From contig NC_037596.1 of NCBI RefSeq assembly GCF_003073045.1, positions 7,583,416 through 7,647,415 of the forward strand: a DNA stretch of 64,000 nucleotides. The letters are read 5' to 3'. Below are positions 1 to 64,000 of the stretch, in pieces (the stretch's first letter is position 1; every line of letters begins with the position of its first letter). The notes beneath the pieces are model-generated. The model ran no database searches. It saw nothing but the letters and a program-made list of their open reading frames with translations, and was not told the DNA's origin. The stretch comes from Pomacea canaliculata. Its lineage: Eukaryota; Mollusca; Gastropoda; Architaenioglossa; Ampullariidae. The translations under genes were made by a program, and so were the position numbers.

Positions 1-288
1 TTTAATCAAAACGTCTTGGGCGATGCTTTTCATCGTCTGAACACTTGCTTTGCTTGAAAATATTTTCTTGAGAATTTCTCTGACAAGATGATGATCAATA
101 GTCGCAGACTCCAGTTTCTGTAAGAGAAAAGACTGTCTGATGTCGCTGGGTGAGACGTCAGCATCGGAGATGACATTTCTGACCAGATGCCAGTTACCGG
201 CCTCAGAAGCTGAGTTCAGCAACACCGCGCCTTCTGGAAGACTGGAGTCCTGTGGATCATCATGCTTAACCTGTGTTAAGTTGTCCAT
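1..288 (-). CDS. Giant ankyrin-repeat (ASB-like) protein, N-terminal part, runs off left edge
   Basis: Only the first 96 codons lie in the window. They are nearly the same as the first 96 codons of the copy that starts at 39193: the start MDNLTQV, then the LLNSASEAGNWHLVR segment, a degenerate N-terminal helical/ankyrin region. The ATG at 288-286 is chosen because it matches the start of that paralogue. It lies about 50 bases inside an exon whose acceptor (TTGCAG, AG at 343-342) is conserved in both copies. No in-frame stop separates the acceptor from the ATG, so translation could in principle begin in an upstream exon. The rest of the gene lies left of the window, so whether it ends in a SOCS box cannot be seen. 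The family role (substrate receptor) is inferred from the complete paralogues. Confidence 0.8.
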   Translation of the reverse strand, partial: MDNLTQVKHDDPQDSSLPEGAVLLNSASEAGNWHLVRNVISDADVSPSDIRQSFLLQKLESATIDHHLVREILKKIFSSKASVQTMKSIAQDVLIK

Positions 289-747
289 CACGTGATCTCT
301 TCATCCACAAATTTCGTCTCGATCTGTCGTCTGGAGGAGGCCTGCAATGAAATAAGTAATAATAATGAGTATTTGTAATACGAGATACAGTAAGAGGAGA
401 GTTGCAGTAGTCTGCTTTGTTCTTTCTGCTCAGGTAAACTCTTTACAGAGTCTGGTGTCACATCGTCTGATGTGAGATAGTCAACATTCGACATCTCTTG
501 CAAGTTACTTACCACGTGGGTTATAATGTCTACAGTCGTTGCCTGATGTAAAAATTAACATCATAAAAGAAAACTGAAAAATTAAAGCTTTTGAATGCAG
601 TAGAGTGATTACTTTCGTTTGTTCTTTTGAAAGGATGAGGAGGTATTGTTTTACAGGCAGCTCTCGTCACTTACCATTCCATCATTGTGACATGTTACAC
701 CAGTTTGTTAGTTGATAGTGTCACAGTGTTTGTCACCTGTGTTACTC

Positions 748-1140
748 TAGAGACAGAGAGTCGGCAACATAGAGTGGGAGAGACGGAGAGAGAGAGTTTA
801 AAACATGGAATGAGAGAGAGTAACATAGAGGGGGAGAGAGTGAGACAGAGTTAGTAACATACAGTAGAAATGGAGAGAAGAATGGAGCAACGGAGTGTAA
901 GACAGATACAGAGTTAGCAGCAAAGAGTGCAAGAGAATGAAACAAAAATATTAAGTGGTAGAGAGAGAGACTTGACAACACAAAGGAGAGATACAGAGTT
1001 AGCAACATTAAGTGATAGAAGGATCAAGACAGAGAGTAACATAGAATAAGAAGAGACAGAGTTAGTAACAGAGTGGGAGAGAGAGACAAAGCTAGCAACA
1101 TGTAGTGAGAGAGACAGCAACATTGAGAGAGAGAGAGTGC
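748..1140. repeat. GAGA-rich degenerate minisatellite upstream of ASB gene
   Basis: Imperfect units of roughly 20-30 bases, built from gagagagacagagttagcaa and aacatagagtgggagag, run for about 400 bases. Reading frames through it on the minus strand give Ser/Leu-rich artefacts and are not genes. The same array lies in the matching place at 39828-40215. Confidence 0.75.
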
Positions 1141-2734
1141 TTGGCGGTTTATCTTTGCAAACACGCGTGGAGTCATGGAACAAACAGGTGTCAGGAATAT
1201 AAAAGACAATCCTCATACACTATAATGACTTATCAACAGGTGTATTGGTCCCGCCAAGCGATTACACCTGTTCACTCAAGCTAGTCAGGTGGGAATTACC
1301 AGATGAGTAGAAATCCTCACGAGTTTCCATTCATTGTTGTCGCCAATTGAAATGTCACGAACTTTACATGAAACATTCACTCTTCAGTGTTCTCGGAATA
1401 CCACGGAAATAAGTATTACTACTACTATTACCACATAGGTTTTATTACTAACCTTTCATCGCCCTCGATGATACATAGCTGGCGAGTGTGTGGAAAATGA
1501 TGGCGGCTCATGGAATGTGCTTGGCGGCTGAGTCACAATCGAAAAACTTCCGCGTTTGAAGTAAGAAAAACAAGTAAATGATTAGCATCTTACCAATAAA
1601 ATCACAAACTTGAGGTTTCTGCAAAAAATAGATATAGAATGTATTTGTAAGTCGTCTGCTTTCTCAGGCTTCTTACCTCAATAATCAGAGCAGGTGAACT
1701 GTGTAAACTAGACAGGTGACAAGAAGTTATAAGCAATTCTTTTTAAACGGAGATTCCCTTTCTGGTCATAATATTGTCTTGTTAAACCTGTTACTCATCA
1801 AGAGGTCAGTTTGAAAATCCGTTGACATGAATGTAGGTGTAAAGCAAACATTACATGTGCATTCCACATGTTTCCTTACGGCATAAGCCACAGGGTTCAG
1901 ATCCCGTTTGTCGAAATGAAGTATTTGCAGACACAACTCTCTTGTTTGTCATGTCTAAATTCTCTTCCTTTAAATGTATGCAGACTGCACTCTCCATGCA
2001 TGTATGATTTTCATGAGCGTCTGACCTTTATTCACAGTTTCTTTTACTGAAAAAAATGTTTTGTTATCTTCTGTAAGGTGTCAACAAAATAACATCAAGA
2101 TATCTGAGCTTTTACAATTCGCTGCTTCAACCTTAGAACTCCATGCTTTAGTTTTTAATGATTGAGCGCTTGCTTCGTCTGAAAATAGTTTTAAAGATAT
2201 TTTTGACAAGCTATGACTAATCAGTTTCTGATTAATTCAACCCAAAATCGAAAATATTTATTCAAATTAATTGAAGGCAGTATGTTATGTTTGGAAGATG
2301 ACCCTTATTATGGGGCATGTTTATTTATTTGTTTTGCGATTTTGGTAAGTGATACATTGTTCATTATATAGTCGTAATACGCATCGACTTCTATAAGGAT
2401 ATATTTACATAAATCCTAATAAAATATGCATATATATATATATTGTATTTATATGATAGACAATACAACACGTCGATCACCTAAAGAAAGATCCCTTGGC
2501 TACAATCACAACAACCACTTTCTCAGCCCTATGTTTAGTAATTATACGAGTGGAGCAGGTCAGTGAGGCCGCTACATCAAAGTAAGAGCCGCCGCTCTCC
2601 CACACTAATCAGTCGACACCTTCACACCTTCAGGTTCCATTTACATCCGACAAAAAAATCAGAGCTTGGAGAACTATCTTACCTAGTGATAACGACGGCG
2701 ACATATCTCATACTTGAGCGTCACGGTGACAGCG

Positions 2735-2752
2735 ATCACGTGACATGACGTG
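2735..2752 (+). promoter_or_regulatory. Conserved CACGTG box at 5' end of peptide gene unit
   Basis: gatcacgtgacatgacgtg, with a palindromic CACGTG E-box at 2737-2742, lies about 100 bases before the first donor (GTAGGT at 2845). The same string is found at the same spacing in the units at 9.8, 41.8, 45.7 and 48.05 kb and in the minus-strand unit at 23.6 kb. The position suggests a proximal promoter or leader element. No transcript evidence is available. Confidence 0.4.
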
Positions 2753-3103
2753 TGTCTCTTCAAGAAATCATCGGTTTAGTCAGTTGCTGCTGTTCACTTT
2801 ACAAGAAACTGCGCTCTACCTCTCCGACATTACCACCTGCAAAGGTAGGTGCTGTGTCTATCTTGTAAAATTACAGGTCTATATATGTGTATGTATGTAT
2901 GAAGGGATCTATATATATATACACAGGTGTGTGTAAATGAATGCGATCGCTATGGTGATAATATAAACGTCGATGACGATGATGTTTGTGGCGATCGTGC
3001 TGTTTCTGTGGACAGTCGTCTCCACCTGTAGCTTAGGTGACGTGTACTGTGTCAACTCTAGTTGTCCGCTGATTGTTTATTTCCAACCGCTATTTTCCTT
3101 CAG

Positions 3104-3517
3104 ATGAGGCTGTTGGTGCAGCTGCTGGTGATGCTGCTTGTTGTCGCTGTAGTCGCTGTACCCGATGATGACATTGACGTCGCTCAGGACGCTCAGGCCT
3201 TGGAAATCACGCCGACACAGGTAAGTGGACGGGAGGATGCATTTCAAGTCCGATGAGTATATTGATGTCAGGATAGGTGAGGGGTGGAGTCCAGGGAGTC
3301 TGGTGTTAATGTCGCCCCCAATGTTACATTCTGTGTGGAAGGTAAAGGGTTAATTGTGCGAACAAAATGACGAGATGTGAATATGAATACTTACTGTTAC
3401 TGTTACTAGTGTTAACGTGTAGTTTATCTGTGTGTTTGTGTGTTTCTACGTGTGTTTTTTCGTCCCTCTATATTTACGTTCGTGTGTGTGTCTACGTGCA
3501 CGCGGCCGACATACAAA

Positions 3518-3576
<59 letters not shown>

Positions 3577-3727
3577 TTTATACGTATTTCAGTGCGGACT
3601 TTATTGGGACCTATGCCGTCTCCGTCCTTGCTGCCCATATTTCGAGTGCGTGGAGACAAAGTGGTCTGGCTCCCTTTTGTGTATGAATACAAAAAGCAGA
3701 AGTATGTCGTTAGGGACCTCAGCATAA
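3104..3727 (+). CDS. Secreted cystine-knot (toxin-like) peptide, copy T1
   Basis: Two coding exons: 3104-3220 (39 codons) and 3593-3727 (44 codons plus stop), joined in phase 0. The first exon begins with ATG directly after a TTTTCCTTCAG acceptor. It encodes a Leu/Val-rich signal peptide (MRLLVQLLVM) and a short acidic spacer, then the donor GTAAGT. The second follows a TATTTCAG acceptor and starts exactly at the first cysteine. Cysteine spacing is C-x6-C-x4-CC-x4-C-x10-C with a 14-residue tail, the order of the inhibitor cystine knot (conotoxin framework VI/VII). A 5' untranslated exon probably ends at 2844 (donor GTAGGT). No dibasic site precedes the first cysteine, unlike most conotoxins, so a defence or inhibitor peptide is also possible. 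The mature exon differs strongly from the copies at 10684 and 42675 although its flanks are nearly the same. Confidence 0.7.
3522..3575 (+). repeat. (GT)n microsatellite before T1 mature exon
   Basis: An uninterrupted GT tract of about 54 bases ends 18 bases before the mature exon. GT-rich tracts lie in the same place in all seven peptide genes. Confidence 0.95.
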
Positions 3728-4484
3728 AGAACAAGCCTACCATTGTCATGGTCCTGAAGTGTTTCAAAGCATCTGTTATTACTTCTGTTGCTTCAGAAGA
3801 AACAATAAGGCAGCCTAAAGGGAGTCCACCTGCAACACTGTGAGTGAGAAGCAGGAAAACTCTGAAGGCATCCATAGAAACGAGTTCAACGCTCGCACGG
3901 TGCAGTGTGTGCACTCTCATCATGAGGGGAATGCAGACAGCTGTGGCAATCTTACTTGATGTTCGGGAGAAAGAAATTAAATAGTCAAGAGTGTCTTAAA
4001 TTCTTTGTTCTGAATAAATTAAAGTTAATTATCCAAATCGCTGAGTCCTTACATCGACAGAATGCACATGTGATATTTGTTCATCAACAAAAGACATACT
4101 ACAAGAGCTAAAGATTGCTACAAGAATAACATAAAAACACAGATAAAATATTACAAAATCTGACATACTTCATGATTTCTCTGTCCAACCTAAGGATTCT
4201 ATCCTGACATTCTACACATTCCCCTTATAACAGAAGAAAACTAGCTTAATGTTCAAATCAAAGACATTTTAGCTACTATTTACATCTCACTTTGTCATCA
4301 AATCAATGTTGCAGTTTCTGATGAAATTCTATGATATAATGAACCAGAAAACCCTGATTGTAAGGTTATAACATTATCAACTATGCTGTGCTCCAACACT
4401 CAAGGCACATTTATTTTTGTGTACTTATTTTTAATTGTAAAGTAAAGGTAGAAGAATACACAAGTAAAGAAACACTGAGGACTT

Positions 4485-4600
4485 AATGATCCAATCAAAT
4501 CAGACTTTATTGTCTGTCGAGGAGACCCAAGACAAGAATTTTTGCTTTGCTCACAAGGGCAGGCATACATACTCATACAGACATCTAACACACACAGTTA
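4485..4600 (-). mobile_element. LINE-type 3' tail fragment
   Basis: Read on the minus strand, this segment ends in GACAATAAAGTCTGATTTGATTTGAT. That is a polyadenylation-like AATAAA followed by short tandem TGATT units, the usual end of a non-LTR element. It recurs at 11437-11545 and 43422-43530 as part of the segmental duplications. No coding part remains. Confidence 0.35.
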
Positions 4601-4660
4601 GGAGTAAAGATATTTTGTTGTTTGTTAGAAACATTCAACATGGTGATGGCTGATAATGGA

Positions 4661-4758
4661 TGCAGCACCCTCTTCTGTGCCAACCGTATTCTTGCTGCCC
4701 AGGTTTGCGGTGTGTTAATATACCGGGGTCGCTCTTCCTTCAGTGTAAAAGGAAATAA
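4661..4758 (+). pseudogene. Decayed extra mature exon of the cystine-knot peptide family (after T1)
   Basis: About 0.9 kb after the T1 stop there is a second stretch resembling a mature exon. It has a CC pair, the four-residue loop, the next cysteine, a ten-residue loop and the last cysteine, then a stop at 4756-4758. The first half is in another frame, no clear acceptor or GT tract precedes it, and a stop interrupts the upstream frame. It is broken in the same way at 11604-11701 and 43592-43689, so the decay predates the duplications. Confidence 0.6.
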
Positions 4759-4789
4759 AGCAGAAGCATGTCGTTAGTGACCTCAGCAT

Positions 4790-5110
4790 AAAGAATAATA
4801 ATGATGATGTCGATTTGTAATGCGCAGGTATCCATTCAGAAGAATTCTCATTGCGCAGAAAAAACAAAGAAGAACAAGATAAAGTGAACAAACACCAGAA
4901 AAGTAAAAATAAAGACAGAAGTGTTGCTTGGTTGTTTTAGTCTGTCTTAAAAAAACAGATGGGTCTTCAGTCTTTTTCGAAACGTGGTTGGTGAGGTGAT
5001 GGTGGAGATCGCAAAGATCGCAAAGAAGAGAAAAACTTCGGGAGCCTTCGGAAGTGACGTCAGCGCCATTGGCAACCCGACTCTTCGCTTCACTCACTGA
5101 CAGCCATCAA
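4790..5110 (+). repeat. Dispersed repeat fragment, unassigned
   Basis: A stretch beginning near gatttgtaatgcgcagg and running through the conserved aaacagatgggtcttcagtc segment to the end of the TCGCTTCACTCACTGAC block. It recurs, with an extra 90 bases, at about 11735-12130 and 43725-44105. It looks like a retroposon-derived repeat, but I cannot name the family. Reading frames across it are not convincing. Confidence 0.4.
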
Positions 5111-5264
5111 ACTTGTTCCTTCGCTCATTCAACAACTTTTAAACACTGTGAAAGGCTCGATAGCGACAGACAAAATAACTCAGAGCCTAAGACTATTGAC
5201 AGTCCAAGGTAAAATAAACGAGGGAAACAAAGCAAAGTTCAACTGCAATTAAATATGTTAAATT

Positions 5265-5440
5265 ATTTGTTTGTCAGCTGGACTCCGTGGACTAATGGTT
5301 AGCAACAAGTTCTAAAGGGTGACAGTTTGTCGGTTCAGTTCTTTTTGGTTTTATCAATTTTTTTCTGGTATTTTTGTTTGGGATGTCATCGTTCTTTAAT
5401 ATGATTAATTTTCTGTCAAGCCTTTCACTAAAATCTTTTG
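5265..5440 (+). mobile_element. tRNA-derived SINE-like element, copy 1
   Basis: A tRNA-like head (A-box-like tggactaatggttagcaac, B-box-like ggttcagttct about 45 bases later) is followed by a conserved body ending ttctttaatatgattaattt, tctgtcaagcctttcac. Related copies lie at 12298-12460 and 44277-44440 (plus) and at 8802-8990 and 15545-15745 (minus). The copies on opposite strands within one duplication unit show that at least two insertions took place. Confidence 0.55.
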
Positions 5441-5905
5441 ATTGCTAAGAGAAATTATGTAATCTAGCCGTTATAGTCTTATCTATAGACACCTACTGTC
5501 ACACTTTGATATTGAAATGTACAGATTTTACACTCACAGATGTTTACAATTGCGTCAGTATAGTAACAATGATTACTGCTTTTGAAAGAGCATATTTTTT
5601 TTGTGCATGTGCTTTTTTCCTAAATTTGAACCACTCCCAGCCACTGCGAGATTAAGTTGTTGGACACGCATTTGACATTTTGCGAAGTGATGTGTCATTT
5701 CAAACGATCGAGCTGTAGTATTCAGAGAACGAGGGGTCAAGGTAAAGTTCAAGTTTTAAACATAGGAAAAGTAGAGGACTGATGTTGTGAGGTGACAGTT
5801 TTAGTATAGCAATGCACTAACTGAAACTCAACTGAAGGGCAAAAGCTGCAAAAACAACAACTTAGTCGCTTCCTTCTATAAAATGTATCATACGTTTCTC
5901 ACATA

Positions 5906-6020
5906 CAGTGGAACCTCGGTTAACGAACATAATCCGTTCTGGAAGTTGTTCGTTATCCGAAATATTCGTTGTCCAAAACAGTTTTTCCCCATAAGAAATA
6001 AAGGAAAAAGATTTAACTGT
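5906..6020 (+). mobile_element. pogo/Tigger-like transposon end
   Basis: cagtggaacctcggttaacg, immediately after TA, followed by nested gttcgttatccgaa motifs, matches the terminal repeat style of pogo/Tigger elements (CAGTGGAACCTCGG). Only one end is seen and there is no transposase. The same end is at 12941-13055, inherited with the 7-kb duplication. Confidence 0.5.
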
Positions 6021-6795
6021 TTCCCAGCCCCTGTTGACTCGCTATGTACAACTCTGACGTCTGTGCGAGTGGCCTTGACCTGTGCATGCTGATGTTTGCG
6101 GGTGTGTATCTTGAGAATGGAAAGGGTGGATTACTTTGAATTCGGCAAGTCTTATCTTGAACCTATCATTATCTGGTATCATTAGACATTATTCCATCAT
6201 TAGTTTTTTACTTGCATGTAAATCTTTCCAAAGTTAACGTACAAACAAATAACTGAAGAATTTACAGAAGATCTTCGTAAGGATGTTTTCTACATCTTAA
6301 AAATTAAAGTCTTTTTACGGGTAAGACCTTCCGACTCCGGTAGCCTCTGTGTTTATTTTCTGTCTGTGAATATTTTTACTGTTAATGTTATTTGCTTCGC
6401 TGTGATATACTTTAATGTGAAATCTGTATGAAAGACCCCTACAGTCATTCAAACGTTAAACAGCGCTCCGGCTATGAAATATTTCTCAACGTGCAAGAGA
6501 GACATAAATTGAACCTGCAATGCCAACAGCTATACTGACATCATTAAATTCCACACACTCCTCTATATTAACATCATTAAATGCCACACAGTTTTCTATT
6601 CAGCAAGAGAGCTTTGTGACTCCTTTTAAAACGAAAATAAAATCCCTCAATTAGAATTTGACAGAAGATAAACTCTGCTCCATAACGACAGATGTTGCTG
6701 GTCTCGGCCATCTTACAGACAAAGAAACCCTCCATTCTTATAATCACTTGCAATTCAACAGCCGGTCAAAATGTGTTGCTGGGTGCACGAAACGT

Positions 6796-6845
6796 ATCCT
6801 CCTCCTCCTCCTCCTCCTCATCATCATCATCATCATCATCATCAA
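6796..6845 (+). repeat. (CTC)n(ATC)n trinucleotide repeat
   Basis: About 50 bases here, against about 93 bases at the matching place 13815-13907. The Ser/Ile-rich frames across it are artefacts. Confidence 0.9.
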
Positions 6846-7316
6846 ATCACTTCGTCATCAGTGAAAAACAATTGAGATCACTCAAGCGTGGCGGCCACAC
6901 CTTTCTCCGCTACATCCTCAGAGGCGAGACCTCAGTGAACATCAGATAGTCTTTGTCAGCACGAGAGGGGAGGAGCAACCCTTCATTAACACCAGCGTGT
7001 ACTGTGCTGTCAGGACTACAGTCACACGTGTCTTTCCTTTAACGGAATAATGTTGTCTTCCCCATATTTACCATATAAGTTTTGAACAAAAGAAGTGTTC
7101 CATTTTCTTTTTTATTCACATGGATACACATTCTAAAACAATACATGCAAACATTTCTTAATTCAAGAGGAGTGCTTGGCACTATTAAAATTAATGACAT
7201 ACAAACAGTTGTTACTTTGTTTTTGAATATTAACAGACAAAATATGTGTCAACTTAACATACTGCTTCATTATCTTTCTTTGGATCATCATAATATTTAC
7301 ACTTCAAGAGTAATAC

Positions 7317-7630
7317 CTGCGGAGTTTTCCAAGCTGTCTCTGTACAGCAATTGTTAGCAGAGCTGGACATTTCGAATTCCTGGAACCAAGATGTAGCAGA
7401 AACTGGGTTTGTGTTGTGCTGGCATCTGAAATATTCTTTATAAATAGTTTTGCATCCCTTCTTTGTAGCCCTAACACACAATGTAACCTTGCTTCTTTCT
7501 TGAAATTTCTGAAGCCACAGTTTAGCAGCATCTGCACTAAATATTGCCAGCCGCACTTTGCATGTGAATTTTCCCTCAGATTTTGGTTCAAACACCGTCA
7601 CTGTATATCTGTAGCCATTTGTAAAATCTC
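7317..7630 (-). CDS. Isolated internal exon with RCQHNTNP motif, possible transposon-derived protein
   Basis: On the minus strand a good acceptor (TTTACATTTGCAG, exon from 7630) and donor (GCAG/GTATTA, after 7317) bracket 314 bases of open frame. The frame encodes a segment with FSADAAKLWLQKFQERSK, then CVRATKKGCK and FRCQHNTNP. I recall similar short Cys/His-containing stretches in invertebrate proteins linked to SWIM or MULE-type transposases, but this cannot be confirmed here. No neighbouring exon was recognised, so it may be an orphan exon carried by a mobile element. The paralogue at 14392-14656 is broken by a stop. Confidence 0.35.
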
Positions 7631-8134
7631 CTGCAAATGTAAAATAATGAAGTAACAATTTTGTCTGTGATCTCCGCTGTTTAATCATGATATTTGTGCA
7701 TCTTTTAGATATATAATCAATATTCATATTTTGTTGTACAATCCTAATAAAGATATCTGAACGTTTCATGTTTTGGTAATGGTGAAACATATCTGGAAAA
7801 AAGGAGAAATCTGGGTATGTGTGTCAATGACCTCGCAATCAATGTCTTTATATGTATGTCGATATTTGTATGTATTGAGTTCTACATTTTCTTATATGTA
7901 AATTCAATTCTAGCTTTGGAATACTTTCAACACACACATACACTGTAGGTATGTGCAGCATGAGTAGGTATGCAGACGAAGTGGAAACTCTTTCCCCACC
8001 TCAGCAAAAAGTAGCAACATAATATGTGTCGTGTGGCGGACGTGGGCTCGCGAGTGTGTGTGCATGTCTGTGTGTTCAGTCAGTATAAATCAGTTCTCTG
8101 CAGATCACGTGTTCGCATATTTTAAAATTAAAAT

Positions 8135-8309
8135 CAGGGCTTCTGCTTACGCAAAAAATTGCGTACAGTACGCATTAAAAGTTCGGAGGACCCCTTCAAT
8201 TTTCGTCAATGGGGTCCCCTTCAAATTTGGGCGAAGAACAGGGACCCCTTAAAAATCTGAAGAAGGGGTCCCTGGGACCCCAAAGAATTTAGCCTTAGCA
8301 GAAACCCTG
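8135..8309. mobile_element. 175-bp MITE with terminal inverted repeats
   Basis: It starts cagggcttctgctta and ends ttagcagaaaccctg, an imperfect inverted repeat of about 15 bases. It is flanked by aaaat at 8130-8134 and 8310-8314. The duplicate region near 15255-15265 has the uninterrupted site (attagaatgttgcc), so the element entered after the 7-kb duplication or was lost from the other copy. The interior is rich in GGGGTCC/GGACCCC, with inverted symmetry. No coding capacity. Confidence 0.65.
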
Positions 8310-8801
8310 AAAATGTTGCCGTGCTAATTTTGAGAGTGTATTTTTTGTTTTGACCAGAAAGTAACAGATACAAATCGCAGTGTGACACCAATATCTTCAT
8401 TCTTCGATATGAATCCTTATTCAAAATATTTGTGTCACTTTGGATGGTCTGCACCACTCTGTCTCGTATGAACCCGATTTCAAAAGAACTTAAGTTTGTG
8501 AGGTGATATGATATCTTACTGTTTGCTTGTGCGGCCGAGAGATGTCCGTTAATGTACAACACGTGTATTTGCGGATGCGATTTCTGTCTTAACAACAATT
8601 AGTGAAGCAATCGTCCAACGCTGTGTATATAGTAGAGGGTCTTCATGAAATGGTTGACAGAATAATTCATATTAGGGAAAGACTAAACAAAAAATAAACA
8701 AAATACATAAAATTTAGCTCCACCTGTAGATTTTACCAACAATCCATGTCAAACAAATGGCGCTGCGTGTAACCACTAGATTCTATGGTTTCGCTTGGTA
8801 G

Positions 8802-8990
8802 TCAATAGGATTTCGCGAAAGGCTTGACAGAAAATTAATCATATTAAAGAACGAAAACATCCCAAACCAAAACACCACAACAAAAAAATTTGATTAAAAC
8901 CACAGAGGATTGAAACTACCAACAGTCAACATTCAGACCGTCCTCCTAACAAATAGGTTATGAAGACATTGCTGACATCACAGACTAACT
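8802..8990 (-). mobile_element. tRNA-derived SINE-like element, copy 2
   Basis: Reverse complement of the family at 5265-5440. The body ttctttaatatgattaattt and the B-box-like region (ggtagtttcaatcct) are recognisable. Confidence 0.5.
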
Positions 8991-9240
8991 TAACCTACTT
9001 ATCCTGAAATATTGTTTCGGTTCCCTTTCATAATGTTTAAAAGTTGTTGAATTAGCGCCAGAACAAGATTTATGGCTGTCAGTGAGCAAAACGAAGAGTT
9101 GGCTTCTCAAGGGCACTGACGTGTACAAGAGGATCATTTGAGATTGTGTCTTAATATAACAAATGACAGAGAGAGAGAGAGACAAAGATGGGGGATAAAG
9201 TAGGTAGATAAAGAAAGGTAACAACCAAACACACACCAAC

Positions 9241-9790
9241 ACAATATGCTTCAAATTTAAATATTTAAATATAAATCAAATTTATACATTGTTCATTATA
9301 CATCTGTAAATCATATGGACTTTTATTATGATATATATATTGTATTTTAATGATAGATGATACAACACGCCCATCACCTAAAGAAAGATCCCTTGTCTAC
9401 TATACCAACCTTTCATTAACACCAGCGTGTACTGTGTGTCAGGACTACAGTCACACGTGTCTTTCCTTTAACGGAATCAGTCAGTTTCGGACTATCCTCA
9501 GTCTATTTTACAGACATACATTAAGAAATACTAAACTGTACATCCCCCTCTGACCCCGTGTCAAGGACACCAACGGCCGCAACAACCACTTTCTCAGCCT
9601 TATGTTTAGTAATTATACGAGTGGAGCAGGTCAGTGAGGCCGCTACATCAAAGTAAGAGCCGCCGCTCTCCCACACTAATCAGTCGACACCTTCACACCT
9701 TCAGGTTCCATTTAAATACTCATCGTTTGGAGAACTATCTTACCTAGTGATAACGGTGCCATATCTCATACTTGAGCGTCACGGTGACAG
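9241..9790. other. Junction of duplication units, no gene seen
   Basis: AT-rich stretch with a short TA repeat and a segment (aatgatagatgatacaacac to gtgtctttcctttaacggaa) that also occurs near 17390-17510 and 47590-47720. A related string is at 2450-2490 and 41520-41560. This looks like the seam where duplicated units join. Confidence 0.5.
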
Positions 9791-9792
9791 CG

Positions 9793-9810
9793 ATCACGTG
9801 ACATGACGTG
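9793..9810 (+). promoter_or_regulatory. Conserved CACGTG box, T2 unit
   Basis: CACGTG at 9795-9800 inside the same gatcacgtgacatgacgtg string. The first donor (GTAGGT) follows at 9916. Confidence 0.4.
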
Positions 9811-10197
9811 TGTCTCTTCAAGAAATTATCGGTTTAGTCAGTTGCTGCTGTCAGTTGCTGCTGTTCACTTTACAAGAAACTGCGCTCTACCTCTCCGACA
9901 TTACCACCTGCAAAGGTAGGTGCTGTGTCTATCTTGTAAAATGACAGGTCTGTATATGTGTATGTATGTATGAAGGGATCTATATATATATACAGGTGTG
10001 TGCAGTTGTTGTAATAGTTCAGAAAGTGAATGAATGTGACAGCTATGGTGATAATATTAACGTCGATGACGATGTTGTTTGTGGTGATCGTTCTGTTTCT
10101 GTGGACAGTCGTGTCCACCAGTAGTTTAGGTGACGTGTACTGTGTCAACTCTAGTTGTCCGGTGATTGTTTATTTCCAACCGCTTTTTTTCCTTCAG

Positions 10198-10812
10198 ATG
10201 AGGCTGTTGCTGCAGTTGCTGGTGATGCTGCTGCTTGCTGTCGCTGTAGTCGCTGTACCCGTTGACGTCGCTCGTGCCGCTCATGCCATGGAACACGCGT
10301 CAACTTCTGTAAGTTTACGGGCGGATGCAGATCAAGTTCAATGAGTATATTGCTGTTAGGATAGGTGAGGGGTGGAGTCCAGGGAGTCTGGTGTTAATGT
10401 CGCCCCCAATGTTACATTCTGTGTGGAAGGTAAAGGGTTAATTGTGCAAACAAAATGACGAGATGTGAATATGAATACTTACTGTTACTGTTACTAGTAT
10501 TGGCGTGTAGTTTATCTGTGTGTTTGTGTTTCTACGTGTGTTTTTTATCTCTCTGTATTTACATTCGTGTGTGTGTATGTCTACGTGCACGTGGCCAACA
10601 TACAAATACATGTGTGTGTGTGTGTGCGTGTGTGTGTGTGTGTGTGCTTGCGTGTGTGTGTGTGTGGTCTATACGTATTTCAGTGCGCAGGATTTATGTG
10701 GGTGTGCGACCGTTGCTGCCCAGGTTACCAGTGTGTTTATATACCGGAGATGTACACCTATCTGTGTCAAAGAAAAAAAAGCAGAAGCATGTCCTTAGTG
10801 ACCTCAGCATAG
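10198..10812 (+). CDS. Secreted cystine-knot (toxin-like) peptide, copy T2
   Basis: Exons 10198-10308 (37 codons) and 10684-10812 (42 codons plus stop), phase 0. ATG follows the acceptor AG directly, the donor is GTAAGT at 10309, and the mature exon acceptor is TATTTCAG. The signal peptide is MRLLLQLLVM followed by an Ala/Val-rich core; the spacer is rich in Ala, His and Ser and has no dibasic site. Cysteine spacing is C-x6-C-x2-CC-x4-C-x10-C, with a 14-residue basic/Ser tail. The two-residue second loop is shorter than in the other subgroups. The closest relative is the copy at 42187-42770, which stops earlier because a stop codon falls four codons after the last cysteine. In this copy an open frame from about 10030 runs unbroken into the signal exon, but that is not conserved in the relatives. 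Confidence 0.7.
10611..10667 (+). repeat. Interrupted (GT)n microsatellite before T2 mature exon
   Basis: GT tract with GC and CTTGC interruptions, identical in style to the tract at 42600-42657. Confidence 0.9.
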
Positions 10813-11436
10813 AGAACAAGCCTACCATTGTCATGATCCTCAAGTGATACCTAAGTACTGGGAAGAGTATTTCTATTCAAATACTTTCTTGTACAGCCTG
10901 AAATGTAACAGGAGGAAGAAATTAAATAGTCAAGAGTTTCTTACATTCTTTGTTTTGAACAAATTAAAGTTAATTATCCAAATGTCTCAGTACTTACATC
11001 GACCAAATGCACATGTGATATTTGCTCATCAACAAAAGACATACTACAAGAGCTAAAGAATCCTACAAAAAAACATAAAAACACAGATAAAATATTACAA
11101 AATCTGACATACTTCATGATTGCTCTGTCCAAACTAAGGATTCTATCCTGACATTCTACACATTTCCCTTATAACAGAAGAAAACTAGCTTAATGTTCAA
11201 ATCAAAGACATTTTAGCTACTATTTACTTCTCACTTTTTCATCAAATCAATATTGCAGTTTCTGATGAAATTATTTGATATAATGAACCAGAAAACCCTG
11301 ATTGTAAGGTATAACACTATCAACTATACTGTGCTCTAACACTCAAGGAACATTTATTTTTGTGTACTTATTTTTAATTGTAAAGTAAAGGTAGAAGAAT
11401 ACACAAGTAAAGAAACACTGAGGACTTAATGATCAA

Positions 11437-11545
11437 ATCAAATCAGACTTTATTGTCTGTCGAGGAGACCCAAGACAAAAATTTTTGCTTTGCTCACAAG
11501 GGCAGGCATACATACTCACACAGACATCTAACACACACAGTTAGG
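11437..11545 (-). mobile_element. LINE-type 3' tail fragment, second copy
   Basis: Duplicate of 4485-4600, with AATAAAGTCTGATTTGATTTGA read on the minus strand. Confidence 0.35.
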
Positions 11546-11603
11546 ACTAAAGATATTTTGTTGTTTGTTACAAACATTCAACATTGTGATGGCTGATAAT
11601 GGA

Positions 11604-11701
11604 TGCAGCACCCTCTTCTGTGCCAACCGTATTCTTGTTGCCCAGGTTTGCGGTGTGTTTATATACCGGGGTCGCTCTTCCTTCAGTGTAAAAGGAAATA
11701 A
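11604..11701 (+). pseudogene. Decayed extra mature exon (after T2)
   Basis: Same remains as at 4661-4758: CC, loop, two further cysteines and a terminal stop in one frame, with the first cysteines in another frame. No acceptor is recognised. Confidence 0.6.
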
Positions 11702-12297
11702 AGCAGAAGCATGTCGTTAGTGACCTCAGCATAAAGAATAATGATGATGATGTCGATTTGTAATGCGCAGAAGAATTCTCATTGCGCAGAAAAAACAAAG
11801 AAGAACAAGATAAAGTGAACAAACACCAGAAAAGTAAAAATAAAGACAGAAGTGTTGCTTGGTTGTTTTAGTCTGTCTTAAATAAACAGATGGGTCTTCA
11901 GTCTTTTGCGAAACGTGGTTGGTGAGGTGATGGTGGAGAGTGAAGGGAACAGCAGCAGTTTCACGATGGACCTTTCCCTTCAAATCTTCCACAAGGCGAG
12001 ACTTGCCGCCCTTAGCGGCGCTGAATAACTTTTCGCAAAGATCGCAAAGAAGACAAAAACTTCGGGAGCCTTCGGAAGTGTGACGTCATCGCCCTTGGCA
12101 ACCCGACTCTTCGCTTCACTCACTGACAGCCATCAAACCTGTTCTGGCGCTAATTCAACATCTTCAACACTATGAAGAGTTTGAAAAAGTTAATTACGAC
12201 AGGCAAACTAACTCAATGCCTAAGACTAATGACAGTCAAAGGTAAAATAAACGAGGGAACCAAAGCAATGTTCAACTCCAATTAAATATGTTAAATT

Positions 12298-12460
12298 AGT
12301 CTGTTTGTCAGCAATGTCTACTTGGTCTCATGGTTGCGACCAAGTTCTAAATGTTGACAGTTGGCGGTTCAAATCACTGTACTTTCATTACATTTTTTCT
12401 GGTGTTTTGGTTTGGGATGTTTTCGTTCTTTAATATGATTAATTTTCTGTCAAGCCTTTC
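12298..12460 (+). mobile_element. tRNA-derived SINE-like element, copy 3
   Basis: Here the B box is close to consensus (ggcggttcaaatc), and the A-box-like ggtctcatggttgcgacc is upstream. The tail runs to tctgtcaagcctttcac. Confidence 0.55.
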
Positions 12461-12940
12461 ACAAAAGTCTTTTGATTGCTAAGAGAAATTATGTAATCTA
12501 GCCGTTATAGTCTTATCTACAGACACCTACTGTCACACTTTGATATTGAAATGTACAGATTTTACACTCACAGATCTTTACAATTGTGTCAGTATAGTAA
12601 TAATGATTATTGCTTTTGAAAGAGCAAATTTTTATTTTTGTATGTGTGTTTCTTTTCTCAATTCGAACCACTCCCAGCGACTGCGAGATTAAGTTGTTGG
12701 ACACTCATTTGACATTTTGCGAAGTGATGTGTCATTTCAAACGATCGAGCTGTAGTATTCAGAGAACGAGGGGTCAAGGTAAAGTTCACGTTTTAAACAT
12801 AGGAAAAGTAAAGGACTGATGTTGTGAGTGACAGTTTTAGTGTAGCAATGCACTAACTGAAACTCAACTGAAGGGCAAAAGCTGCAAAAGCAACAACTTA
12901 GTCGCTTCCTTCTATAAATATATCATACGTTTCTCACATA

Positions 12941-13055
12941 CAGTGGAACCTCGGTTAACGAACATAATCCGTTCTGGAAGTTGTTCGTTATCCGAAATAT
13001 TCGTTGTCCGAAACAGTTTTTCTCCATAAGAAATAAAGGAAATAGATTTAACTGT
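12941..13055 (+). mobile_element. pogo/Tigger-like transposon end, second copy
   Basis: cagtggaacctcggttaacg after TA. It is the duplicate of 5906-6020. Confidence 0.5.
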
Positions 13056-13814
13056 TTGCCAGCCCCTAATGACTCGCTGTGTACAACTCTGACGTCTGTG
13101 CGAGTGGCCTTGACCTGTGCATGCTGATGTTTGTGGGTGTGTATCTTGAGAATGGAAAGGGTGGATTACTTTGAATTCGGCAAGTCTTATCTTGAACCTA
13201 TCATTATCTGGTATCATTAGACAGTTATTCCATCATTAGTTTTTTACTTGCATGTAAATCTTTCCAAAGTTAACGTACAAACAAATAACTGAAGAATTTA
13301 CAGAAGATCTTCGTAAGGATGTTTTCTACATCTTAAAAATTAAAGACTTTCCGACTCCGGTAGCCTCTGTGTTTATTTTCTGTCTGTGAATATTTTTACT
13401 GTTAATGTTATTTGCGTCGCTATGATATACTTTAATGTCAAATCTGTATGAAAGACCCGTACAGTCATTCAAACGTTAAACAGCGCTCCGGCTATGAAAT
13501 ATTTCTCAACGTGCAAGAGACATAAATTGAACCTGCAATGCCAACAGCTATACTGACATCATTAAATTCCACACACTCTTCTATATTAACATCATTAAAT
13601 GCCACACAGTTTTCTATTCAGCAAGAGAGCTTTGTGACTCCTTTTAAAACGAAAATAAAATCCCTCAATTAGAATTTGACAGAAGATAAACTCTGCTCCA
13701 TAACGACAGATGTTGCTGGTCTCGGCCATCTTACAGACAAAGAAACCCTCCATTCTTATAATCACTTGCAATTCAACAGCCGGTCAAAATGTGTTGCTGG
13801 GTGCACGAAACGTA

Positions 13815-13835
13815 TCCTCCTCCTCCTCCTCCTCC

Positions 13836-13907
<72 letters not shown>
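13815..13907 (+). repeat. Expanded (CTC)n(ATC)n trinucleotide repeat
   Basis: About 43 bases longer than the paralogous tract at 6796-6845, so it has changed in length since the duplication. Confidence 0.9.
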
Positions 13908-13909
<2 letters not shown>

Positions 13910-14391
13910 TCACTTCGTCATCAGTGAAAAACAATTGAGATCACTCAAGCGTGGCGGCCACACCTTTCTCCGCTACATCCTCAGAGACGAGACCTCAGTG
14001 AACATCAGATAGTCTTTGTCAGCACGAGAGGGGAGGAGCAACCTTTCATTAACACCAGCGTGTACTGTGCTGTCAGGACTACAGTCACACGTGTCTTTCC
14101 TTTAACGGAATAATGTTGTCTTCCCCATATTTACCATATAAGTTTTGAACAAAAGAAGTGTTCCACTTTCGTTTTTATTCACATGGACACACATACTAAA
14201 ACAATACATGCAAACATTTCTTAATTCAAGAGGAGTGCTTGGCACTATTAAAATTAATGACATACAGACAGTTGTTACTTTGTTTTTGAATATTAACAGA
14301 CAAAATATGTGTCAACTTAACATACTGCTTCATTTTATCTTTCTTTTGATCATCATAATATTTACACTTCAACAGTAATACCTGCTGAGTT

Positions 14392-14656
14392 TTCCAAGCT
14401 GTCTCTGTACAGCAATTGTTAGCAGAGCTGGACATTTCGAATTCCTGGAACCAAGATGTAGCAGAAACTGGGTTTGTGTTGTGCTGGCATCTGAAATATT
14501 CTTTATAAATATTTTTGCACCCCTCCTTTGTAGCCCTAACACACAATGTAACCTTGCTTCTTTCTTGAAATTTCTGAAGCCACAGTTTAGCAGCATCTGC
14601 ACTAAATATTGCCAGCCGCACATTTTATGTGAATTTTCCCACAGATTTTGCTTCAA
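14392..14656 (-). pseudogene. Broken duplicate of the RCQHNTNP exon
   Basis: It aligns with 7317-7630 and keeps the donor (GCAG/GTATTA) and the CQHNTNP motif. A TAA at 14627-14625 interrupts the frame, and the 5' part with the acceptor is replaced by unrelated sequence. Not functional as seen. Confidence 0.55.
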
Positions 14657-15544
14657 AGGCCGTCACTTAATAATTGTAACTGATTGTGATAGCTGTTTGT
14701 TTACAAATACAAACTTACTGTAATACATATTCAGATGTGCATCACTTTTACAATAGTGAATATGAACACCACAAGAAGAATTCCAGTGGTTGTGACTGTG
14801 ATCTCCGCTGTTTAATCATGATATTTATGTATCTTTTAGATATATAATCAATATTCATATTTTGTTGTACAATCCTAATAAAGATATCTGAACGTTTTAT
14901 GTTTTCGTAATGGTCAAAACATATCTGGAAAAAAAAGGAGAAATCTGAGTATGTGTTTCAATGACCTCGCAATCAATGACTTTATATATATATATATGTC
15001 GATATTTGTATGTATTGTGTTCTACATTTCCTTATATGTACATTCAATTCTAGCTTTGGAATACTTTCACCACACACATACACTGTAGGTATGTGCAGCA
15101 TGAGTAGGTATGCAGACGAAGTGGAAACTCTTTCCCCACCTCAGCAAAAAGTAGCAACATAATGTGTGTCGTGTGGCGGACGTGGGCGAGCGAGTGTGTG
15201 TGCATGTCTGTGTGTTCAGTCAGTTCTCTGCAGATCACGTGTTCGGATTTTTTCAAATTAGAATGTTGCCATAAAGATCCGTGCTAATTTTGAGAGAGAG
15301 ATGTCCGTTAATGTACAACACGTGTATTTGCGGATGCGGTTTCTGTCTTAACAACAATTAGTGAAGCAATTGTCCAACGCTGTGGGTCTTCGTGAAATGG
15401 TTGACAGAATAATTCATATTAGGGAAAGAATAAACAAAATATAAACAAAATACATAAAATTTAGCTCCACCTGTAGATTTTAACAACAATCCATGTCAAA
15501 CAAATGGCGCTGCGTGTAACAACTAAATTCTATGATTTCGCTTG

Positions 15545-15745
15545 GCAGTCAATAGGATTTCGCAAAAGGCTTGAGAGAAAATTAATCATATTAAAGAACG
15601 AAAACATCCCAAACCAAAACACCACCAAAATAAAATTTGATTAAAACCACAGAGGATTGAAACGACCAATCGTCAACACTCAGAACTTCATCCTAACCAA
15701 CAGGCTATGAAGACATTGCTGACATCACAGACTAACTTAACCTAC
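15545..15745 (-). mobile_element. tRNA-derived SINE-like element, copy 4
   Basis: Reverse-complement copy, with a B-box-like ggtcgtttcaatcct and the ttctttaatatgattaattt body. Confidence 0.5.
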
Positions 15746-15926
15746 TTGTCGTAAAACATTGTTTCGGTTCCCTCGTTTATTTTACCTTTGCCTGTCATTA
15801 ATCTTAGGCCTTGCGTTAATTTCCCTGTCGGAATTAATTTTATCTTTATATTAACTTTATTGAGCCTTTCATACTGTTTAAAAGTTGTTGAATTAGCGCT
15901 AGAACAAGTTTTATGGCTGTCTTCAG

Positions 15927-16336
15927 ATGAGGCTGTTGCTGCTGATACTGCTTGTTGTCGCTGTAGTCGCTGTACACACTGAAGCCGCTCATCATGCTCA
16001 TGGCGCACATGCCATAAAACTCACGTCAACTTCTGTAAGTTTACGGGCGGATGCATTTCAAGTCCGATGAGTATATTGATGTCAGGATAGGTGAGGGGTG
16101 GAGTCCAGGGAGTCTGGTGTTAATGTCGCCCCCAATGTCACATTCTGTGTGGAAGGTAAAGGGTTAATTGTGCAAACAAAATGACGCGATGTGACTATGA
16201 ATACTTACTGTTACTGTTACTAGTATTGGCGTGTAGTTTATCTGTGTGTTTGTGTGTTTCTACATGTGTTTTTTCATCCTTTTGTATTTAAGTTCTTGTA
16301 TATGTGTCTACGAGCACACGGCCGACATACAAATAC

Positions 16337-16422
<86 letters not shown>

Positions 16423-16579
16423 ACCTGTGTGTGTGTGGTGTCTATACTTATACCAGTGCAAAGGTCCTGACGAGATTTGCCCTACACATTTTTCATGCTG
16501 CCCAGGTTTGACGTGTATTTATCTACCTATGATGGGAATGCGCCTCCGTAAGTGTGTCACACCTAAACTATCTGCTTGA
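15927..16579 (+). CDS. Secreted cystine-knot (toxin-like) peptide, copy T3
   Basis: Exons 15927-16034 (36 codons) and 16457-16579 (40 codons plus stop), phase 0. The signal exon again starts with ATG immediately after CTTCAG. Its spacer is rich in His and Ala (AAHHAHGAHA). Cysteine spacing is C-x6-C-x5-CC-x4-C-x12-C with a seven-residue tail. The nearest copy is T5 (46128-46842), with only a few changes in the mature exon. Unlike the other units, the sequence directly upstream of the signal exon is foreign: it resembles the stretch near 9030-9075, and the CACGTG box and leader exon are missing. The gene may therefore lack its normal promoter, or be driven from elsewhere. The 3' flank matches that of T5. 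Confidence 0.6.
16340..16438 (+). repeat. (GT)n microsatellite before T3 mature exon
   Basis: About 100 bases of GT with one CACC interruption, ending 18 bases before the exon. Confidence 0.95.
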
Positions 16580-17049
16580 GCAAGCGGTGTTGCACTTTAA
16601 CCTTTTGGAAAATTGTGTGTGAAAAGACGAACACCATTAAAGCAAGGAGATTGGCAATTCAAACTGTTTTTGTGGTCTTTCTTAGCGCTTTTGTGTTTGT
16701 ACTGAGTGAGAGATTGATTGTCTTTCTAATCGTTCTTATATTTTCTTTTGGTTTTTGTTCATTTCTTGTAATGATCAGTAGCTAAAATGTAAAAATCCCT
16801 AATTCTTTGACATCACCATTGACGAATAGTCTCTACATTTTTTACTTACTAAGCATAGATCAGCATGCTTTAGTTTTTAATGATTGAGCGCTTGCTTCGT
16901 ATGAAAATAGTTTTCAAGATATTTTTAACAAGCTGATAACTAATGTGTTTCTGCAAAAGTCAACACAAAATCAGAAATATTCATTCCGAAGGCAGTATTT
17001 TATGTTTAGAGAATGACTCATATTCCGGAGCGCGTTCATTTATTCATTT

Positions 17050-17052
17050 TGT

Positions 17053-17140
<88 letters not shown>
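17050..17140 (+). repeat. (GT)n microsatellite in T3 3' flank
   Basis: About 90 bases. The paralogous tract at 47315-47354 is less than half as long. Confidence 0.95.
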
Positions 17141-17141
<1 letters not shown>

Positions 17142-17542
17142 CTAGAAAAATGTTGCCATTCACCTCTCACACAAAACACACGTGTACAAGAGGATCACTT
17201 GAGATTGTATCCTAATATAGAAAACGACAAAGAGACAGATAAAGATGGGTTAGTAACGGAAAGTAACAACCAAACACACACAAATACACTTTGCTTCAAA
17301 TTTAAAGTGATATATTGTTCATTATCTATTTGTAACACATATCGACTTTTATTAGGATAAAATATGTATATATATATATATTGTATTTTAATGACAGACA
17401 ATACAACACGTCGATCACCTAAAGAGGGATCCCTTGGTTACAATCCCAAACATCATTAACATCAGCGTGTACTGTGTGTCAGGACTACAGTCACACGTGT
17501 CTTTCCTTTAACGGAATAATTTTTTTTTGTAAGAGGGGAGGA

Positions 17543-18889
17543 ATGTTAGGAACAGGGGGTTGTTGCCCCTGTCTTTTGTTTGTCAGAGATTATTGCCCTT
17601 GCCAGTCAGCATATGAGTGTTTTGCTGCGTCGTGGTTTTGCGTCAGAACCCGACGTCATTTTATGACGTAGTTTTAGATTGTGGGAAGAATGAACATTTT
17701 TGGAAGAAGCAGACGACGAGAGACGAGATATAGAAGGGACAGGCGTGAAAGTGGTCTGACTGTACGTGTGGATACAGGGACCGGTAATAAGTAAATTAGT
17801 TGCTTGCAGAGTCAAGGAAGCTACTCCAGAGACACAGGACACTGGAGCAGACGATAACAGCAGACGTGGATATTTGCACATTGAGGACAAAGTACGAGAT
17901 CTCAGATGCCGAAAGACAAGTCTAGCGCAGAACACCCAACATTTTCATTGTGCATCAAGTGTTATTTGAAGATTCAAGCTTTGTAATCTGAGAGAGGAGT
18001 GAAGAATCTAAAGCCAGGGATTTGGATCAGTGAATGTGTTTCACGGACTCGCTGTTGCTGTTGTTGCTGTTGTTGCTGCGGAGCCGCTGCTGCTGTGTTT
18101 GGGACTGCAACTTCAGTAGAACTGCTGCTGAAGGTTCCTCGCCGAATCTGCTACTGCGAGCGGTGGACATCGCCGAGCTTACGAGAAGTTCCAGACAAGA
18201 ACAACCCGAGCCGACGACAATAGGCGGGCAGCATCTCATCACAGCTGGGGAGTGTTGAGCAAGTGGGCTCCACTCTCGTACCTGACAACGACGACGACAC
18301 ACCGACCGCGTGGAGGGCCGTCGCTGTCGTCTTTAAATTCGTACAGTGGAGTGTTGAGGACACTGACGATTTGATTGTCCGCTGGTGCCGACAACGCAAA
18401 GTAAGACTTTTGCCTTTTGAGTTTACCTGTAGAGAGAGCGGGGGGGAAGGTCGTACTCCCCATTGTTTATCTCCACCGTCAACGTTAGAGGGAGAGTAAG
18501 ACGGTTTACACGGACTGTGTGTATGTGTGTGATGAACATTAATGAGCACACTGACATTGCTGGTGGCTAGAAAAGTGCTCGGAGAGAAGTATCGTTAGGT
18601 GTGTATTGAAATGGACTTGTGTATGTCCTCTTGGTGACATTAAGAGAACGATTGTAGACCAGCCTGCGCGCGGTCGTAGTAGTTACGTTAGTGTATGCCA
18701 TTGCATTCTTGATTTCGTTGTGTATGAGTGGAAGAGTGTGAATTCACTTACTCATTTTTGAAAGTTTCTTGTATGGTTATTTATGTTTGAAGTTTTTCAT
18801 AATAATAATTATATGGACGTCCTAAACTGAAGTGATCTAGTGTTTCCTTTATTTGAAAGAACGCGCACTCCGACTGCCTGTCGTGACAG
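17543..18889 (+). mobile_element. Candidate LTR of an LTR retrotransposon
   Basis: A purine run (gtaagaggggagga) is followed by TGTTAGGAACAG. About 1.35 kb later the segment ends in GCCTGTCGTGACA, giving TGTT...GACA-type ends. The paralogues at 9475, 14105 and 47715 lack this block, so it is an insertion after taacggaataa. It contains a CTG/TTG-rich stretch (18049-18080) and several short frames, none recognisable. No gag, pol or second LTR is present and no clear target duplication was found, so this is a tentative call. Confidence 0.35.
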
Positions 18890-19040
18890 CTTGAGGATTG
18901 TTCTTTAAGGACAAACTAAGTGAATCTCACAACTTTTACTGCACTAAACAGACCACGCTGGTCGTTTATCATTTTAAAAATCCAGAACAGATTTATGTTG
19001 ATGTCCTAAAAATGCATAGCAGCATCAATCCTCTCTTAAA
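18888..19040 (+). repeat. 153-bp direct repeat, left copy
   Basis: From agcttgaggattg to ctctcttaaa. It recurs at 21208-21360 with the same length and a small number of substitutions. The pair brackets the plus-strand ASB fragment. Confidence 0.8.
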
Positions 19041-20730
19041 GTGAGGAGCGGATGTCAATATTGCCGACAGCGAAGGGTGGACAGTACTTCACCGACTAGC
19101 CATGTTCGTTATGTTCTCGACTGAAAAGAGATTAAAATAATGCAGTTTATTAAAATCGTGTTGTGAGAAAAGTGAACATTTCAATATAGCCGAGTGGTGG
19201 GGTTTATGGAGTGGCGACAACAAACGCCCAACACTCAAATAAAAGCAGGATACCGTCAGCAGGTGCACGGCCTAGAAACAATGGCCACGACTGAGAAGCA
19301 CGTCTGTCTTCCTTCTCTAAACCACTGTCGTCTGCTCTCTTCTTTTTTTTTTTACGTCATCCGTTTGTCGTCACCTCCCTAGTTGCTGGCACGGCATAAA
19401 ACACCAACAACAACATTGTCGTCACCTTTCTGTCGTCACCTTATTTTGACGTCACACCTTATGTCATTTGCTCACGGAACTTCCCAAACGACATCCGGAC
19501 CTCTACATAAACAGGACTGGTGGTCCGAAAATTAAAATGGCTTTACGATTGGCCGTGGAGAGTAACAAATGGAGTAGATTCTGGTATCTGATAAACATAG
19601 GAGTACAAGAAGACTTGAGTGACGATGAAAAACGTCTAGCTCTTCAAAATGTGCATCGTATAACAAAAAAATGTGATTTTACTAATAATCTGACAGTTTT
19701 CATTAAGTATTTGGTAGAACAAAGCTCACATTTATTTCCAGACAGAGAAGGTCCCTCACCAGTTCTGCCTGTGTTGAAAACCTGTATGAGGTTTTCCAAA
19801 TGGTCGTTGGCGGAAGAACTACTTCAACGTATTTCTGAGAGTGATACAAGAGACTTAATTGATGACAAGATGTTGATGTGCAAAATGGTGAGCCGATACA
19901 AAAAGGAAGATCACGTGATCTGGGTGTCATATCTGGATGCGTTACTGGAGCGAGGTATGGACATTAACAGCCGAAATTGTTACGGCGAAACCATATTGGC
20001 GGACATAAATGTTATAAAGAGTCTTGTGGACAACACACCAGTCTCACTGGTAAAGGTTTTGCTCCAACGAGGAGCCGATCCGTTACTTGTGGACAACGAT
20101 GGAGCTTCATTGTTTGTGTATGCTATGGCATATTCCTTCCTTTCCAAGTTAAATGTAGTTCTTTCCCTTCTGGAGCTAGGACTGGTCTCCCGTCAGAACA
20201 ACCTTGATGGGGACGATTCAACCATACTGACAAGACTGGCAGTTAAAAGCAAAATCATTCCTCTTTTGAAAATCCTTATTGAATGCGACGTCAGCTGTAA
20301 CTCCGAGCTCCGAGCCCTCAAAGCCGAGTATCAGATGAAAAAAGCACAAGAGGCCGATAGAAACCAACCCTCAGATCGCCTCGAACAAATCTGCTCGATC
20401 CTGGAGCAGGCAGCCACTGAGCCCCGATCTCTGCAGTCTCTCTGTCGGGTCGCTGTGTGTCGCTGTATTCCATGGGGACTGAGCAGACGAGATATGGTTC
20501 TCTCCCTTCCGATTTCCAACGTGCTACACGAATATCTGCTGTTTGTTTACGATATCTCTGATCCTGATGTACAGGCGGCTCTTAACGAACAGACCAGATC
20601 TAATGATGATGATGATTATTATTATCCTGATGATGATGATGATTATGATGATGATGGTGATGAGGAGGAGTACGACGACGATAGTAGTGGTGAGGACGAT
20701 TTCTTCAGACAGAATGGTTTACAAGCTTGA
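19041..20730 (+). pseudogene. Detached 3' fragment of an ankyrin-SOCS-box (ASB-like) gene
   Basis: Homology begins at 19041 in mid-ankyrin repeat (ADVNIADSEGWTVLHRLAM). A TAA at 19138-19140 interrupts the frame, and about 300 bases of foreign sequence follow (SINE-like end ggcacggcataaaacaccaa). Ankyrin homology resumes near 19500. From there to 20730 the frame is open, with a first usable ATG at 19537: ankyrin units, then the SOCS box (BC box SLQSLCRVAVCRC, Cul5-box-like LPISNVLHEYLLF, about 20425-20560) and an acidic Asp/Glu/Tyr tail. The closest relative is 34311-37181. It is the only ASB-like sequence on the plus strand and has no N-terminal part. The open 397-residue portion could still be expressed, but as a unit it looks like a transposed remnant. 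Confidence 0.75.
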
Positions 20731-21207
20731 CAAACATAACCCACCTCCTGATCATGTCAGCTGTTGTAGACCAGTGAAACTGCTTTCAAACTTCCCTTAA
20801 AGATACACCAGTTCCAGAGGTAATAAAAGAAAGTCTATATTATTCACGAGGATTCCTATGGTGCTACTGGCTACGAAACAACCGCTTGACCTAAAGTGTT
20901 TTTCGGTAAAGAACTACTTGAAACCAATCAGACACTTAGTGACTCAGGGAGTGTCTTTAGCTGTCCCATCGAGTCTTCTCGTCCTCAGTATCTTACTCAT
21001 AATTTGCTTTGATGTACCTCCGCCCTAAATTTCCACAGCGAGATATTGAGAATTAACTGCTTTATTAGGCATTTATTCGTTTAATGTATGCCTTTAACCT
21101 TCTGCTGCCCATCAGATTTCGTTCATCATCCACACTCATACACGTCTACTTGCTATTAACTCACCGTTGTCAACTCCAAAGAGAAAGTGTTTGATATAAA
21201 GGTGAAT

Positions 21208-21360
21208 AGCTTGAGAATTGTTTTTTAAGGACAAACTAAGCGACTCTCACAGCTTTTATTGCACTAAACAGACCACGCCAGTCGTTTATCATTTTAAAAA
21301 TCCAGAACAGACTTATATTGATGTCCTAAAAATGCATAGCAGCATCACTCCTGTCTTAAA
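21208..21360 (+). repeat. 153-bp direct repeat, right copy
   Basis: Partner of 18888-19040, from agcttgagaattg to ctgtcttaaa. Between 20731 and 21208 nothing else is recognised. Confidence 0.8.
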
Positions 21361-21589
21361 ATAATTTTTCTATTCATTTAGCCTTGTATTTGTTGGCCAA
21401 GAACAGCACTGGGCGATGTTCATTATAGGCACACCATATACTTGGTTGCATTTGTCGCTTACTTTTATTTTGCTCTTTTCTTTGTATAGATATATATACA
21501 TTGATACAGCTATTCTAGAGATCTTAGAGGTATTAAGAGTGTCACAAACCTGCTGTCTTTTGATTTTAATTTGCTTGAGCGATAACGGA

Positions 21590-21754
21590 ATGGGTGTGCA
21601 GATGATGAGTGTGTGGACGAGCGTGGGTGTAACGGCCACCGTCTTATTTTTGTTTGATGTAACAGCGTCATTGAGCGGCTCCACTAGAATAAATGTTGAA
21701 GATGAAGATTGGCAAAGACTAGAGCGATTTTGGTTGCATGATGCGTGTTCTTGA
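21590..21754 (+). CDS. Possible small secreted peptide (unrecognised)
   Basis: A 54-codon open frame starts MGVQMMSVWTS, continues with a hydrophobic core (VGVTATVLFLFDVTA) like a signal peptide, and ends in an acidic segment with a single cysteine near the stop. There is no cysteine framework and no homologue elsewhere in the window. It may be a first exon or chance. The Kozak context is weak. Confidence 0.2.
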   Translation: MGVQMMSVWTSVGVTATVLFLFDVTASLSGSTRINVEDEDWQRLERFWLHDACS

Positions 21755-22572
21755 CTGTGACTGGAGAAATACCTGTGTTTAAGTCCTGACTAGACTGATA
21801 AAAGGTGTAACTTTTGTTTTCATACGAAACCTGTTTAGGTGAGTCTGCCTCGGTCTCATTTTTGAATTTTCAAATTTTGGATTAGAATACTGATATGCTG
21901 TTTTGAAATGATTATCAAATTGTTAAGGAGTGCACTTTTCTCTCAAGATTTCTTTTCCTGTGTTCCTTTTTAATTGGTGCACTGCACTGAATCTCACCTA
22001 ATTTCAAGAGGAGCAGTACTGTGGGAAGTCTCGTCTCACTGAAGTGCGAGTATAAGCTTCACCCTGGTTTCTCGCTTTTATAAAATCTCTTGAATGGGTA
22101 ACGTGGCTTGGCTTGTTTCTAAATTTATTTTCGCTCAAAATGTTGTATTTTATTGTGCTTTCAGTTGTTATATTTCGGCGCCTTTTCCAGTAACTAGGTA
22201 GCGAAAGGGGTACCATGATATTGGTAGACCTGCTCTTGATGCTGACATTATTGTTTAAACAAGCTTCTGATAAAACTAAAAAAATAAAAAGGCAGAGAAT
22301 ATTTAGAAGTAATGAAAACACCGAGCGTTATTATAACCTTTTGATATGCATTCAGCTCCTCATCACCAATAAACAAAAAAGAGCAACAAATCCTCACAAA
22401 ACCAAAGCAGAATAGAACGACGATCAAAATCTCAATCAAGACAGAGAAAATGCGATAATAAACACCTTTAATTGAAAAAATGTTTACTTCACTCTGTTTT
22501 CTGTCTCGTCACATATTCGAATAAAAGGTAAATCGAATAACAACAGTGCAACACCGCTTGCTCCAGCAGGTA

Positions 22573-23272
22573 CTACGACTTGTGACATCTACCACGTAGA
22601 TATCTTCCCCGGTCGCGTTCATCTTGCAGACATTGAAGACCACGGCAACAATGATAATGATAAAAGCAAGTTTCCTCATCATTTCGGCACTTTGATGTGC
22701 ATTGATCACACACATACGCACACACGCACACACGCACGCACGCACGCACACAAGGACATTGAATGCATTATGCGTTGTTTTACATTCTGTTTTGTAGCTA
22801 ATAAAATAAAACAAATTCGTAATTTAATTAAGATTCAGCTCCTGATAATTAACAAACCAAAAGGTAGCAAAACAAAAATAAAAGACAAACTCTCAATCAA
22901 GACAGAGAGGCGATAACAAAGACGTGTAACTTCAACTGAACCTCATTAACATTTTAAATGAAAGTCGGTCTACTTTTCTCTTGTGTTTTCCATTTCAATT
23001 CACTCAACATGTTTCATTTTTAACACCGCTTACGGATGGTCACTTGTATCTCCTAGATCTTATTGCCAGAAAACATTCTTGTTATCACATTTAAGACCAT
23101 TGCAACAAAGATGATTAAAGTCACGTAAAGTGTACATTAACACCAAGGTCCCTAGACACTACCCACTACCTTTCCCCTCTCATCAGAGTTGATTGCATCC
23201 ACTTCGTTCACTTACAGATAAAACCTGCGACATCGCGACCACAGCGACAACAAACAGCAGCAACAGCCTCAT
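22573..23272 (-). CDS. Secreted cystine-knot (toxin-like) peptide, minus-strand copy T7
   Basis: Minus-strand exons 23272-23216 (19 codons: ATG directly after CCTTCAG, Leu/Val/Ala-rich signal, donor GTAAGT) and 22689-22573 (38 codons plus stop), phase 0. Cysteine spacing is C-x6-C-x5-CC-x4-C-x14-C with a three-residue tail. The last loop is unusually long and rich in Arg, Asp and Gly. The signal exon has no spacer, so cleavage would fall next to the first cysteine. A leader exon ends at 23518 (donor GTAGGT), and the CACGTG box is at 23617-23622. The acceptor before the mature exon is AAAG, not the usual CAG, which lowers confidence. The mature exon is only visible as a short frame, in a different frame from the longer open frame across 22509-22814. 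This is the most diverged copy of the family. Confidence 0.55.
22706..22752 (-). repeat. GT/GC-rich tract before T7 mature exon
   Basis: On the minus strand a GTGC/GT tract precedes the mature exon at the same place as in the plus-strand genes. Confidence 0.85.
23060..23137 (-). pseudogene. Decayed mature exon inside the T7 intron
   Basis: On the minus strand this stretch follows the conserved intron start and keeps the CC pair, the four-residue loop and the next cysteine. It lacks the first two and the last cysteines and ends in TAA at 23062-23060. It aligns with part of the intact exon at 22689-22573. Confidence 0.45.
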
Positions 23273-23603
23273 CTGAAGGAAAAAAAGTGAGTGGAAATAT
23301 GGAAACAATCGCCTGACGACTAAATTGATACAGTACATGTCATCTAAGGTACAGAGTAAGACGACTGTCCGCAGAAATATTACCATCGCCATTATCGTCG
23401 TCGACGTTATGACGATCATGATCACATTCGTTCACCTACTGAGCAATTGCAATCACTACATTCACATATGTAGATCGGTACATGCGTGTACTCTTAGGAG
23501 ACAGACACAGTACCTACCTTTCCGAATGGTAATGTCGCACAGGTAGATCGCAGTTTCCCGTAAGGAGAAGAGCAACTGACTAACCTGATGATTTCTTCAA
23601 GAG

Positions 23604-23624
23604 ACACACGTCATGTCACGTGAT
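23604..23624 (-). promoter_or_regulatory. Conserved CACGTG box, T7 unit (minus strand)
   Basis: Reverse complement of gatcacgtgacatgacgtg, with CACGTG at 23617-23622. Same spacing to the first donor as in the plus-strand units. Confidence 0.4.
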
Positions 23625-24171
23625 CGCTGTCAACGTGGCGCTCAGTGAGCATTATACAGCGCCTCACTTCTTTTATTGCTCCAACCAAAAAGCTGACTAC
23701 TCAAGTGGTCGATGTGTCGTTAGTTGGATTAGTGATTATTAGTGATAACAATCAATGGCTATGAGCAATGTCCAACGATATCATTTTCTCAGATCGCACT
23801 GGGATCGAGAACGAGACTTTGTTAAAGCAAACGAAAGAGTCCCGTGTAATTTATCTTAATAAACACAACATCCTACAAAACATTGAACTTTTCAACATAA
23901 ACAGACACTAAAATAGACGAGATTCAAACTGATGCTACTCTTTACCAAATTTTAAGCAGTTTGTTTGTTTTAAGTTCCTTTCTCTCAGCAGACGACGCTT
24001 GACGTCATATTCCAGGCTATTTTTATTCCGTTCGCGAGGAGAGGTCAAGGCCTTTTTATTTCGCTGACTACAGCGTCGTCTGCTTGGTGCTGAGTTTGCT
24101 TGGAGTCAGTTGCTTTCTTCGTTTACTGTGATTACTTTGGGATAACTAAGCACATTCAGTAACTGTGAGTG

Positions 24172-24199
24172 AGATCAGGTCTGTTTCTCAGTGCTTTTT
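24172..24199. repeat. Target-site duplication, left, of LINE at 24200-24827
   Basis: agatcaggtctgtttctcag and the following tgcttttt are repeated at 24828-24855. The unoccupied version is at about 31552-31577. Confidence 0.85.
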
Positions 24200-24827
24200 C
24201 GAATACGAATACGAATACGAATAGTTTATTTGTTAGGCCTTTGGGCCCATTCAAAAGGATTCAACATGTCACAAAAAATACATAGTGTTATTATCGTAGA
24301 ATAGCATCTCTTTTCTTTGTCGCTAAATACAAAAACTTGGCAACATTAGACAGTATTGTTTCATTACTTGTTGACATAAGCATCTGCAGTTTGGAATTAT
24401 TTGGTCTAGTGTAGTACATTGTCGGAATGAAATTTTTTCTGAGATCTCTAAGGCATGGACAACATAGTATAAAATTAAACTCATCCTCTTCATCAATTTG
24501 ACACATAGGGCATATTTTACTTATATTATTGACAGAATATCTTAAAGTATGTGTCATTATATCTGAAATACCAAATCGAATTCTCACTAATGCATTTCTC
24601 ATGAAACTATTAACATCTAAACTCAAATACATCTCTCTGTGAGTCGCAGATTTAATTGACTTATAGAAACTATACCTTTCACTGCTATTGATTATAAAAT
24701 CCCATTCTTGCCTGTGGCAATCAATCAATCTTTGTTTAAAACATTTTATAAAATTGCTTACTGATTCCACTCCTTGATTTAGCCAAGCATGTCCAAAACC
24801 ATATCTAAAAAGAAGTAACCTGATCTC
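24200..24827 (-). mobile_element. 5'-truncated non-LTR retrotransposon with RT C-terminal remnant
   Basis: On the minus strand an open frame of 159 residues (24770-24291) holds the C-terminal part typical of LINE reverse-transcriptase polyproteins. It has RIRFGISDIMTHTLRYSVNN, then CPMCQIDEEDEFNFILCCPC, a C-x2-C...H/C-type zinc-binding motif, then LRDLRK. It is followed by a short 3' end with AATAAA and a tandem ATTCGT tail. Exact 28-bp direct repeats flank the insertion. No reverse-transcriptase catalytic part or endonuclease remains. The insertion is unrelated in position to the endonuclease domain fused to the ankyrin gene at 25448, though both come from elements of the same broad class. 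Confidence 0.8.
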
Positions 24828-25447
24828 AGATCAGGTCTGTTTCTCAGTGCTTTTTTGTACATGTGTGTGTATAATCGGCGGCACGGTGCGCACTTATCCG
24901 TGACTGTGACCCAAATATTGATTGGCTAATTAGTAGGTCATGGCTGGGAGTGAGGGGGGATAGGCAGGCTTGAGCTAGCTGGGATGGGAGTGTCTAGGGA
25001 AGGTGAGTCGGGTTTGAGTCAGACTGAAGGAAAAGAAACTAAATATTATGAAATAAATGCATTAAACTGAACAAAAAAATTATATGTACAAAGATGGAGC
25101 TTAAAAACCAATCTGACAGGGATTTTGTGAAAAATAAATCTGCTTATTTTCTTCGTTGTTAGTAATGGGTGTTTACATTGGGTGGGATATCAGATTCAGA
25201 AATTCCAGGCGGCTAAATATGGCGACAGGGTGGACTTGAAACTCGGCACCTTTTACATTCTTTGTTGTTGTGAGGACGGACGAATCAAGTTAAGACGTTA
25301 AGACAGAGAACATCGCAACAAGTGTACATGGCGACTTACGGAGTTTGAAAACCTAGATATTTCTCAAGGGTATGCAATACTTTGAACAATCAAGCTCATA
25401 GTGAGGTCTACCTATGAGAGTCTTGTTTTGATTTGTTTCTTTTCTTT

Positions 25448-28400
25448 TCATCTCGGGGATGGCACGTTCATGAAGCAAAGAACAGCAAAATGGTCAGACT
25501 TGAGACGGTCTGTCACGGAACAGGACTGAACTTTATTCTCATCAGGTCGGTGCAGCACCCAGTCGATGATATGATGTGACGTGTGTGTTGGGTGTTCGAC
25601 CGCCTGTTTAAATCCATACTTGGAAATTAGACTGCACATTGACCTGGAATGTGATCGTGTGTCATATTGAAAATTGAAGTCTCCAAGCAAGACAACCTTC
25701 CCAGGGATCTCTTTACACCAATCTAACAGTTTGGGAAATTCTTCAAAGAAAACTGCGTTCTTGTTTTTCTGGCTTCGTGGAGGTCTGTAGATGCAGAAAA
25801 AATGTACGAGTTCAGGATCCGTCAACGTGAACTGGATCACTTCAAAGCTGGTGATGGAGAAGGGCAAGGATTCGACGACCTGACATAAGATGTTTCGTCG
25901 ACAGAGGACAGCTACACCCCCACCTGTGGTTGGACGGGGACGGGATTCCATACAGTAGCCCTCAGGGGTCAGATCACCGTGTACTAACTCATCCCCTCTG
26001 ATCTTTAACCACGTCTCGTTCAGGAACATGATGTCAAGCTGCTTCTCTTTGATAAAGTTACTTATACGGCTAGACTTATTCCGAACAGAGCGAGCATTGA
26101 ACACACACACAAACAGGTTGTTGCCACGTGACGTCGATGTCCTCCTGACGGGTCTCTCCAAAGATTGGGTACGTCCTCCCATTGAAATGTTCCCACTGTC
26201 TAGTTTAGTGTTCTCGTGTAGGAGATCCCACACTTCTAAGTAGCTATCATTGTCTTTATTCTTTGCCTTGAGTAATCTATGCAAAGGTAACCTGTTCTTA
26301 TTATCAGGCATGTTGACATCAGCTCCACAGTCGACGAATAATTTGACATAATACCAATTATAGTCTTTTGCTAGGATGTTAAGGGGAGTATTCCCATTAC
26401 GATCGCGTAGGTTAATGAAGTTAAAGGTACGTTCAATATTCTGTATTATGTCGAAAATCCAGTCTTGGTCATCGGAGCGGATTGCCCAGTCTGCCAGGTA
26501 CTCGAACACATCTCGTCCCACCAGCGCTTCTGGCTCCAGGTGTATGTCATACCAACGAAGCTCACAAAGAATGTCCCATAGTTTTTTACAGAAAGCGAGT
26601 TGCATCACTGACTGGCCCTCTGAACTTCGATGATAGATAACATCTTCATTTTCCTCCAATATAAGGCGCATCAGCAGTAGGATAATGCTGATATTATCAG
26701 GAGTAATAGAATCCATAAGTCGGTGAAGAATTTGATCAAAACTGCAGAGCGCTTCGATGTCGGCACCTGCATTACACAGACATAATGTCACTGGCCAGTT
26801 ACTGGAGTTGACAGATAGTAGCAGTGGTGTCGTCGTGCCTGAAGTCTGGATGTCAGGACACGTCCTGTTGACGTCAGCACCTTTCTCCAACAGTCGCCTG
26901 GCGATGTCCTGACATCTGGGAGACGAGGTCTGAGCGACTCTCGACAACAAAGTGAAGCCCTCGCTGTCAGTCTCGTTGACATTGTCTTTAAACTTCAAGA
27001 GCCGCTCCACCATGTCCATGTTCCCGTGCTTCGCAGCCACTTGTATCGGCGTGTTGCCTTCTGGGTCATGGGCATGGACGTCAGCACCACATGAGATTAA
27101 CAGTTCCAGAATATTCTTTTGCATTTCCTGAGTTAACAAACTATGGCCATATTTCGGAGTTACAGAAGCCAGAACATGCAGGACAGACAACCCGTTACTA
27201 TCCAGTATGCAGGGGTCAGCACCTGTTTGTAGAAGTCGCTCTGTGATGTCCCAGTTGTTGTGTTTCGCTGATAACATCAGCGCTGTATTAACGCTGTCGT
27301 CACGAGCATCAATGACGATATGACTGTCGATAAAAAGCTCAGACCTGTCTAAATGAAGTTTCCAACCTCTGCACATTTCACAACCGAGATTTTGAGAATC
27401 TTGGCGCTGTGAAAGCATGTGCAGGGCAGTGCATCCTGATTGGTCTTTATCGTTAACACAAGCTCCACTGTCCAACAAAGCAGCTACCTTGTCCCAAAGT
27501 TCAAACTTAACAGCTAGATGGAGGGGAGTATGGCCATTGCGATCTCTCTGGTTAATCAACGCATCGTTTTTTAAGATATTTTTCAGAAGATTATCTGGAG
27601 AACTTTGAGAACACAATCCACATGGCAAGTCCGGCCGACTCAGATATCTGTGAAGAACTGTCATACCTTCGTTGTCGAGGATGTTGGCTCTAGTTTTGTA
27701 ACTTAAAAGGGCCTGGACAGCCAGCCAGTTGTTGCTTTTTGCCGCAAGATGTAGAGCAGAGTTACCATCTAGACACTTCTTATTGACGTCTGCCCCTTTT
27801 TTGACAAGTCGTTTGATTACAGCCACTGGTGATGATAGACAAGACTGACTTACTCTTTGAAGAACTGTGAACATATCAGAATCCACCATGTTGGCATCAT
27901 CTAAGTTGTTGAGCAGCATGTCCACGACATCTATATTCCCCGCAGCAGCCGCCCGATGGATAAGAAAGAAAACTTCATGTTTGTCGAGAGATGAAGACAT
28001 ATTCAAAACAGACAGGACCTTACGATGATTCTGACCTTTCTTAAACGCTTCTCCTCGGTTTGTAGCCATTCTGTGAAGAACGCTGCACCTCTCACTGTCT
28101 AACTCATTAACATTCCCTCCCTCGTGCCTCAAGATGTGTTCTACAATGTTCCACTTCTCATGCTTGGCTGCGAGTTGCAAAAGGGAGTCATCAGAAGGAT
28201 TTCGGACCCGACTTGAGAATCCCTTTTTATAAAGAAGACTAAAGAGGGGATATGTCTCATGGGTCTCATTTTTGTACTGAATTAGCTTTTGAATGATCCA
28301 AAAATCATCAGTGGCTAACCCTCGCTGAACTAAGTATTTGACCATGACCCAGTTTTCGTATCTGACCGCCAGGTGGAGCGCCGTGTTACCCTGTGAGCAG

Positions 28401-29965
28401 GGAAGAGACAGGTCAGCTCCTTTCTCGAGAAGAAGGTCAAGGATAGACAATACCTTTGTGTGATTAGTTTCTAACACAGGGTCAGATGCAAGGATGTGTA
28501 TAACTGTGAAACCATCTTCATTACGAGGCTTTATACAGGCTCCGAGGTGCAGTAAGCGTTTAAGTAACATCCAGTTCTTCTGCCTCGCGGCTAAATGCAC
28601 GATGGTGTTGCCACTGGGTCCAGCCGCATTTATATTTGCACCTCGGTATTGAAGAAGAGAAAAAAGAGGTATAACCTCTTCGACATGTTCGCTGTCAGCT
28701 AAAGCCAGTCTGTGTAAAACATTACTGTTGTCCTCATCACGAATGTCGTGATTTGCTCCATGTTCTATCAGCAGTTTACATAAAGTCCAGTTCTGAGAAT
28801 CAGCCGCCAGGTGAAGTGGCGAACGGCCATTCTCATCTCGTCTGTTCACTTGGGCTCCATGCTTGATACACTCAGTAGCAAGGGACTCACAGTAGAAGGA
28901 AGGTCGTTTCAGAGCAAGAATGTGCAGGACTGAGTGTTGATGACTGTCAAGAACATTAACATTTGCGCCATGTTTGAGCAAGAGTTTGAGGAAATGCCAG
29001 TTCTCGATTCTTGCAGCCAGAATGGCCGCTGTGTTCCCTTCACGATTTTTATCGTCCACGTTTCGGCAATCTTTAAAAAGTAGTTCTAATGCTTTGTTCT
29101 TGGATTCCGCATTCTTATTTCGATATTTATTCCTAGCTTTCAAATACTCACGCTCATCACTGTTGTGTGCAAGGCGTAGAATATATTGAACTTTGCGTAA
29201 CTTCTGATGGTCGGTGGCCAGGTGCAGAGCTGTGTCTCCGTTGGCGGTCTTAAGGTTAACATCGGCGCCATTTTCCAGAAGACGGGAAAGAAGAGAGTCG
29301 AACCTGCTGTCAGGACACATGATCAGTCTGTGTAGGACTGACAGACCATCCCTGTCGAGGAGGTTCAGGTCCGGCTTGGTGACGAGAAGGTCACAGACAC
29401 GTGACCACATGTTGACTTTCGCCTCCAGCTGCACCAAGATGTTGTGGACTGTCTTGTCTGTGCTGTCCAGAATCGTCTGCTTTGAATTTCTCCAGACTGC
29501 ACTGAGAACGTCTATATGGAGGTAACGTTTTTCCCTGAGAGTCTGACTATCGGCTATTGTCAGTATTACTGACCGAAGGCTGCGGTCATCTTCCAATAAA
29601 CCTTCTACTGACCACAGAAATACTATCAAGGTGTCCCAGTTGCCACACCTTGCCGCCTCAACGGCAGCATTTTTTGCTTGAACTTTGAGATTCTGACTGC
29701 TTTCCTTATTGGAAAATATCTGTTTTAATATGTCTTTCACAAGCTGATAACTAATTTTTCTAAGGGAAGCAAATTTCTGCAACAGGAAAGACTGCTGGAT
29801 AGCGACTACTACATTGTGCTCGTTAGACAAAAGTTCTCTGACCAGATTCCAGTTACCAGCCTCAGCAGCAGAGTTTAGCAGCTCCGAGGTCTCTGCAATT
29901 CTAGTCATGATGTCCGGGGGAACGTGGTCAGAACTCCATGTTGAATGTTGCTGTCCGTGAGACAT
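25448..29965 (-). CDS. Giant ankyrin-repeat protein with C-terminal EEP endonuclease domain
   Basis: A single open exon of 1505 codons. ATG at 29965 is the first in frame after the acceptor (TATCGCAG, AG at 30015-30014); 29908 is an alternative. An N-terminal LLNSAAEAGNWNLVRELL segment leads into about two dozen ankyrin units (for example GNTALHLAVRYENWVMVKYL, GADVNKKCLDGNSALHLAAK). They end near 26300 at the point where the relatives continue to a SOCS box. After a Ser/Arg-rich linker, about 225 residues (roughly 26130-25448) match the endonuclease/exonuclease/phosphatase fold of CR1/Jockey-type LINEs. The active-site elements are visible: FNARSVRN, LNETW, YRPP, GDFNFQYD and SDHFAVL. No reverse transcriptase follows; the stop comes shortly after SDH. 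The protein therefore lacks the ubiquitin-ligase adaptor end and has gained a possible nuclease. Confidence 0.88.
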   Translation of the reverse strand: MSHGQQHSTWSSDHVPPDIMTRIAETSELLNSAAEAGNWNLVRELLSNEHNVVVAIQQSFLLQKFASLRKISYQLVKDILKQIFSNKESSQNLKVQAKNAAVEAARCGNWDTLIVFLWSVEGLLEDDRSLRSVILTIADSQTLREKRYLHIDVLSAVWRNSKQTILDSTDKTVHNILVQLEAKVNMWSRVCDLLVTKPDLNLLDRDGLSVLHRLIMCPDSRFDSLLSRLLENGADVNLKTANGDTALHLATDHQKLRKVQYILRLAHNSDEREYLKARNKYRNKNAESKNKALELLFKDCRNVDDKNREGNTAAILAARIENWHFLKLLLKHGANVNVLDSHQHSVLHILALKRPSFYCESLATECIKHGAQVNRRDENGRSPLHLAADSQNWTLCKLLIEHGANHDIRDEDNSNVLHRLALADSEHVEEVIPLFSLLQYRGANINAAGPSGNTIVHLAARQKNWMLLKRLLHLGACIKPRNEDGFTVIHILASDPVLETNHTKVLSILDLLLEKGADLSLPCSQGNTALHLAVRYENWVMVKYLVQRGLATDDFWIIQKLIQYKNETHETYPLFSLLYKKGFSSRVRNPSDDSLLQLAAKHEKWNIVEHILRHEGGNVNELDSERCSVLHRMATNRGEAFKKGQNHRKVLSVLNMSSSLDKHEVFFLIHRAAAAGNIDVVDMLLNNLDDANMVDSDMFTVLQRVSQSCLSSPVAVIKRLVKKGADVNKKCLDGNSALHLAAKSNNWLAVQALLSYKTRANILDNEGMTVLHRYLSRPDLPCGLCSQSSPDNLLKNILKNDALINQRDRNGHTPLHLAVKFELWDKVAALLDSGACVNDKDQSGCTALHMLSQRQDSQNLGCEMCRGWKLHLDRSELFIDSHIVIDARDDSVNTALMLSAKHNNWDITERLLQTGADPCILDSNGLSVLHVLASVTPKYGHSLLTQEMQKNILELLISCGADVHAHDPEGNTPIQVAAKHGNMDMVERLLKFKDNVNETDSEGFTLLSRVAQTSSPRCQDIARRLLEKGADVNRTCPDIQTSGTTTPLLLSVNSSNWPVTLCLCNAGADIEALCSFDQILHRLMDSITPDNISIILLLMRLILEENEDVIYHRSSEGQSVMQLAFCKKLWDILCELRWYDIHLEPEALVGRDVFEYLADWAIRSDDQDWIFDIIQNIERTFNFINLRDRNGNTPLNILAKDYNWYYVKLFVDCGADVNMPDNKNRLPLHRLLKAKNKDNDSYLEVWDLLHENTKLDSGNISMGGRTQSLERPVRRTSTSRGNNLFVCVFNARSVRNKSSRISNFIKEKQLDIMFLNETWLKIRGDELVHGDLTPEGYCMESRPRPTTGGGVAVLCRRNILCQVVESLPFSITSFEVIQFTLTDPELVHFFCIYRPPRSQKNKNAVFFEEFPKLLDWCKEIPGKVVLLGDFNFQYDTRSHSRSMCSLISKYGFKQAVEHPTHTSHHIIDWVLHRPDENKVQSCSVTDRLKSDHFAVLCFMNVPSPR

Positions 29966-30013
29966 TCTCTGTCCTGTCCACCAGAATGTCCAGGTCACTC
30001 AGTTCCTTGAGGC

Positions 30014-32848
30014 CTGCGATAGAAATAATGGATGCACATTGTCCAAGCGCAACGACTGTTGGGTACGAGCCGCTTCTTTTGTGTTGATCGAGAAGATGTT
30101 CAGTGTGTCCGTGCATGTATGCTTTATGCTGAAAATTCATTTTGCTACAAGTGCGAATGAATGTACATCATATACAAGTTGTACCATGATTGTCACTAGT
30201 GTGAACTTGTTCTGGTAGTATTGTTGTTGTAACTCATCTGCTTCTAATTTCCCTCTTGGATAAATAAAGCTGTACAAGACTGATCGAGTTGAAGTCATCG
30301 GTGGACGACACTTCGTTGAAGCAAACGAAAGAGTCCCGTATAATTTTTCTTATTAAACACAACATCCTACAAAACATTGAACTTTTCCACACGAGCAGAC
30401 AGTAAAATAGACGAGATTTAAACTGATGCCTCTCTTTATGATATTCTAAGCAGTTTGTTTGATTGTTTTTCCTTTACAGTCCCTATAATTATAAAGATAG
30501 ATTATTCATGTAAATTGCCCTTGTTGGTTTTTTTTTATGGATATGCAAACTCTAAATATATGGCGGTGAAATGTGTCAGAAACAGGTGTCAGGAATGTAA
30601 AAGACGTTCCCCATACATTTTAATGATCAAACAATAAATGCATTTTTCCCGCCAAGCGATTGCATCTGTTCACTTGAGAATTACCAGACGAGTAGAAATT
30701 CTGACGAGTTTCTATCAATTTCTTTTTCCGAATTTGAAAGGGCATGTAACTTTACACTAAACTTCCGTATTTAATAAAAATACGACATAGACAGGTATTA
30801 TTACTAACCTTTCATCACTCTCGAGGCTTCATACTTCCTTCCATACAGTTGACTAGAATGTGAAAACCGCCATCGTGGAATCACACTGACTGCTGTGTCA
30901 CAATTGAAAAACAACTTGTGCGTTTGAAGCCAGCAAGAAAAACAAGAGAACCATTAGCATCTTTGCCATCAAAGTCAACATTTTGAAACACTTTAGGCTG
31001 AGACCCTGGGTGTAGAATGTGTTTCAGGGCAGAAGTACTGCTGATCAGGTGATCCAGATGTTCTAACCCTTTGGTTTAATAGCGGAGATTCTCATTCCGT
31101 TTAACACATTGATTGATTCGTTGTACCCGTTATAGTCATCGACGGGTCGATTTTTCACAGTTCGAAAATCCTTTGATATGAATGTTGATGTAAAGTTAAC
31201 ATTACATGAACATTCCACGTGATTCTTTACGGTGAAAGCCAGAGGGTTCAGATCCGGTTTGGCGAAAGTAGTGTTTGGACACAATGTCGTGTGTCACACA
31301 ATTTTCTATACCTATTTTTCTGTCAGCGCTTGGAATGCACAGGTAATGAAAACACCAGCCTACAGCAGCCATATTCCAGGCTATATCCGGTTTGTGGAAA
31401 GAGGTCAAAGCCTCGGTTCTCTGACTGCAGCAACGTCCCGGGTCGTCTCCTTGACGCCGAGTTCTCTGGTTCTCTGCTTGCAGGGATTTAGTTGTTTTCT
31501 TTTTTAACTGTGCTTACATTGGCACGACTAAGCACATTCGGTAACAGAGTGATATCAGGTCTGTGTCTTAGTGCTTTTTTAGTTTTCATTTGCTTTTATT
31601 TTGATTCGTCTTGATAAATAACTTTACATTGCCGACACCTGTATGTCCTGTTTGTCCACTGAGAATCGGGTGGCACTGTTACTCATGCGGGTGATCGAAT
31701 GTGTTGAGTGCAAATGTCCTTGATTGTGTGTATCGTGTAAAGGTCATAATTGACCGCACGTGACTGTACACACTGCTCCATGACTGACCTAGATACTGAT
31801 TGGCTAATTAACAGGTTGTGGCTGGGAGTGAGGTGGGGAGCGTCAGATTGAAGGAAAAAAAACTAAATATTTTGAAATAAAGGCGTTAAAATAAATAAAA
31901 ATATGTACAAAGAGATTGATGTCTAATCTGACAAGGATTTTTGTGAAAAATAAACCTGCTTATTTTCTTTGTTGTTAGCAATGGGTGTTTACATTGGGTG
32001 GGAAGCCTCTCTAAGAGATCGAATGTTTTTATATAGATGTTGTAGGTGTCCTGCTTTGAACTGGTGTAGAATGGGTTCTGTTTTCTGGAGGAGGGAAGGA
32101 AAACTGTTCCATAGAAAGCTCTCTGAGTATTTCAGGCTCGTTTTAACAAGTTGATTCAGTTCTCTGTGGTGTGTGATTATTTTACATACTGCTTTTGAGT
32201 GTATGACTAGAGCAGGTATACGACATTCTCATTGAAAAGAACAGGTAACGGCTGACAGGAAGGTGACAAATAGGTGCGAGTTTGGTTCACCAAGGCTGTA
32301 GATACAGTATATTGCATTGATAACTTGTTTCAACATGAGTAGCTATTCTATGATGAATCGCAATGCATTATTTGCTTTTGAGACCGAGGTTTTCTTTTTG
32401 TAAAGCACCTTGAGCCTGCCTTTGATACTAGGGTACAGCGCTGTATAAATAAACTTTATTATGATTATTATAATTTATTCGTGTGGATACCAGCTCAATG
32501 TGCTGAACACGAATGTTCACGAATGAACCAACAGTCACCCATACAATAAACATAAAGAAAATCTTGACAAAAAGGTTCCCGGATGAAGTCATGTGTAACT
32601 TTAGGTGGGACATAAAATCGTCGACAGTTGAAATTCTAGGTTCAAACTGATCCCCTGCTAGAAAAACCAGAAATTAAAAAGACTTTTGTGTGCAACAGGT
32701 TTTTAGGGAAGCATTATGCCGGGTAGAATTAGCCAGGCGTGAAGAAACTACATAAATAAAATGTAAATGTGTATGGCTGTCTTCTCTGTTTCATTGTGTT
32801 ATTATCCGTACAATGTATTGGCAGACTTCAGTGAGTGGAGTGCTCGCT
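30014..32848. other. 5' flank of the ankyrin-endonuclease gene, no gene seen
   Basis: It holds duplication D4 copy 2 (30310-32000), a stretch near 30570-31330 related to the ASB upstream regions at 1150-1940 and 40240-41020, and a probable retroposon tail at 32395-32475. Short open frames in it (for example 31063-31507) have no recognisable product. Confidence 0.5.
32395..32475 (+). mobile_element. Retroposon 3' tail fragment
   Basis: aaagcaccttgagcctgcc followed by gcgctgtataaataaacttt and an ATT-rich tail is a common ending of RTE-mobilised SINEs and LINEs in animals. No body is recognised. Confidence 0.35.
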
Positions 32849-32964
32849 GTTACGAAATTAGGTATTGACGTCATTATGTTACGAAATTAGGTATTGACGT
32901 CATTATGTTACGAAATTAGGTATTGACGTCATTATGTTACGAAATTAGGTATTGACGTCATTAT
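32849..32964 (+). repeat. Four 29-bp tandem repeats, each with a TGACGTCA (CRE) site
   Basis: The unit gttacgaaattaggtattga plus cgtcattat is repeated four times without change, starting at 32849, 32878, 32907 and 32936. A fifth, mutated start follows at 32965. Each unit holds the palindrome TGACGTCA, the full cAMP-response element. The array lies about 2.8 kb upstream of the minus-strand gene at 25448-29965 and 1.3 kb past the end of the next ASB gene. Confidence 0.9.
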
Positions 32965-34310
32965 GTTACAAAATCAGGCGCGTTGTGTCAAGTAGTTGGT
33001 GGTTAACATCTGGAAGTTTGGGTTGAAGAACAAGAAACACATGGGAGTCAGCTTTATCTGTTGGTTGTAGATGGCGAGTCGGTGCAGCTTTGAAGTGGAG
33101 AGAGAGAGAAGTAGCAGTTATATTTTTGTGTTCGTTTACTAACGTGTACTCAAACGTAACACTCGCATCTTTGAATAAAGTGTCAGCTGTTTGAGTGTTT
33201 CCTTCGATTGAGAATATTTGTTGTGACATAGAAGCTGTTAGCAACCTCTGTGGCAGACACCGGTTTTTGCAAGTTAACACTACCCCACATCCACGACTGT
33301 CACACCGCCATTAGCGATGACTTCCGGGATGAGATGAGTTCTGGAAACATGTCTTTGTCCTCGTCTTCCTCTTCGCCGTCCTACCGATTTTCATCGTTTG
33401 TGTGGATACATTCATCTGCCGTTTTCATCAGATTGTCTCAATAAGGTGATCACTTATGACAGCATACGAGGGACAGGAAAACAAACAAATAACATATGAA
33501 CTATAAAAGAATTAAAAAAAGAATACTAACGAGGAATATAAATCAAATACAGAAAACACAAAAAAGAACTAAATAACAAGAACAAGAGCTGAGACTAACA
33601 TGTTATTGCAAAAGGAAGTATGTGAAAAAGTACTATAGCATTATGGGTAGCTTCATAATCACTAAAATATGTGCGCATAGTTTCTCTAAGATCATTAGAA
33701 TATATGTAGCAATCTATATATTTTGATATACATCGATTTATCAAACTATTGAAATATCAATATTATATTAATATTTATTTGCATATTTATCAAAAGAGAA
33801 AAAGCAAAAAAAAAAGTCATAGAGAAATTGCACGCAGTCTCTATGGTCTGCATGTTACATACATCTTTTAGCGATGGTGTTGACAGTGTGAATAGCGAAT
33901 TATTCTAATACAGATGTAATGCTGCTTTAATTACATTCATGTATTTTCATGAGTTCAACATAATTTTTTTTACAGAAAAGATAAGTAATCAGCGTGTTCT
34001 GTCAATGTACATCTCGAGAGCGGCTTAGTTGAGAATTTTTAAATATTTCCTTGAATCAAAACTGACTTTGGAGTTTACAACAGTGACTTCATAGCAAGTA
34101 GTTCGTAAACGTAGATGATGAAAGAAACGAAACAAATAGCAGTTTGAACGGACCCAATACGCTGTACTACGATGTAGAAAACAAGTTTTGTTTCTCAAGT
34201 TTGTAGTACATACAAACTGCCTGGTCCTGTCTGAAGAAGTCGCACGCGATCGGAAGACACAAAAACTGCATCAGATGTTAGCTTTATGTGCACGTCCCTC
34301 AGAAATTCAT
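32965..34310. other. Intergenic region, AT-rich, no gene recognised
   Basis: A minus-strand open frame at 32966-33280 (104 codons, beginning MLTCKNRCLPQRLL) has ordinary composition but no family I recognise. The rest, especially 33480-34000, is AT-rich and featureless. Confidence 0.4.
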
Positions 34311-37181
34311 TTAGTCGTCCTCGTCGTCGTCATCGTCCTCATCATAATCATCATTGTCATCATCAGTGTGCAGGATCTGTGTGGCCTCCTCGTTAAGTCC
34401 TGCCTGTACATCAGGATGAGAGATATCATCAGCAAACAGCAGATAGTTTTGCACCACTTTGGGAATGAGGAGGGACTGAACCATGTCTCGTCTGCTCAGT
34501 CCCCACGGTATACAGCGACATACAGCGACCCGACAGAGAGACTGCAGAGATCGGGGCTGAGTGGCTGCCTTCTCCAGAATCAAGCAGATTTGTTGTAGGC
34601 TTTGCGAGGGTTCGTTCCTCTCTGCGTCTTGGGCTTTTTTCAGCTGATACTCCGCGTTGAGGGCTCGGAGCTCGGAGTTACAGCTGACGTCGCATTCAAT
34701 CAGGATTTTCAGAGCAGGAATGTTTTTGGTTTCAACTGCCAGTCTTGTCGGTGAGGCTAAATCTTCATCGTCATCTTCATCTTCATCGTGATTCTGACGG
34801 GAGACCAGTCCTAGTTCCAAAAGGGAGATAACTGATGTTAACATATATTGGACAACATCATTGATAACATACACAAGCAAGGAGCATCCATTGCTGTTTA
34901 CATGTGTAGGGCTGATACCTCGCTGGAGCAAAACTCTGAAGAGTGAGTCCGGTGTGTTGTTGTCCACAATGCTCCGTATAACCGCGTCATCCGTCAACAC
35001 GGTTTGGCCGTAACTGTCTCGACTGTTGATGTCAACGCCTCGTTCAAGCAACGCATCCAGCAGAGAGACCCAGATCACGGAATCTTTCTTTTTATATCTC
35101 ATCACCATATCATGTATCAAAGTCCCCTCCGCGATCAAGTCGTTCATTTCCGTTTCAGAAGTACATTCAACTATGACTTTGGCCACGCGCCATTTACGAG
35201 ACCATAAACAGTTTTGTAAAGCATACACCACGGTTGAGTGACTTGCTATGTCGTGAACTAAAGTACGATTTGAGCTTTGTTCTATCAGACATCTTATGAA
35301 AACTGTCAGATTATCATTCAAAGCACACTTTTTTGGTAAACTATCCACATTTCTAAGAATCAGATGTTTTTCATTTTCGGTCCAGTCTTGTTGTGCTCCT
35401 AATTGTATCAGATACCAGAAAATAGTCCACGCATTTCTGTCCAGCGCCATCTGAACAGCAGTTCTACTGTTCTGACCGCCGGTCATGTTGATATCTGCAC
35501 CATTATCACAGCATAATTGTAATAAACTGGATGGCTTAACTCTCACTTCAGTCCAGTACACATCTAACATGGCTAGTCGGTGAAGTACTGTCCATCCTTC
35601 ATTGTCGGCCATGTTGACATCCGCTCCTCGCTCCACAAAGCGCTGTACCCACTCCCACTGATCATATTTTGCCAGGATGTTTAGCGGAGTGTCACCATCT
35701 CTGTCACGTGTGTTTATGTTCAGGTTACCGCTAGGCATGAGACGCAATGCAATCTCATCATCCTTATTCATTATGGCCCAGTCTGCAAAGCCATGAAAAA
35801 CAGATTCTCCCAGTAGAGGCTCAGGATCAGTGTATGCTCCATCTTCAAGTAGCTTTTCAACTGATCTCCACAGTCTTCCCGCGACCGCAAGCTGCAGTAA
35901 CGATCTGCCCTCTAAATGTACGTGTGCAAATTTATCAATTGTTTTCATTGAAAATAGCTGAAGCAAAAGTTCCTTTTGAATCGCACACTCATCTTGAAAG
36001 TAAATGTCTTGAATAAAACACTTTGCTATTGAGGAATGTGTTTCCATACGAGAAAGGCGCCAGGCGATGACCTCACATCTGGGAGACAAGCTCTGAGCGA
36101 CTCTCGACAACAAGGTGAAGCCCTCGCTGTCAGTCTCGTTGACGTTGTCGTGAAACTCCAAGAGCCGCTCCACCATGTCCATGTTCCCGTGCTTAGCAGC
36201 AACTTGTATCGGCGTGTTGCCTTCTGGGTCTCGCGCACTGACATCAAGATTCTGTAAGATCAGGTTTTTAAGAAGTTGGCAAAGCAAACCTTCGCTCCCC
36301 CGTCCATCGTTACTCCATTTTGCTTTCGCCAGAAGATGCAGAAGTGTTACGCCGTTGCAGCCCTTTACACAAGGATTTGCGTCTTTCAATAACAGCTTTT
36401 GGAAGATGTCCCAGTTGTTGTTTTCCGCCGACAACAAAAGAGCTGTGTTACCATAGGGATCACGAGCGTCGATAAAAACTCTTCCGTCGATGAAATCAAG
36501 GATGTCTAGATGACTGTAACGCATTTTCAAGAAGCTGCAGGTTTCCATCTCATCTTTAGGGCAAGGCTGCATCTGGGCAAGTCTGTGCAATGCTGTGTAT
36601 CCCTCTGAATCTCGTTCACCGAGCGACGCACCTCTGGTTAACAACCCTACTGCCAAGTGCCACTGTTTATAGGTGACAGCCAGATGCAGAAAAGTGTTGC
36701 CATGGAGATCTTTTTGATTAGTCAACACATTTTGGGTAAAAATAAATAGTAAGACGGCGAGACTTTCTTCGGTTAAGATGTTCTTTGGCGATTTTGAATA
36801 CAGGTGCAGCTGATGAATAAGTCGATGTAAGACAGACATCCCTTCGTTGTCAAGGGAATCTGTTCTCGCTCCAGACTGTGCTAAGTGTAGGACACCCAGC
36901 CAGTTACCACTCTTAGCCGCCAACTGAAGTGCTGTATCCCCACCTGGACATCTCTTGTCTATATCTGCTCCTTTAATGAGAAGACCTCGAATGACAGCCA
37001 CTGACGATGACGAACAGCACTGGGACACTTTGTGTAGAAGTGTGAAACCGTTACAGTCTGTGATGTTGACATCATCAAAGCTGTTGAGCAGTACATCTAC
37101 AACATCGATATTTCCAGCAGCAGCAGCCCGATGGATGAAGAATACGGTTTGATATTCGTCAACAGCTTCAGATTTCCCCAC
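34311..37181 (-). CDS. Giant ankyrin-SOCS-box (ASB-like) protein, C-terminal part after a frameshift
   Basis: This frame continues the gene that starts at 39193. Homology to the paralogues runs through the junction, so together they form one coding region broken by a single frameshift near 37200. It encodes ankyrin units (AAAAGNIDVVDVLLNSFDDV onward), including the highly conserved GNTPIQVAAKHGNMDMVERL block. A SOCS box follows near the end (about 34400-34560): BC box SLQSLCRVAVCRC, then LLIPKVVQNYLLF in place of the Cul5-box consensus LPxP. The last 25 residues are almost all Asp/Glu. In characterised ASB proteins the BC box binds Elongin B/C and the ankyrin stack holds the substrate; here this is inferred. 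The length after the break is 956 residues. Confidence 0.88.
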   Translation of the reverse strand: MGKSEAVDEYQTVFFIHRAAAAGNIDVVDVLLNSFDDVNITDCNGFTLLHKVSQCCSSSSVAVIRGLLIKGADIDKRCPGGDTALQLAAKSGNWLGVLHLAQSGARTDSLDNEGMSVLHRLIHQLHLYSKSPKNILTEESLAVLLFIFTQNVLTNQKDLHGNTFLHLAVTYKQWHLAVGLLTRGASLGERDSEGYTALHRLAQMQPCPKDEMETCSFLKMRYSHLDILDFIDGRVFIDARDPYGNTALLLSAENNNWDIFQKLLLKDANPCVKGCNGVTLLHLLAKAKWSNDGRGSEGLLCQLLKNLILQNLDVSARDPEGNTPIQVAAKHGNMDMVERLLEFHDNVNETDSEGFTLLSRVAQSLSPRCEVIAWRLSRMETHSSIAKCFIQDIYFQDECAIQKELLLQLFSMKTIDKFAHVHLEGRSLLQLAVAGRLWRSVEKLLEDGAYTDPEPLLGESVFHGFADWAIMNKDDEIALRLMPSGNLNINTRDRDGDTPLNILAKYDQWEWVQRFVERGADVNMADNEGWTVLHRLAMLDVYWTEVRVKPSSLLQLCCDNGADINMTGGQNSRTAVQMALDRNAWTIFWYLIQLGAQQDWTENEKHLILRNVDSLPKKCALNDNLTVFIRCLIEQSSNRTLVHDIASHSTVVYALQNCLWSRKWRVAKVIVECTSETEMNDLIAEGTLIHDMVMRYKKKDSVIWVSLLDALLERGVDINSRDSYGQTVLTDDAVIRSIVDNNTPDSLFRVLLQRGISPTHVNSNGCSLLVYVINDVVQYMLTSVISLLELGLVSRQNHDEDEDDDEDLASPTRLAVETKNIPALKILIECDVSCNSELRALNAEYQLKKAQDAERNEPSQSLQQICLILEKAATQPRSLQSLCRVAVCRCIPWGLSRRDMVQSLLIPKVVQNYLLFADDISHPDVQAGLNEEATQILHTDDDNDDYDEDDDDDEDD

Positions 37182-39193
37182 AATAGACCTGACATAAGAG
37201 CACCGAATCCTTCCTTGAATGTTCTCCCTTTGCTGACGGTCATTCTGTGGAGGACGCTGAAGCCCTCGCTGTCCAGCTCGTCCACATTTCCCCCCTGGTG
37301 ACTCAGAATGTGGTCAACAAACGTCCACTTCTCGTGTCGGGCAGCAAGGTGAAGAACCGAATCGTTAGATAAAGTCTGCACGCTGCTTAAAGAACCTTTT
37401 TCATAAAGAAGACGAAAAAGCAGAAGACCGTTCGAGGTCTCAGTTCTGCTCTGAATGAGTCGTTGAACTACATGCAAACCCTTGCTGTCCATCGCATTCA
37501 AGTTTGCTCCCCTTTCTATCAAGTAGCTGACCATGATCCAGTTTTCCCGTTTGGCCGCCAGATGGAGCGCCGTGTCCCCTTTCGAACAGCGTATCTCGAT
37601 GTCAGCTCCTTTTTCGATGAGAAGATCGACGATAGATAATAACTCTGTTTGGTCGTTCTCGATTGATTCATTGGTTACATTTTGCTCGCCTTTCCGAGTA
37701 CAAGTAGTCGTCATGGCAACGATGTGTAAAACATTGAAGCCGTCTTTATTATAAAGATTTATGCTGGCCCCGAGATGCACAAGGTGTCTGACGAGTGTCC
37801 AGTTCTGCTGACTCGCAGCCATGTGTAACACTGTGTAACCCGCTCGACACAAAGTATCTAGGTAGGAATATCTCAAGCACAACAGTGAAAACAATAAACA
37901 TATGTTTTCTGTGTTTTCTCCTTCAGTTAGGGCCAGTCTGTGGAAAACGTTGTAGCCTTCACTATCTACATGTCCAGGTTCTGCTCCACAATCTATCAGC
38001 AATTCAAACAGAATCCAGTGTCTGGACTGCACAGTTAGGTGAAGCACTGAATTCCCGTACACATCTCGGCTGTTCACCTCAGCCCCTCTACTCAAACACA
38101 GAGCAACAAGGTTTCTACACGCCAAGGCATCTGTAAAAGTTTGTTTGGTAGCAAGTATATGCAGCACTGATCTTTGATACAAGTCAACAATATCAGCACG
38201 GGCTCCATGTTCCAGAAGTAGTTTCATAAACTCCCAGTTGTCGGTTTTTGCAGCCACAATCATCGCCGTGTTCCCTAAGTCATCTTGATCGTCTAAATTC
38301 TGACAAGAACTAATCAGCTTTGCTAGTAACTGACGCTTGGACTCAGCACATTGACTGCGATATTCTTCCAAAATCTTGGTCTTAGCCTGCTCTCGTTTAT
38401 CCTGGTCTTTGCTGTCTGGCAAGTGTAAAGGCGGAAGTGACGTAGTGATCTTTTGATGTTTTGCAGTCAGATGTAAGATTGTGTCTCCCTTTTTGGTCTT
38501 GATGTGGACGTCGGCGCCATTTTCCAGAACAACCGGAAGAAGAGAGTCGAACCTGCTGTCAGGACACATGACGAGTCTGTGTAGGACTGACAGACCTTCC
38601 CTGTCGAGGAGGTTCAGATCCGGTTTGGTGACGAGAAGGTCACAGACACGTGACCACATGTTGAGTTCCGCCGCCATCTGTACCAAGGTGTTTTGAACAC
38701 CATTGTCTTTGCTGTCGATAATCTTCTGATTTGCATGTTTCCACAGTGCACTAAAAACGTCCATATGTAGGAAAGGATTTGCCTGAAGCATCTGACTTGA
38801 AGCCATCAGACGTACTACTGACAGCAGGGAGGTCTCATCATCAAACAAGGATTCAGTCGTCAGGAGAAAATCAATCAGGAATTCCCAGTTGTCACAGTGA
38901 GCCGCTTTTATTAAAACGTCTTGGGCGATGCTTTTCATTGTCCGAACACTTGCTTCGCTTGAAAATATTTCCTTGAGAATGTCTCTGACAAGATGATGAT
39001 CAACAGTCGCAGACTCCAGTTTCTGTAAGAGAAAAGACTGTCTGATGCCGCTGGGTGAGACGTCAGCATCGGAGATGACATCTCTGACCAGATGCCAGTT
39101 ACCGGCCTCAGAAGCTGAGTTCAGCAGCACCGCGCCTTCTGGAAGACTGGAGTCGTGTGGATCATCGTGCTGAACCTGTGTTAAGTTGTCCAT
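37097..39193 (-). CDS. Giant ankyrin-SOCS-box (ASB-like) protein, N-terminal part before a frameshift
   Basis: ATG at 39193 (MDNLTQV) is chosen: the longer frame to 39220 begins with GTG, and the ATG matches the copy at 288. The acceptor TTGCAG lies about 55 bases upstream. An N-terminal LLNSASEAGNWHLVRDVISD region is followed by about a dozen ankyrin units (LLDREGLSVLHRLVMCPDSR, GDTALHLAAKRENWIMVSYL, GNVDELDSEGFSVLHRM). After FKEGFG the frame leaves the homologous path and stops at 37097. The homologous path resumes in the next frame (34311-37181). Either the gene is inactivated or the sequence has a one-base error here. Confidence 0.87.
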   Translation of the reverse strand: MDNLTQVQHDDPHDSSLPEGAVLLNSASEAGNWHLVRDVISDADVSPSGIRQSFLLQKLESATVDHHLVRDILKEIFSSEASVRTMKSIAQDVLIKAAHCDNWEFLIDFLLTTESLFDDETSLLSVVRLMASSQMLQANPFLHMDVFSALWKHANQKIIDSKDNGVQNTLVQMAAELNMWSRVCDLLVTKPDLNLLDREGLSVLHRLVMCPDSRFDSLLPVVLENGADVHIKTKKGDTILHLTAKHQKITTSLPPLHLPDSKDQDKREQAKTKILEEYRSQCAESKRQLLAKLISSCQNLDDQDDLGNTAMIVAAKTDNWEFMKLLLEHGARADIVDLYQRSVLHILATKQTFTDALACRNLVALCLSRGAEVNSRDVYGNSVLHLTVQSRHWILFELLIDCGAEPGHVDSEGYNVFHRLALTEGENTENICLLFSLLCLRYSYLDTLCRAGYTVLHMAASQQNWTLVRHLVHLGASINLYNKDGFNVLHIVAMTTTCTRKGEQNVTNESIENDQTELLSIVDLLIEKGADIEIRCSKGDTALHLAAKRENWIMVSYLIERGANLNAMDSKGLHVVQRLIQSRTETSNGLLLFRLLYEKGSLSSVQTLSNDSVLHLAARHEKWTFVDHILSHQGGNVDELDSEGFSVLHRMTVSKGRTFKEGFGALMSGLLWGNLKLLTNIKPYSSSIGLLLLEISML

Positions 39194-41545
39194 CACGTGA
39201 TCTCTTCGTCCACAAATCACGTCTCGATCTGTCGTCTGGAGGAGGCCTGCAATGAAAAAAGTAATAATAATGAGTATTTTTAACTCTAAAAAACTTGTAA
39301 TATGTTAATATTTTTTCATTTTAAGTAATGGGTATTTCGACTTTAAGGATAGAATACGAAGATAAAGAACAAAGAAAACTGATAAATAAAATTAGGTAAA
39401 TTCTCAGGAATCCTTACATGATTGTATTAACGATTCCTTTCGTACGTTAACGATATGGCATTAAAATCACACTGTTTCTCGGGAAAAACCTGATTTTTTC
39501 TTTCTGCTCAGGTAAACTCTTTACAGAGTCTTATGTCACATCGTCTGATGTGAGATAGTCAACATTCTACATCTCTTGCAAGTTATATACCGCGTTGGTT
39601 ATAATGTCTACAATCGTTGCCTGATGTAAAAATTAACATCATAAAAGAAAACTGAAAAATTAAAGCTTTTGAATTCAGTAGAGTGATTGCTTTCGTTTGT
39701 TCTTTTGAAAGGATGAGGAGGTATTGTTTTACAGGCAGCTCTTGTCACTAACCATTCCACCATTGTGACATATTACACAAGTTTGTTAGTTGATAGTGTC
39801 ACAGTGTTTGTTACCTGTGTTACTCTAGAGACAGAGAGTCTGCAACATAGAGTGGGAGAGACGGAGAGAGAATTTTAAACATGGAATGAGAGAGAGAAAC
39901 ATAGAGGGGGAGAGAGTGAGACAGAGTTAGTAACATTCAGTAGGAATGGAGAGAAGAATGGAGCAGCGGAGTATAAGACAGAGACAGAGTTAGCAGCAAA
40001 GAGTGCAAGAGAACGAAACAAAAATATTAAGTGGTAGAGAGAGAGACTTGACAACACAAAGGAGAGATACAGAGTTAGCAACATTAAGTGATAGAAGGAT
40101 CAAGACAGAGAGTAACATAGAATAAGAAGAGACAGAGTTAGTAACAGAGTGGGAGAGAGAGACAAAGCTAGCAACATGTAGTGAGAGAGACAGCAACATT
40201 GAGAGAGAGAGAGTGCTTGGCGGTTTATCTTTGCAAACACGCGTGGAGTCATGGAACAAACAGGTGTCAGGAATATAAAAGACAATCCTCATACACTATA
40301 ATGACTTATCAACAGGTGTATTTGTCCCGCCAAGCGATTACACCTGTTCACTCAAGCTAGTCAGGTGGGAATTACCAGATGAGTGGAAATCCTCACGAGT
40401 TTCCATTTCATTGTTGTCGCCATTTGAAATGTCACGAACTTTACATGAAACATTTACTCTTCGGTGTTCTCGGAATACCACGGAAATAAGTATTACTACT
40501 ACTATTACCACATAGGTTTTATTACTAACCTTTCATCACCCTCGATGATACATAGTTGGCGAGTGTGTTAAAAATGATGGCGGCATGATGGAGTGTGCTT
40601 GGCGGCTGAGTCACTCACAATCGAAAAACTTCCGCGTTTGAAGTAAGAAAAACAAGTAAATGATTACCATCTTACCAATAAAAAAGTTTTCACAAACTTG
40701 AGGTGACTGGAAACATAGATATAGAATATGTTTGTAAGACGTGGGCTTTCTCAGGCATCTTACCTCAATAATCAGAGCAGGTGAACTGTGTAAACTAGAC
40801 AGGTGACAAGAAGTTCTAAGCAATTCTTTTTAAACGGAGATTCCCTTTCTGGTCATAATATTGTCTTGTTCAACCTGTTACTCATCAAGAGGTCAGTTTG
40901 AAAATCAGTTGACATGAATGTATGTGTAAAGCAAACATTACATGTGCATTCCACATGTTTCTTTACGGTATAAGCCACAGGGTTCAGATCCCGTTTGTCG
41001 AAATGAAGTATTTGGAGACATAACTCTCTTGTTTGTCATGTCTAAATTCTCTTCCTTTAAATGTATGCAGACTGCACTCTCCATGAATATGATTTTCCTT
41101 GAGCATCTGACCTTTATTCACAACTTCTATTACTGAGAAAATGTTTTCTTATCTTCACAAAATAACAAAAAGATATCTCAACTCCTACAATTGGCTGCTT
41201 CAACCTTAGAACTCCATGCTTTATCTTTTAATGATTGAGCGCTTGCTTCGTCTGAAAATAGTTTTCAAGATATTTTTGACAAGCTATGACTAATCAGTTT
41301 CTGATTAATTCAACCCAAAATCGAAAATATTTATTCAAATTAATTGAAGGCAGTATGTTATGTTTGGAAGATGACCCTTATTACGGGGCATGTTTATTTA
41401 TTTATTTTGCGATTTTGGTAAGTGATACATTGTTCATTATATAGTCGTAATACATATCGACTTCTTTAAGGATATATTTACATAAATCCTAATAAAATAT
41501 GCATATATATATATATTGTATTTATATGATAGACAACACAACACG
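38907..41545. repeat. Segmental duplication D1, copy 2
   Basis: Partner of 1-2473. An extra stretch of about 170 bases near 39285-39490 is not in copy 1. No gene was seen between 39247 and 41545 apart from leader exons inferred from donors. Confidence 0.85.
39828..40215. repeat. GAGA-rich degenerate minisatellite, second copy
   Basis: Matches 748-1140 almost unit for unit. Confidence 0.75.
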
Positions 41546-41794
41546 TCGATCACCTAAAGAAAGATCCCTTGGCTACAATCACAACAATCACTTTCTCAAC
41601 CCTATGTTTAGTAATTATACGAGTGGAGCAGGTCAGTGAGGCCGCTACATCAAAGTAAGAGTCGCCGCTCTCCCACACTAATCAGTCGACACCTTCACAC
41701 CTTCAGGTTACATTTAAATACTCATCGTTTGGAGAACTATCTTACCTAGTGATAACGGTGCCATATCTCATTCTTGAGCGTCACGGTGACAGCG

Positions 41795-41812
41795 ATCACG
41801 TGACATGACGTG
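41795..41812 (+). promoter_or_regulatory. Conserved CACGTG box, T4 unit
   Basis: CACGTG at 41797-41802, in the shared gatcacgtgacatgacgtg string. The first donor follows at 41905. Confidence 0.4.
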
Positions 41813-42186
41813 TGTCTCTTCAAGAAATTATCGGTTTAGTCAGTTCCTGCTGTTCACTTTACAAGAAACTGCGCTCTACCTCTCCGACATTACCACCTGC
41901 AAAGGTAGGTGCTGTGTCTATCTTGTGAAATTACAGGTCTGTATATGTGTATGTATGTATGAATGGATCTATATATATACACAGGTGAGTGCAGTTGTTG
42001 TAATAGTTCAGAAAGTGAATGAATGTGACAGCTATGGTGATAATATTAACGTCGATGACGATGATGTTTGTGGTGATCGTTCTGTTTCTGTGGACAGTCG
42101 TCTCCACCAGTAGTTTAGGTGACGTGTAGTGTGTCAACTCTAGTTGTCCGGTGATTGTTTATTTCCAACCGCTTTTTTTCCTTCAG

Positions 42187-42770
42187 ATGAGGCTGTTGCT
42201 GCAGTTGCTGGTGATGCTGCTGCTTGCTGTCGCTGTAGTCGCTGTACCCGTTGACGTCGCTCGTGCTGCTCATGCCATGGAACACGCGTCAACTTCTGTA
42301 AGTTTACGGGCGGATGCAGATCAAGTTCAATGAGTATATTGCTGTTAGGATAGGTGAGGGGTGGAGTCCAGGGAGTCTGGTGTTAATGTCGCCCCCAATG
42401 TTACATTCTGTGTGGAAGGTAAAGGGTTAATTGTGCAAACAAAATGACGCGATGTGAATATGAATACTTACTGTTACTGTTACTAGTATTGGCGTGTAGT
42501 TTATCTGTGTGTTTGTGTTTCTACGTGTGTTTTTTATCTCTCTGTATTTACATTCCTGTGTGTGTATGTCTACGTGCACGTGGCCAACATACAAATACAT
42601 GTGTGTGTGTGTGTGTGCGTGTGTGTGTGTGTGTGTGCTTGCGTGTGTGTGTGTGTGGTCTATACGTATTTCAGTGCGAAGGATTTATGCAGGTGTGCGA
42701 CCGTTGCTGCCCAGGTTACCGGTGTGTTTATATACCTGAGTTGTACACCCATCTCTGTCAAAGGAAATAA
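42187..42770 (+). CDS. Secreted cystine-knot (toxin-like) peptide, copy T4
   Basis: Exons 42187-42297 (37 codons) and 42675-42770 (31 codons plus stop), phase 0. The signal exon encodes the same residues as T2. The mature exon has the spacing C-x6-C-x2-CC-x4-C-x10-C and stops three residues after the last cysteine. In T2 the same place reads on for 11 more residues because AGGAAATAA is AGAAAAAAA there. So the two differ in tail length as well as at several loop positions. The leader exon ends at 41904 (donor GTAGGT). Splice sites are intact. Confidence 0.7.
42600..42657 (+). repeat. Interrupted (GT)n microsatellite before T4 mature exon
   Basis: Same interruptions as 10611-10667. Confidence 0.9.
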
Positions 42771-43421
42771 AGCAGAAGCATGTCCTTAGTGACCTCAGCA
42801 TAGAGAACAAGCCTACCATTGTCATGATCCTCAAGTGATACCTAAGTACTGGGAAGAGTATTTCTATTCAAATACTTTCTTGTACAGCCTGAAATGTAAC
42901 GGGAGGAAGAAATTAAATAGTCAAGAGTTTCTTACATTCTTTGTTTTGAACAAATTAAAGTTAATTATCCAAATGTCTGAGTACTTACATCGACCAAATG
43001 CACATGTGATATTTGCTCATCAACAAAAGACATACTACAAGAGCTAAAGAATGCTACAAGAATAACAAAAAAACACAGATAAAATATTACAAAATCTGAC
43101 ATACTTCATGATTGCTCTGTCCAAACTAAGCTTTCTATCCTGACATTCTACACATTCCCCTTATAACAGAAGAAAACTTAATGTTCAAATCAAAGACATT
43201 TTAGCTACTATTTACTTCTCACTTTGTTATCAAATCAATCTTGCAGTTTCTGATGAAATTCTATGATATAATGAACCAGAAAACCCTGATTGTAAGGTAT
43301 AACACTATCAACTATGCTGTGCTCTAACACTCAAGGAACATTTATTTTTGTGTACTTATTTTTAATTGTAAAGTAAAGGTAGAAGAATACACAAGTAAAG
43401 AAACACTGAGGACTTAATGAT

Positions 43422-43530
43422 CCAATCAAATCAGACTTTATTGTCTGTCGAGGAGACCCAAGACAAAAATTTTTGCTTTGCTCACAAGGGCAGGCATACA
43501 TACTCACACAGACATCTAACACACACAGTT
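43422..43530 (-). mobile_element. LINE-type 3' tail fragment, third copy
   Basis: Duplicate of 4485-4600 and 11437-11545. Confidence 0.35.
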
Positions 43531-43591
43531 AGGAGTAAAGATATTTTGTTGTTTGTTAGAAACATTCAACATTGTGATGGCTGATAATGGA

Positions 43592-43689
43592 TGCAGCACC
43601 CTCTTCTGTGCCAACCGTATTCTTGCTGCCCAGGTTTGCGGTGTGTTTATATACCGGGGTCGCTCTTCCTTCAGTGTAAAAGGAAATAA
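43592..43689 (+). pseudogene. Decayed extra mature exon (after T4)
   Basis: Third instance of the broken exon. Same frame break and terminal stop as at 4661-4758 and 11604-11701. Confidence 0.6.
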
Positions 43690-44276
43690 AGCAGAAGCAT
43701 GTCGTTAGTGACCTCAGCATAAAGAATAATGATGATGATGTCGATTTGTAATGCGCAGAAGAATTCTCATTGCGCCGAAAAAACAAAGAAGAACAAGATA
43801 AAGTGACAAACACCAGAAAAGTAAAAATAAAGACAGAAGTGTTGCTTGGTTGTTTTAGTCTGTCTTAAATAAACAGATGGGTCTTCAGTCTTTTGCGAAA
43901 CGTGGTTGGTGAGGTGATGTGGAGAGTGAAGGGAACAGCAGCAGTTTCACGATGGACCTTTCCCTTCAAATCTTCCACAAGGCGAGACTTGCCGCCCTTA
44001 GCGGCGCTGAATAATTTTCGCAAAGAAGACAAAAACTTCGGGAGCCTTCGGAAGTGTGACGTCATCGCCCTTGGCAACCCGACTCTTCGCTTCACTCACT
44101 GACAGCCATCAAACCTGTTCTGGCGCTAATTCAACATCTTCAACACTATGAAGAGTTTGAAAAAGTTAATTACGACAGGCAAACTAACTCAATGCCTAAG
44201 ACTAATGACAGTCAAAGGTAAAATAAACGAGGGAACCAAAGCAATGTTGAACTCCAATTAAATATGTTAAATTAGT

Positions 44277-44440
44277 CTGTTTGTCAGCAATGTCTACTAG
44301 GTCTCATGGTTGCGACCAAGTTCTAAATGTTGACAGTTGGCGGTTCAAATCACTGTACTTTCATTACATTTTTTCTGGTGTTTTGGTTTGGGATGTTTTC
44401 GTTCTTTAATATGATTAATTTTCTGTCAAGCCTTTCACAA
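44277..44440 (+). mobile_element. tRNA-derived SINE-like element, copy 5
   Basis: Nearly the same as 12298-12460, with B box ggcggttcaaatc. Confidence 0.55.
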
Positions 44441-44905
44441 AAGTCTTTTGATTGCTAAGAGAAATTATGTAATCTAGCCGTTATAGTCTTATCTACAGAC
44501 ACCTACTGTCACACTTTGATATTGAAATGTACAGATTTTACACTCACAGATCTTTACAATTGTGTCAGTATAGTAATAATGATTATTGCTTTTTAAAGAG
44601 CATCTTTTTATTTTTGTATATGTGTTTCTTTCCTCAATTCGAACCACTCCCAGCCACTGCGAGATTAAGTTGTTGGACACGCATTTGACATTTTGCGAAG
44701 TGATGTGTCATTTCAAACGATCGAGCTATAGTATTCAGCGAAAGAGGGGTCAAGGGTTCACGTTTAAAACACAGGAAAAGTAGAGGACTGAAGTTGTGAG
44801 GTGACAGTTTTAGTGTAGCAATGCACTAACTGAAACTCAACTGAAGGGCAAAAGCTGCAAAAGCAACAACTTAGTCGCTTCCTTCTATAAAATGTATCAT
44901 ACGTT

Positions 44906-45510
44906 TCTCATGTATTAATATAGGGCTAGATGTCAAACTAACCACCATTTGCTTATTCTGTTACCCTCGTAAATAAAGATTTATCATTTGTCAACAATAA
45001 GGTAGAAAAAGTTTTGTTCCACCCTGGCTTTCATTCTGTCAGACATTCTTACAACCATATTGAAACATGTAGAATCAAACCTCAAAGTCCAAACAACTTT
45101 ACTCAGAATATTCAGAGGGCATGTAGAACAAACTGTATTATACACAATACTAAAATATGTAATAAATGCACAGTATATTTGAAGAACTAAAATACACAGA
45201 GAGTAAATGAAGACAAAGTAATTATACATAAATGTTTACTATGTACACAATAACAACTTATATCTTAATTCTTTTTCACCAAATTTGCTTTGATGTTGGA
45301 AATTTTTATGTTGTCCATTTGTAATAAATTTTAGTGAATAAACATTGCATTGAAATAATGGTAATTGTATTTCAGCTCATTGTTTTTCTCAACACCATAT
45401 TTGCATGAAAGGTTATTTACAGTTGTATCAAAGCATAAAAAAGTGTCAGTAATACATATATCTCCAGAGTAATTATCTGTACATAAAACTGAGTCTATAT
45501 GTATGGTATC
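44906..45510. other. Unique AT-rich spacer, no gene seen
   Basis: Not shared with the other duplication units. A minus-strand frame at 44984-45229 is hydrophobic but has no recognisable product. Confidence 0.4.
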
Positions 45511-45728
45511 ACTTTCTCAGCCCTATGTTTAGTCATTATACGAGTGGAGTAGGTCAGTGAGGCCGCTACATCAAAGTAAGAGCCGCCGCTCTCCCACACT
45601 AATCAGTCGACACCTTCACACCTTTAGGTTCCATTTACATCCGATAAAAAACTCAGAGGTTGGAGAACTATCTTACCTAGTGATAACGACGGCGACATAT
45701 CTCATTCTTGAGCGTCACGGTGACAGCG

Positions 45729-45746
45729 ATCACGTGACATGACGTG
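45729..45746 (+). promoter_or_regulatory. Conserved CACGTG box, T5 unit
   Basis: CACGTG at 45731-45736. The first donor follows at 45839. Confidence 0.4.
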
Positions 45747-46127
45747 TGTATCTTCAAGAAATCATCGGTTTAGTCAGTTGCTGCTGTTCACTTTACAAGA
45801 AACTGCGCTCTACCTCTCCGACATTACCACCTGAAAAGGTAGGTGCTGTGTCTATCTTGTAAAATGACAGGTCTGTATGTGTGCATGTGTGTATGTATGT
45901 GTGCATGAAGGGATCTATATATATACACAGGTGAGTGCAGTTGTTGTAATTGTTCAGTAGGTGAATGAATGTGACAGCTATGATGATAATATTAACGTCG
46001 ATGACGATGATGTTTGTGGCGATCGTGCTGTTTCTGTGGACAGTCGTCTCCACCTGTAGCTTAGGTGACGTGTACTGTGTCAACTCTAATTGTCCGGTGA
46101 TTATTTCCAACCGCTTTTTTCCTTCAG

Positions 46128-46842
<715 letters not shown>

Positions 46843-47312
46843 GCAAGCGGTGTTGCACTTTAACCTTTTGGAAAATTGTGTGTGAAAAGACGAACACCAT
46901 TAAAGCAAGGAGATTGGCAATTCAAACTGTTTTTGTGGTCTTTCTTAGCGCTTTTGTGTTTGTACTGAGTGAGAGATTGATTGTCTTTCTAATCGTTCTT
47001 ATATTTTCTTTTGGTTTTTGTTCATTTCTTGTAATGATCAGTAGCTAAAATGTAAAAATCCCTAATTCTTTGACATCACCATTGACTAATAGTCTCTACA
47101 TTTTTTACTTACCAAGCATAGAACTGCATGCTTTAGTTTTTAATGATTGAGCGCTTGCTTCGTACGAAAATAGTTTTCAAGATATTTTTAACAAGCTGAT
47201 AACTAATGTGTTTCTGCAAAAGTCAACACAAAATCAAAAATATTCATTCCGAAGGCAGTATTTTATGTTTAGAGAATGACTCTTATTCCGGAGCGTGTTC
47301 ATTTATTCATTT

Positions 47313-47356
<44 letters not shown>

Positions 47357-48040
47357 CTAGAAAAAATGTTTCCATTCACCTCTCACACAAAACACACGTG
47401 TACAAGAGGATCACTTGAGATTGTATCCTAATATAGAAAATGACAAAGAGAGAGATAAAGATGGGTTAGTAATGGAAAGTAACAACCAAACACACACAAA
47501 TACACTTTGCTTCTTTTTTAAAGTGATATATTGTTCATTATATATTTGTAATACATATCGACTTTTATTATGATATATATATATTGTATTTTAATGACAG
47601 ACAATACAACACGTCGATCACCTAAAGAGGGATCCCTTGGTTACAATCCCAAACATCATTAACACCAGCGTGTACTGTGCTGTCAGGACTACAGTCACAC
47701 GTGTCTTTCTTATAACGGAATAAGTCAGTTTAGGACTATCCTCAATATATCTTACAGACATACATTAAGAAATACTAAACCCTACGTCCCCCTCTGATCC
47801 CGTGTCAAAGACACCAACGGCCGCAACAACCACTTTCTCAGCCCTATGTTTAGTAATTATACGAGTGGAGCAGGTCAGTGAGGCGCTACATCAAGTAAGA
47901 GCCGCCGCTCTCCACACTAATCAGTCGACACATTCACACCTTCAGGTTACATTTACATCCAATAAAAAAATTCAGAGGTTGGAGAACTATCTTACCTAGT
48001 GATAACGACGGCGCCATATCTCATCTTGAGCGTCACGGTA
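46843..48040. other. T5 3' flank and T6 upstream region, no further gene
   Basis: It contains the tail of D3, a short TA repeat and the string shared with 9360-9480 and 17390-17510, then the upstream region of T6. A plus-strand frame at 46839-47048 (69 codons, hydrophobic) is shared with 16576-16785 but starts in the 3' flank and has no signal of coding selection that I can see. Confidence 0.5.
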
Positions 48041-48046
48041 ACAGCG

Positions 48047-48064
48047 ATCACGTGACATGACGTG
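48047..48064 (+). promoter_or_regulatory. Conserved CACGTG box, T6 unit
   Basis: CACGTG at 48049-48054. The first donor follows at 48154. Confidence 0.4.
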
Positions 48065-48438
48065 TGTATCTTCAAGAAATCATCGGTTTAGTCAGTTGCC
48101 GCTCACCTCAAAGGAAACTGCGCTCTACCTCTCAGACATTACCACCTGGAAAGGTAGGTGCTGTGTCTACCTTGTAAAATTACAGGTCTATATATGTGCA
48201 TGTATGCATGAAGTGATCTATATATATATATACACAGGTGTGTGCAGTTGTTGTAATAGTTTAGTAGGTGAATGAATGCGATCACTATGGTGATAATATA
48301 AACGTCGATGACGATGATGTTTGTGGCGATCGTGCTGTTTCTGTGGACAGTCGTCTCCACCTGTAGCTTAGGTGACGTGTACTGTGTCAACTCTAGTTGT
48401 CCGCTAATTGTTTATTTCCAACCGCTTTTTTCCTTCAG

Positions 48439-49017
48439 ATGAGGCTGTTGCTGGTGATGCTGCTGCTTGTTGACTCTGTAGTCGCTGTACACGCTGCACA
48501 CGCTCATGCCATAAAACTCACGTCAACTGCTGTAAGTGGACAGGCGGATGCAGATCAAGTCCGATGAGTATATTGCTGTTAGGATAGGTGAGGGGTCGAG
48601 TCGGGGGACTCTGGTCTTAATGTCGCCCCCAATGTTACATTCTGTGTGGAAGGTCAAGGGTTAATTGTGCAAACAAAAGGACGCGATGTGAATATGAATA
48701 CTTACTGTTACTGTTACTAGTATTAACGTGTAGTTTTTCTGTGTGTTTGTGTATTTCTACGTGTTTTTTATCCCTCTGTATTTACGTTCGTGTGTGTGTG
48801 TGTTTACGAGCACTCGGCCGACATACAAATACATTTGTGTGTGTGTGTGTGCGCGCGTGCGAATCTGTGTGTGGGCTGTCTATACTTATATCAGTGCAAA
48901 AAAGTTGACGAGCAATGCTACGAAACTTCTTCTTGCTGCCAAGGTTTGTGGTGTGGTATGCTACCAATTAGGGGGGCGTTGTCCCGTCAGTGTATGAGAA
49001 TGAAACTATCTGCTTGA
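48439..49017 (+). CDS. Secreted cystine-knot (toxin-like) peptide, copy T6
   Basis: Exons 48439-48531 (31 codons) and 48895-49017 (40 codons plus stop), phase 0. The signal begins MRLLLVMLLL and has a short His/Ala-rich spacer. The mature spacing is C-x6-C-x5-CC-x4-C-x12-C with a seven-residue tail, the same framework as T3 and T5. Most loop residues differ, while the flanking sequence and the position of the stop are the same. The acceptor is TATATCAG; the leader exon ends at 48153. The 3' flank shares the agcaagcggtg string with T3 and T5. It is the last peptide copy before the next ASB gene. Confidence 0.7.
48836..48874 (+). repeat. Short GT/GC tract before T6 mature exon
   Basis: GT run, then GCGCGCG, then GT. 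It is the shortest tract in the plus-strand genes. Confidence 0.85.
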
Positions 49018-51476
49018 GCAAGCGGTGATGCACTTTAACCTCTTGTGGAGAAATGTTATGTGAAAAGACGAACACCATTAAAGTAAGGAGATTGGCAATT
49101 GAAACTGTTGACGATGTTCGCATTTTTTTAGCGCCTTTCTTGTTCTTGCAACTCCGCAGTAACTGCTGAATGAGATTCAAAATACCAATAAAACAGAAAT
49201 TAATGTATCAGACAAATACTCAACAAATAAAATGCTTAACCTATTTTCCAGACACATATAAAGAAATCAAACCATATGTACCCCTCCGTCGCAGTATCAG
49301 TATTCTCTATTTTTATTTCTCCACGCCCAAATGGGAAGTGAGACAGACATACATATATGTATACACGCATGATTACAAACGCTTATATGCATCTCCATAT
49401 GCAATATCTTTCACTCTCTTCAACAACAAAAAAATAAATAAAAACCCACACTCATTCTCTTTCTTTCTCTCTCTCTCTTACGCTATTTACTACTCACACG
49501 TTTCAGATTTACCGTTGACTGCATGTGTATCCATCTCAAAATACATATAAGAGGACAGACTTGTCCACACACTCAATGAGAAAAGACAATTTAACTTTTT
49601 TCCTAGAACAGGAAAGGCCTAAGAGGCCTTTATCACCACCTGATATTTCCGAAGATTGACATTTTTTTTTAAATCTTTTGCTTGGTTGCTATAACAATAT
49701 AAATACGTGATAATTAAGAAATTTAACATATTTATTAGCGGTTAGAGCAAGGGAATATTTTAGACATTACAACAGTTACAGTAAGAGAAAATCAGTCTAG
49801 TGGTATTCACATAATAAAAACATGCATCCATATATCACTAATAGGCATATACATCATGTGTATGCTAACAAATAGATATATATGTACATATTTATTGTCT
49901 TTCATAGCCCTATATTTAGTATTTATAAGAGTGAAGCCTCTCAAGGACCTCGTTACATCAAGGAAAGAGCGGCCATCATGAGACAACACACAAAACTTTC
50001 CCAGACATCAGTCGACATCTTCAGACCTTTTCTCTTTTATTTCCATCCATTAAAAAAAGGGATTTTTCGAATCTGAAAACTATATACATACAGTCATAAC
50101 ACACAGGTCTCACATAGACAGTACACACACTTCATACAACACATAGAGTATAAATATAGAGTACATATAGAATATACAGTATATAAAACGCATATAACAT
50201 TACTGTACATATAGTACAAATAAACAGTACATACAACACATACAGTACACACATACATACAACACATTCAGTACACATTGTATAAATCACAGTCCACATA
50301 GCAGACAAGCAGGAAGACACGTCGATAGCAGACGCAGCTCCAAACACAACATCTATCAGTCAATTGCTGGCATTTTCCTAGGATGACATTTTCTCTTGCC
50401 GTTGGCACTATTATCTACCTACCCACGTTACCACATTCTTGAAAGTAAGAACATGTCATCACCATAACATCGGCAGAGGCAATGAAAGTGTAAAAGCTGT
50501 AATACTTGATGACAGAAGCTGACGAGAAAGCTTCCCACAATGTATCCACACCACAGCTACCCTCATTGTCAGGTCGACGACAGACTTTTATTAGCAAGGA
50601 GATAACTGCCATCTATTGGCAGAGTCAACATTAATCAGACGGAATAACCTGCAGCAGTCAGACAGAATTTCATCTCCCCAGCGCTAAATATTTACTTGAG
50701 GTGACAAAAGGTTTATGTGCAATGGTGCCTGCTTTGACAGCCAACAGACGACTGATAACGAAGGATACGACAGAAATTTTCGGTTCTGAAGAAGACAAAT
50801 CGCAACTTTTAATACTAGAAGAGCTGATGCCTGCTGTTGACTTCATTGTAAATTGTTGCGATGTAAATTGTTGAACACTGAACAGTCAACTCAAGCTCTC
50901 TAAAAGACAGATAACAGTATAACTGGGTACAGGTCCATGTTATGAAGAAGGAAAAAAAACAGTAAACTAAATCGCAAATAAAAAATATGCATTCGAGATC
51001 TTTAGACAAGATAATAGGAATTACATTGAGACAAGTCGGCAGTATATCGACGATGTGTACATCTTGAATACTGTCCAACTCTACTGTCAGGGACCAGTTC
51101 GTGCCTCCGTAATTTTAGGTTAGTTTAACCCCCTCGCTGTTTGTGAACTGCAGGAGTAAAATTAATAACACTTAATGGAGAATGAGTGAGAATGTCAGGG
51201 GGAAAAGGGAGGTCACTCTAGAAAGAAAAAGAGAAGAAGCAGACGGCAGTGACGGACATAATGGTGGAAGGACGTTGTGTGTACGCTAAGATGAGAAGCG
51301 TAGATGCCAGCGTCTAAGAAGTAATTCCTTGCCTAGCCAAGGTTTTTTTCGTGTACGGGAAAATTGTGTTGGAGCCTTTCTGAAGGAGGATTAGATCTAG
51401 ACGATTCTTCTATCGCCTTCAGTAAAGCAGCCAGCAGTGTGTGGGCTCGGTGTACTGTTGGCTTCGTGTCGTCACC
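49018..51476. other. AT-rich intergenic region, no gene recognised
   Basis: It contains a degenerate minisatellite (50100-50300), a CT-rich run near 49460, and a segment at 50405-50470 (ctattatctacctacccacg) also seen near 59495-59570 upstream of the next ASB gene. A frame at 49170-49550 has no recognisable product. Confidence 0.5.
50100..50300. repeat. Degenerate acatacagtac minisatellite
   Basis: About 200 bases of loosely repeated acatacagtacacac / acatatagtac units. The minus-strand Cys/Tyr-rich frame across it (50132-50347) is a product of this repeat. Confidence 0.65.
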
Positions 51477-51680
51477 ATGGAGTACCGCTACTGTGACAGT
51501 GTGAACCCCTCTCCGACACGGCCACTGTGTACGGCCTTGGAGTGTCATCTGTCGCTGAGCTACACGGAATTTTCTACCCCCATGGGAAAGGATAATCCGC
51601 CTGTAGTAGATTACCAGTGTGATTGGTGTTATTCATATTCTGACTGCAGACGCAAAGGGCGACCACCCTACGAACTGTGA
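51477..51680 (+). CDS. Putative first coding exon of an unrecognised cysteine-rich protein
   Basis: ATG at 51477 sits in a strong Kozak context (gtcaccatgg). The frame is open for 67 codons. It contains six cysteines, including RPLCTALECH and YQCDWCYSYSDCRRK, and reaches either a TGA at 51678-51680 or a good donor (AACT/GTGAGT, exon end 51676). There is no signal peptide, so it is unlike the cystine-knot peptides. Base composition is more GC-rich than its surroundings. No following exon was recognised before the ASB gene at 53170. Confidence 0.35.
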   Translation: MEYRYCDSVNPSPTRPLCTALECHLSLSYTEFSTPMGKDNPPVVDYQCDWCYSYSDCRRKGRPPYEL

Positions 51681-53169
51681 GTATGGCTTGGAACTGATAC
51701 ACCGCGGACTAGAACATTGGAAACTTTTTAAAGTTATGAACTGAGAGATTGATATACCTATATAATTAAAAGTTGAGGGTATTGCATTACTAGATTTACT
51801 AGGTTTTGACTATCTTCTCTAAAGAGCTGCATGAGTGTTGGGACATTGGTATAAATATATCTATCTGTATTCTAAGTCGTACAGTCCTGAGCAACTTAAT
51901 AACATGATGTGGACAGACTCAGGCAATCGTTGTTTTGTGTGTTGAAAGAACGTGTACGGACGTCGTGTGTGTGTTGCTCGTGTGTGAGCAGGCGTCCGTG
52001 ACAGCTACAAGGAGCCAATAAAAACTGATTATATCTAATAATATTGCTATGTTAAAGTGTAATATACATCCATACATAAAAAAGTCAGCATAATCTCTAG
52101 ATGTTGAGGATGAGATTCCTTAACTTTCTGTTTAATTTAAGAAAACATTCATCGTACGCAGTAAAACAAGAATCTGTTTCTTCTTTTCAAACTTCACTAT
52201 CCAGGGTATCCTGCTCTGAGTTTCTTGCACTGACTTCTAAGACAAGTGGGCATGCTGTCTTTTTTCCACTAATTTGTTGTCCAGTACTAATGTGTTGCTT
52301 CAAATAAGACAATTGGTAACTGGCTTTGTCAAAACAACATACAATCTAAAATTTCTGCTTAGTACCTTTCAAACCCACATAATGTCTCAACTGATTCACT
52401 TCACTTCTAGTCCATCTGAGATCAAACCAAATGACAAATTCACTCACAACACCAAATGCAGAGAACAAGGGTGTTTGATGTGCTTTTATCAGGTGCCTTT
52501 GTCTGAGCCGCAGAAACAACAAGTGTTCAAGAAAAGTATCATGAGCTCACAAAAACTTAAACTATCTACGGATAGAGAAGGTCTCTCATTAGTAAAAAAC
52601 TAAATCACATATCAGCGGTGGGCAATTATTAAATTATTATGAGGCAGCAACTTGTAAGAATTGTCATGTTAAATTATGAACATTATTGTATAAGAGCAAG
52701 CTCGTAAAATATTACTGGAGGAACAATATTGTATAGAACCAGACATACAAACTGGCATTTAACATTTAATATGAACATGATCGTATAACAAGAAAGTATG
52801 AAATTTTTGTGTAATATCAAAGTATGAATATTTTCATGTAACAACCAGAAATGGACGACATCTGGTAACACTGAAGTATGAACATTATCATTACAAAATA
52901 GGAAATATGAAAATGTGCCGTTTGTGTGGAACATTTTGACCTGCGCTTCGTTGCGGTGCTTTAGATATAACAATTGTCATGAAATGATATGAAACCTTGT
53001 GTCCACTCTAATGTTCACCACACTGTCAACCAATGACATCCACCACCTTATCCACAGTGTAATGACCATCCATATCAAGTAACAGAGTCAAACACATTAT
53101 TCGTCGAAAGGTTTGCTGCTTCGTCAAAATTTACAGAATTTTTTAAGAAACCTCAAAAATACCCAAGCA
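51681..53169. other. AT-rich region downstream of both flanking genes, no gene recognised
   Basis: Frames at 52101-52307 and 52274-52603 are open, but have no recognisable domain and no supporting splice sites. Short tandem-like motifs (gaacattatc, gtatgaac) recur between 52670 and 52900. Confidence 0.4.
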
Positions 53170-56100
53170 TTATTCCCAGTCATCATATGAGTCTGAATTG
53201 TAGTAATACCCAGGTGGTACATCGTCATCTGAAGAAAAATAGAGATCACTGAAGCGTGACGCCCACACATTTCTCCGCTCCTCCCCTTCCCTGCTCACAG
53301 CTTGAGACAAGACCTCAGGGAACATCAGATAGTCTTTGAGCACAGGGGGAATGGGGAGGGACATCACCATGTCTTTTCTGTTCAGGCTGTACGGTAAGCA
53401 ACGAGACACCGTGAGACGACACAGGGATTCCAGAGATCTGGGCTGAGTGGTCGCCTCATCGAGAACTTGAGACATTTGTTGTACCTGTGGATTAGTGACT
53501 ATAACCACCGCATTTTCATTGTGGTATTCAGTATTGAGAGAGAACAGTTCTGAGTAGGGACTGGTGCCGCATTCAATCAGGATCTTTAGAACAGAAATAT
53601 TTCCTTTCTTGATCGCTTTTTTCATTGGCGACATTAACGACAAGCATGGTTGCTGCAAACCAAGCCGAGGCAGGTGAAAAATCACTCCAAGCTGGATGAG
53701 GGAGGTAAGTATGCTTGATGTATCACCAAAGTCCAAAGCATTAAAAAGAAAACTATTTCCCATGTTGTCAACTAACAGAGGATTGCACCCCTTTTCTAGA
53801 AGTGTTTTAAACAATACACCTACGGTCTCATTCGACTCAACGAGGCTGTGTATGACATTTCTTTTCATCAATATTGTTTTCCCTTTGCTGTTGCGACAGT
53901 TGATGTCAAGTCCACGAGAAAGCAGGTCATCTAGAAGGGATATCCATATGCGGTGGTCTTCCTTGCGGTAGAGAGAAGCCATGGTGTGAAGTAATTGCGT
54001 TTTGCCATCCAGCAGCCTTTTGATGTTAACATCAGCACCGCATTCAAGCAATATCTTGGCAGTTGCCCACTTGGAAAACAGTATGCATCTTTCAAAGGAC
54101 CGCTGTACAACGCAAAAGCAATTGCTAGTTTCAGTATACATTGGTTTTGAGCAGTCTTTTATCAGGATCCTTGCAACTGGAGTAAGTTTTTCTTCCTGAA
54201 TGTGTCTTGTTGGAAGGCGAAATATGTTTTCAAGGATCAAGTGTTCATCACATCTACCCCAGTCTAATTTAGCTCCTAGCTGTACCAGGTGCCAAAAAAT
54301 AGGCCAGTGCTTTTCCTCTAGTGCTATCATTATAGGTGTCTTTCCATTTGGTCCAGTTACGTTTATGTCTGAACCCTTTTCAGCGAGAGCAGCCAAAAAC
54401 AGAGAAGGACAGACTTCAGATCCATACCATTCATCTGCCATTGCTAGTCTATGAAATAATGTCCAACCATCACTGTCAGGCAAACTGACATCCGCTCCAT
54501 GCTCAAGAAGCAGTTTAACACACTCCCACCGCCTGAACCTTGACAAAGCGTTCAAAGGAGTGTCTCCATCATCGTTGCGTAAATTAATATTCAATATTTG
54601 TGTCGGCATCATATTTGAAATAAAGTCTACGTCAATTAATTCTTCTGGTTCCAAGCAGAGCACACACTCGACTAAGCCATGGAATACGGATTCTCCCAGC
54701 AAAGGCTCTGGGTCGGTTTCTGCTCCATATTCAAGAAAATTTGGAATAGCTGTCCAGCATGTCTCCTTGAATGCAAGTTGTATAGCCGACATTCCATTCT
54801 CACTTTTCCGAGTGATTATGTCATCTTCGCGTAGTATAATGCAACGTAACAGATCTTCATTATCTTCATCATCATTGCAGCTTTCAAGAAGATGATGTAG
54901 AACTAGAGGATCCTGCTTAGAAATATTACTTATATTTCTCCTAGAAAAAAAACACACCGACGATAAAAAGCTCCAGTTCCTGGACGTAACTGACAGTGTT
55001 ATCGGTGTCTTGCCATCAGAACATGTTATGTTGACGTCCGCGCCTTTCTCTAGCAGACGTATGGCGATGTGCTCACATCTGGGAGACGAGGTGTGAGCGA
55101 CTCTCGACAACAAGGTGAAGCCCTCGCTGTCAGTCTCGTTGACGTTGTGTTGAAACTCCAAGAGCCGCTCCACCATGTCCATGTTCCCGTGCTTCGCAGC
55201 CACTTGTATCGGCGTGTTGCCTTCTGGGTCACGTGCCCTGACGACAACTCCATAGGTGATGATACGTTCTAAAATGTCCTTTCGTATGTCCTTGCTCAAG
55301 ATGTTCTCGGACGAAGAATTAACAGAAGCTAAAATGTGCAACAAAGTCAAACCGTCTTTATTTAATAAGTCAGGCTTCGCACCCTGGATTAGAAGCTGTT
55401 GTGTGACATCCCAGTTGTTGTGATTCGCCGATAACATCAGCGCGGTATTACCCTGAGGATCGAGAGCATCAATCAGCTTTTTGTGGGCGACGAAAAGGCC
55501 ACACATGTCAAGATGATTAAAGTTCTTTTTCATAAGGTCAGAAGAGAAAAAATTAAATGTTCCTTCTTGATCATCGCCTATGCTGCAAGTCACACAGGTC
55601 TCTCTAGACATTGTTCTGTCGACATCGCTATTTATAGTCTGCACTTGTGATGCTAAGCTCACAGGACTGTTCACATCCTCTTGATGACGACTGGCAAGAA
55701 CGTGCATGATAGTATGTCCTTTCAAGTCTCTTTCCACCAACAAGGCTCCTCTAGCCAACAGTTCTATTGCCATGTCCCAGTGTTCATGCTTGACTGCTAG
55801 ATGAAGTGGGGTGTTGCCATTGGGATCTCTCTGATTACTCAAGGCACCTCTATACAACAGGAGAACCAGTAGAGCGACAGGCTTTTTAACAACAGGGCCT
55901 TGTCTGCACTGGTTACATCTTATATTCGGTTGCTGTAGAAGTCTGTGTAGAACTGAGTAGCCTTCACTGTCAAGAGCAGTCGCACTAGCGCCGCACTGCA
56001 GGAGTTGGTGGACAGCCAGCCAATTGTTGCTCTTAGCTGCGAGATGAACAGCGGTGTTGCCATTAGGACAAGGCCTTTCTAAATAGGCTCCTCTTTCCAC

Positions 56101-57666
56101 AAGACATCTTATTATAGCAACAGTGTTTGGGACAATGAACTGGGTTACTCTGTGCAACAGTGTAAATCCCTCCCAATCTGTCATGTTAACGTCACTGAAA
56201 ATATTCAAGAGCAGATATAAAACCTCGACAGTATGTGCTCTGTCAGCCATCTGGACAAGAAATCTTAGTTCATAATTTCTCAAGATGTCCGATGTAACCA
56301 AAGCATGCATAACATACGAGGACAGCCATCCTGGAAATGTTTTGCCGAGGGTAATGGCTATTCTTTGAAGAAGAGTGAAGCCCTCGCTGTCTCTCTCGTT
56401 CTGATCGCCTCCCTTGTGTCTCAGAATGTGATCAGCGACGGTCCATTTCTCGTGTTTGGCGGCAAGTTGCAGAACTGAATCACCATGGCGACTCCGTGCA
56501 TTTGTGACTGCAGAATGTTGAAGAAGGAAAATGGATTGTTCCTCGGTGCACTCCGTGCTGCTCTGAATAAATCTTTCCATAAAGGTGACTCCTTCGCTGT
56601 CAACCTCGTGGATCATGGCTCCTCGCCGAAGCAAGTGTTTGACCACTGTCCAGTTGTGATGTCTCGCTGCCAGTTGGAGCGCCGTGTCGCCACTAGAACA
56701 ACGAATCTCTCGGTCCGCTCCCTTCTGTAGAAGGAGATCAATGACAGATAACACATCGGACCCCGTAGCTTTGCCGGTTGACTGATTTTGAGTTACTGCA
56801 AGAAGATGTAGAACTGCGTAGCCCTCACTGCTAAGATCGTGTATACTAGCGCCAAGATGGATGAGACATTTGACGAGGGCCACATTGTTAGAAACTGAAG
56901 CCAGGTGCAAAACAGTGTTACCTGCAGAGCATTGAGCATTCAGATCTGCACCTTGTTGATGTAGAAAATGAAAAAGCTGGCAGACGTTTTCTGCCTGTTC
57001 GCTTGAGGTCATGGCCAGTCTGTGTAACACGTTATAACCATCAGCATCTGTAAGCCTCGTGTCTGCTCCGAGATCTGCTAGAATTCGAAACAAAGTCCAC
57101 TTGTTAGAACACGCAGCAAGGTGCATGGCCGTGCATCCGTCAGCATCTCTAGCGTTGATTATAGCCCCACTGCTGACACACAATGTGACAAGAGTTTTAT
57201 ATGTCACGGGATCCATGGAGGATCCTGTCAGAACAAGAACATGCAGCAAGGATCTCTGACACTCGCCCACAACATCAGCACGTGCGCCATGTTCCAGCAG
57301 CAGTTTGAAGAATTCCCAGTTCCTGTTCTTTGCGGCCAGAATCGCAGCCGTGTTTCCTTTACTGTCACAGTCATCTAGTGTTTTAGCAGATGTAAGCAGC
57401 AATGTCAGCGCCTGGAGTTTAGCTTCTGCCCGTTTGGTGTGATATTCATTCATTATCTTTGATTTTATGTCTGTGCACTCCATCTTGTCGTTTCTGTCAC
57501 GCACAGTATTTTGATGTGTAGCAGCTAGGTGCAGTGTTGTATCTCCCTTACAGGTCTTGAGGGTAACATCGGCGCCATTTTCCAGAAGAACTGGAAGAAG
57601 AGAGTCGAACCTGCTGTCAGGACACATGACGAGCCTGTGTGTAGGACTGAGAGACATCTCTGTCAA
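53170..57666 (-). CDS. Giant ankyrin-SOCS-box (ASB-like) protein, main part after a frameshift
   Basis: 1498 codons open. The homologous frame is entered at HRLVMCPDSRFDSLLPVLLE, just after a frameshift that separates it from 57617-58252. About two dozen ankyrin units follow, including GNTPIQVAAKHGNMDMVERL. The SOCS box is near 53290-53450: BC box SLESLCRLTVSRC, then LPIPPVLKDYLMF, which fits the Cul5-box consensus LPxP exactly, the best match in the window. The C-terminus is Ser/Asp/Tyr-rich with only a weakly acidic tail and no trinucleotide repeat. By family knowledge it would recruit Elongin B/C and Cullin 5; the substrate is unknown. Confidence 0.9.
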   Translation of the reverse strand: MTEMSLSPTHRLVMCPDSRFDSLLPVLLENGADVTLKTCKGDTTLHLAATHQNTVRDRNDKMECTDIKSKIMNEYHTKRAEAKLQALTLLLTSAKTLDDCDSKGNTAAILAAKNRNWEFFKLLLEHGARADVVGECQRSLLHVLVLTGSSMDPVTYKTLVTLCVSSGAIINARDADGCTAMHLAACSNKWTLFRILADLGADTRLTDADGYNVLHRLAMTSSEQAENVCQLFHFLHQQGADLNAQCSAGNTVLHLASVSNNVALVKCLIHLGASIHDLSSEGYAVLHLLAVTQNQSTGKATGSDVLSVIDLLLQKGADREIRCSSGDTALQLAARHHNWTVVKHLLRRGAMIHEVDSEGVTFMERFIQSSTECTEEQSIFLLQHSAVTNARSRHGDSVLQLAAKHEKWTVADHILRHKGGDQNERDSEGFTLLQRIAITLGKTFPGWLSSYVMHALVTSDILRNYELRFLVQMADRAHTVEVLYLLLNIFSDVNMTDWEGFTLLHRVTQFIVPNTVAIIRCLVERGAYLERPCPNGNTAVHLAAKSNNWLAVHQLLQCGASATALDSEGYSVLHRLLQQPNIRCNQCRQGPVVKKPVALLVLLLYRGALSNQRDPNGNTPLHLAVKHEHWDMAIELLARGALLVERDLKGHTIMHVLASRHQEDVNSPVSLASQVQTINSDVDRTMSRETCVTCSIGDDQEGTFNFFSSDLMKKNFNHLDMCGLFVAHKKLIDALDPQGNTALMLSANHNNWDVTQQLLIQGAKPDLLNKDGLTLLHILASVNSSSENILSKDIRKDILERIITYGVVVRARDPEGNTPIQVAAKHGNMDMVERLLEFQHNVNETDSEGFTLLSRVAHTSSPRCEHIAIRLLEKGADVNITCSDGKTPITLSVTSRNWSFLSSVCFFSRRNISNISKQDPLVLHHLLESCNDDEDNEDLLRCIILREDDIITRKSENGMSAIQLAFKETCWTAIPNFLEYGAETDPEPLLGESVFHGLVECVLCLEPEELIDVDFISNMMPTQILNINLRNDDGDTPLNALSRFRRWECVKLLLEHGADVSLPDSDGWTLFHRLAMADEWYGSEVCPSLFLAALAEKGSDINVTGPNGKTPIMIALEEKHWPIFWHLVQLGAKLDWGRCDEHLILENIFRLPTRHIQEEKLTPVARILIKDCSKPMYTETSNCFCVVQRSFERCILFSKWATAKILLECGADVNIKRLLDGKTQLLHTMASLYRKEDHRIWISLLDDLLSRGLDINCRNSKGKTILMKRNVIHSLVESNETVGVLFKTLLEKGCNPLLVDNMGNSFLFNALDFGDTSSILTSLIQLGVIFHLPRLGLQQPCLSLMSPMKKAIKKGNISVLKILIECGTSPYSELFSLNTEYHNENAVVIVTNPQVQQMSQVLDEATTQPRSLESLCRLTVSRCLPYSLNRKDMVMSLPIPPVLKDYLMFPEVLSQAVSREGEERRNVWASRFSDLYFSSDDDVPPGYYYNSDSYDDWE

Positions 57667-58252
57667 GGAGGTTCAGATCCAGTTTAGAAACTAGAAGGTC
57701 ACAGACACGTGACCACATGTTGAGTTCTGCTGCCAGCTGTACTAAGGTATTCTGGACTCGTTTATCTCTACATTCGACAATCTTTTGTTTTGAATTTATC
57801 CACAACGCTCTTAAAACGTCCATATGTAAGTATTTTTGTGTTCTGAGTGTCTGACTAGCGGCCATTGCTTGTACTATAAATAGCACGTTGTTCTCATTCT
57901 CCAGTACAGTTTTTATCTCCGATAGAAAAACTATCAGCATCTCCCAGCTATCATTCTTTGCAGCATCAACTATTACACCTTCAGCGATATGTTTCAATGG
58001 CTGGGAATCTGCTTCATCTTCAAATAATTTTCTCAGTATATTTCTAACAATCAGAAGACTAATGCACTTCGCAGACGCCAGTTTCTGTAGTAACAAAGAA
58101 TTCTTGGCATCACTAGCATTGTTGTCACCGTTTGACAGAAGGTCCTTTACTAACTCCCAGTTTCCAGCCTCGACTGTTGAATTCAGCAACACTGTGCTTT
58201 CCGGAAGTATATCATCATCGGCCTTTTGAACTCCTTGTGATGAGAGTTCCAT
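57617..58252 (-). CDS. Giant ankyrin-SOCS-box (ASB-like) protein, N-terminal part before a frameshift
   Basis: ATG at 58252 (MELSSQG) is the first in frame; the longer open frame starts with TTG. A probable acceptor (CTCTTTTCAG) lies about 75 bases upstream, and leader exons are suggested by minus-strand donors near 58580 and 59490. It encodes the family N-terminus (LLNSTVEAGNWELVKDLLSN) as far as DLNLLDRD, then leaves the homologous path and stops at 57617. Against the paralogue the local change is one base lost and two gained (an extra AC in ACACAC), a net shift of one. Together with 53170-57666 the gene would encode about 1690 residues. Confidence 0.87.
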   Translation of the reverse strand: MELSSQGVQKADDDILPESTVLLNSTVEAGNWELVKDLLSNGDNNASDAKNSLLLQKLASAKCISLLIVRNILRKLFEDEADSQPLKHIAEGVIVDAAKNDSWEMLIVFLSEIKTVLENENNVLFIVQAMAASQTLRTQKYLHMDVLRALWINSKQKIVECRDKRVQNTLVQLAAELNMWSRVCDLLVSKLDLNLLDRDVSQSYTQARHVS

Positions 58253-61218
58253 GATGTTCTGTGACGTTCTTATCTGTGTCAATCACTAGAACGACAAGGG
58301 GAGTTATATTCTGTTCTTCTCAAAACTGAAAAGAGAAAATATTTGATTGTAATCATTTAACCAGAGTCTATCCTGCTGTTAATGCAAAATTGTGGGCTTC
58401 CATGCGGAACTTCTAGAGTACATCAAAGTGTATAGCAAGCCGCTTATAGACCAACTAATTATATATAGAAAATGGCAGCAGACATTCAGTTCAGGTTATC
58501 AACAAATAAATACATTGTAGTAATTTCTACCATGACAAGGTGAATAATCTTTAAGACACTAACAAACAATTAAGAACTGACCTTGTACTTGGCCTCGAAG
58601 TGCAGTTTTCCATGAATGAAGTTGCAGTGAACTCAATATCACACCATGATTAGATTCACCTCTAATGTAAATAAGTACGACACATCCACCCACGACGAGA
58701 ATGCTTGAAGGATACCAGCTCCCTAGAATGTCTGACGTGAGGAGCTGATGTCGGTACTGAGCTCCAGTCATGAAGGTAACTAGTCATGAACAGTCAACTT
58801 TCTAGTCTCAACTCCTTCTATTTCTAGTCATAGTTGTTCCTGTGCAGGTAAAGGTCCTCTCAAGAGCCGTTATTTAATAATTTTCTGTGTAACCAAGTCG
58901 GAAACCTGTGAACGATGTGACTTATCATGAGCAATCACGACTAAGTAATTGATTCTGCACAAGTAAAGACTTCTTCACTCTCAAAGACCGTTATCTTGCA
59001 ATTCAGTCTGATAACAGAATATCTGTCTTGGGGCTCAGGCCAGGCTTTGCTGAATTTCCGATTATGTCAAGGGTAAATCTGTAACGAAAACGAAAAATCA
59101 AAGGCTAGCTAAAACTGTGCTAAGCGAGTCTTCTCTGCTTAATCCCTGACCCATATCTAAATATTACCTGACACAATACCTACATATTATCTGCCATATC
59201 GTCTGAAATTGTTGCTTTCCATGCTGTCATTTACGCTTTAGTTACACTTCCGGGTCGAAGTTCTACGTATCTACTCATTAATGTAGCATCATTGAATTTG
59301 TATATATATATCGTAAGTCATGAGTCAACGAGAAAGACAGTAAGTAGATGCTCAATCTCAAAGACTTGTAAAAACAATTAAAAAGACAGGACTTTCTTCA
59401 TGCCTGCACAGAGTGACTATAACAATTAACAGACCGGACTTTCCATTGTGTGCTCGCACCGTGTCAGTAAAAGGGAGAACTGCACTTACCACTATTATCT
59501 ACCTATCCACGTTAGCACGTTGAATAAAGGAGCAGCATCTCATCACCATAACATCGACAGTGACGATGTATCATCACCTTAGGGAGAGCACACACACGAC
59601 CATTTACAAATTGAACTGTCGACCCAGATGACTGGGCATTTATCGGAAAGGCGTATTTTCCGTTGCTGTACTTCCGTTTTAACCGTCACAGGTGCAACAG
59701 GTGTGGCTGCATACCTCCATTATCTTAAGAGTTTAAATAAAAGCTATGAGCATGTTCCTTGTCCTGACAGAAGAGCGTGAAGTGAATCGCGGTAGTTCAC
59801 ATACGATCTTGCTCTGGCTGCAGAATTAGTACATGACTGTGTATGTTATTTCAGTTTTGTTGTTTTAGTCATATGCATGCATGTTTTTATTATCTTTACC
59901 ATCCAGAACGATTCTACCTCGGTTAAAAAGAAAAACACAAAACATGGCAATACACCCCTCTCCTCTTGGTGCTTTCGAACATGTGTAATTAAATCATATA
60001 TTTAAAACTAAGGACACAGTTTCCACCTTAGCATTGTTTCAATATATTTCTCCTAGAGAAGATAGAATTGCCTTTAATTCTTGGATAGCCTTACGGTGTA
60101 ACTTGTTTCCTGACTAATGATTAGCATGAACTGTAATACATGCATTGCACGCATGGTTCCTATTGCTTCTCTTTCAAGTGTCTCACCGAAAAAAAAATCT
60201 GGTTAGCAAAACTTTCATTGTAAGAAACAGTAAATACTAATTCGGTTAGCTTTTTATCAGCCCTTTTGTGACAAAGACCCACACTCTTGGCGGGGTTGGG
60301 TATTGTCTTTTCCCTGGTCTAACGATGGTAAATGGGATGAGTACATAAACACAGGGCAGGTGAGATGTGCTCACGACGACCACCACCTACAACGGGGAGA
60401 CGGCCCCACACTTGTACAATTGCTGAAATTTATTTTCCCTCTTTAGTGTTTTACAGAAAAAAATTAGAGAGAGAAAATAATATTCATTTTCAAAAATCTC
60501 TTTTTACTTTTGAGAACTCGCGCGTCTATGGTAACACGCCGGCTGCGAGTTACATCCCTTTGTCGTCTGCTAGTTGATCAAATGTCGACTCGACCACAGC
60601 CAGCAGTCAATTCGACCACCAATCGCGGAATAAGTTATTATTCAAGAAGAGGAGGACGCATACCGATAATATTACACACAATGCTCTTTTGAAGTCGGTT
60701 TGCAAGAAACAGATTGAGAGAGAGAGAGAGACACGTAGACCAAGAGGTTTTATTCTAAACTGGGGTCACAACTCTTCAGTTTCACTTTTTAAAAAACCTT
60801 TCAAACACGAGACAGCCTTCGGGTATTTATATACAAAAGAAAAGCAAAATTCATTTTAAATTATTTATTAAATGGAAAACGGGAACTTGAAACTACTCCA
60901 TTTATCTATATCGACTGGACACACACACTAACCATTGACAACCCTTGAGTACAACAAGAATGAAGTCATTGCAAGAGTTAGAGCAGACAAAAATGTCTTT
61001 AAGGCTCTCTTGAGGCTCTCTCTAAACAGTTTGAACTGATAATGGCAGCGAAAAAGAATGACATTTTTGATATGGCTGAAAAAATTAAATATCACTAGAA
61101 CAGACAGATGTCTTAAGCAACTTTGCAAATATCAGCATACTTTATGATACATGAAATCTGTTACGCCCTCCCCTTGGTGCTAGTTAACTTCTTCACGACC
61201 ATTATCATTACTTTCTTG
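58253..61218. other. Intergenic region between two ASB genes
   Basis: The right end of the previous gene's leader (58253-59700) shows candidate donors but no coding exon. 59700-61218 contains only simple repeats and short frames without recognisable products. The region is not part of the duplications described above, apart from a string near 59495-59570. Confidence 0.5.
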
Positions 61219-61293
61219 CTATTCATTGTCAGTCTCATCCGGCACTATATTTCCATTTTCTTCTTCAGACTCTTCTTTCGTTACCTCCACCTC

Positions 61294-61330
<37 letters not shown>

Positions 61331-64000
61331 TCATCGTTATCATCGTCATCACCGTCATCATCTTCTTCAAAAATACCATCATCTGTGTCAAACTCGTCTG
61401 AATCAAAGAACCATGAATCCCATTCCTCGTCTTCTGTGTCGGAGTGAAGGTTTGACAGCTCATCACTGAATGACAGGTAGTCTTTTAAAACAGTCGGAAT
61501 TAAGAGGGGTTTGACAAGGTCACTTCTGGTCACTCTGTACGGTAGAGAACGAGATACAGCGAGACGACACAAATATTCCAGAGATCGGGGCTGAGAAGAG
61601 GCCGCCCGCTTTATAATCTCTTGGACATCTTCTGCCTCCGAATCGTCTGTATCACTTTCTGAGTCCTGCATGTTTTCCACTTGATATTCTGTGTTGAGTA
61701 CAAACAGAACGGAGTTGGACAAGGCGCCACATTCAATCAGGATTTTGAGAACAGGTGGTTCCATTTCGCTGATCGCATACTTCAGCTGTTCAATGTAAAG
61801 TAAATGAGGTACACCGCCCTCAATCTGGGGCCTACAAGACAGCAGACCGACCTCTAGACACCCTTTGACTATTCTCAAAACATTTCTATCGTTCATTTCT
61901 CTCATTTGACAATACTTCAGGATGTGTATAAGAGAAGAATTTCCCATATTGTCCACCACCGAAGGATTGACTCCCTTCTCCAGCAAGACTCTGCAAAGTG
62001 CTTTTGGGTTCGTCTTCAACTCTGTAAAGCTCGACAAAACTCTGTGTTTCATCAACACTGTTCTACCGCAATCATCTCGACTGCTGATATCCAGTCCACG
62101 GCGAAGCAGAGCAGTCAGCAAAGACAGCCAGGTCTCGTGATCGTGCTCCTTGTACAAAGAAACCAGTACATGTATCAGTGGTCTTCCACCTATCAGCCTC
62201 TTAATGTCGATGTCGGGTCCAGATTCAAGAAGCAGATTTGCCACTGTCCAATTAGAACACCTCACACATTTTTCAAAACAACTCTGTAATCTTTCGAGAT
62301 TATCCGATCCACACTGTCGTTTGGCTGCTGTCGACTCAGAAGATCTGAAGCATTTCTCAAAACATTTTTGTGATTGAAGTACACTTGGGACAGCAGGAGA
62401 TAAATTTAAACATGAGTGTGCAAGGAAATTAATGATTCCGCACAGTTTTTCACATTGAACATTTCTTTTGGGAAAAAGGTACAGTTTTTTCAGAAGTAAA
62501 AATTTATCAGCTTGAGCCCAGTCGTAACAGGCTCCTAACTGTATGAGTTGCCAAAAAACAGACCAGTTCCTTTTCTCTAGTGCTAACATCACAGCTGTCT
62601 TATTTCCCGGTCCAGCCGTGAGTATATCGGCACCGCATTCCACTAATGTGTCTACAAAAGGAGACAGATCATCCCAATAGCTACTGATGGCTAGTTTATG
62701 AAGTACAGTCCACCCATCGCTGTCAGGCATGTTCACGTCTGCTCCATGCTCAACAAATCGTTTGATCCACTTCCATTTGTTTGAATTGGCCAGGATATGA
62801 AGAGGCGTGTTGCCATTGTCATCACGCAAGTTGATGTTAAGTTTATCGCTCGGCATGAGACTGAGGATAAGCTTTTTATCGTAGGTATGTGAGGCACATT
62901 CTGCTAGAACATGAAAAACCCAGCTTCCTGCCAGCGCTTCAAAGTCAGTGAACTCACCTTTAGCTAGGAATCGTACCACCAGGTCCCATCTTCTCTTTGT
63001 GATTGCAAGCTGTAAGACTGATTTTCCATTCAGACGTGTCTGCAGTACGGTGGTGTTTTTGTAGAAAAGTAAAATAAGATTTGATGGACACTCCTCTTCT
63101 AGAAGATGATGCAAATTTAAATGATACTCCTTGAATGCAGTATTAATATTTTTACTAGAAATGAAATTCAGCAATACCGATGCTACGGTCCAGTTACTTG
63201 CTATCATCGACAGTGCTAACGGTGACTTGCCTTCTGATGACGTCCTGTTGACGTCAGCACCTTTCTCCAACAGTCGCCTGGCGATGTCCTTACATCTGGG
63301 AGACAAGCTCTGAGCGATTCTCGACAACAAGGTGAAGCCCTCGCTGTCAGTCTCGTTGACGTTGTGTTGAAACTCCAAGAGCCGCTCCACCATGTCCATG
63401 TTCCCGTGCTTCGCAGCCACTTGTATCGGCGTGTTGCCTTCTGGGTCGCGTGCGCTGACGTCAGCTCCAGATGAGACCAAGCGCTCCAGGAGTGTCTTGT
63501 GCATATTTTCACAGAAAAAAACATTGTTACTTTCAGGTTTTACAGAAGCAAGAATATGTAGGACAGACAGTCCATTACAATCCAGAATGCGCGTGTTTGC
63601 TCCTTTGATGACAAGTCGCTCTGTGATGTCCCAGTTATTGTATTTTGCCGACAGAATCAGTGCTGTGTTGCCATAGTTATCACACCTGTCTGTGATCTTT
63701 GTGTGATCCACTACTATGTCGCACATGTCAAGATGAGTAATATTTTGTTTTGCGAGTATGGAAAAGAAAAAATTAAATCGAACTCCTCTTTCAGTGTCGA
63801 TGCAACAAGCCACACACTCATCCCCTGAGTTCCTGCCTTCGCTTTTAGTTGCCTCGGAGTTTGGAGTTTCGTTATCCTGGAGTTTAACAGTTTCTTTATA
63901 GTTGGAGTTATCACGCTTGGCGAGAATGTGCAGGACAGTACATCCTTCGGAATCTCGTTCGCTCAGGCATGCTCCTCTACCCAACAGCTCTGTCACCATG
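61219..64000 (-). CDS. Giant ankyrin-SOCS-box (ASB-like) protein, C-terminal part, runs off right edge
   Basis: The frame is open to the right edge, so the apparent start at 63999 is internal. It encodes ankyrin units (NTALILSAKYNNWDITERLV, GNTPIQVAAKHGNMDMVERL, GNTPLHILANSNKWKWIKRF). The SOCS box is near 61480-61600: BC box SLEYLCRLAVSRS, where the family's later Cys is Ser, then LLIPTVLKDYLSF. The acidic C-terminal tail of about 75 residues is the longest in the family. Part of it is a run of Asp encoded by a GAC/GAT trinucleotide tract (61294-61370), so its length is probably variable. The stop is TAG at 61221-61219. Confidence 0.9.
61294..61370 (-). repeat. Coding trinucleotide repeat for poly-Asp tail
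   Basis: On the minus strand, GAT/GAC codons run almost without break; the plus strand reads (CGT)n(CAT)n. It is inside the coding exon of 61219-64000. Confidence 0.9.

Follow-up and report, generated by a model that had tools for sequence, protein, structure and literature searches.

A single open reading frame in the Pomacea canaliculata genome joins a giant stack of ankyrin repeats to a LINE-type EEP endonuclease domain, and this ANK-EEP fusion exists as five copies (E1 to E5) within 101 kb, two of which (E2 and E5) are fully open at 1516 codons each. We consider it likely, taking the proposal as a whole and with its functional steps included, that the fusion represents a domesticated LINE endonuclease that has been kept as a gene subfamily.

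An ankyrin-endonuclease frame among SOCS-box paralogues

Copy E5 lies in the window that we analysed, a stretch of 64,000 nucleotides, where its frame occupies 25448..29998 on the minus strand (1516 codons plus a stop, with the first Met at 29965). An earlier note on this DNA had described an in-frame fusion of a giant ankyrin protein to a LINE endonuclease at 25448..29965: the single frame of 1516 residues and its end at 25448 were confirmed, while its opening had to be moved to 29998, with 29965 corresponding to Met12. The 1516-residue length from stop to stop was also recovered as an open frame by a genome-wide protein search, and the window contains no N. The ankyrin stack itself (26273..29965, minus strand; Pfam E 7e-81) shares homology with SOCS-box paralogues as far as about residue 1242. 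It is followed on the same strand by a junction or linker (26132..26272, about residues 1243-1289) and then by the LINE-type EEP endonuclease domain (25451..26131), which was recognised by its Pfam match (Exo_endo_phos, residues 1300-1503, E 1.3e-16), its motifs and its fold. A stop codon comes immediately behind the EEP in E1, E2, E3 and E5; in E5, the segment 25397..25450 (minus strand) contains this stop and, behind it, possibly a little more LINE homology, and the alignment between E5 and the LINE ORF2 protein P0001 extends through stops to 25397.

Two further statements of the earlier note, that this copy does not end in a SOCS box and that it carries no reverse transcriptase, agree with our searches. 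A Pfam scan detected no SOCS box in the E5 protein and detected one (SOCS_box, E ~1e-8) in both paralogues that were scanned alongside, so E5 lacks the box that characterizes ASB-type ANK-SOCS Cullin5 adaptors. Using ten LINE proteins and two reverse-transcriptase parts as tblastn queries, no significant reverse-transcriptase match was obtained in the window, and E5 thus lacks the reverse transcriptase that an autonomous LINE ORF2 carries behind its EEP. An Rfam search gave no match across the window.

The SOCS-box sister gene belonging to the same duplicated unit as E5 is found at 34311..39304 on the minus strand (two frames, 34311-37313 and 37097-39304), and a more distant SOCS-box ankyrin paralogue is found at 53170..58282, also on the minus strand (two frames, 53170-57672 and 57617-58282). 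SOCS boxes were located by tblastn at four places in the window, which are the ends of the four other C-termini; the claim that every relative has a terminal SOCS box holds for these and fails for four further EEP-bearing copies that lie outside the window. Separately, a frame at 24291-24830, which we presume to be LINE-like and which has no Pfam match, sits between its own perfect 28-bp direct repeats (24172-24199 and 24828-24855); with these repeats of its own, it does not seem to belong to E5's LINE element, and it was rejected as the end of that element.

The EEP domain and its LINE relatives

The active-site motifs that the earlier note had named (N, E, D/N and SDH) were found in the E5 EEP, together with a Y and a further D; on the minus strand they lie as follows: N at 26098-26096, E at 26017-26015, Y at 25789-25787, D/N at 25681-25679 and 25675-25673, D at 25564-25562 and the D/H of the SDH motif at 25495-25490, with catalytic roles that we assume from LINE-1 EN and APE1. 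The catalytic N, E, Y, D-x-N, D and D-H motifs are kept in all four full-length EEP copies (E1, E2, E3 and E5). A structural model confidently predicts an EEP fold, and sequence profile and modelled fold both place the domain with the LINE APE-type EEPs; a PDB sequence search with the E5 EEP returned no match and was replaced by a search by fold. The set used for scoring conservation consisted of those 40 of 63 EEP-bearing proteins that had at least 190 aligned residues. None of the 27 strongly conserved columns is changed in E5, which departs at 4 of the 37 columns that reach 80% conservation and at 8 of 59 columns that are invariant in six close relatives.

The E5 EEP is 40-52% identical to three LINE ORF2 proteins (P0001, P0002 and P0003) with the same motifs, and the LINEs nearest to it presumably resemble the L2/CR1 group rather than RTE. 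Its branch is long (0.72, versus 0.19 for the two nearest LINEs). A protein search of the genome, in which 150 of 295 candidates were scored, had all five fusion copies among the matches listed; the top-scoring other EEP among these was 42% identical to the fusion EEP, and none of them was a close full-length LINE relative. Among the short EEP relics of the genome, some show 45-52% identity over 44-112 residues, and remains of the lineage that provided the EEP may therefore persist there. A genome search with PF14529, in which 150 of 338 candidates were scored, listed E3 and E5 and did not list E1, E2 or E4, and four loci from that listing had no significant match to the E5 EEP. As for searches of protein databases, the first found no ANK-EEP protein, all nine matches carrying a reverse transcriptase, and no EEP domain was present in the best 120 of 643 matches of the second, whose database includes Pomacea canaliculata.

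Fate of the five fusion copies

The fusion copies occupy distinct sites and lie in either orientation, and four of the five form duplicated units with a neighbouring SOCS-box sister gene (in mapping this array, ankyrin matches were reported if they exceeded 120 residues and 45% identity). The full EEP domain is kept in E1, E2, E3 and E5, while E4 is a dead pseudogene; E3 carries a frameshift from a single 1-bp deletion and E1 two frameshifts, caused by deletions of 13 bp and 1 bp. Between E2 and E5, differences at 225 of 4509 coding sites (~5%) have produced neither a stop nor a frameshift. The text of the junction is nearly identical among the copies, and judging from this similarity they probably all descend from one fusion event.

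Where the four full EEP copies differ in amino acids, the changes avoid LINE-conserved positions (P = 0.0001, 0 of 4000 neutral simulations), showing constraint at these positions, even though the avoidance is not significant for the changes seen in E2 alone (4 codons, P 0.43) or in E5 alone (6 codons, P 0.10). The lack of stops in the EEP is, on stops alone, compatible with neutrality (P 0.07-0.11). The EEP dN/dS, proposed by the earlier note as a check, did not deviate from 1: it is 1.00-1.08 (range ~0.55-1.9), its likelihood profile is maximal at 1, and a separate 2dlnL of 0.34 reflects a coarse kappa grid. For the ankyrin part of the fusion, dN/dS is 0.81 (2dlnL 3.17) over E1, E2, E3 and E5, the four-copy rates being computed without E4, and 0.74 (2dlnL 4.08) over E1, E2 and E5, compared to 0.56 (2dlnL 14.5) for the sister's ankyrin part over S1, S2 and S4 (S3 was left out because only 286 of its codons mapped). 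The fusion's ankyrin part is thus more weakly constrained than that of its sister. The suggested domestication is supported by the five copies, the intact E2 and E5 frames, the changes that avoid conserved columns, the EEP fold and the lack of a close full-length LINE among the genome matches listed, and the open frames and the placement of changes argue for selective maintenance after the fusion; the long EEP branch, an EEP dN/dS near 1 rather than below it and the lack of an ANK-EEP protein among the protein matches listed count against domestication.

Alternatively, the fusion may be selected while its EEP is no enzyme and simply forms a folded tail with a dominant-negative or scaffold role, so that the protein would be a decoy binding the sisters' targets without a ligase, and its catalytic residues would have been kept by inertia over a short time. 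The missing SOCS box, the dN/dS near 1 and the long branch would suit such a tail, but it would need neither all six catalytic motifs in four of four full-length EEPs nor changes that avoid LINE-conserved columns, and we consider it rather unlikely. Slightly less probable still is that the copies are a non-functional by-product of birth and death, a truncated ankyrin gene reading into a LINE fragment that was segmentally duplicated and is decaying: one dead and two frameshifted copies, dN/dS values of ~0.7-1.1 and the lack of a fusion protein among the protein-search matches listed all point this way, but E2 and E5 remain open at 5% divergence and the EEP changes are not randomly placed.

Two other explanations concern the break itself. 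An inverted 3' piece of an ankyrin gene on the plus strand at 19045..20730, with a SOCS C-terminus at 19450-20730, contains the repeats missing from E5, a SOCS box and part of the sister's 3' flank, as if the fusion gene's own 3' end had been carried there by simple inversion, but this fragment is far closer to the SOCS sister (dS 0.48) than E5 is (1.1-1.45), and it overlaps E5 at the junction. From these comparisons, it is unlikely to be E5's own lost 3' end; simple inversion was rejected as the source of the E5 break on the basis of dS, and we regard it as very improbable. That an assembly error misjoined ankyrin and LINE sequence is hardly credible: the array is repetitive and E1 and E3 have single-base homopolymer frameshifts, but a like junction recurs in five diverged copies at separate sites and in both orientations, and the only N run of the array stretch is at 7719487-7719586.

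Proposed origin and known systems

In the domestication scenario that we prefer, an ancestor of Pomacea canaliculata would have gained a 5' stretch of LINE ORF2, with a whole EEP endonuclease and without the reverse transcriptase, downstream of the ankyrin repeats of one ANK-SOCS gene and in frame with them, where it replaced the final repeats together with the SOCS box. This chimera would then have been retained and duplicated to five copies, mostly along with its SOCS-box neighbour. We infer that the fusion protein is made, that its ankyrin stack would still bind the type of partner that the sisters deliver to a Cullin5-type ligase, and that its EEP may act on nucleic acid at that partner in place of ligase recruitment, by a nick, an exonuclease activity or a repair-like cut. 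The earlier reading as a targeted nuclease or decoy is likewise conjectural. Rapid change around a core under constraint would suit a recognition protein engaged in an arms race, with mobile elements or viruses for instance. A bolder idea, which the sequences make possible but which we hold to be doubtful, is that the products of E2 and E5 are active LINE endonucleases guided by their ankyrin repeats, members of a family of host effectors: a ubiquitin-ligase adaptor would have been turned into a re-aimable nuclease whose binding surface diversifies while its cutting core is kept, perhaps against mobile elements or viruses.

Few host genes derived from the protein-coding sequence of LINEs have been published. 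If the proposal is true, a LINE endonuclease was recruited in a mollusc, apparently independently and with its catalytic motifs kept; the SOCS-box sister in the same duplicated unit offers a control, the five copies form a natural series from intact to dead, and the effect of tying a retrotransposon endonuclease to a protein-recognition scaffold becomes testable. No ankyrin-EEP fusion was among the literature matches listed, judged by title and start of abstract in a search that lay mostly outside subscription journals.

The ANK-SOCS (ASB-like) sisters share a homologous ankyrin stack, the N-terminus and the same duplicated units with the fusion, but they end in a SOCS box and an acidic tail where the fusion ends in an EEP. 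The LINE ORF2 proteins P0001, P0002 and P0003 have an EEP with the same motifs, but they carry a reverse transcriptase, which the snail fusion lacks, and the snail EEP is tied to a host ankyrin protein. An EEP outside LINEs is described for Helentrons in the part of PMC4067079 used here; these are still mobile elements, whereas the nearest relatives of the snail EEP are LINE ORF2s with reverse transcriptase. According to the sections of PMC4161310 consulted, L1TD1 is a mammalian gene derived from LINE-1 ORF1 with reported positive selection, and in 2014 it was the one gene known to be formed entirely from a non-LTR element, the ruminant bucentaur exon also being cited. As in the snail, LINE coding sequence became a host gene, but L1TD1 is made from ORF1, has no endonuclease and is not a fusion of the snail kind. 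By analogy, the nearest precedent is ruminant p97Bcnt, for which the excerpts drawn on here (Iwashita 2003, 2006, 2009, via PMC7284322; PMC4161310) relate that a host gene was tandemly duplicated, recruited a LINE APE-like endonuclease and was duplicated further. The snail copies are of this kind, an in-frame fusion of a host gene to a LINE EEP that was then duplicated, but the host gene and the phylum are others, the LINEs nearest to the snail EEP presumably resemble L2/CR1 and not RTE, the snail fusion is without the ligase-docking SOCS box, and p97Bcnt gained an added coding exon, in the account of PMC4161310 as far as it is used here, whereas the snail EEP replaced a C-terminus within one open frame.

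An ankyrin-endonuclease frame and its copies

The minus-strand frame at 29998-25448 (copy E5) runs for 1516 codons without a stop, and Pfam places ankyrin repeats across most of its protein and an Exo_endo_phos domain, here the LINE-type endonuclease (EEP), at residues 1300-1503, but finds no SOCS box, which both paralogues scanned alongside have. Homology to the paralogues stops near residue 1242. LINE ORF2 homology spans the entire EEP domain, its starting point varying with the relative from residue 1268 to residue 1299. A search of 5.8 billion database proteins gave nine matches of suitable length; their EEP identity is 26-52%, and every one carries a reverse transcriptase domain. Within the window there was no significant match to a reverse transcriptase. 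The analysis shows that the host ankyrin stack was retained, that the SOCS box is absent and that an EEP was acquired and retained.

Using tblastn on 299,415 bases of contig NC_037596.1 (C7, 7448001-7747415; single N run, 7719487-7719586), we found five EEP copies with the same ankyrin part ahead of each: E1 (7517122-7512583, minus), E2 (7547161-7551705, plus), E3 (7556111-7560603, plus), E4 (7575537-7571493, minus) and E5 (7613413-7608866, minus). The window itself occupies C7 7583416-7647415. E1, E2, E4 and E5 each adjoin a SOCS-box sister gene within a duplicated unit, the long blocks of which align at about 89-97%, and E3 stands without a sister. The junction common to the copies implies that fusion preceded duplication. 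In the same interval tblastn gave 16 SOCS-box matches, which fall at 15 places, and there are several more ankyrin genes, in both orientations; this array is a fast birth-and-death cluster.

The copies differ in their state. Compared with E5, E2 differs by two 3-bp indels, without any frameshift. E3 carries five deletions, of which four are in-frame and the fifth removes 1 bp from a G run. E1 combines three in-frame indels with deletions of 13 bp and 1 bp, the latter in an A run. E4 has many lesions, with the EEP lost from about its codon 147 onward. Assembly error could account for the single-base frameshifts in E1 and E3. Small gaps are unusually frequent in one part of the E3 flank (about C7 7565074-7566115) when it is aligned with two other units (32 and 44 gap openings), perhaps because that stretch is poorly polished. 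The SOCS-box sisters are in a similar state: S1 is open, S2 and S4 have one frameshift apiece and S3 is broken. Both long SOCS paralogues in the window (34311-39304 and 53170-58282, both minus) are split over two frames; they may be young pseudogenes, or the assembly may be in error. The former, the neighbouring sister gene, matches the Pomacea canaliculata database protein LOC112568493, two stretches being 99.7% and 100% identical; that protein omits the frame break, and the match to its N-terminal part (87.5% across 688 columns) continues beyond the position at which the annotation leaves out sequence.

Origin of the endonuclease domain

The LINE piece is a part of ORF2 cut at both ends, because it holds the EEP and then stops directly after it. 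From about 25 bases beyond the stop, one 3' flank is common to E3 and E5 and another to E1 and E2. The simplest route would be insertion of a LINE and then a deletion in which the gene lost its original end along with the reverse transcriptase. Reverse transcriptase relics of related LINEs lie in the array at about C7 7505186-7505849, 7529898-7530133 and 7742686-7743435, all of them at least 6 kb from the nearest fusion EEP.

The matches listed from an EEP search of the whole 440-Mb assembly, with 150 of 295 candidates scored, include the same five copies (90-100%). The best-scoring non-fusion match among them was 42% identical over residues 18-235 and contained three stops, and short partial matches among those listed reached 45-52% over 44 to 112 residues. 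When three non-fusion genomic EEPs taken from the listed matches were placed in a tree, one joined the LINE protein P0002 (support 95) and the other two paired together elsewhere (100); support for the position of the fused EEP beside the sequence P0012 and P0001, the LINE protein it most resembles (52%), was weak (about 50). On this evidence the source lineage seems to have left no long copy recognisable by genome search, and the fused EEP seems to have outlived it, short relics being possible. The fused-EEP branch is long (0.72 vs 0.19 for the two nearest LINEs), as expected for a fast-evolving captured domain and also for relaxed constraint.

Other insertions and rearrangements lie nearby. 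The 3' flank of E5 carries a separate insertion (24172-24855) bounded on each side by one copy of a perfect 28-bp direct repeat. It has a TATTCG-repeat tail, and its frame 24291-24830, which we take to be LINE-like, had no Pfam match. An inverted SOCS fragment (19045-20730, plus) has one copy of a 153-bp direct repeat (92%) immediately next to its start, at 18888-19040, and the other in its 3' flank, at 21208-21360, suggesting a repeat-linked rearrangement.

Constraint on the fused frame

Of 4509 coding sites, 225 differ between E2 and E5; under neutrality this would be expected to bring about 7.7 stops, and none was seen. The noncoding unit flanks show 149 gap openings per 666 mismatches, or 73 per 567 without two blocks (32 and 44 openings), and either ratio predicts tens of indels between E2 and E5, where only two, both in-frame, are seen; there are none across the four full EEPs. 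The 36 nonsynonymously variable EEP codons shun LINE-conserved columns (0.297 vs 0.446, P 0.0001), and four of them fall in columns with conservation of at least 0.6, against 62 of 229 overall (P 0.012). The 11 synonymously variable codons show no such avoidance (0.468). In three neutral simulations differing in transition and CpG settings, the observed mean was reached in 0 of 4000 runs each, and the conserved-column count gave P 0.005-0.019. Avoidance persists when the LINE set is limited to six close relatives (P 0.00015) and when E2 is compared with E5 alone (P 0.0099). It is not upheld for the few changes private to one copy, be it E2 (4 codons, P 0.43) or E5 (6 codons, P 0.10).

The EEP has a dN/dS of 1.00 (profile about 0.55-1.9), and ankyrin dN/dS is higher in the fusion (0.74-0.81) than in the sister (0.56), whose C-terminus, at 0.84, is not significantly below 1. 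We read this pattern as a conserved core with rapid change elsewhere, to which positive selection may also contribute; simple relaxation alone does not explain the preserved frame and the placement of EEP changes. At about 26900-27100 (residues 967-1031), divergence from several paralogues is low (pS 0.19 vs 0.73-0.84 in adjoining blocks), as after gene conversion.

Predicted function and a known relative

Overall, we consider it fairly probable that the fusion is a domesticated gene. Judging from their SOCS box, the sisters would be Cullin5-type adaptors; the fusion may retain their partner binding, and its EEP would then cut nucleic acid at the bound partner, or the fusion may instead act as a decoy. 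That it is an active guided nuclease is a tentative proposal that we think less likely than not. A ruminant bucentaur paralogue, p97Bcnt, is reported to have gained an RTE endonuclease following tandem duplication (PMC7284322, PMC4161310). It represents the same kind of LINE endonuclease recruitment as the snail fusion, but in a different phylum and a different gene, and the snail recruitment is apparently independent of it.
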